From the IMG/VR virus record IMGVR_UViG_3300005294_000064, positions 1 to 29,849 of that record: a stretch of DNA of 29,849 nucleotides; one strand, 5' to 3'. Source of the DNA: a virus. Below are positions 1-29,849 of this stretch, piece by piece (position 1 is the stretch's first letter; each line of letters begins with the position of its first letter). The notes beneath the pieces were generated by a model. That model worked only from the letters and a program-made list of their open reading frames with translations. It was not told the DNA's origin and ran no database searches. Made by a program: the position numbers and the translations under genes.

Positions 1-883
1 GGTTAGCCTCCCACATAGGGAAGGCCGTACCTGTGAAGAATGTGTTATGATAACGGAGTAGTTCGTTCTTCTGGTTGTCGGGCGACGCGCTGGTTGGGCT
101 GCTGCAATACTGGATGAGTTCCGTATCGAAGTGCTCTGGATCATTGATCATATCTATTGTTTTTGCAGGATTAAATTTTGATATGTATTCATACGCCGAT
201 TCCGAATGTGCCAGATGTGACGCAGAAATATACATGTGCCAGTTCCATGAGAACTGGGTTAATCGGCCCATAGGTATATCCAGCATCGTCGCCAGATACT
301 CCTGGAGGATACTGAAGTGGACAGCGTTCGCGCCATAGCAGCCCCACACAATATCATTGGAGCGGCAGGTCACAGCCATGTCAAGGTATCCCCGGTCCAT
401 CCGAAGATAGATCTGGGTATTGCATGGTCGGTCCTTCAGCCCTACGATACCCAGATCCTCGTCGGCATCCCACATCTGAATGACAGCCTGACGACTGTTC
501 GGGTCGTCCTTCAATATCTCTATGACCTTCTTCAGCTGGTCGTAGTAGAAGTGTCGGCGCCAGCGGTAGCCATAGGCCCCGTGCATATGCCCGTCCTTCT
601 CCGCGTAGCGTTCCGAGAAATCGTGTACAAACTGATCGAGCCAGCGGGCATCGTCCCGCCCCGCCAGCATCCACAGAGCCTCGTGGAGATGGAAGATAGG
701 GTTGGCGTCCCGCAGGGGATCGAAAAGTACTCGCTCATTCGGGTGGGTATAGGTTGTGATGACTGGGCATGGTGCGACGAGGACGCGGCCATTTCTGGAC
801 CCGCACTCCTCGCCGATTTTTCTAATCAGCACAACGGCCTGATACCATGCGTCGTTTACGCCACGCGCTTTGATATGTTCCAT
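1..883 (-). CDS. thymidylate synthase-family protein, candidate dUMP hydroxymethylase (partial, 3' end off the window)
   Basis: Reading the minus strand from the ATG at 883 gives about 294 codons with no stop before the left edge, so the C-terminus is missing. Thymidylate synthase (TS) fold motifs appear in order: GAYGYRWR near residues 102-109, NSRQAVIQMWD near 129-139 (phosphate-binding Arg), RPCNTQIYLRM with the nucleophile Cys154, RSNDIVWGCYGANAVHF at 174-190, and NWHMY near 214-218 matching the nucleotide-sugar His-x-Tyr pair. The residue after the catalytic Cys is Asn, not the His of classical TS. Asn186 corresponds to the Asn that selects uracil in TS; T4 dCMP hydroxymethylase has Asp there. 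Family knowledge: TS homologues make dTMP or, in phages with modified thymine, 5-hydroxymethyl-dUMP. The hydroxymethylase reading is inferred from the neighbouring modification genes. The start sits 5 bases after the stop of the upstream endonuclease gene. Confidence 0.9.
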   Translation of the reverse strand, partial: MEHIKARGVNDAWYQAVVLIRKIGEECGSRNGRVLVAPCPVITTYTHPNERVLFDPLRDANPIFHLHEALWMLAGRDDARWLDQFVHDFSERYAEKDGHMHGAYGYRWRRHFYYDQLKKVIEILKDDPNSRQAVIQMWDADEDLGIVGLKDRPCNTQIYLRMDRGYLDMAVTCRSNDIVWGCYGANAVHFSILQEYLATMLDIPMGRLTQFSWNWHMYISASHLAHSESAYEYISKFNPAKTIDMINDPEHFDTELIQYCSSPTSASPDNQKNELLRYHNTFFTGTAFPMWEAN

Positions 884-888
884 ACACT

Positions 889-1638
889 TTACCTTATGAC
901 ACATGTGTTGTGGAAGAGACCGCCTTTGTATATCCTGGAATAACGAAGACGTATAAATGCTCTCACTATTTCCAGTGCATTGCCTTGGTTAACCTTGAAT
1001 TGACCCTTGCCTCTATCGCGCATAGCTGTGCCGACTTCGCGTAAATATTTATGAATCTCTCTTTCAAACCACTCAGCTGTGCCGTAGTCTGCTGTCGCTA
1101 ACATATCCCATGTATATTGGGGAAGCTCAGTGTGACGGCTTCTATCGATAGGTGTTTTAGAGGAACCCACATAAATATATTGTGGCATCTCCAAGTTCCA
1201 CTTAAGATATACACCCGGCCCATGACCCTCATCTTTGTAAGCCAGCAGTATCTCAGTTTCTTGTAGTTCTTGCAACCGGTTATATGTTAATCTATCGTTG
1301 GTTTTAGTAAGTGCATTGTGTGTCGATGAGAACGAAGGCAATAGAAATCGTCTCAATTCATCCTTTCCCTCAGAATATAGGATTGGAGATACACAAAATG
1401 CGCCTCTGCGTACAAGTTGATATCCGATGCCACCTTTATTCGTCGACTCCTTACGAAGATCGATCAAGGTATCAGGCAATCTCTCACCCATTAACTCAAC
1501 CATTCTTCTCTCATTCGATTTTGTATACCAGCCACTTATTCCATATTTGGCAATATGTTCTGCAGCTTTGTGCCCCATCAAAGATTTACCCGGCCCAAAT
1601 CGTGGGTCTTGCCACCAATTAATTCCTGATGTTGGCAT
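889..1638 (-). CDS. GIY-YIG-like endonuclease (probable free-standing homing endonuclease)
   Basis: 249 residues from the ATG at 1638, one base beyond the preceding gene's stop, with GGGGAG upstream; a longer reading to 1713 would overlap the glycosyltransferase and is not chosen. A degenerate GIY-YIG core lies in the C-terminal half: GVY at 142-144, YVGSS at 156-160, IDRSRH at 164-169 (candidate catalytic Arg) and AEWFEREIHKYLRE near 188-201 (candidate metal-binding Glu). The N-terminal 130 residues show no recognised domain and may bind DNA. The gene is visibly more AT-rich than the glycosyltransferase and TS genes on either side, a sign of separate origin. GIY-YIG enzymes are classic thymidylate-synthase-associated mobile elements (I-TevI in T4 td). 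Here it sits directly before the TS homologue. The family call is moderately sure; homing activity is inference. Confidence 0.6.
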   Translation of the reverse strand: MPTSGINWWQDPRFGPGKSLMGHKAAEHIAKYGISGWYTKSNERRMVELMGERLPDTLIDLRKESTNKGGIGYQLVRRGAFCVSPILYSEGKDELRRFLLPSFSSTHNALTKTNDRLTYNRLQELQETEILLAYKDEGHGPGVYLKWNLEMPQYIYVGSSKTPIDRSRHTELPQYTWDMLATADYGTAEWFEREIHKYLREVGTAMRDRGKGQFKVNQGNALEIVRAFIRLRYSRIYKGGLFHNTCVIR

Positions 1639-1639
1639 G

Positions 1640-2440
1640 TTATATCTTCGCTCCCCGTTGATATGCCTTCTTCCATTGTATAGTAACTTCAGTTCGATGG
1701 CCAAACTCGCCACCGCTCTTATTCTTTTTCTGACGTAAGCTTACTACGCCAGGATGTAACTCCGCTAGTCTTTTCGCAGCCTCCTCCTGTACCGCGTGGG
1801 AGCGGTAGGTGGAGCAGCCGCCCGGTGCATTTGTCTGGCGCTGACCCTGTGCCCAATAGATCAGGTTACAGTTGGGAAGCCCCCGCTCCAGCAGCTGGAG
1901 GTTGACATCGAAGTCTTCCATCACGGGCACCCGGCCATGCTCGACCGAGAGGAAGTCCTCCGTCCGGTAGGCCAAGGCCCGTAGCGTCCGGGTGTTCTCT
2001 GCGATCAGGTACTGGTCCCCATTGCCTTGTCTGTTGTTGCCCTCGCGAGCAGAGATACCGACGTGGGCATAATCATTCAATTGTGTCTCCACCATAGCCA
2101 ACATGTTGTTGACCTCGTCAGGCTTGGAGTAGTCGAGATGGAAGGAGGTCGTGCCCTTACGGGTATAGAACCAACAGTCATCATCGACCATCAAGAACTT
2201 ATCGACGCCTTTCTCAGCCGCCCGCTGCCCTATCCAGTGTCGTGTCTTAGAGATACCCTTTTCGGGACACCCAATGACACCGGACTGAATGGTCTGCTTG
2301 CTCATGCTCTTAGTGTACTTATCGACTTGATCTTCAGGTACCACATAGAGCATACGGTGCTGCATAGCCGGGGAAGCAAACCGGGCGACGCCCCAGCTGA
2401 GTGTGTCCGCGCGATCGCAGGACGGTATATAGATTTCCAT
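1640..2440 (-). CDS. TET-associated-type DNA-base glycosyltransferase (TAGT-like, GT-A fold)
   Basis: 266 residues from the ATG at 2440, preceded by AAGGAGAG. The N-terminus MEIYIPSCDRADT and YVVPEDQVDKY, then KGISKTRHWIG around residues 61-71 and FLMVDDDCWFYTRK near 83-96, resemble the TAGT family (TET/JBP-associated glycosyltransferase) described by Iyer and colleagues in phages with modified DNA. The DDD triad is the expected metal/nucleotide-sugar site. MEDFDVNLQLLERG near 173-186 looks like the ED-containing second half of a GT-A fold. Family proteins are predicted or known to add sugars to hydroxymethylated pyrimidines in DNA. The gene lies between the small secreted protein gene and the GIY-YIG/TS pair, in the same direction and with tight junctions, so co-expression is likely. 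The exact acceptor (5-hmU or 5-hmC) and sugar cannot be read from sequence. A different glycosyltransferase role remains possible. Confidence 0.7.
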   Translation of the reverse strand: MEIYIPSCDRADTLSWGVARFASPAMQHRMLYVVPEDQVDKYTKSMSKQTIQSGVIGCPEKGISKTRHWIGQRAAEKGVDKFLMVDDDCWFYTRKGTTSFHLDYSKPDEVNNMLAMVETQLNDYAHVGISAREGNNRQGNGDQYLIAENTRTLRALAYRTEDFLSVEHGRVPVMEDFDVNLQLLERGLPNCNLIYWAQGQRQTNAPGGCSTYRSHAVQEEAAKRLAELHPGVVSLRQKKNKSGGEFGHRTEVTIQWKKAYQRGAKI

Positions 2441-2452
2441 GTCGAACTCTCC

Positions 2453-2770
2453 TTACTCAGCCGACCCTAGATAGTCCCAGCGATTCTGCCAGACATGACC
2501 GGCATCCTCGCATAGCTTTCGGGAAGGATTGTAGTTACGAGACCGGGCGTTGCGCTCGATGCGCTCCCAATCATAGCCCATGATATCAGCTACCGTGTGG
2601 GCTTGGTCCCAAGCCTCAGCCAATGCGCTGTTGCTCATGCCCTTACAGCTACGATGAGCACTGTTGAGCACAGACAGACTCTTGCTCATTCTCTGTGCCT
2701 CTTCCGGGTAGTCCCCCCCGGCCATAGCCGGGGAGGCCGTAAGCATGAATATGATCAGGAGCTTTTTCAT
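2453..2770 (-). CDS. small secreted/periplasmic protein of unknown function
   Basis: 105 residues from the ATG at 2770, which overlaps the SSB stop in a TGATG arrangement. An upstream in-frame TTG is less likely as the start. The N-terminus MKKLLIIFMLTASPAMAGG is a textbook Sec signal peptide with an AMA-type cleavage site and no lipobox Cys. The mature part of about 88 residues is helical and charged, with two Cys (in HRSCKGMS and RKLCEDAG) that could form a disulfide in the periplasm. No family is recognised. Its place between SSB and a glycosyltransferase suggests an early-expressed accessory protein acting in the envelope, for example superinfection exclusion, but nothing in the sequence proves this. 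Confidence 0.75.
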   Translation of the reverse strand: MKKLLIIFMLTASPAMAGGDYPEEAQRMSKSLSVLNSAHRSCKGMSNSALAEAWDQAHTVADIMGYDWERIERNARSRNYNPSRKLCEDAGHVWQNRWDYLGSAE

Positions 2771-3225
2771 CAACGATACTCCGGCGCGAATGGGATCTCA
2801 TCATCATCCAGAGTAGATACACGACGCCCGGCAAACTGCTCAAGCGCTGTCTCCTCCTGTGATGACTGTGAAGGCTGTGTGTCGCGCTTCTGGGAGGGAA
2901 TGGACTGAACATTACCGGAGTATGGGCGGACAATAATCTCGGTAAAATACTTGTCCTCCTGACCCTCGCGCTCCCACTTCCGCGTCTCGATCTGGCCCTC
3001 GACCATGACGAGGTCGCCCTTCTTCACATACTGAGCGACGTACTTGGCGCTCTGTTTATTGAAGATGACAACCTTGTGCCACTGGGTCCGTTCCTGCTTC
3101 TCCCCCCGGTCATCGCGCCAGGTCTCGGATGTTGCCATAGAGAACGTTACAACATCGTTGCTCTTGACTTCAGGATCCTGCCCGACACGACCGACAAGGA
3201 TAGCCTTGTTAACGTTGATTGACAT
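2770..3225 (-). CDS. ssb: single-stranded DNA-binding protein
   Basis: 151 residues starting MSINVNKAILVGRVGQDPEV, the usual SSB opening, with ATG at 3225 behind AGAGGAAG. A longer reading to 3285 is rejected because it adds unrelated sequence. The OB-fold spans about residues 1-105: VVTFSMATSETWRD, TQWHKVVIFNK, KKGDLVMVEGQIETRKWE and YFTEIIV are typical strands. A Gln/Ser/Glu-rich linker leads to DDDEIPF, the acidic tip that docks SSB partner proteins, here followed by four extra residues (APEYR ends the protein), so the tip is not strictly terminal. It coats ssDNA at the replication fork. The start overlaps the end of the 65-residue gene upstream. Confidence 0.95.
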   Translation of the reverse strand: MSINVNKAILVGRVGQDPEVKSNDVVTFSMATSETWRDDRGEKQERTQWHKVVIFNKQSAKYVAQYVKKGDLVMVEGQIETRKWEREGQEDKYFTEIIVRPYSGNVQSIPSQKRDTQPSQSSQEETALEQFAGRRVSTLDDDEIPFAPEYR

Positions 3226-3406
3226 ACGGTATCTTCCTCTCTTCCGCATCAAACTTGTGGATCGCATCGAGTGCGTTCGCCACAATGACTTGAACCTTGG
3301 AGGTACGCTGGATCACCGTGTCGTGCCCCTGCGCGAAGACGTCGTTGATCTTCTTAGCAGCGATCATTGCGACTTCGTCCCGCCGCTCGTCATAACGCAG
3401 TGCCAT
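3209..3406 (-). CDS. small conserved-looking phage protein, unknown function
   Basis: 65 residues from the ATG at 3406, preceded by a strong GGAGG five bases upstream. The product MALRYDERRDEVAM... is charged and predicted all-helical, with no membrane segment or Cys. Its last 17 bases overlap the SSB start, giving translational coupling, so it probably belongs to the replication operon. Function is not recognised. Confidence 0.7.
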   Translation of the reverse strand: MALRYDERRDEVAMIAAKKINDVFAQGHDTVIQRTSKVQVIVANALDAIHKFDAEERKIPYVNQR

Positions 3407-3536
3407 CGTACCTCCAAGGGCCGATCCGGATGCAAAACCGTTCGGACCAACAAATTGAATCTAACTTGTTTTGGCGCGAGTCGATACCATTTTCTTTCCG
3501 GAACTCGGACCGAAGACCCCCGTCAGCGATGCCCAC
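3390..3536 (-). CDS. possible 48-residue ORF, doubtful
   Basis: A GTG at 3536 directly follows the stop of the 80-residue gene and opens a 48-codon frame that ends inside the next small gene. It contains LRSEFRKENGID and two Cys. There is no good ribosome-binding site and the segment is otherwise a 130-bp intergenic gap. It may be a real small gene, a decayed remnant or chance. Confidence 0.2.
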   Translation of the reverse strand: MGIADGGLRSEFRKENGIDSRQNKLDSICWSERFCIRIGPWRYDGTAL

Positions 3537-3779
3537 CTACTTCTTGCCTCCACCCCACGCATACATATAGATCGGTTGTCCGGCGTGATGATTAACTTCG
3601 GCCTTTAGTCTCTCGACCTCATGCTCCAAATACTTGATGTGTGTTTCAGCTGCTGTTAGACTATTCAGCAGTCCAGCAGCATCATCTGCACCACTCTTAC
3701 CTGGTCCAGTGCGAAACTGGTACGCCGGATTGGGCGGATTGTCCATGCCGGCGTCGGCAGGGTCCCTAGCGTCACTCAC
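3537..3779 (-). CDS. small coiled-coil protein, unknown function
   Basis: 80 residues. The start is a GTG at 3779 that overlaps the upstream stop as GTGA, a common coupled arrangement in phages. The first 25 residues are Pro/Asn-rich and probably disordered. AAETHIKYLEHEVERLKAEV at about residues 43-62 forms two to three heptads of a coiled coil, suggesting oligomerisation. The tail WGGGKK is short and basic. No family is recognised. Confidence 0.6.
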   Translation of the reverse strand: MSDARDPADAGMDNPPNPAYQFRTGPGKSGADDAAGLLNSLTAAETHIKYLEHEVERLKAEVNHHAGQPIYMYAWGGGKK

Positions 3780-3898
3780 TTCTTCCTCCGCTTCTTCGTC
3801 CAGCCCTTGGACGCGTGATAAGCGATAACCTGCTTCTTCGTGTAGGTACGTCCGCTAGGCGACTTGTACTTTCCGCCCTTCATTCTCTTGAATGGCAT
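3776..3898 (-). CDS. small basic phage protein (40 residues)
   Basis: MPFKRMKGGKYKSPSGRTYT... begins at the ATG at 3898 behind GGAGG. The 40-residue product is about one-third Lys/Arg, ends in KKRRKK and is likely nucleic-acid binding. Similar tiny basic proteins are common near phage replication genes. It overlaps the end of the upstream pyrophosphorylase-family gene by 44 bases and the next start by 4, so it is embedded in a coupled operon. A longer reading to 4000 only runs antisense-like sequence inside the neighbour and is rejected. Confidence 0.65.
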   Translation of the reverse strand: MPFKRMKGGKYKSPSGRTYTKKQVIAYHASKGWTKKRRKK

Positions 3899-4733
3899 GG
3901 GCCTGTCCTCCTCGGAACAGTTGCTTGGGTCTTCCTTCCCCCAACCTTGCCCTCTCGTATTTATCCCACTCGCAACACATATTCTGCACGTCCTGAGCAT
4001 GTGGCTCTTCCCAGCCTAGCTCCCGAAATCGGGGTAACATCTCATCCCTCAGTCGGGCCAGGGCGAGCCGCCAAGCGTCCTCGTTCCAAGGCTGACGCAG
4101 GGGCCGACCCATTACCCGGTTGAGCCCACGGCGACTCCCAGGCCCGCTGGCAGCGAAGGTGTGCCAGTCCCGCGCCCCGCGTAGTACGCCCGCATACTTG
4201 GCGTCAGCTACGACCTGTGCTGAGATAAAGCCCGCCAGCCCATAGAAGAGACACAGAGACAGATGGAAGCTAGTCAGTGTATCACTGGGAATTGGTGTGA
4301 GATTACCGCGCGCGTTCCACAGTGGCGTAAATACCATGTCAGCCAGATAGACAGCCTTGGACCCGTTGTGACGGGTGCCGATCATGTAAGCCCCGCTGAA
4401 TACCTTCTCGCGCTTGAGGCGGCGGTCCTCAGCGATTTCTACAAATTTATTCCTGTTCCACGGTAGTAGCGCCCCACCCAATGCATCAAGCATCGGGATA
4501 TTATTCATGTGTCGAGCAACAACGAAGGCGTGCCAGAGGTCAGGGTTATCCGCGTTGGGTTCCCGCCAGTGCTTCGCGAGCCACGCGGTAACCGTATCCA
4601 GTTCGCGGTAGATGTTACAGAATCTATACTTGCTGAGGATAGGATCCTTCGTAAGCAGAGAATCTCCGGCATTTCGACGTAGATAGATACGGTGCCGTTC
4701 TTCAACGAAAGTGAGTAGCTCTGTGACACGCAT
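3855..4733 (-). CDS. alpha-glutamyl/putrescinyl-thymine pyrophosphorylase family protein (5-hmdU DNA kinase helical-domain family)
   Basis: 292 residues from the ATG at 4733 behind GAAGAGAGAG. Hallmarks of this all-helical, glycosylase-like family are present: RHRIYLRRNAG near 14-24, DPILSKYRFCNIYRELD near 31-47, LWHAFVVARHMNN, EKVFSGAYMI, GSKAVYLAD, FYGLAGFISAQVVADAKY, DWHTFAASGPGSRRGLNR, HAQDVQNMCCEWDKYERARL and GEGRP. Family knowledge: these proteins act in phages with hypermodified thymine (ViI, M6, SP10 and W-14 types), replacing the diphosphate on 5-hydroxymethyl-dU in DNA with an amino acid or amine; some members are fused to the 5-hmdU kinase. No P-loop kinase domain is present in this copy. 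Together with the glycosyltransferase and TS homologue it points to modified thymine in phage DNA. A terminator-like hairpin sits only 17-55 bases upstream of the start. Confidence 0.85.
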   Translation of the reverse strand: MRVTELLTFVEERHRIYLRRNAGDSLLTKDPILSKYRFCNIYRELDTVTAWLAKHWREPNADNPDLWHAFVVARHMNNIPMLDALGGALLPWNRNKFVEIAEDRRLKREKVFSGAYMIGTRHNGSKAVYLADMVFTPLWNARGNLTPIPSDTLTSFHLSLCLFYGLAGFISAQVVADAKYAGVLRGARDWHTFAASGPGSRRGLNRVMGRPLRQPWNEDAWRLALARLRDEMLPRFRELGWEEPHAQDVQNMCCEWDKYERARLGEGRPKQLFRGGQAHAIQENEGRKVQVA

Positions 4734-4749
4734 CTCTCTCTCTTCCAAA

Positions 4750-4788
4750 TAAAAAAGTCCGGAGCGTGGGAGGAGAACGCTCCGGACT
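4750..4788 (-). terminator. Rho-independent terminator, in the leader of the pyrophosphorylase-family gene
   Basis: A perfect 12-bp stem (AGTCCGGAGCGT at 4756-4767 paired with 4777-4788) has a 9-base loop and, on the minus strand, is followed at once by a run of six T (4751-4756 on the plus strand is all A). It terminates the 4827-5534 transcription unit. The tract ends 17 bases before the next start codon, so no ordinary promoter fits downstream of it. Confidence 0.9.
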
Positions 4789-4826
4789 ACCAACGGGCAA
4801 GATAACCGAAGGAGTAAACCTTACCC

Positions 4827-5078
4827 TCAGGCAGCTTCAGCCTCAGCTTCGCCGGGCGTCAAGGTAATATAGCCTCGGTCCGGGTGTGCATCGTAGGAAA
4901 TGTCGGCGGCCTTGACGCCAGCTTCCTTGGCTTCTTTGACGGTCATGCCGTCCTTGTACATAGCGAACCGGTCGAAGGAGGCGGTGCCTTCCCTCTTAGG
5001 ATTCTTCCCGCCCTCAGTCGCGATCGAGATGACGTGAGTGTCGGGAATCTTAGGTGCACGTGCGGCTTTATCGGACAT
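4827..5078 (-). CDS. candidate internal-start product (C-terminal 83 residues of the 235-residue gene)
   Basis: The in-frame ATG at 5078 is preceded by AAGGAGGACAGT, a near-perfect Shine-Dalgarno at normal spacing, stronger than that of the longer ORF. The product starts MSDKAARAPKIPDTHVISIA and has the length and composition of a stand-alone small phage protein. There is no stop between it and the upstream part, so both the long and short forms could be made. Confidence 0.45.
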   Translation of the reverse strand: MSDKAARAPKIPDTHVISIATEGGKNPKREGTASFDRFAMYKDGMTVKEAKEAGVKAADISYDAHPDRGYITLTPGEAEAEAA

Positions 5079-5534
5079 ACTGTCCTCCTTACTGTGTTGC
5101 GGTACTACATGGAAGGACCGTGCATCATCTCTAGGCAAAGACCTCAGAGTTTTGCCTTCGAGTGACACACGGTCCTCTACGATGATACGAACGATCTCCG
5201 CAGGATCTTTCGGTGGGGGATTACCCAACGAGAGAACCTTAGACCATATAAGGTCTCGTGCCTCATTCGACAAGTTAGTGTCGGCCTTTTTACTGGCCTT
5301 CCAAGTCTCCATCGCGTCGACGAGTCGTGCCCTGTCTCGACCCTCCGTGTGCTTCAAGAGCACTTCGATGTGACCCTTGCCGTATTGAGATACAAGCTGG
5401 TCTGCAGTCTCTGCATAGATGTCATCCGACTGTGGGATCGGGTGGATCCGGGCCTCTGCCTTAGTGGCAAAGATCCAGATTGCTCCATTCCCGTTTCTCG
5501 TGACAACTACACAGGTCAACTGCCGTCCTTCCAT
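4827..5534 (-). CDS. phage protein of unknown function with a possible separately translated C-terminal module
   Basis: 235 residues from the ATG at 5534, preceded by AAGGTGAACG and a candidate promoter. The first ~150 residues are mixed alpha/beta with an AETADQLVSQYGKGHIEVLL segment and an AEIVRIIVEDRVSLEGK segment; no family is recognised. The last ~83 residues, from MSDKAARAPKIPDTHV, read like an independent small phage protein (SFDRFAMYKDGMTVKEAKEAG, then DISYDAHPDRGYITL) and carry their own strong ribosome-binding site. Either this is a fusion of two small proteins or an in-frame pair of products. The unit ends at the terminator at 4750-4788. Confidence 0.65.
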   Translation of the reverse strand: MEGRQLTCVVVTRNGNGAIWIFATKAEARIHPIPQSDDIYAETADQLVSQYGKGHIEVLLKHTEGRDRARLVDAMETWKASKKADTNLSNEARDLIWSKVLSLGNPPPKDPAEIVRIIVEDRVSLEGKTLRSLPRDDARSFHVVPQHSKEDSMSDKAARAPKIPDTHVISIATEGGKNPKREGTASFDRFAMYKDGMTVKEAKEAGVKAADISYDAHPDRGYITLTPGEAEAEAA

Positions 5535-5555
5535 TCGTTCACCTTGACAGATACA

Positions 5556-5584
5556 TTTCTACCTCATTTCTAGCCGATAGTAAA
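5556..5584 (-). promoter_or_regulatory. candidate sigma70-type promoter for the 4827-5534 gene
   Basis: On the minus strand TTTACT (5579-5584) and TAGAAA (5556-5561) are separated by exactly 17 bases, each matching 4 of 6 consensus positions. It lies about 22 bases above the start at 5534 and after the hairpin that follows the helicase gene, which is where a promoter would be expected. Confidence 0.3.
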
Positions 5585-5596
5585 GCTACAAATGCG

Positions 5597-5624
5597 GGAG
5601 CCGGTGAATTTCTCCACCGGCTCC
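5597..5624 (-). terminator. hairpin after the helicase gene, weak terminator candidate
   Basis: GGAGCCGGTG (5597-5606) pairs perfectly with CACCGGCTCC (5615-5624) across an 8-base loop. It lies in the 177-bp gap after the UvrD-like helicase stop. Neither strand has a long T run (only TTT follows on the plus strand), so it could be a weak or Rho-assisted terminator or an mRNA 3'-end stabiliser. The rest of the gap, 5625-5711, shows no gene. Confidence 0.45.
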
Positions 5625-5711
5625 TTTGGCGCTCGCGATTGCTCGCTCCTCCCACGCCAAGAGTGCGGATCATAACCGGTTTAGGATCCGCTGTAAATAT
5701 CTCTCCGATAA

Positions 5712-7235
5712 TTATATTTCGTACTGACGTCGCTGGTCATGGGGCATCACGATGGATAGTTGCCGCTTCGCTCGTGTTGCTGCAACGTACCAGCATCGTG
5801 CTTCCTCCGGGGAAGTACGGGGATCTCCGGACGGCCCACACTCGCGGACCGTTCGCGCAGCCATATCCGTCAGGAGGATGACATGCTCAGCCTGACCGCC
5901 CTTGGCCCCATGGATAGTAGAAAGCCTCACAGTCGGACGCCGGGTTAGCCTCTCGCCCCGCCGCAGCGCCTTAGTCATATAGGCTCTATCTGACGGAGGG
6001 ATACGATCGAACGCGTCGTGCCAGATCACGTCGGTCAGCAAGCCACCCGCTATCTTCAGGTCGGGCATATTCACCATCTGCTCCCGGTCCTTGTAGTTGG
6101 GCAGCTTCTTGTGGCCGCGAGCATAACCCTCGCCCGCCCGCATGTTGGAGTAGACACGCTCGGCCTCAGCTACTGTGATCTCCTCGCCCTTCCGCAGTTT
6201 CTCCCAGTCTATGATAGCTTCGACAAGTGACTGACGTACTGAGGTCGCGCCCCGAAACTCGTAGAGAATGCCGTCAGACTTCAGCAGAGGCATGACATCA
6301 TCGCGTAGGAAACAGGCATTACGTGAGAGGATTAGGAGATCCTCTCCTGTATTGAAGTCCAGATAATCCAGCCTCCCGACACGCTTGACAACGCCCGCAT
6401 CTCCGGCCCGCGCCTCCCATTTCTTCTCACGCCTATGCCTGACCCTGGATATGATCTCTAGGGCCAGCGGCTGTATCGCTGAAGGTACACGCCAGGAGTG
6501 GCCGAGAACCCGCACCTGACCGGGGAGATCGACGAAGTGTTCCACCGCCGCCCCAGCCCACTGATAGATAGCTTGGTCGTCGTCCCCCGCGATCACTACC
6601 CGGCTCGTCCCCTTGGCCAGTCTCTGCACCACACGCCACTGGAGCATGGAGAGGTCTTGGGCCTCGTCCACAAATAGCTTATCCAGTCGCGCCGACCACT
6701 CAGAGTCGGCGAACTGTTGTAGCATATCCGTAAAGTCCAGTAGCCCCTTGACTTTCTTATACTCGGCAAGGTTGAGGCTGACCTGCTCCACGATATTCCA
6801 CGGGATATCATCCGTGTTCTGGTTGTACTGTTCACGCAGCGATATACCCTTGACCCGTGCAAGATTGTCCATGAAGAGACAGCGGTCGCCCTGAGTGAAA
6901 CCAAAGGACATGCCATCGTCCATGGATATGAAGGACGAGATATTCATTCCAACCGCGTCCCCGAACTCAGCCAGCTTCTTCCCCTCCAATACTTCGGAGG
7001 AAGAGAGACCAAGGGCAGCGAAGCATAACGAGTGGATAGTACGGAACCAAGGTAGTTCAGTGGCCCCCAACCTAAACTTGCTCTGGGCGCGGTGTCGCGC
7101 TTCCTCCGCCGCCCGCCGCGTAAATGAAATAAATCCAATTCTATCCGGAGGTATACCTTTATCTAGTTCTTGTTCTACCAACTCCAATAACGCTGTAGTT
7201 TTCCCTGTTCCGGGTGGCCCGAGTATAATTTCCAT
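5712..7235 (-). CDS. UvrD/PcrA-like superfamily 1 DNA helicase
   Basis: 507 residues from the ATG at 7235 behind GGAGAGCG. All SF1A motifs are visible: Walker A GPPGTGKTT at 6-14, motif Ia FISFTRRAAEEA near 36-47, Walker B LFVDEAQDLS near 189-198, motif III VVIAGDDDQAIYQWAGA, motif IV around LGHSWRVPSAIQPLA, motif V STIHGAKGGQAEHVIL near 449-464 and motif VI WYVAATRAKRQLSIV near the end. It is an ATP-driven 3'-5' type translocase, shorter than UvrD (~720 residues) and so with reduced accessory domains, as in many phage helicases. It follows the primase and the inserted HNH gene and is probably part of the replication operon. Its first 77 bases overlap the HNH gene. The AT-rich composition of the HNH gene extends into the helicase 5' end. 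Confidence 0.92.
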   Translation of the reverse strand: MEIILGPPGTGKTTALLELVEQELDKGIPPDRIGFISFTRRAAEEARHRAQSKFRLGATELPWFRTIHSLCFAALGLSSSEVLEGKKLAEFGDAVGMNISSFISMDDGMSFGFTQGDRCLFMDNLARVKGISLREQYNQNTDDIPWNIVEQVSLNLAEYKKVKGLLDFTDMLQQFADSEWSARLDKLFVDEAQDLSMLQWRVVQRLAKGTSRVVIAGDDDQAIYQWAGAAVEHFVDLPGQVRVLGHSWRVPSAIQPLALEIISRVRHRREKKWEARAGDAGVVKRVGRLDYLDFNTGEDLLILSRNACFLRDDVMPLLKSDGILYEFRGATSVRQSLVEAIIDWEKLRKGEEITVAEAERVYSNMRAGEGYARGHKKLPNYKDREQMVNMPDLKIAGGLLTDVIWHDAFDRIPPSDRAYMTKALRRGERLTRRPTVRLSTIHGAKGGQAEHVILLTDMAARTVRECGPSGDPRTSPEEARCWYVAATRAKRQLSIVMPHDQRRQYEI

Positions 7236-7698
7236 CTTTAAACGCTCTCCACGCAGCATGAGCAAGTTCAGGTGTAGTATATAGCCCAAGATAGCAGGTC
7301 TTATCGTTTAGTTTACCCTGTGCTCTATATTTATTCCTAAAGAAATCTACTCCAGCTGGTAACCCATAACATTCAGGTCTTGAATTAATTTGGTTACGAT
7401 GATTACCATGTGCTGTAGTATCTCTGATATTAAAAAGTGAATTATCGTGTCGTATATGGTTATTGTGGTCTATTTCATCTGGATCATAACCATACACCAT
7501 CTTCCAAATGATACGATGTACTTTATATATTCGACCATCTATTTTAACTATGCAGTAACCGCCCCTAGTTATATTGGATATTCTATGGCCCTGTAAAAAT
7601 GGCTTGTTCCAAGGTGGATTTTTCCAATATAGATATTGTCCATCATATTCAAATAAACGTAACAAATACTCTTGAGGCGGTAGAGGAATTGGTTTCAT
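7159..7698 (-). CDS. HNH homing endonuclease with AP2-like DNA-binding domain
   Basis: 179 residues from the ATG at 7698, joined to the primase stop as TAATG. The HNH core spans residues 60-101: VHRIIWKM, DEIDHNNHIRHDNSLFNIRD, then HGNHRNQ, with candidate catalytic His78, Asn89 and His97. An AP2-like module follows: GLPAGVDFFRNKYRAQGK, then CYLGLYTTPELAHAAWRAF, the usual architecture of phage HNH-AP2 mobile endonucleases. The gene is strikingly AT-rich against the GC-richer primase and helicase. Its last 25 codons run into the helicase reading frame and encode a tail (RATRNRENYSVIGVGRTRTR) that does not look like a conserved domain end, suggesting the ORF was extended by insertion. It is a selfish element that cuts DNA lacking it. 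Confidence 0.92.
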   Translation of the reverse strand: MKPIPLPPQEYLLRLFEYDGQYLYWKNPPWNKPFLQGHRISNITRGGYCIVKIDGRIYKVHRIIWKMVYGYDPDEIDHNNHIRHDNSLFNIRDTTAHGNHRNQINSRPECYGLPAGVDFFRNKYRAQGKLNDKTCYLGLYTTPELAHAAWRAFKDGNYTRATRNRENYSVIGVGRTRTR

Positions 7699-9284
7699 TA
7701 TATCGGATCCCCATCAAACTTCTTCGGGCGGGACGGCGGCATCGGGTCGAAGTTAGCGGGCACCCACCACACATTCGTGCCCTTCTTCTTGATCTTGAAG
7801 AAGTCAGCGTCACCGCCGAGCGCCCTAAGCCGGGATGCTATGCGGGCACGGTTGTACACCTTGAAGCCCGACCCCTCTAGGAATTTCTGCAAATCCTTAA
7901 GCCGGAAGTAATGACGCTCCAAGTCTGTATCCTCCCAGGGACGCCCCTGAAGGAGATCGTCTTTAGATTCGCCCCGGTTACGGTGCGTGAGAAACTCTTC
8001 CAGTATCTCCTCGAACTGACCAGAGAGACCCACCTCCTTCGATACGATTATCTCGGTGGAGTTGCGCATAGCCACCCCCACCATAGTGATCCAGTCAGTC
8101 TGCTTGATCATACGGTAGCAGACGCGGAGCTGTTCCATGCAAATCTTATGGAAGGACTTGTAGTTCTGAAGATCCTCGGTCGATAACTCTATGCGCTCGT
8201 CACCTACGTCCAGGAACCAGAGCGGCGGGTCCGTCTTCAGGCAAGACATACCCGATATCACTGGGTACTCATCGTCGCCACCGACACCATACTTACGGCC
8301 CCGGCATACGGAGGAGTTGCAGTGAGCGAGCAGCGGGTGCTCCTTGCAAGTGTAGTTGTAGTCCTTCTTCTCGTGGTTTTGGACAATAGCTACAACTTCC
8401 TTTGAATCAAGTGGAGGATCGAATAGGTCGCGGTTCCACTTCTCGATCATCTCGACCCAGCGCAACCCGTATTTCTTCTTGGCGAATACGGCTAGGGCGA
8501 AGAGGCCCTTATTCCGCATGCCGTCCGGGTAGCCAACGGAGGCGAGGTGTTGCATGCAGGGTGGGCCATCCCCAAACTCGGAGTCGCCCTTCCTATTGTC
8601 GCCGCCACCCCGCTTACGGATCTGTTCGAAGTTGATAATCTCCGAGGGACTCTTTATCCTGAGCATCGCTACGGCTAGAAACTCATCCAGCAATAGCTTC
8701 TCACCCTCTGCATTGATAGCATAGCGGTCGGTGTTATCCCCAGCGAAGTACGGCATATTGAGCCAGGAGCCTAGATCGCTACGCTCCCAGTTCACGGCCC
8801 GCTGCTTCGGGAAGATTTCCGCCGAGCCGTGGCCTATCAGCGCGGCCATCACCTTCAGCGTATCCTGCATGGCCCGAGCCTCTATGGGCTCAGTGCAGAA
8901 TAGGAACAGATGTGCCCCGCCTGACTTGGAGCGACAGATAGTGAGGGGTAACCCAAGCTTTTCCACCTGTTTGTATATCTCAGTGAGCGAGATATCATAG
9001 GCGTCTATATCTATACAGCCCCACGTACAGGTATTGTTCAGACGTATGGGGATAATGCCCAGCGGGAAGGAACCAGCAACGTGGTCGGTCCACAGCTTGA
9101 GCGTGACTGGTTGTCGGAGCGTCGTCGCGGAGGACTTGATCTCCTGCTTCCCGCCCTTCATGTCATTGTAAATCATGCCCGTAGCATCGTATGTGCCATA
9201 GGCTTTATCGTACCCAGCGAATAGCTCCATGAGCTTCTTGATGCTGAGCGCAAGACTATTCGTGGTGTTGTGTACCGTTACCAT
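7698..9284 (-). CDS. archaeo-eukaryotic-type primase (AEP, TOTE/phage primase-polymerase-like)
   Basis: 528 residues from the ATG at 9284 behind CAGGAG. The AEP catalytic signature is visible: the metal-binding pair in WGCIDIDAYD (Asp92 and Asp94) and the nucleotide-binding SGGAHLFLF (121-129, His125). A zinc-finger-like CKEH...HCNSSVCRGRKYG cluster lies near 315-335, common in phage primases. The C-terminal 170 residues are a helical/winged domain with no clear name. It would make primers for lagging-strand synthesis, and AEPs can also polymerise DNA. It heads the block primase-HNH-UvrD helicase and follows the two acidic phage proteins at 9352-10872. No DnaG-type or hexameric helicase motif is seen in it. 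Confidence 0.8.
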   Translation of the reverse strand: MVTVHNTTNSLALSIKKLMELFAGYDKAYGTYDATGMIYNDMKGGKQEIKSSATTLRQPVTLKLWTDHVAGSFPLGIIPIRLNNTCTWGCIDIDAYDISLTEIYKQVEKLGLPLTICRSKSGGAHLFLFCTEPIEARAMQDTLKVMAALIGHGSAEIFPKQRAVNWERSDLGSWLNMPYFAGDNTDRYAINAEGEKLLLDEFLAVAMLRIKSPSEIINFEQIRKRGGGDNRKGDSEFGDGPPCMQHLASVGYPDGMRNKGLFALAVFAKKKYGLRWVEMIEKWNRDLFDPPLDSKEVVAIVQNHEKKDYNYTCKEHPLLAHCNSSVCRGRKYGVGGDDEYPVISGMSCLKTDPPLWFLDVGDERIELSTEDLQNYKSFHKICMEQLRVCYRMIKQTDWITMVGVAMRNSTEIIVSKEVGLSGQFEEILEEFLTHRNRGESKDDLLQGRPWEDTDLERHYFRLKDLQKFLEGSGFKVYNRARIASRLRALGGDADFFKIKKKGTNVWWVPANFDPMPPSRPKKFDGDPI

Positions 9285-9314
9285 CCATATACTCCTGAGG
9301 TTCTGAGGTCGGGA

Positions 9315-9335
9315 TGACCGGGGAGTTCCCGGTCA
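9315..9335 (-). other. intergenic hairpin between the 292-residue gene and the primase
   Basis: TGACCGGG (9315-9322) pairs perfectly with CCCGGTCA (9328-9335) across a 5-base loop. There is no T run on the minus strand, so it is more likely a weak terminator or processing/stability hairpin than a full stop. It lies in the 67-bp gap before the primase. Confidence 0.4.
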
Positions 9336-9351
9336 CCCCACACGAGGAGTA

Positions 9352-10230
9352 TCAGATCGGCGTTTCGGCTTCAGCACCAGTGGTGCCGTCAGCCGCCGCC
9401 CTTACGCTGCCGGATGTCGCCGCCGCGTTGAGCGCCTTGCCCATGGCCCGCATACCGGAATCCTCGATGATACCGGCATCGTCCACAGCGACCACGAAGA
9501 AGTCACCCTTGACGTTGGTGCGAGCCTTGGACCGGATACGGTACTTCTTGGACCACGAGGGAGCGGTAACGAGCTGCCCCATTTTGGTGCGGACCTTGAA
9601 GTTATTCATGAGTGTCATCCACTCCCGCGAGGCCGTGTGCCCCGTGGAGCTGAAGGCAAGGACAGCCGGTGTGGGCTGTTCACTGGGATCCTCGTTCAGA
9701 TAGGTCGGGATCGCGTACCCGTAATGATACCGGGTGTCGATCAGGTCGTGCCCATTCGGGGTCTTCCAGACCTTCTTGTTCGGATCTTGCTGATCCTGAA
9801 CCAGACGTCCGCCCAGCTTGGACATGGTCTGTTCCGGGGAGCCGTTCAGTTCGTGGCGAGCGACAAAGCCGCCGCCCTCCACGCGCGGAACCCATTCCAC
9901 GATGCAGCGATCGAAGTGGCAGTGCTGAAATTCCAGCACCGGCAACCCTGTGGCCCGCGCCGTATCCTCGTCGGGCGCGAAGAGTTTCTTCGTCGCCTTG
10001 TTCAGAAAGTAGCCGACCTCGGCACCCTGAACATACTCAGGGTCGCGCTTCTTGACTTCAGGCGACATGTCCTGAAGTAGGACGATAAACGGAACAATGT
10101 TATCGTCCGCCGACGAGGACGTACCCGCCCCAGCGTCAAGCGCAAGTTCCTCGGCCAGCTCAGCTGACACGCTATTGTATTTCACGGCGGTATCGAGCGC
10201 CGTGCTCTCTTCTTTAGCAGCTTTCGCCAT
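9352..10230 (-). CDS. conserved phage replication-region protein, possibly ssDNA-binding
   Basis: 292 residues from the ATG at 10230 behind GGAGAACTGA. The first 45 residues are Ala/Glu/Ser-rich and disordered. A conserved-looking core follows: NIVPFIVLLQDMSPEVKKRDPEYVQGAEVGYFLN near 44-77, then a Trp- and His-containing beta-rich region (FQHCHFDRCIVEWVPR), HDLIDTRYHYGY and SKKYRIRSKARTN. Such proteins commonly sit beside primases and helicases in siphophages and are sometimes labelled ssDNA-binding, but no OB-fold motif can be verified by eye. The C-terminus is Ala/Thr/Glu-rich and acidic. Function unassigned. Confidence 0.75.
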   Translation of the reverse strand: MAKAAKEESTALDTAVKYNSVSAELAEELALDAGAGTSSSADDNIVPFIVLLQDMSPEVKKRDPEYVQGAEVGYFLNKATKKLFAPDEDTARATGLPVLEFQHCHFDRCIVEWVPRVEGGGFVARHELNGSPEQTMSKLGGRLVQDQQDPNKKVWKTPNGHDLIDTRYHYGYAIPTYLNEDPSEQPTPAVLAFSSTGHTASREWMTLMNNFKVRTKMGQLVTAPSWSKKYRIRSKARTNVKGDFFVVAVDDAGIIEDSGMRAMGKALNAAATSGSVRAAADGTTGAEAETPI

Positions 10231-10278
10231 TTCAGTTCTCCGTTGGTTTTGTTTGTTTCCCCGGTTGTCTCCGGAATA

Positions 10279-10872
10279 TCAAGCTCCCTTGCGGGTCTTC
10301 TTGATCTCTACACGGCGACCTATGTAGGCCCCCATCAGGTCCAGCGGTGGGATCACCTTGTCGGGATCCTTGCTGTAAAACAACTCCTTGATCCAAGAGG
10401 TCAGTCGCGCCCACGGCACTAGCTGCTTCCGCGTGACCGACGCCATTTGGTAATGCGTCCGCGCGTAGGTCTCCAGAGCTATGGACTCCTCTTCGCACCC
10501 CTTGGGAAAGGCGACGATTACTTCGTTGTTGATGAGGTCGCCCGCGTCGTGCTCTTCAAGCCACGCGTGAGCCTCCGGACGCTTGTCCTCGGGGATCACT
10601 GCCTTGAAGTGCTGCCCGGCTGCGAACTCACGGCCACCGACAACGAGCGACTCTACCTTGGCTTGGTCCATCATCTCGACCAGCTCGCGGTAGAGTATGT
10701 CGTTCTTCCGCTTGTTCAGTTCCGCGAGAAGGGCCTCTCCCTTCTCTATACGCACGTCGAGCGTGTTGACCTCTTCGGCCAGCATCTGCATACCCTCCAG
10801 CGTCGCCGCAGGGGCCTGCTCTACCGGGGAGTCTTCCGCCTCCTCGGCCAGTTCGTCCAGAATATCTTTCAT
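10279..10872 (-). CDS. conserved acidic phage protein with N-terminal coiled coil, unknown function
   Basis: 197 residues from the ATG at 10872. The first ~30 residues are acidic; residues 30-75 are a predicted coiled coil (LAEEVNTLDVRIEKGEALLAELNKRKNDIL); the C-terminal 120 residues are mixed, with AHAWLEEHDAGDLI and LVPWARLTSWIKELF. Paired small acidic genes of this kind are usual just upstream of primase/ssDNA-binding genes in phage operons. It is the first gene of the minus-strand replication operon, next to the 352-bp control region. No catalytic motif is recognised. Confidence 0.7.
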   Translation of the reverse strand: MKDILDELAEEAEDSPVEQAPAATLEGMQMLAEEVNTLDVRIEKGEALLAELNKRKNDILYRELVEMMDQAKVESLVVGGREFAAGQHFKAVIPEDKRPEAHAWLEEHDAGDLINNEVIVAFPKGCEEESIALETYARTHYQMASVTRKQLVPWARLTSWIKELFYSKDPDKVIPPLDLMGAYIGRRVEIKKTRKGA

Positions 10873-10943
10873 ATTTCCCTAGTCCCTTCTAATCGGCATC
10901 AGAAACATCAGTGTAACTCAAACGCAAACTGAAGATAAAGCGT

Positions 10944-10949
10944 ATTATA
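10944..10949 (-). promoter_or_regulatory. candidate -10 element for the replication operon
   Basis: A perfect TATAAT on the minus strand, 72 bases above the start at 10872. No good -35 box lies 16-18 bases upstream (the spacer is A-rich), so it may need an activator or a phage factor. Confidence 0.3.
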
Positions 10950-10991
10950 TAGTTTTTTGCGATTTTATTTTTGGAAAAGTGCTGTCACCCC

Positions 10992-11079
10992 TAATACCCG
11001 TAATACCAATACCACACATATATCAAAGCCGCGCGTCGCGCGGGGATGGATGGGTATTACTGAGTATTACAGGTATTAT
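10992..11079. repeat. inverted clusters of TAATACC / GGTATTA repeats
   Basis: Left arm: TAATACC at 10992-10998 and 11001-11007 and AATACC at 11008-11013. Right arm, inverted: GGTATTAC at 11053-11060, AGTATTAC at 11063-11070 and GGTATTAT at 11072-11079, spaced 9-10 bases, about one helical turn. The arms flank the GC palindrome at 11029-11043. The arrangement fits iterons or multiple operator half-sites. Confidence 0.75.
11029..11043. repeat. perfect GC palindrome at the centre of the control region
   Basis: CCGCGCG, T, CGCGCGG: a 7-bp perfect inverted repeat around one base, within an AT-rich region and between the inverted TAATACC clusters. Confidence 0.8.
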
Positions 11080-11224
11080 CATATCGCACTCTATTAGCCT
11101 CGGAGCCGTTGTTATTATATCACTTAAGATTCCTACATGATTCGGAGCCGGTAAAAATATCTTTACGGTTTGTGCCTATCGTTATAGAGGTTAGTTTGTC
11201 ATTATAAATTGCTTCGGAGTTCAC

Positions 11225-12697
11225 ATGCTACCAGATCATTACGCCCCCCGGACCACCCCTTTTCTCCATCAAGTAGAGGCACTGGAGGCTGGTTATCGTA
11301 GGACTGAGTTCGCCTATCTTCTAGAGATGGGACTGGGTAAATCGCGTGTCCTGACCGATGACTTCTGCCTCAACTATCTAAACGACACAGTCGAGGCGCT
11401 CTGTATTATAGCGCCCAAGAGTGTGTACACGAACTGGAGCCGGGTAGACGACGAGAATCCCGGCGAACTCCAGCGCTGGCTCTGGGATGGAGTCAGGGAG
11501 GATGTGACGATACACCTGTATCGGGCAGGGAATAGGAAGGGCGACGTCATGAGCCGTCTGGCTCTCATGGATAACTCACGCCCCGGTGCCAAGATTCTCA
11601 TCATCAACGTGGAGGCCCTCGCGGCCACCAATGATGCTGAGATCCTCGTTACCAAGTTCCTGAAGCAGTACCGGGCGATGCTTGCCATCGACGAGAGCAC
11701 TGTCATCAAGTCACCCAAGAGCCTCCGTACCAAGGCGTGTCTGCGGATAGCCCCGTGGGCCAAGCAGCGGCGCATCCTGACAGGGAAGCCCTCCACTGGA
11801 TCTAACGCAGACTACTGGGCACAATTCGAATTCCTCCGGCCCCATAACAACCTGCTCGGATACCGTCTCTTCTCCATGTTCCGTGCCCGATTCTGTGTTA
11901 TGAAGGAAATGTTCATGGGCGGACGTACCATCAAGGTAGAGACCGGCCCTCAAAATATCGAGGAGCTGGCTAACCTTGTATCTCACCACTCCTTCCGCCG
12001 TACCAAGAAGCAGTGCCTCGATCTCCCGCCCAAGGTCTACATGCGGCGAGAGGTGGAGTTGACCAGCGAGCAGGACCGGGTGTATCGGGAACTGAAACGC
12101 TCGGCCATGGCTACATTGACGAACGGACATGAGGTTACGACCACGCTGGTCATGACTCAGCTCATGCGGATGCATCAGGTAATCTGCGGTCACGTTAAGA
12201 CCGACGAGGGCCTCGTCATGCCCATCGACAACAAACGGATCGCTGCGCTACTCGAAATCATCGAGGCGACTGACGAGCAGATTGTAATCTGGGCATGCTA
12301 CCGCCCGGACGCCGACATCGTTACGAAGAATCTCAGGGCACTGTATGGCGACGACGCTATCGCACAGTGGCACGGGGGCCGTACCCAGCAGGAACGTGAC
12401 CGGGAGGAGGCTGACTTCCAGGCAGGTCGCCGTCGCTTCATGGTCGCTACCAAGGCCGGATCTCACGGACGCACATGGACGGCGGGCACCTGCGTGATCT
12501 ACTACTCCAACGACTACAGTCTGGAGGTGCGCGAACAGAGCGAGGACCGCACTCACCGCATCGGAACCGTTGGCACAGTCACCTATTGGGATCTCGTATG
12601 CCCCGGTACGGTGGATGAAAAGATCATTCGCGCCCTCAGAGCCAAGCATGACATCACGCGGGCCGTTTTACGGGACGGGATAGCCGCTTGGATATAG
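11225..12697 (+). CDS. SNF2-like superfamily 2 DNA helicase/translocase
   Basis: 490 residues from the ATG at 11225 behind CGGAG. SF2/SNF2 motifs in order: FLHQVEAL (Q-like motif), Walker A EMGLGKS at 34-40, motif Ia LCIIAPKSVYTNW, motif II DEST at 156-159 followed by VIKSP, motif III RRILTGKP near 181-188, C-terminal RecA-like domain with WACYRPDAD, WHGGRTQQERD, FMVATKAGSHGRTWT, VIYYSNDYS and the arginine-finger motif EQSEDRTHRIG. It is a short, complete phage-type enzyme that translocates on dsDNA. It is the only gene on the plus strand, reading from the divergent control region toward the lysis genes. Phage SNF2 proteins are placed in replication, recombination or origin remodelling; the exact job is unknown. 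Confidence 0.92.
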   Translation: MLPDHYAPRTTPFLHQVEALEAGYRRTEFAYLLEMGLGKSRVLTDDFCLNYLNDTVEALCIIAPKSVYTNWSRVDDENPGELQRWLWDGVREDVTIHLYRAGNRKGDVMSRLALMDNSRPGAKILIINVEALAATNDAEILVTKFLKQYRAMLAIDESTVIKSPKSLRTKACLRIAPWAKQRRILTGKPSTGSNADYWAQFEFLRPHNNLLGYRLFSMFRARFCVMKEMFMGGRTIKVETGPQNIEELANLVSHHSFRRTKKQCLDLPPKVYMRREVELTSEQDRVYRELKRSAMATLTNGHEVTTTLVMTQLMRMHQVICGHVKTDEGLVMPIDNKRIAALLEIIEATDEQIVIWACYRPDADIVTKNLRALYGDDAIAQWHGGRTQQERDREEADFQAGRRRFMVATKAGSHGRTWTAGTCVIYYSNDYSLEVREQSEDRTHRIGTVGTVTYWDLVCPGTVDEKIIRALRAKHDITRAVLRDGIAAWI

Positions 12698-12788
12698 GCG
12701 TACGATAGCCTGGCAGGACGCTGGGAGCGTTCGCAGGGGTAAGGCGGGGTAGCGGCCCGCCCGCGCCCGCCGCGCGTCCTAGGGCCGT
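12698..12788. terminator. convergent gene junction with GC-rich hairpins, weak terminators
   Basis: The helicase (plus) and the Pro/Gly-rich gene (minus) converge here. ACGCT-GGG-AGCGT (12718-12730) and GGCGGG/CCCGCC (12743-12748 with 12756-12761) form two small hairpins in very GC-rich sequence. There is no T run directly after either stem, so Rho-independent termination is uncertain. Confidence 0.35.
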
Positions 12789-13274
12789 TTATTTAGGTCC
12801 GTTACCCGGCTTGCCACTTGAAGAGTGTCCTGGGTTAGAGTCGGGCTTGTTGCCGTTACCCGGATTACCCTGGTTTCCAGTGCCACCGGGCGGAGATCCG
12901 CCCCCACTTCCCCCGCCGTCAGGAGGACTAGGGCCACCGCCGCCCCCATCAGGAGGGCCACCACCGCCACCACTCCCAGGACTAGGAGGAGTGCTTCCAC
13001 CAGAGTTTCCTCCGGAGGGAGGCGAGGGAGCCGGGGCAGACGGGGCAGAAGTCTCACTGGGTGGCGCATCTCGCTGATTGCCTTGACTACGCTGCTGCGT
13101 CTTCACGCGGGCCGGATACTTCTTGTAACATATCGACCGCGTATCTACCCGCATTTGCTTGAGTACACGGCACTGAGATTGACTGAACTCAACCTCATCT
13201 TCCTTCGGCCATACCGGCTCCGCCCACACAGTGGATGAAGACAGCAGCACTGCCAAGGTCAGGAGTATTCTCAC
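12789..13274 (-). CDS. secreted Pro/Gly/Ser-rich low-complexity protein in the lysis region
   Basis: 161 residues. The start is a GTG at 13274 overlapping the upstream stop as GTGA. Residues 1-18 (MRILLTLAVLLSSSTVWA) are a signal peptide with a likely cut after VWA and no lipobox. A 50-residue region with two Cys (SQSQCRVLKQ, RSICYKKYP) follows, then about 90 residues of Pro, Gly and Ser tracts (GGGGGPPDGGGGGPSPPDGG type) and a GNGNKPDSNPGHSSSGKPGNGPK-like tail. It is the last gene of the lysis block. Position and export suggest a spanin-like or peptidoglycan-spanning role, but it is neither a lipoprotein nor a coiled coil, so this is inference. Overlapping frames in this GC-rich tract are shadows. 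Confidence 0.75.
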   Translation of the reverse strand: MRILLTLAVLLSSSTVWAEPVWPKEDEVEFSQSQCRVLKQMRVDTRSICYKKYPARVKTQQRSQGNQRDAPPSETSAPSAPAPSPPSGGNSGGSTPPSPGSGGGGGPPDGGGGGPSPPDGGGSGGGSPPGGTGNQGNPGNGNKPDSNPGHSSSGKPGNGPK

Positions 13275-13747
13275 GGCGGGTCTGTTTCTCTCGGATACAT
13301 ATGGACCATTGGATCTTCTGTACCCGGAAATACTGGGGACCGAGCATCAGGATTACGCATGAAATCTACCAGCAGATTCAGCGTTTCACAGTAGGATATC
13401 ATCTCCTCGTCAGTTGGTTTTCTATCCATAAGTACAGCCAATGTCCACCTCTCCGATCCCTGGTACGCGAAACCAGTACTGATAGAATACTGGTCCCCCG
13501 CCCCCCTCAGCGAAGCAATGCGTAATGTGCATGGCCACTTGTCCGACAGCACCTCCTCATAGCTGGAGAGAAAGCGCCCCAGCATAGCCGGGTCGTTCAA
13601 TACTCGCCAGATCAGATAGCTCGGGATTACTACGATCATCAGTAGCATAATGATCAACACATTATTCAACGACAGCCCCTTGACTGCCGCTATCCCGCGC
13701 TCCAGTATTCCTTGATTCTGGGGATTAGGAGGTATTTCCGTCATCAT
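13271..13747 (-). CDS. single-span membrane protein in the lysis region, unknown function
   Basis: 158 residues from the ATG at 13747 (or the next codon), behind a strong GGAGGAGGTG. It overlaps the endolysin end by 23 bases. Residues 29-50 (NVLIIMLLMIVVIPSYLIW) form one transmembrane helix after a short hydrophilic N-terminus; the remaining ~105 residues are soluble with Cys in KWPCTLRIAS and ISYCETLN. The topology resembles a type II (signal-anchor) inner-membrane protein such as an inner spanin, but there is no long coiled coil. Its place directly after the endolysin supports a lysis role, and it is coupled to the Pro/Gly-rich gene. Confidence 0.75.
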   Translation of the reverse strand: MMTEIPPNPQNQGILERGIAAVKGLSLNNVLIIMLLMIVVIPSYLIWRVLNDPAMLGRFLSSYEEVLSDKWPCTLRIASLRGAGDQYSISTGFAYQGSERWTLAVLMDRKPTDEEMISYCETLNLLVDFMRNPDARSPVFPGTEDPMVHMYPRETDPP

Positions 13748-14486
13748 GCACCTCCTCCCCGTTCACCCAAACAGAGATTGGTATGCCCGGAGGTGCTTGT
13801 ATATTCACAACAATTATACCCGGCTCGACCGGGGGGACCACGTCGGGCGGCAGTATCTCGATTCTAGCCTTAACGAGAGCGCGGAGAAAAGCGGTGTGGT
13901 ACTTGGCGATGAGGGTGCCTATATTGACACCTCCGGACCAGGACGGCACCTTGGTCTTGTCACCATTGATTATCTCGCGCGCGGTATAGGCATCGTCTCT
14001 GGTATTGCTGAAGTAGCGAGAGAGCATATGACCTGAACGGAAGAGACCCTGCTCCATACCCTCGAACATAATGGCGGCGGCATAGATAGGGTTGAGCGCC
14101 TCCTCTGGATGCTGGACCAGGTCTATTTCCTTATCGGGGAACATGCTGCGCAGGATAGTGGTCATCTTCAGATAGTTCTCGTACCATGTGATCTGCACAA
14201 AGCCGCGCCCATAGTACGTCTCCCCGGTCTCCGGGTGTGGCTTACCGTAGGCATGGCCCTTGCCTTTACCATACTCCTCGATCGGCTGCATGGTGGACGC
14301 TGTCTCGTGGATAGTGGTGGCGAGGCAGTAGGCCAACCACCGTACATCCTGCTCCGCCCGCGTCATCTCCCACACATCGAGGATGAACTCTTGCCCCTCC
14401 ACCTGCTTCTGGGTCAGCCGCCCCTTGAACGGGTCATCCCTGATAGCATCGAAGTAGATCTTACGATCGAAGATGATGTCAACCAT
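13725..14486 (-). CDS. endolysin, GH19 chitinase-like muramidase with a C-terminal extension
   Basis: 253 residues from the ATG at 14486. The GH19/lysozyme-like core covers about residues 1-205: LATTIHETASTMQPIEEYGKG near 54-74, where Glu61 after His60 is the likely catalytic acid, and the hallmark YYGRGFVQITWYENY at 91-105. Later AREIINGDKT matches the family's REIING segment. The last ~45 residues are Pro/Val-rich (PPDVVPPVEPGIIVV) with a small beta-like end, a possible wall-binding or linker extension. There is no signal peptide, so release needs a holin. It sits between a 36-residue membrane peptide and a 158-residue membrane protein, a normal lysis cassette. Confidence 0.9.
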   Translation of the reverse strand: MVDIIFDRKIYFDAIRDDPFKGRLTQKQVEGQEFILDVWEMTRAEQDVRWLAYCLATTIHETASTMQPIEEYGKGKGHAYGKPHPETGETYYGRGFVQITWYENYLKMTTILRSMFPDKEIDLVQHPEEALNPIYAAAIMFEGMEQGLFRSGHMLSRYFSNTRDDAYTAREIINGDKTKVPSWSGGVNIGTLIAKYHTAFLRALVKARIEILPPDVVPPVEPGIIVVNIQAPPGIPISVWVNGEEVHDDGNTS

Positions 14487-14589
14487 AGGTAGGTCCCGAG
14501 AGGAGGAGGAATTTGTCTAAAAGCATTGCGATCATAATGATCAGTACGACCACCAATAGAATAAAGAACATAGGGCGAAGCTCACGCAT
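14479..14589 (-). CDS. 36-residue single-span membrane peptide, candidate holin-like lysis protein
   Basis: The ATG at 14589 lies one base after the tail-tip stop codon; the product MRELRPMFFILLVVVLIIMI continues for 16 residues to a stop at 14479-14481 and overlaps the endolysin start by 8 bases. Residues 8-24 are a strongly hydrophobic helix with basic residues on the N-terminal side and a short DKF tail. There is no strong ribosome-binding site, so translation is probably coupled to the tail-tip gene. Location directly before the endolysin supports a holin or pinholin-like role. Alternatively it is a short antiholin. Confidence 0.65.
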   Translation of the reverse strand: MRELRPMFFILLVVVLIIMIAMLLDKFLLLSGPTYG

Positions 14590-14590
14590 C

Positions 14591-17500
14591 TCAGGTTGTC
14601 ACAGTCACGGTTCCAACACCCGCCGTCATTATCAAGCCGGCACTTGCTGGAACGGATACGCTAATGGGCGTGCCGAAGCGCGCGAAGGGCGTGATAGGTA
14701 CAGTATAGCCAGCGTCCGACGCATAGCGAGCGACGCCCTTGGTGATACGAACCTCGTCGATCCAGCCCTGCCAGTAGCGACCACCAGTGGAATCAGAGCC
14801 AACCGCAAATGGCGTCGTGGCATTGAACATTGCAGAGTTTGCCGGCGTAGAGCTACCGCACATGACGCCGTTTGCATAGACACGGATCTTTCCCGTAGCG
14901 TCCTTGTCGACAGCCACATGGTGCCATGCGTTAGTTACTATTCCCGCACCACTGGTCGTGATGCTGACGTTAAAGCTTGAGCCACTATTGGACAGACCGA
15001 AGTTCAGCTCAGTCGAGTTGGCGACGTTGGGTATCTTAAGAGTGAACGCAGCCTGTGACCCTGATCCATTTTGCGATACAATGGTGCGATCTACACTGCC
15101 AACAACAGTGCGTCGAACCCATGCCTCGATAGTGAATTGATCACTATTAGCATTGGATAGATCCCAGTCAGTACTATCTGGTACGGTGACGTAGTCTCCT
15201 GTGCCATCGAGCTTCAGGGAAGAAACCCCGAATTTGAACTCAGCTGTATCAATCTGGGCATCGCCGACGAATGTAAGTGGAGAGTGGGGAGGAATAGACT
15301 CATCAACAGATGATGTCGCGCCATCGACACCATTAAAGCCAGCAAGGAATTTGACATTGAGCCAGTAGAGATCGCCTATGCCCTCGATAACTGTCACTGA
15401 ACCAACAGACATCGTTAACTGCTCGCCCACCGCGTACCCAGCATCAGTGGGTAGATTAACCCCATTGACACGAGCATACATCGACGGACTCGTTACGTAC
15501 ACTAGAACATCACCACCTATTCTACACTCGATTTGATATGCCTGCCATTCACGATAGCCATCCCGCTCGGACCCAACACGAATATATCCGTTGGAGTACG
15601 CTCCAAACGAGGTTGCAGGTACACTATACGATGTTCCTGTCAACCCAGCATGTGTTGTAAGGATAAGCCCATCCGCCCGTGTAACTTCAATAATAGTCGT
15701 CTGCCCCGCCTCTGGTGTCGTCGTAGCGTCCGTCCATGTCAGCGGCGTACTGATCTCCGTGAGCCTATTCCGCTCGACCCACGTCACGCTCAATGTCGGC
15801 GCCAGAAGAGCATCCACCGGACCAATGCTCTGTCCATTCACTCGCACATTAGCAGGGCGGAGAGGACGTATGGCCCGCGAGTCCATCGTGATTTCCTCAA
15901 CCGGAGCCACGCCGATATCGAGCACGCCCTGCGTGGATCGTGTCAATAGCTGCACGTCCGGGGTGGTCGCATCGGCGCGCTGCACACCATCGGGCATGCC
16001 CTCAGTGTCGTACACCACCAGGGTCTCCCCGGCCACGTGAGCGCGGGGGACAGTATCCAGCATGCCCCGGCTTATCGTCAGGGTTGTGCCGACTACCGCA
16101 GTGACCCACACGATTTCCGTGGTCAGTGGGTCCAGATCATCATGAATAGCGGCGAGTATCGGTACCACAATCAGGTCTAGATCATCGTCACTGGTCAGTA
16201 CGACCTCAGTGTCGAACTCGTCAATGCTGACATCGAGCAGGCCCGAGGGAGCAAAGCTCATTGTCTCATACTTTATGCCGTCCACATAGATATATGCCTC
16301 TGTAGAGTCCGGCGTTGGCTGTTGGCCAGATGCCTGTATCATCCCACTGGTTGGATTGCTACTCAGCATTGTATCTATTTGCGCTGACCCAATCATCTCG
16401 CGCAGTTCACGGTACGGCATCTCCCACACGAGGCGAATATCGACAGCTGCTGGCGGATTAGAAGGACTCTCCCAGTCAGTATCCTCCACATCGACCAGCT
16501 CGTTCGGGCTAAGGTTGAAGACGTCTTGCCCAAACTTGACACTGATCCGGTTTTCGCGTCCATCACCAAACCGCATGGACGCAACGCGCATCACCTCGCC
16601 GTCGAGATTGTGGCGTGCGGTCACCAGCCGGAAAGGGTCTCCTGGATACAGGATATCCCACTTGCGAGTGCCGGTAACACGGCCCGAAATCAGCCCTATC
16701 CCGAGAGACTTCTGATCTCTACTAGCAAGGCGCGAGGCTAGGCCGCTGGTGCTGACGCCGGGGTAGAAACGTGTCGCGCTGACACGTGTCCCCAGTTGCT
16801 GGATCTGGGCGATATTGTCATACGACAGCGAGGCGTCTTTGCCTCTGTTGGAGCGGTCAGTGTACTTGACGATGACCGAGTTGTTGGACTCTGCTGGCTC
16901 GCGCCGCGTGACCTCGTCCCACTTGACCACATCGTCCTCACCAAAGATGGGTAGCGACCCAAGATCATAGTCGTAACGGATGAGCTTCAGATAGAATTTG
17001 CCCGTCGTGCGCTTCAGATACAGATAAGCGTCGATATGGCTCAGAACAACGGTAATGAACTCTTCGATCCGCTCCTCTCGCGTCCACAGGAGGGACATAC
17101 CAAACCCCTCAGCGAACAATACATCCGCCGCCGCCATGAAACTTGTATCGTCTATATCACCAGCAGGATAGCCCATCCCCCACGTTGTATCTGTGAGACA
17201 TTCACGGATAATGTGGGCGGGATTCATATCGTATCCCTTGGCACTATCACCCATCACATTAATAGCGGCCTTGCCCGAGTACCACTGCTCTATCCCGGCC
17301 GATGTCTTAAGGATGCGCTGTAGCGTGAACTCCCAGGGCTTGATGTAGGCATTTGTCCCTATGTAGATGTGTCTCCATACAACGCTGACAATGCCACGAA
17401 ATGCCGGAGTGGTTGCACCCTCCAGTTTGGATGCGAGATAGTCATTCTGTCCCTGACTGGGGGAGCCACTCATTATGTCGATAGTGCCCTGAATACCACC

Positions 17501-17917
17501 TTCGCCATCCTCTCCACCAAATAGGTCAGGCTTGTTAATGCTGATCGAGCCGGAGCCAGCAATGCTGGCCTGTAGATCCTTGTCTCCGGCCCAGATGCTA
17601 AGTACTGTGTCGTGTACCCCGTGGCACAGGACCATATGCATACCCAGTTTGTACTTGTGGCCGATAACCTGACGGGGACCAAAGAACATATAGCGGCGCG
17701 GTCCCTTGATAGCGTCAGCCGCGAAATCCCCGTACCAGACGCAGTTGGGTGCCTTCTGAGTAGTCGTCCCGAATAGGACAGGTATCTCCAGCCCCTCCTC
17801 AGCAACCGGAAGATCAAAGTCTTCCAGGGATGCCGCCTTGGCATTCTGAGGTTTGGGGGCAAGCACGAGGTTCAAGAAGAACATCGCGATGCCGATGACT
17901 ATGTTCCAGAAGATCAT
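14591..17917 (-). CDS. large tail-tip/hub protein 2 (J-like) with C-terminal LamG-type domain
   Basis: 1108 residues from the ATG at 17917, joined to the upstream stop as TGATG. A hydrophobic N-terminus (MIFWNIVIGIAMFFLNLVLA, then PKPQNAKAASLEDF) precedes a hub region with IPVLFGT, LCHGVHD, PAFRGIVSVV and KPWEFTLQRI. From residue 230 comes the putative phage tail protein core (PF13550-like: DMNPAHIIRECLTD, WTREERIEEFITVVLSHIDAY, GRVTGTRKWDILYPGDPFRLV, MRFGDGRENRISVKF), then fibronectin-like modules to about 850. Residues ~856-1080 are a LamG/concanavalin-like domain (FKFGVSSLKLDGTGDYVTV, WHHVAV, GWIDEVRITKGVARY). It ends with VGTVTVTT. It is a paralogue of 24502-28122. It probably forms the tail tip and contacts the host receptor. 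Confidence 0.88.
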   Translation of the reverse strand: MIFWNIVIGIAMFFLNLVLAPKPQNAKAASLEDFDLPVAEEGLEIPVLFGTTTQKAPNCVWYGDFAADAIKGPRRYMFFGPRQVIGHKYKLGMHMVLCHGVHDTVLSIWAGDKDLQASIAGSGSISINKPDLFGGEDGEGGIQGTIDIMSGSPSQGQNDYLASKLEGATTPAFRGIVSVVWRHIYIGTNAYIKPWEFTLQRILKTSAGIEQWYSGKAAINVMGDSAKGYDMNPAHIIRECLTDTTWGMGYPAGDIDDTSFMAAADVLFAEGFGMSLLWTREERIEEFITVVLSHIDAYLYLKRTTGKFYLKLIRYDYDLGSLPIFGEDDVVKWDEVTRREPAESNNSVIVKYTDRSNRGKDASLSYDNIAQIQQLGTRVSATRFYPGVSTSGLASRLASRDQKSLGIGLISGRVTGTRKWDILYPGDPFRLVTARHNLDGEVMRVASMRFGDGRENRISVKFGQDVFNLSPNELVDVEDTDWESPSNPPAAVDIRLVWEMPYRELREMIGSAQIDTMLSSNPTSGMIQASGQQPTPDSTEAYIYVDGIKYETMSFAPSGLLDVSIDEFDTEVVLTSDDDLDLIVVPILAAIHDDLDPLTTEIVWVTAVVGTTLTISRGMLDTVPRAHVAGETLVVYDTEGMPDGVQRADATTPDVQLLTRSTQGVLDIGVAPVEEITMDSRAIRPLRPANVRVNGQSIGPVDALLAPTLSVTWVERNRLTEISTPLTWTDATTTPEAGQTTIIEVTRADGLILTTHAGLTGTSYSVPATSFGAYSNGYIRVGSERDGYREWQAYQIECRIGGDVLVYVTSPSMYARVNGVNLPTDAGYAVGEQLTMSVGSVTVIEGIGDLYWLNVKFLAGFNGVDGATSSVDESIPPHSPLTFVGDAQIDTAEFKFGVSSLKLDGTGDYVTVPDSTDWDLSNANSDQFTIEAWVRRTVVGSVDRTIVSQNGSGSQAAFTLKIPNVANSTELNFGLSNSGSSFNVSITTSGAGIVTNAWHHVAVDKDATGKIRVYANGVMCGSSTPANSAMFNATTPFAVGSDSTGGRYWQGWIDEVRITKGVARYASDAGYTVPITPFARFGTPISVSVPASAGLIMTAGVGTVTVTT

Positions 17918-18951
17918 CAGACTACCTCGATACCAAACTCCGCCGCATTGACACCGCTCCCCGTCCACGCGACGGAGGTGGCCGGGTCTACGAGAAAAGC
18001 CTCTTGCTGTAGTTTATAGCCAAGTGCCGTGATCGTCTGGCTGGCACCGTTTGCCTCGCTACTACCCGACTTGGATCGTGCACGAATAACGGCTAGGCCG
18101 CCACCTGTGATAATTCGCGAATAAGTATTGACAATGGCGGCCGAAACAACAGTCGGGGTAGTACCAAAATTGCCGTGAGCATAGAGATCCTTGTGTCCGG
18201 ACGTCGAGGATGCAACATAGGTTGTATCATCGTCTCTGTTGACTTCGTCCACACAGTCATAGTTTGATGCCGCACCGGTCGGAGTAAACTGCGCACTAGA
18301 GCCAGCACCGCTCGGCCGCAACGTCTCAATCGCGCGCACTCCCATGGGCGAGGTAGTCAGACCAGTGCCCTCATTGTCCCATACGATTACATCATCGAAA
18401 CTTGTTGCTACACCCACGCAGCGAAAGGCTATGGCGAACAGTCCCGCCGGAGTCGAAGATACTGAAGTAGCTCCGTTGGCTATCACCAACACCCCATCGA
18501 CATAAATATTCAGTGTTGCAGCTGCAGAACTCTGGAGTTTAGTCGTCGTAAATTCTATATGGTGCCAGACATTGTCACAGATATTTGCTGCACTAACGAG
18601 ATTAGGGCCGACCGTAGTACCCGTGTACAGGGTTCCAATAGTTCCAGCGGCATTCACAGATATTCCAGTGTGAACTAAGCCACCTCCTGAATCGTATACA
18701 TACATGATTGCTCCGGCAGTTGGTAAGGATGCTATCTTAATCCAGAAACTACCGTATAGAGTCTGCGCCGCCACGACGGGCACGCGATACATCTTTACTA
18801 TGGCACTGCTGAGTGTGGAGCACGTCACGGCCCCTCCGCCATTTATACCGGCAGTTGAGCTCCACGAATATCCTGTACCAATAGAGTCCCACTTTTTACT
18901 CAAATCAGCAGTAGCCGCGTAGGAGTCAAACCCGTCACAGAATCTAAACAT
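17917..18951 (-). CDS. putative tail-tip adhesion protein, LamG-like fold (paralogue of 18962-19999)
   Basis: 344 residues from the ATG at 18951 behind GTAGGAGATG. It starts MFRFCDGFDSYAAT and is beta-rich, with YGSFWIKI, NVWHHIEF, LNIYVDGVL and FDDVIVWDNEG, a jelly-roll pattern like LamG/concanavalin carbohydrate-binding domains. The second half has ETLRPSGAGSSAQFTPTGAA, NYDCVDEVN and HKDLYAHGN, and it ends EAFLVDPATSVAWTGSGVNA then EFGIEVV. It is clearly homologous along its whole length to the next gene, and its C-terminal motif is shared with the 332-residue protein at 22587-23585. It lies directly before the second tail-tip gene. Role in host recognition is inferred. Confidence 0.78.
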   Translation of the reverse strand: MFRFCDGFDSYAATADLSKKWDSIGTGYSWSSTAGINGGGAVTCSTLSSAIVKMYRVPVVAAQTLYGSFWIKIASLPTAGAIMYVYDSGGGLVHTGISVNAAGTIGTLYTGTTVGPNLVSAANICDNVWHHIEFTTTKLQSSAAATLNIYVDGVLVIANGATSVSSTPAGLFAIAFRCVGVATSFDDVIVWDNEGTGLTTSPMGVRAIETLRPSGAGSSAQFTPTGAASNYDCVDEVNRDDDTTYVASSTSGHKDLYAHGNFGTTPTVVSAAIVNTYSRIITGGGLAVIRARSKSGSSEANGASQTITALGYKLQQEAFLVDPATSVAWTGSGVNAAEFGIEVV

Positions 18952-18961
18952 ATCTCATCTC

Positions 18962-19999
18962 CTACGAAACTAACTCCACGCCAAACTCGGCGGAGTTGAT
19001 GCCACTCACAGTCCATGCAGCGATCGTTGATGGGTCTGTAAGAAAAGCCTCCTGCCTATTGTAGTAAGAGAGCGACTGTAGATCAACGGATGTGCCGGAC
19101 ACCTCGCTACTACTGACCTTTACTCTCGGCCGAATAGTTGCGAGACCAGCCACAGTACCGACCTTCGCAACATTATTAACGACCGCCGCCGTGACGGTCG
19201 TCGGCGATCCAGTTAGATTACCGAAGGCATAGAGATCTTTATGTCCTGCCGTGCTGGAGGCAATATAGGTCGTATCGGAGTCGTGATTAACCTCGTCCAC
19301 ACAGTCGTAGTTGGAGGCTGCACCCGTCGGTGTAAACTGGGCACTGGACCCGGCACCGCTCGGCCGCAGAGTCTCGATGGTGCGGATACCCATTGTCGAA
19401 GTTGTTATTCCGCTGCCTTCATTGTCCCAGACTATAAAATCATCAATGGTCATGTTAGCGTTGGTGGATCGAAATACAACATAACAGGCATATCCGCTTC
19501 CATTATCACCGCAAGAGTTATTACTTATGGATGTAGCAACACCATCGACATAGGCCCATATGCGACCCTGTCCGGCGTTCGATGAAGTTCCCGCCATCTC
19601 AATATGGTGCCAGACATTGTCACATATTTGCGTGCTACTCGCGACGATAGTTGATATTGAGGAGGCAATGTAACCAATGACGCCGCTCGTGGTAACACCA
19701 AAACCTATATTGGCACTGCCAAATTGATTAGAAACATAGAAGAATGGTGCATTGGCGGCGGGGGCCGCTGTAAACTTAATCCAGAACGAAGCATAGGTAG
19801 TTATTGTAGATGTTATATTGTGAACGGGCCGATATAATTTAGTTATGTTATTGCCCGATGCACCAGTATTCTGGATGGATCCACCGCCATTGATGCCAGC
19901 CGTCGACTGCCACGTCCAGTTGGTGCCAACAGCATCCCACTTTTTAATAAGATCTCCAGTTGCGGCATACGAATCGAAGCCATCACAGAATCTAAACAT
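18962..19999 (-). CDS. putative tail-tip adhesion protein, LamG-like fold (paralogue of 17917-18951)
   Basis: 345 residues. The ATG at 19999 is chosen because it lies 10 bases after the upstream stop, has GAGGAGAAG in front and gives the same MFRFCDGFDSYAAT start as its neighbour; a reading to 20035 would overlap the 857-residue gene. It has the same architecture: YASFWIKFT, NVWHHIEM, IWAYVDGV, IDDFIVWDNEG, ETLRPSGAGSSAQFTPTGAA, NYDCVDEVNHDSD, HKDLYAFGN, and the C-terminal EAFLTDPSTIAAWTVSGINS then EFGVELVS. The middle ~100 residues (ligand-side loops) are the most different from the paralogue, as expected for a receptor-facing surface. Confidence 0.78.
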   Translation of the reverse strand: MFRFCDGFDSYAATGDLIKKWDAVGTNWTWQSTAGINGGGSIQNTGASGNNITKLYRPVHNITSTITTYASFWIKFTAAPAANAPFFYVSNQFGSANIGFGVTTSGVIGYIASSISTIVASSTQICDNVWHHIEMAGTSSNAGQGRIWAYVDGVATSISNNSCGDNGSGYACYVVFRSTNANMTIDDFIVWDNEGSGITTSTMGIRTIETLRPSGAGSSAQFTPTGAASNYDCVDEVNHDSDTTYIASSTAGHKDLYAFGNLTGSPTTVTAAVVNNVAKVGTVAGLATIRPRVKVSSSEVSGTSVDLQSLSYYNRQEAFLTDPSTIAAWTVSGINSAEFGVELVS

Positions 20000-20009
20000 A
20001 CTCTTCTCC

Positions 20010-22583
20010 TCAAACTGACCGAATGACCTCGACATAGGTCTGTGTGATGCGTGCCGGAGCCACTACTCCACTTGTTATGACTTCCGTATAGTTTTGTGTT
20101 ATGCGCGCCGGAGCCGTTACTGTTCCGGCTATGACTTCCACGTTCAACTGTGTTACGCGGCCTGTACCCTGCCACCTCACGATAGCCTCGGTGTACGTTT
20201 GTGTAACGCGCACCGTCGTAGGCCACTGAGCTACTGCCTCGACGTATTCTTGAGTCACGCGCGTTGATGTGCCAAACTGAGCAACAGCCTCAGCATACTC
20301 CTGTGTAATGCGCGCTGTTCCCGCAGTGCTAGTCCGGGGATGCTGCGTTGTCTGTACTGTAAATCCACTGTCGCTGGCGTAGCGAGCATAGTCCTTGGTG
20401 ATGCGTACCTCGTCAATCCAGCCATTGAACGGAAATGATCCATCCTGCTGCGCGCCAATAGTTACAAGCGAAGTTGCGTTGAATGGTGTGATCAGGGTGG
20501 TGGATGAACCAATCATCGTGCCATTAATGTAGAGACGGTATTTGGTGCCGTCGAAATCCGCAGCTATGTGATACCAAGTGGCGAGGGTCGGTGTAAACGC
20601 AGCAAGAATAACCCCGGTCGTGGTCGCCCCATCTGAGGATAGATCCAACCGCATGTTATTGGCGCTACTGTCGTAGTCTATCTCCCACGACTTCTGGCTT
20701 CCCGATGTGTACCACTGTCCGAGAAGTATCTGGAACGCGGCCGGATCAGCATTCCAGCGTGCCCACAACTCAAAGGTAAATTGCTGTCCGGCAGCGAGCG
20801 TCCAGTCCGTGGAATCAGCCGCAGTAATGTAATCACCAGTACCGTCCAGCAGTAGCGAGGCTGTGCCAAATTTCGACTGCGCTGTATCTAGCTGTGCATT
20901 ACCAGCTCGCAACAATGGACGCGCAAATGGACTCTCGTCGATGAATGTCGTAACCGCATCCGCCCCATCGAAGCCACAGAGCAGCGTGACGCTACCAAGA
21001 TATGGATCAACAAATCCGAGAACAGCATCTACGGTCACAGTGCCAACCGCAGTAGTCAAAACTAGACCAGTCACATTGGCTGGAGCAAAACCAATTGCAT
21101 CGCCAACAGAGACAATTATAGATTGACCAGCAACATTGGCTGTAGCCGATACAGCAGCCACCATTAGAGCAAATGCTGCTGTGTTAGCTGTGCGGGCATC
21201 GTGATCCGTTGCACGAACAGAAAGACCAGAGTATGTACCACTTACTGTTGGCGTCCCGGAGACCACCCCGGTCATGCTGTCTATGGTAATGCCAGCGGGC
21301 CACGTACCATACAGTGAAAACACGATCGGAGGTGCCCCACCGATGCGGTATGCCTGGAACCCGGCATATGGTGTGCCGGCTGTGGCCGTAGTCGGTGGTG
21401 TATCGGACCAGATTATGAGGGGCCAGCGCTTACTAAACTGGACCAGCTGTGAGCGCCGGGGGACAGGTATAAAGGCAGTGGCTGCTCCAACGGAGACAGT
21501 CATTGCCGGACTGGTTACACTGGCGGTCGCGTCGATATCCGTCGTGATCGCCACAGTACCGACGGAGGCGGTCATCGCCTGTCCGGTCAGGGTAGTGGAG
21601 ACGTTTACCGCTGAAGTTAGAACATCGAACCAGCGCGGGAACTGCTGGGTCGGAGCCGTAAAATTGCTGGTGTAACGAGCCACTCCTTTGGTGATTCGTA
21701 GTTCATCTATCCAGCCATCAAAATCATTGGTAGGTGTTGAGGTTTCAATGGCACCTATCCAGAGACTGGCCGTCGAATTAAAGAATGTCACGGCTGCTGC
21801 CGTCGTACTACCGATCTGTGTACCGTCAACGAAGACGCGAATATTGCCCGATCCGTCCCGCGATACAGCAAGATGAAACCAGGTTCCGCCCGACTGCGTC
21901 CACGCGAACGTCAGCGTTACCTGCGTTACCGCTGTGCCATCAGTCGAGTAGGAAAAGCGTATGTCGCCGTTAAAGTAGTCGAATACAAAGGATCTTGACG
22001 AGGAGGCCCATTGCGAGCAAATAACATTCGCAGCGGTTTCAGTGATCCTGAATCTAGCAAAACACTCGATAGTAAATGGACCAGAGCCGAAGTGCCACTC
22101 CGAACTATCCGGAGATGTGATGCGATCACTATTGCCATCAAACAGCGCAGATGATACACCGAATTTACTCTGTGCAGTATCTATCTGTGCATTACCAACG
22201 GCAGTCAGTGTGTGTTGATATCCACTTTCATCAATAAATGTCGTCGAGGCATCCGTGCCATCGAACCCGCACAGCAACACAACGTAGTTGAAGTATGGGT
22301 CGGCATCAAGACCTACTAGATTCTGACGTCGGTATATTGCCTGTGTGTATAACTTATCAAAAGATATTTTATCAAATGTAGCGTCAGTTCCGGTGTACTG
22401 ATAAATCGCTGTTGTATATAACTTGTCAAAAGATATCTTATCAAATGTGGCATTGGTGCCAGTGTACTGATAAATCGCCGTTGTATATAACTTGTCGAAC
22501 GAGATAGCATTATACGGAACAGCACCAGTGTATTGGTAAACTGCCGTTGTGTAGAATTTATCAAGATCGATGTCATTTGCCAC
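20010..22583 (-). CDS. large modular tail adhesion protein with two LamG domains, an Ig-like domain and terminal repeats
   Basis: 857 residues from a GTG at 22583, 3 bases after the upstream stop. Modules: residues 8-88 are four repeats of ~23 residues (SFDKLYTTAIYQYTGT-type); ~100-314 a LamG-like domain (VVLLCGFDGTDAS, SKFGVSSALFDG, WFHLAV, GWIDELRITKGVARY); ~320-390 a linker with GQAMTASVGTVAIT-like motifs; ~394-461 a putative Ig-like (He_PIG) domain with WSDTPPTTATAGTPY and GVVSGTPTVSGTY; ~531-750 a second LamG (LLLDGTGDYITAADSTDW, GWIDEVRITKDYARYASD); ~757-857 six repeats of ARITQxYxEVI type. The long repeat-flanked chain suggests a trimeric or extended fibre presenting two carbohydrate-binding heads. 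Both LamG domains are near-relatives of the one in tail-tip protein 2. Confidence 0.82.
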   Translation of the reverse strand: MANDIDLDKFYTTAVYQYTGAVPYNAISFDKLYTTAIYQYTGTNATFDKISFDKLYTTAIYQYTGTDATFDKISFDKLYTQAIYRRQNLVGLDADPYFNYVVLLCGFDGTDASTTFIDESGYQHTLTAVGNAQIDTAQSKFGVSSALFDGNSDRITSPDSSEWHFGSGPFTIECFARFRITETAANVICSQWASSSRSFVFDYFNGDIRFSYSTDGTAVTQVTLTFAWTQSGGTWFHLAVSRDGSGNIRVFVDGTQIGSTTAAAVTFFNSTASLWIGAIETSTPTNDFDGWIDELRITKGVARYTSNFTAPTQQFPRWFDVLTSAVNVSTTLTGQAMTASVGTVAITTDIDATASVTSPAMTVSVGAATAFIPVPRRSQLVQFSKRWPLIIWSDTPPTTATAGTPYAGFQAYRIGGAPPIVFSLYGTWPAGITIDSMTGVVSGTPTVSGTYSGLSVRATDHDARTANTAAFALMVAAVSATANVAGQSIIVSVGDAIGFAPANVTGLVLTTAVGTVTVDAVLGFVDPYLGSVTLLCGFDGADAVTTFIDESPFARPLLRAGNAQLDTAQSKFGTASLLLDGTGDYITAADSTDWTLAAGQQFTFELWARWNADPAAFQILLGQWYTSGSQKSWEIDYDSSANNMRLDLSSDGATTTGVILAAFTPTLATWYHIAADFDGTKYRLYINGTMIGSSTTLITPFNATSLVTIGAQQDGSFPFNGWIDEVRITKDYARYASDSGFTVQTTQHPRTSTAGTARITQEYAEAVAQFGTSTRVTQEYVEAVAQWPTTVRVTQTYTEAIVRWQGTGRVTQLNVEVIAGTVTAPARITQNYTEVITSGVVAPARITQTYVEVIRSV
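20016..20330 (-). repeat. six imperfect coding repeats of about 15-17 residues at the C-terminus
   Basis: Encodes ARITQEYAEAVAQF, TRVTQEYVEAVAQW, VRVTQTYTEAIVRW, GRVTQLNVEVIAG, ARITQNYTEVITSG and ARITQTYVEVIRSV. A conserved R-(I/V)-T-Q-x-Y-x-E-(A/V) core with variable spacers. These are amphipathic strand-turn units seen at ends of some phage tail proteins. Confidence 0.8.
22335..22580 (-). repeat. 69-bp tandem coding repeats (four copies, first one 66 bp)
   Basis: The element AACTT(A/G)TCAAAAGATAT recurs at 22351, 22420 and 22489, exactly 69 bases apart, with a diverged fourth copy near 22555 (66 bases away). DNA identity between the inner copies is very high, so expansion is recent. Each unit encodes 23 residues of SFDKLYTTAIYQYTGTxATFDKI type. 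Confidence 0.85.
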
Positions 22584-22586
22584 TAG

Positions 22587-23585
22587 TTATGTCCTAGAGC
22601 GAATGCCCATCTGCGCAGCATTAAGTTCAGTCACAGTCCAGGCTACTGATGTGGCAGGGGATGTTTCCCATATCTTCGATCGCATCGTCTGCGTGATATT
22701 CAATGTTTGATCACTATCATTATAATCAGTGGTGCTGATGCGTGTCATAAAGTTAAAGTTCTGTGGTCCACTAGCATCACGATTCAAGGCAGCAGTTACC
22801 TTGACAGCACCCAATACTTCGTTCGCTGCAAGGGCAGTAAATGCCGTTGGTGTCCAAGTCACTCGCTGACCGACAGTACCACTGACAGCAAGATCAGCGC
22901 CAGTTGCATCTTGGTCGTCTACAACAGTGTAAGCAGGATTGCTAAACTCTTGATAAGTACCGTTAGCACCCGGTGGCCTGAGTACCAGCTTTGACATGAT
23001 TGTATTCCAACTAGTGACATAAACTTCAGAATAGTAACTATAGTTGGAACTGTTAGTTGTGCAGGCTTGCAACCGTATTTTGTCAATAGAACTGATGGAG
23101 CTTAAGTCGAGAGCATTCAAACTGATTGCTGGCATATTGTTGTAATAAACACGGAACTCACCGGGATTACCAAGCTTGATATAGAAATCGAGTAGAGTCG
23201 GATAACCAGAATTAACATAAAAGAGATTAATATCTGTTGCAGTTCCAAGGCTGGTCCATGAGGCGCCATTCCACTGACGCAATTCGAGTGTACCAGTAGT
23301 ATTAGACCAACGGAATGCTAGTTTCTGCGTACCACCAGAATACCATTTGATAAGATTACTAGTAGCACTAGCCGAAGAGAAGCAGCCATGCGTTATGTGT
23401 GTCCAGAAATCAGTTGCAGAGAACGCATCAGTTTCCATATAAGTTGCATCTTCCGTACCGCCCGTAAGCACAAGTACAGCCCGCACGTTTGTTGAGCGTC
23501 GATTAGAGCTTCCTGTATTATGCCCTAATGCGCCAAGGCGTGTAGGGAAGTCCTCAGTCTCCGTACCCATAAAGTAGACAGTCAT
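22587..23585 (-). CDS. putative tail adhesion/fibre protein with a shared C-terminal motif
   Basis: 332 residues; the ATG at 23585 overlaps the upstream stop as ATGA and starts MTVYFMGTETEDFPTR. Longer readings to 23729 only run out of frame through the upstream gene. Residues 1-205 are beta-rich and LamG-like (WTHITHGCFSSASA, KWYSGGTQKLAFRW, LELRQWNGASW, LLDFYIKLG, FRVYYNNM, SEVYVTSWNTIM). The second half has VVDDQDATGAD, RVTWTPTAFTALAANEV and FMTRISTTDYNDSD, and ends WETSPATSVAWTVTELNAAQ then MGIRSRT, matching the ends of the two MFRFCDGFDS proteins. It appears to be a third, divergent member of that group. Function is inferred from position in the tail-tip block. Confidence 0.75.
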   Translation of the reverse strand: MTVYFMGTETEDFPTRLGALGHNTGSSNRRSTNVRAVLVLTGGTEDATYMETDAFSATDFWTHITHGCFSSASATSNLIKWYSGGTQKLAFRWSNTTGTLELRQWNGASWTSLGTATDINLFYVNSGYPTLLDFYIKLGNPGEFRVYYNNMPAISLNALDLSSISSIDKIRLQACTTNSSNYSYYSEVYVTSWNTIMSKLVLRPPGANGTYQEFSNPAYTVVDDQDATGADLAVSGTVGQRVTWTPTAFTALAANEVLGAVKVTAALNRDASGPQNFNFMTRISTTDYNDSDQTLNITQTMRSKIWETSPATSVAWTVTELNAAQMGIRSRT

Positions 23586-24490
23586 AGCAGCGTTCCCACT
23601 ATTGAGAGTGAAACATCGGCGAGCGTCACGTCGGGCGTTGCCGGCGCAGTGATGGTCATAACATCGCCTATGATAAAGTTCGTAGTACTCACAGCCGCCA
23701 GCGTCGGCTCCGTACCCGCCGCCGCCCACGTAGCCGTACCGAACGACGTACCATTCTTCTTAAGCGTCAGTGCCGTAGTCCCGGTCGCAGCTACACCGGA
23801 GGATCCCTGCGATGCTACCAGACCAGCAGGTATCGTCGCTGGGGCTGTAAATTCGTACCGGAGCAACAACTCACTGGCGGTCAGCAAACCCGACGCAAAC
23901 ATTGAGATCTCTACCGTGTCCCCACCACTGCCGCCACTACCGGTGGGTATGGCCCATGTGCCATCCGCCTTCAAGAACTTACCCGCAGCAGCATCCCCGG
24001 TAGCCGGAGCAGGAACGAGTCCTCGCGCGCCGCCACTACCTCCGTCCCCGGTCATTGTACTAACGTGAACAGTTACCTCGGCTGCGGTTAACTGCTGAAT
24101 AAGCTTACCCGTTGTGCCATCAAACCCTACAACTGTGCCACTAGTTGCACTTGGAGGACCAACAACATCACCAATGCTACCACTACCTGCCAGTAATTGC
24201 CAATCTACTCCATCGTAATAAACAAACTCCGAAGTGTCCAGAATATAGGCCGTCCAGCCCTCCGTAGGTATCAGATAATGCCAAACCGCATCGTAGAAGA
24301 ATGAGATTTGATTTCCGTATGTTGGATCTCCATCGGGCACAATATAAACGTCACCCGCAGCAGGTGCCCCCGGAAGTGCAGTACTCCTCGATAAAGCAAT
24401 CTTTGGCGTACGATCCCACAAAGACCGAATGACACGCGCTTCTTTCTCTACATCTATAGAGGCTGCGTCGGGATTTATGTTAAATGCCAC
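23582..24490 (-). CDS. tail fibre-like protein with DUF2793-type N-terminus
   Basis: 302 residues from a GTG at 24490 behind AGGAGGAA. Residues ~30-105 resemble the DUF2793 fibre module: LPGAPAAGDVYIVPDG, WHYLIPTEGWTAYILDTSEF and YYDGVDWQLLAG. A Gly/Ser-rich middle carries the common tail-fibre motif GARGLVPAPATGDAAAGKFL then KADGTWAIPTG. The C-terminal ~110 residues are a beta-rich domain ending TLADVSLSIVGTLL. It lies directly after tail-tip protein 1 (12-base gap) and is probably part of its fibre assembly. Family call is moderately sure; receptor specificity is not predictable. Confidence 0.78.
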   Translation of the reverse strand: MAFNINPDAASIDVEKEARVIRSLWDRTPKIALSRSTALPGAPAAGDVYIVPDGDPTYGNQISFFYDAVWHYLIPTEGWTAYILDTSEFVYYDGVDWQLLAGSGSIGDVVGPPSATSGTVVGFDGTTGKLIQQLTAAEVTVHVSTMTGDGGSGGARGLVPAPATGDAAAGKFLKADGTWAIPTGSGGSGGDTVEISMFASGLLTASELLLRYEFTAPATIPAGLVASQGSSGVAATGTTALTLKKNGTSFGTATWAAAGTEPTLAAVSTTNFIIGDVMTITAPATPDVTLADVSLSIVGTLL

Positions 24491-24501
24491 GACAGTTCCT
24501 C

Positions 24502-27500
24502 CTAAGCATCTTCGTAGAGCATATCTGCTATATCATACAACACGTCACCCTCATCCTCCAACCATAAATCATCCACCAGAATCGGAAGCGTCCATCCCTG
24601 CCACTCACGATAACCGTCTCGAGTAGAGCCAACTTTCAGCCACCCAGATGGTTCCCCAGAAAAGGCCGAGATCGGAACAGAATAGGATGTTCCAACCAAA
24701 CCAGTGACTGTATTTAACACAACCAAGTTATCGTCAAGTGTCTGAACTACTGTCGTCTGCCCTGTCTCTGGTGTGTCATCCGCATCCAGCCATGACCGGG
24801 GGGAGGCCGCGTCCGATATCCGGTTACGGCGGGTCCACGTCACCGGTATGGTAGATAGCGCGGTAGCGTCAACCGTACCCTCTGCCTGGCTATTGACGAG
24901 CACCCCTGCCGGACGGAGGGGCCGAATGACTCTCGCGCCAAAGGTTAATTCGTCGTCCGGAGCCAGCGCCAGGGACAGACTTCCCTGGCCCGTTCGCGTC
25001 GACAGCTCCACGGATATCACGTCGCCGGTCGTCCTCTGCACATAATCAGATCCAGCATTATCTTCGAACGCTACCAGAGCCTCTCCGGCGGTGTGTGCTC
25101 TGGGGATAGTATCCATGAAGCCACGAGACACGGTTAGTGTTATACCGGACACGGCATCGATCCGTATGATCTCGGCCAGATTTCCGACACCTCCGGTCAA
25201 TGCCGCGAGCTGGCCAACTACGATAAGTGATAGATCTACATCATCAGTTAATACAATAGAGGTCTCAAGCGCAGTTACCGACGCACCGAGTAGTCCACAT
25301 GGTGAGAATCCGATGATCTCGTAGGCCACACCATCCGTATAGATGGTAGCATCTAGAGAGTCTGTCGTTGTTCTTCCCCCGGCCACCTCCATGACACCAG
25401 CATTTGGGTCCGCTGTCAACATCTCGATGAGATGCGTCTCCCCCACGAGTATCAACATCTCGCGGTACGGCATCTCCCAGACGAGACGTGGTGTGGATAT
25501 GTCTGGCGGGTTGGACGGGTTCTCCCAGTCGGTCGCAGATGTATCTACTAGTTCGTTAGCGTTAAGCTGAAAGACATCCTCTACGAATTTCATACCGATA
25601 CGGTTCTGCCGGCCATCGCCGAAGCGCATGGACGCTACCCGCATGACCTCGCCATCCATGTTGTGGCGGTCGGACACAAGCCTGAACGGATCTCCCGGAT
25701 AGAGTCGATCAAGCGTCCGCTTCCCGGTAAAACGGCCAGAAATCATACCGACGCCGAGCGACTTCTGATCACGTACAGCCACACGCACGGCAAGGTCTCC
25801 GTGACTGATGCCGGGGTAGCTGCGGAGAGCATTAATGCGGGCACCAATCTGCTGTATCTGGGCAATGTTATCGTACTGATGAGTCGCATCTTTACCACGA
25901 TTAGTTCGATCAGTGTACTTTACAGTAACAGAATTGACAGCCTCCGCAGGGCCGCGCCGCACCACCTCGTCCCACATCACAATATCATCTTCAGTAACGA
26001 TCTGTAGACTCGCAGTATCGTAGTCCTGCCGGATCAGCTTTAAAAAGAACTTACCTGTGTCCCTGCGCAGATAAAGATAGGCATCTATATGTGCTAGAAT
26101 AACAGTTATGAATTCCTCGATGCGCTCCTCGCGAGTCCAGGTCAGCGACAAACCAAAACACTCGTCCCAGAGAACATTCGCCGCCGCCGTGAAGCTCGCG
26201 TCGTCGATATCCGCGTCATTATATCCCATGCCCCACGTCTTATCCGTCAGGCACTCCCTGATGATATGGGACGGGTTCATATCTGGCTCCAGCACTGGCT
26301 GATATGGCCAGAATGACATCTGATGGAAATGCTGGCCTATAACAAGACCGTGAACGTCACGGTTAAAGAGTATATAGCCCTCAGGATAACCAATCTTATT
26401 GACATAGCTTGTCAAATTAAGATCCATGTCATTGACGGTCTCGAGCGTAGAGATGTTTATCTCAAGCATGTGCTGGTGACTATGGATATACGCAGCCCTC
26501 TTTAACAGAATCGTAGTATTGGATGCTGCGAAACGATGCGGATGCGGACGATACGCGAAATAGTACAGGCTGAATTGACGACTACGCTTAAGAACCGTCA
26601 GCTCCGAATCAAATACATATATGCCATCACTGGTTGTAACTATGACCTCGTCCGTAGATGGCCAGTAAGCAACACAATGCATATTCACTCTGCCATCGGT
26701 CGGGAAGCCAAGCGGCTCTAATGGTACGAATTCTTGCACATAGCTATCATCTGGATGCCAGCGTATGCGCAAGATACAATGATTTACCGGCTCGTGCCCA
26801 TCAAATAGATAAGCCCACACTGGTCCCATCGATATGAGGTCGCTGCCTCCCACTGATGCTGCTGAAAATATTCCGGGCCGAATATAGACTATGCTCCAGG
26901 TACCTCCATCGGAGCGATGAAAAAGTACCCATGGAGCATACCCATAGCCAGCAAAGTTCGGAGCGTAATGAAAAAGTATGTAATTTCCCCACTCCCCAGT
27001 GACTCCACCCCAGTTAATATTAACCCAGCTTAAACTTCCAGGTCCATGAAGAAGTTCCCAGTCTTTGAATTCCTGTGTTATATTTATCTGACTCAATATT
27101 CTCCAAGGCGCATCAGGATCCAGCCACTGAACATAAATATCAGAGCCAGCCCAAATGTCGCCTCCGTATGTCACCATGAGCTCACCGAACTCCGTAAAGT
27201 GAACCATACTACTATACATGTACCGGCCTATACCCGGCGTTGCGGTACCAGGATTATGAACCCTCGATGTGCCCTCTGGTAGATGCCAGATACGCAGAGC
27301 ACCCGTCGGATATGGTGTTCCACCGCCCTCCTGATAATACTCACCGACGCGAGCAGCCCAAGGACCACTTGAATCAATTTTACTGATGCTATTCATCGTC
27401 GCTGAATAGTTAATCAGCACTACACCAGTACCAGTATCCGGTTGAGCATGTGTATATGGAACCGCTGCCTTACCATCATACCATTGCTCTACCCCTGCTG

Positions 27501-28122
27501 ACGTCTTATGAATTCTTTTAAGTACGAACTCCCACGCCTTTATGTACGGACTCGTGCTCAGGTATGGTTGCTCCAGCACCACACTCACTATACCACGAAA
27601 GGCTGGGATAGTGGAACTGTTATACACATCAACTAGATAGGCATTCTGTCCCTGAGCGGGGGAGCCAGTCATAATAGAGATGGTTCCCTGCACACCACCC
27701 TCGCTCTGCTCACCTCCGAACAGCTCGGGCTTGTCAATATAGAGGGATCCTGCACCATCAAATATTTCATTCTGTCCAAAGGCTAACTTGTCTCCAATCC
27801 ATATCTCGTCGATCTCGTCGTGCACACCATGGCAAAGAACCATGTGAACTCCGAGATAATACTTGTGCCCTAGAACCTGACGTGGCCCGAACAAACCATA
27901 GCGGCGCGCTCCCTTGATGTCCTTGATCTTAAGATCGCCGTACCAGACGACGTTCGGCCCCCTCAGATTAACCGTCCCGAAGACCACGGGTATCTCAAGG
28001 CCCTCCTCGGCCACCGGGAACTCGAAGTCCTCCAGGGACGCCGCCTTCGCGTTCTGCGGCTTCGGGGCCAGGACCAGGTTCAGGACGAACGAGGCTATGC
28101 CTATTACGATATTCCAGAACAT
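24502..28122 (-). CDS. large tail-tip/hub protein 1 (J-like) carrying a ~390-residue inserted domain
   Basis: 1206 residues from the ATG at 28122, which directly abuts the upstream stop. It shares with protein 2 the hydrophobic start (MFWNIVIGIASFVLNLVLAP), PKPQNAKAASLEDFEFPVAE, LCHGVHD, PAFRGIVSVV, TSAGVEQWYDGKAA and, from residue 614, DMNPSHIIRECLTDKTWGMG, WTREERIEEFITVILAHIDA, GRFTGKRTLDRLYPGDPFRL, MRFGDGRQNRIGMKF and the fibronectin-like C-terminal modules to VGSTRDGYREWQGW. Between residues ~221 and 613 an extra block, absent from protein 2 (11 residues there), has repeated beta-sheet units rich in Trp, Tyr and Gly (ALRIWHLPEG, DIYVQWLDPDAPWRIL, EVIVTTSDGIYVFDSE), suggesting a beta-propeller-like head. 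It lacks the LamG domain of protein 2 and ends in an acidic tail (LYDIADMLYEDA). Confidence 0.88.
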   Translation of the reverse strand: MFWNIVIGIASFVLNLVLAPKPQNAKAASLEDFEFPVAEEGLEIPVVFGTVNLRGPNVVWYGDLKIKDIKGARRYGLFGPRQVLGHKYYLGVHMVLCHGVHDEIDEIWIGDKLAFGQNEIFDGAGSLYIDKPELFGGEQSEGGVQGTISIMTGSPAQGQNAYLVDVYNSSTIPAFRGIVSVVLEQPYLSTSPYIKAWEFVLKRIHKTSAGVEQWYDGKAAVPYTHAQPDTGTGVVLINYSATMNSISKIDSSGPWAARVGEYYQEGGGTPYPTGALRIWHLPEGTSRVHNPGTATPGIGRYMYSSMVHFTEFGELMVTYGGDIWAGSDIYVQWLDPDAPWRILSQINITQEFKDWELLHGPGSLSWVNINWGGVTGEWGNYILFHYAPNFAGYGYAPWVLFHRSDGGTWSIVYIRPGIFSAASVGGSDLISMGPVWAYLFDGHEPVNHCILRIRWHPDDSYVQEFVPLEPLGFPTDGRVNMHCVAYWPSTDEVIVTTSDGIYVFDSELTVLKRSRQFSLYYFAYRPHPHRFAASNTTILLKRAAYIHSHQHMLEINISTLETVNDMDLNLTSYVNKIGYPEGYILFNRDVHGLVIGQHFHQMSFWPYQPVLEPDMNPSHIIRECLTDKTWGMGYNDADIDDASFTAAANVLWDECFGLSLTWTREERIEEFITVILAHIDAYLYLRRDTGKFFLKLIRQDYDTASLQIVTEDDIVMWDEVVRRGPAEAVNSVTVKYTDRTNRGKDATHQYDNIAQIQQIGARINALRSYPGISHGDLAVRVAVRDQKSLGVGMISGRFTGKRTLDRLYPGDPFRLVSDRHNMDGEVMRVASMRFGDGRQNRIGMKFVEDVFQLNANELVDTSATDWENPSNPPDISTPRLVWEMPYREMLILVGETHLIEMLTADPNAGVMEVAGGRTTTDSLDATIYTDGVAYEIIGFSPCGLLGASVTALETSIVLTDDVDLSLIVVGQLAALTGGVGNLAEIIRIDAVSGITLTVSRGFMDTIPRAHTAGEALVAFEDNAGSDYVQRTTGDVISVELSTRTGQGSLSLALAPDDELTFGARVIRPLRPAGVLVNSQAEGTVDATALSTIPVTWTRRNRISDAASPRSWLDADDTPETGQTTVVQTLDDNLVVLNTVTGLVGTSYSVPISAFSGEPSGWLKVGSTRDGYREWQGWTLPILVDDLWLEDEGDVLYDIADMLYEDA

Positions 28123-28938
28123 TCAGGCAATACTCGTCGAGAAGGGGTTTTGTTTCGGCAACCACTTGAACCCGCCAAAGTTCAAATAGTTGTTGAACTC
28201 GACACAACGCGTCAAGGCACGACTACATCCGGGCGCAACCAAAACTGCCTGTGCACCTCCGGCCAGTGCCTCCTCCAGTCCCGGAATCTCCGTGACAAGT
28301 ACAACGGAGGTGCCCGAGTGGTAGTCAATCTGCCCAAAGATACCGTTCCAGTTGACAATACCCGCTCCAAGTTTATTCGTGTAGCCACCGCCCGCCGCCG
28401 CTGGGATAGTCAGCGTTAGTCCACTGATCGCTGTGACGGACATAGCAACCTCATAAGCCGCGCGGCTCAAGGTGCAACCCACCGCACCGTAGTGGTCGTG
28501 CCTGCAGGAGCGCTGGACCCGTACACGGCACCCCGGTCGCCGCAAGGAGCTGAACACGCTCTCCGTCGTCACCTTGATCGTGTGCTCACCAGACGTAGCG
28601 CCAACAAGACGTCCCTTCCAGTACTGGCGCATCTCAGCAGCCACATCGCTATAGTGAATACGAAAGACAGTGATCGTCATAACCTGTGTGTTCGGCACTA
28701 GAAGGCCGAACGCAAATGTGTCATCTAATGGAAACTCCAGCTCCAGAGAACTACGCTCGATATCTCCATTCTGCTCGATCACACCATGGGCGATCGGGGA
28801 GGCCGTCCATGTGAAGCCACCAACAATAAGGTTATCTTCCGACGCAGCAAGACGTGTAGTGATTGCGCCGCGTACGAACTGATAAAGAAAGTACGGTCGG
28901 CCATCATCACGTGAAGATTCTATCGTATCATATGCCAT
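28123..28938 (-). CDS. DUF2163/BR0599-type tail hub protein
   Basis: 271 residues from the ATG at 28938, joined to the upstream stop as TAATG. The N-terminal half has the DUF2163 look (YFLYQFVRGAITTRLAASED, FTWTASPIAHGVIEQNGD, LELEFPLDD, YWKGRLVGA). The middle carries the Cys motif PGCRVRVQRSCRHDHYGAVG with Cys137, Cys145 and Cys155, and the C-terminus the BR0599 signature (PGCSRALTRCVEFNNYLNFG then GFKWLPKQNPF). In gene transfer agents and related siphophages this protein forms the hub between distal tail and tip, with iron-sulfur or structural Cys. It lies exactly where expected, before the tail-tip protein. In most such phages a NlpC/P60 peptidase gene follows; none is here. Confidence 0.85.
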   Translation of the reverse strand: MAYDTIESSRDDGRPYFLYQFVRGAITTRLAASEDNLIVGGFTWTASPIAHGVIEQNGDIERSSLELEFPLDDTFAFGLLVPNTQVMTITVFRIHYSDVAAEMRQYWKGRLVGATSGEHTIKVTTESVFSSLRRPGCRVRVQRSCRHDHYGAVGCTLSRAAYEVAMSVTAISGLTLTIPAAAGGGYTNKLGAGIVNWNGIFGQIDYHSGTSVVLVTEIPGLEEALAGGAQAVLVAPGCSRALTRCVEFNNYLNFGGFKWLPKQNPFSTSIA

Positions 28939-29849
28939 TAGTCGGGCACTCCTATCACAGACATTGATGTCACAACAATATCTGTGTATCTATGTTCCAT
29001 AGTGATATTGTCTGTACCAATACGTGCCTTGGCAATGAATGTGACATATCGAACATCTTGCTGAAGCACAGTGACACCGAGAGTAGAGGATATCTGGAGT
29101 ATATCGTTGCCCCCTGTAGATGTAGTGGCATTTACAATACTTCTGAAATAACGTGTATTGTCATTCAACTCTATCATTATATGCTTACCGATATAGACAC
29201 CGGTCTGCGCTACAGAGCGCACCAGAATAGTCGTATCACCGGGATCTATCTTATCCTGCAATACGAGATCATTATTAAACGACGGCATCCAAAATGTCTT
29301 TTGCTTGCCACGCAGCGCATGGAGCCAGAGGCGACGCTGCCATGCTATAGGACGTGTGTCCATGAATGAGAGTGTTTGTCCAAAGTTAGCGAAGTTCTTA
29401 GTAACAACAGGTGCGACGAGACCAAGTTCAGAGTCCACCATCTCAGCCTCTCTCACGATCAGCTCGGATACCGCCTCCATCAGCTTTGGGCGATCCGTTA
29501 CTACATCGAGCGACTGATATACTGGATATGTACTAACATAAAGAGCAGACAAATCTGTATTGTCCCGGACACAGAAACCAATCTCCATATCAGCTAATGT
29601 AGCCTGACGATCAACAGATGCCCCCTCCATAACATAGGCAGTGCGAATAGGGATAATGGTGGGACGATCAAAGGTTTGACCAGCAGCTACTGATATAGTA
29701 ATTGTCGTCGATGTAATAGCAGATATAACACGGACGGCATAAGTTGTTTCATTGGTCCATATCAAGAGGCGACCACCCACACGCCAATCTCCCCACGTTG
29801 TATCGAGTGTCAAAACCGTAGCGGCGGCGGCTACCGTACCCGTCAGCCT
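28938..29849 (-). CDS. distal tail-type structural protein (partial, 5' end off the window)
   Basis: The frame is open to the right edge (about 304 codons) with no convincing start: the TTG at 29813 is only the first possible start inside the window, and codons before it remain open. The visible part is beta-rich with repeated turn-rich sheets (RVISAITSTTITISVAAGQT, TRYFRSIVNATTSTGG) and the segments RPIAWQRRLWLHALRGKQKT and FWMPSFNNDLVLQDKIDPGD typical of phage tail proteins preceding the DUF2163 hub. It probably belongs to the distal-tail or tail-assembly class. The family name is not certain. Confidence 0.7.
   Translation of the reverse strand, partial: RLTGTVAAAATVLTLDTTWGDWRVGGRLLIWTNETTYAVRVISAITSTTITISVAAGQTFDRPTIIPIRTAYVMEGASVDRQATLADMEIGFCVRDNTDLSALYVSTYPVYQSLDVVTDRPKLMEAVSELIVREAEMVDSELGLVAPVVTKNFANFGQTLSFMDTRPIAWQRRLWLHALRGKQKTFWMPSFNNDLVLQDKIDPGDTTILVRSVAQTGVYIGKHIMIELNDNTRYFRSIVNATTSTGGNDILQISSTLGVTVLQQDVRYVTFIAKARIGTDNITMEHRYTDIVVTSMSVIGVPD

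Follow-up and report, generated by a model that had tools for sequence, protein, structure and literature searches.

A phage appears to make hydroxymethyl thymine bearing a sugar, with a glycosyltransferase where close relatives keep amino-acid-attaching genes

What does a phage do to its DNA when its genes for a thymidylate synthase (TS) homologue, for the glycosyltransferase TAGT and for an aGPT-PPlase-family protein are clustered? The locus lies on a linear IMG/VR fragment that is cut inside TS, with the genes downstream of TS falling outside the record; we call the whole 29.8-kb stretch analysed, off whose left end TS runs, the window. The original prediction described a pyrimidine (thymine-type) DNA-modification cluster on one strand, and this description held: all three genes are on the minus strand, and the expected Pfam families were recovered for TS (E value of 4.1e-23), TAGT (PF20691; 2.8e-22) and the aGPT-PPlase-family protein (PF18723; 1.4e-33), identities that support such a cluster. 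When the initial 12 kb of the window was compared with phage records at the nucleotide level, nothing matched. The source is probably a tailed phage with a thymine-glycosylation cassette in the window.

The gene for the single-strand DNA-binding protein (SSB; 2770..3219, minus strand; PF00436, 2.8e-29), which is syntenic in relatives, sits amid the TS, TAGT and PF18723 genes, next to a small protein with a signal-peptide-like start and no Pfam match (2453..2773, minus strand). Upstream of the PF18723 gene, also on the minus strand, come an unknown protein that is a syntenic neighbour in relatives (4827..5534; 53% identical to its counterparts in loci L002 and L004), a UvrD-like helicase (5712..7241; PF00580, 3.9e-33; 60% in L004 and L005) and an AEP (TOTE-type) primase (7698..9284; PF22548, 4.2e-12; 47–49% in L004 and L005); the helicase, a syntenic replication gene, and the primase anchored our comparisons.

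The TS open reading frame spans 904..2 on the minus strand, but aligned homologues begin at 883, placing the gene at 1..883, truncated on its 3' side where the window stops. Besides PF00303, it matches phrog_5131 (6.6e-87), and it is 41% identical to M6 gp58 and 33% identical over 210 residues to the SPO1 gp29 dUMP hydroxymethylase, sharing with both an ND-x-x-WG-x-x-GAN motif in the alignment. Its base-selecting position is Asn, the dUMP type, not Asp, the dCMP type; Cys161 and Asn193 are conserved with M6, SPO1 and Escherichia coli ThyA. In the TS tree and alignment it clusters with the M6-type (M6/PaMx11) enzymes, and M6 DNA contains bases derived from 5-hydroxymethyl-deoxyuridine (5-hmdU; PMC6449724). 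From its sequence, we predict that the window TS is a dUMP 5-hydroxymethylase.

The TAGT (1640..2440, minus strand) matches PF20691 across the profile, with residues 1–208 on positions 1–205 of 205 and a score of 80.1 bits against a gathering cut-off of 27.5; it also matches phrog_842 (1.1e-40). Its active-site residues are intact, comprising an invariant DDD at 86–88 and ED at 175–176. It had no convincing sequence match to any solved structure, and a scan with another TAGT, that of L008, as query returned only itself; an AlphaFold2 model (pLDDT 91), however, matches GT-A folds with Z scores of up to 14.6. We predict that the window TAGT glycosylates 5-hydroxymethyl-dU in DNA. The TAGTs whose activity is established have (glucosyl-)hydroxymethylcytosine as their substrate (PMC13216743, PMC13390438), and we know of none here active on 5-hmdU.

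The PF18723 protein (HMUDK_hel, aGPT-PPlase clade 1; 3855..4733, minus strand) matches its family over residues 5–265 at 116.9 bits against a cut-off of 25. It has no P-loop match in Pfam, no PF18724 match at an E value of 1 and no convincing sequence match to any solved structure. Its AlphaFold2 model (pLDDT 91) is all-helical, and the best solved match is 8z2n, PaMx11 gp46 (PUGT), a 5-PmdU glycinyltransferase (Z score of 10.7 over 226 residues, 4.3 Å); gp46 is itself a PF18724 protein, unlike that of the window, and the sequence likeness is at profile level only (PF18723 versus ADDT by hhalign, E value of 1.4e-4). The PF18723 profile aligned with the single sequence of E. coli endonuclease III along the HhH motif, at a non-significant E value of 0.24. 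The protein thus plausibly has an ADDT/DNA-glycosylase-like (HhH) fold, an AlphaFold match that cannot prove catalysis. Its core residues are invariant alike in sugar-type and amino-type phages of all classes.

The original prediction had this protein acting on activated 5-hmdU. In M6, however, that step belongs to the amino-acid transferase ADDT, which is PF18724 (gp51); the kinase is PF18748 (gp54), and the window's family corresponds to a third protein, gp55. Because the PF18723 protein is not supported as the performer of the activated-5-hmdU step, the further claim that both amino-acid and sugar chemistries meet in one phage loses its support. We rejected two other roles for PF18723: that of amino-acid transferase, which PF18724 fills in M6 and PaMx11, and that of restoring thymine from phosphorylated 5-hmdU, akin to an unexplained step in phiW-14 (PMC5977210), because there are TAGT phages without a kinase and, as far as we can infer, the protein has no apparent site for a hydride cofactor.

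As predicted, no 5-hmdU kinase was found: neither PF18748 nor PF18747 matched anywhere in the 29.8-kb window, nor did PF18724 at an E value of 0.1, and of the M6-type set of hydroxymethylase, kinase and ADDT, the fragment holds the hydroxymethylase-type TS alone. Syntenic relatives, whose PF18723 and TS proteins are 60–65% and 53–65% identical to those of the window, have UvrD2-INO1-(rSAM)-ADDT-phosphatase-kinase in the interval from SSB to TS, which in the window contains TAGT and two other open reading frames only. The kinase lies upstream of TS in 67/69 loci and ADDT in 44/44, and in the window's own clade these figures are 14/14 and 12/12, some of the relatives' calls being below Pfam cut-offs and based on tblastn and position. 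Where visible, both genes in this clade are 0.7–3.7 kb upstream of TS, a stretch that is complete in the window and contains neither. In another clade, an unrelated GT-B glycosyltransferase occupies the same slot. The results as a whole suggest that cassettes for disguising thymine are exchanged on a shared core.

A census covered 50 phage records retrieved by TS of the window type alone. PF18723 was present in 49/50, a clustering with TS far beyond chance; TAGT was present in 20 and ADDT or kinase in 16, with no record holding both (Fisher p 3e-5). Across 90 loci, 40 had any glycosyltransferase, 41 had kinase or ADDT, and none had both. PF18723 accompanies TAGT or a GT-B glycosyltransferase in about 40 phages without ADDT, and TAGT and ADDT never occur together in the records examined; TAGT with PF18723 is therefore a recurrent gene set, rather than the unusual mix of chemistries first proposed. 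One record, L179, pairs a probable kinase and a radical SAM protein with TAGT, without ADDT, meaning that exclusion of kinase by TAGT is not absolute; mutual exclusion of sugar and kinase/ADDT cassettes is near-complete. In the TS tree, the window is the lone TAGT row in a 15-row clade with 100% support whose other 14 members are kinase-type, and the tree requires repeated switches between types; in a second TS tree, support was weak (54 and 84) for the innermost groupings that include the window. Tests on independent pairs gave a median p of about 0.008–0.016, with the direction always opposite where the traits differ. PF18723 seems, from these gene contexts, to be a conserved partner of the TS-type hydroxymethylase.

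We consider it likely that TS-type hydroxymethylase and PF18723 form a modular 5-hydroxymethyl-deoxyuridine platform, which here is decorated with sugar and not with both chemistries. What each enzyme acts on and yields, the sequence in which they work and the protection that glycosylation would give are inferred as follows. The TS-type enzyme would convert dUMP to 5-hydroxymethyl-dUMP, which would be polymerised into phage DNA as 5-hmdU; PF18723, a putative base-flipping DNA enzyme, would carry out, at sites of 5-hmdU, a step that all such phages share; and TAGT would transfer sugar from a nucleotide-sugar onto the 5-CH2OH group, giving a glycosyl-O-methyl-uracil base, of an architecture like that of base J, that may guard the DNA from host nucleases. 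Relatives would have the hydroxymethylation and PF18723 steps in common, with kinase and amino-acid:DNA transferase replacing TAGT. More tentatively, and at slightly less than an even call, PF18723 may be an enzyme of this platform with an ADDT/HhH-glycosylase-like fold, not a kinase accessory, and its step would be required with any kind of decoration, with sugar (GT-A/GT-B) and amino-acid (kinase-ADDT) cassettes interchangeable and the phage DNA containing glycosylated hydroxymethyluracil.

Since the record is a fragment, a kinase and ADDT might lie beyond the left end of the window, giving DNA that has bases of both the amino and the sugar type, or a single base with both modifications; L179 combines kinase, radical SAM and TAGT, and SP-15 DNA has sugars on hypermodified uracil (PMC5977210). 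The upstream position of both genes throughout the window's clade, on the side that is complete here, and the failure of TAGT and ADDT to co-occur in any record examined make this unlikely. A cytosine route is about as improbable, if not slightly more so; here 5-hydroxymethyl-dCMP would be the product of the TS-like enzyme, and TAGT would add sugar to cytosine in the manner of T-even phages. The biochemically known TAGTs do belong to the hydroxymethylcytosine pathway (PMC13216743, PMC13390438), for which phrog_842 is named, but the window TS groups with M6/PaMx11 and has the Asn and WGxxGAN of the SPO1 enzyme, where T4 gp42 has FRND, and its constant partner PF18723 belongs to thymidine-modifying phages.

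Most improbable of all would be an ordinary thymidylate synthase beside a TAGT that glycosylates the host surface or a protein, with PF18723 in some other role. The Pfam label of the TS would fit, and GT-A folds are widespread; against this stand the constant linkage of TS with PF18723, the swapping of TAGT by position with DNA-modifying enzymes, and a TS motif closer to dUMP hydroxymethylases than to ThyA.

Among known systems, the kinase-ADDT branch of 5-hmdU pathways in M6 and PaMx11 resembles the platform proposed here in its TS-type dUMP hydroxymethylase, its PF18723 protein (35% identity) and its clustering beside replication genes. It differs by a kinase, ADDT and a set of sculpting enzymes (in M6, PLP and radical SAM enzymes; in PaMx11, an FAD enzyme and an acetyltransferase), in place of which the window has TAGT. 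The three-gene combination is already in print for HTVC023P-type Pelagiphages, described as having TS, aGPT-PPlase1 and a beta-glucosyl-HMC-alpha-glucosyltransferase near DNA polymerase; that account deals with marine podoviruses only and contains, in the part available to us, no analysis of exclusion or swapping (PMC9599517). Brevibacterium phage LuckyBarnes (NC_047851) has TS, PF18723 and two copies of TAGT in one four-gene run, with no PF18748, PF18747 or PF18724, but its TS is very divergent, on a long branch, and its genes are ordered differently from those of the window, with TS first. The T6-type TAGT, a beta-glucosyl-HMC-alpha-glucosyltransferase, shares PF20691 and the GT-A fold (PMC13216743) but adds a second glucose onto glucosyl-hmC; the window has a dUMP-type enzyme only, with no dCMP-type hydroxymethylase.

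A conserved gene core thus seems to serve interchangeable DNA disguises, the swapping of which is plausibly driven by host nucleases specific to one modification. A recent survey found TAGT without alpha- or beta-GT in 288/753 phage genomes and termed these potentially novel transferases (PMC13216743); 5-hmdU is a candidate substrate for such stand-alone enzymes. If the proposal is correct, glycosylated hydroxymethyluracil would be a base type without report, in the literature searched, for phages with such a gene set. The Pfam name 'HMUDK helical domain' is at odds with gene contexts in which PF18723 is kept, its core unchanged, where no 5-hmdU kinase is found. Finally, the open reading frame between TAGT and TS (889..1641, minus strand) encodes a GIY-YIG/T5orf172-like protein, probably a mobile nuclease: it matches PF10544 weakly (0.13), its homologue at L004:6945-7631 scores 0.0011 against the same family, and homologues occur at different sites in L004 and L024.

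At the left end of the window, a linear 29.8-kb IMG/VR virus record, a cluster of minus-strand genes comprises a thymidylate synthase (TS) homologue running from 883 and truncated at base 1, an ORF of GIY-YIG-like type (1641-889), a TAGT glycosyltransferase (2440-1640), a small ORF, SSB (3219-2770), further small ORFs and the gene of a PF18723 protein (4733-3855). Strong Pfam and PHROGs scores confirmed the TS, TAGT and PF18723 families named in the original prediction, whose coordinates were also correct. The TS homologue shares 41% identity with gp58 of Pseudomonas phage M6 and, over 210 residues, 33% with the SPO1 dUMP hydroxymethylase, and keeps the Asn193 and NDxxWGxxGAN motif common to both; the TAGT has every invariant residue of its family, and its GT-A model agrees with the published T6 TAGT model (PMC13216743).

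Gene order is kept in relatives whose PF18723 proteins are 60-65% and whose TS proteins 53-65% identical to those of the window: SNF2, w10279, w9352 (both window ORFs), AEP primase, UvrD, the ORF w4827, PF18723 and SSB. In these relatives an HD nucleotidase and then DNA polymerase come after TS. Their SSB-TS interval holds a second UvrD, usually a myo-inositol-1-phosphate synthase, sometimes a radical SAM protein, a divergent amino acid:DNA transferase (ADDT), usually a dual-specificity phosphatase, and a predicted 5-hydroxymethyl-deoxyuridine (5-hmdU) DNA kinase; in the window the interval is ~1.9 kb and holds only the small ORF, the TAGT and the GIY-like ORF. Of 69 loci with the kinase, 67 carry it upstream of TS, and all 44 with an ADDT place that gene there too; in the window's own clade the distance is always 0.7-3.7 kb. 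Neither gene is present on the TS-upstream side of the window, an absence that is informative despite the fragmentary record because that side is fully covered. An HNH endonuclease ORF (PF13392; 7159-7698), likely mobile, overlaps the UvrD gene start and adjoins the AEP primase. The gene for the myo-inositol-1-phosphate synthase (PF01658, E 2e-36, at L022:5622-6725 on the plus strand; also in L002, L003, L018, L024, L026 and L027) immediately precedes those for radical SAM/ADDT, phosphatase and kinase; these close relatives perhaps make an inositol-derived thymidine hypermodification, and the literature searched yielded no paper linking inositol with such a modification.

A TS alignment, blind to modification genes, retrieved 80 viral loci, of which the 50 longest records contained PF18723 in 49, TAGT in 20, ADDT in 15 and kinase in 14, the kinase counts including sub-threshold matches. 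TAGT never co-occurred with ADDT or kinase (0/50, Fisher p 3e-5), nor did it in the 31 records of at least 45 kb (TAGT 13, ADDT/kinase 10, both 0, p 1e-3). Both were likewise absent from the TAGT- and PF18723-bearing phages of our first record set (the window, G007, G028, G039 and Brevibacterium phage LuckyBarnes), and a search from a related TAGT gave 15 loci, 12 with PF18723 and TS, with no ADDT by profile among those checked. In a clade with neither TAGT nor kinase/ADDT, an unrelated GT-B type glycosyltransferase (PF00534) sits exactly between PF18723 and TS (for example L083:8667-10001 and L099:8720-9997). Across 90 loci of at least 12 kb, 40 had a glycosyltransferase, 41 kinase/ADDT, none both and nine neither, a raw p of 3e-17 that ignores the relatedness of the loci.

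When TAGT and kinase/ADDT states are mapped on a TS tree of 119 rows, they require 15 changes, and well-supported branches force at least nine changes in TAGT. Among pairs joined by supported paths that do not overlap, those that differed always did so in opposite directions (median p 0.016; 0.008 including GT-B, and the same when the tree was enlarged to 131 rows by adding TAGT phages). Within a 15-row clade of 100% support, TAGT occurs in the window alone, and the nearest relative of its TAGT (48%) comes from phages in another TS clade, which fits horizontal exchange. The exclusion of kinase and TAGT is strong, though not absolute, because locus L179 carries both: a P-loop kinase like that of phage PaMx11 (32%, E 1.5e-17), an uncharacterized 308-aa protein, TAGT and radical SAM-SPASM lie in a row (L179:8542-11875) adjoining PF18723, making this locus our only candidate for a combination of kinase with sugar chemistry. 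Elsewhere, radical SAM-SPASM lies beside a protein of 333-346 aa without a family assignment, next to PF18723/TS, in two loci lacking kinase and ADDT (L040:7209-9154 and L128:7952-9987); the unassigned protein also occurs in TAGT-bearing L036 (8991-9986).

Pfam separates gp51 (PF18724, ADDT), gp54 (PF18748, kinase) and gp55 (PF18723) in M6; PaMx11 has the same layout, its gp46 being PF18724, and the annotation of the M6-like phage SN1 also keeps aGPT-Pplase1, nucleotide kinase and aGPT-Pplase2 apart (PMC9476957). The window protein is of the gp55 type, so the activity originally predicted for it, on activated 5-hmdU in DNA, belongs instead to the gp51 type. A confident AlphaFold2 model (29-sequence alignment, pLDDT 91) had as its best match among solved structures PaMx11 gp46, a 5-PmdU glycinyltransferase (Z 10.7, 226 residues, 4.3 Å, 10% identity); next came queuosine-salvage DUF2419 enzymes and 8-oxoguanine DNA glycosylases (Z 9-10), values that are on their own middling for a helical protein. 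Profile comparison of PF18723 with PF18724 agreed (E 1.4e-4 over residues 151-258, spanning the G-x-G-x-F motif and LC[EK]); from these matches, PF18723 is most likely a remote relative of ADDT, the two having a DNA-glycosylase-like fold in common. Following the G-x-G-x-F helix-hairpin-helix-like stretch, D189 may correspond to the catalytic Asp of DNA glycosylases, judging from motif position. Among 103 PF18723 proteins, R43, D46, F169, D177, G197, G199, G203, C254, E255 and K258 are identical whether the phage is of the TAGT, GT-B or kinase type, and R13, N40, R74, K126, D189 and P198 nearly so, which argues for a single unchanged predicted activity, upstream of or parallel to decoration. 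Divergent relatives in bacterial contigs (L142-L164; Alphaproteobacteria and candidate phyla radiation) have no TS, TAGT or kinase nearby and possibly serve non-phage roles, and L142-L144 resemble phage sequence inside MAGs.

The two chemistries, sugar and amino, originally proposed to coexist in this phage are probably not both present: kinase and ADDT are missing from their usual side of TS, and TAGT and ADDT never occur together in the records examined. Our reading, based on sequence and models, is that the window encodes a predicted thymine-glycosylation variant of 5-hmdU hypermodification systems. The gene set itself is known: TS, aGPT-PPlase1 and a transferase of the TAGT type have been described together in pelagiphages, with the suggestion that these phages extend the range of the system (PMC9599517). 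In the literature searched there seems to be no earlier account of the cassette swap, of the exclusion pattern or of a PF18723 protein that is independent of the branch. Sugars occur on the hypermodified uracil of SP-15 (PMC5977210), and the same search found no test of a TAGT on 5-hmdU.

The tail region of the window contains two paralogous tail proteins (14591-17968 and 24502-28122), 59-67% identical over about 790 residues, the latter with an additional region of roughly 390 residues. Tandem paralogues at 17917-18951 and 18962-20035, 53% identical, are probably tail-associated, and a 69-bp in-frame repeat (22344-22496; 2.2 copies, 88% matches) lies near the start of an 857-aa tail-region ORF.
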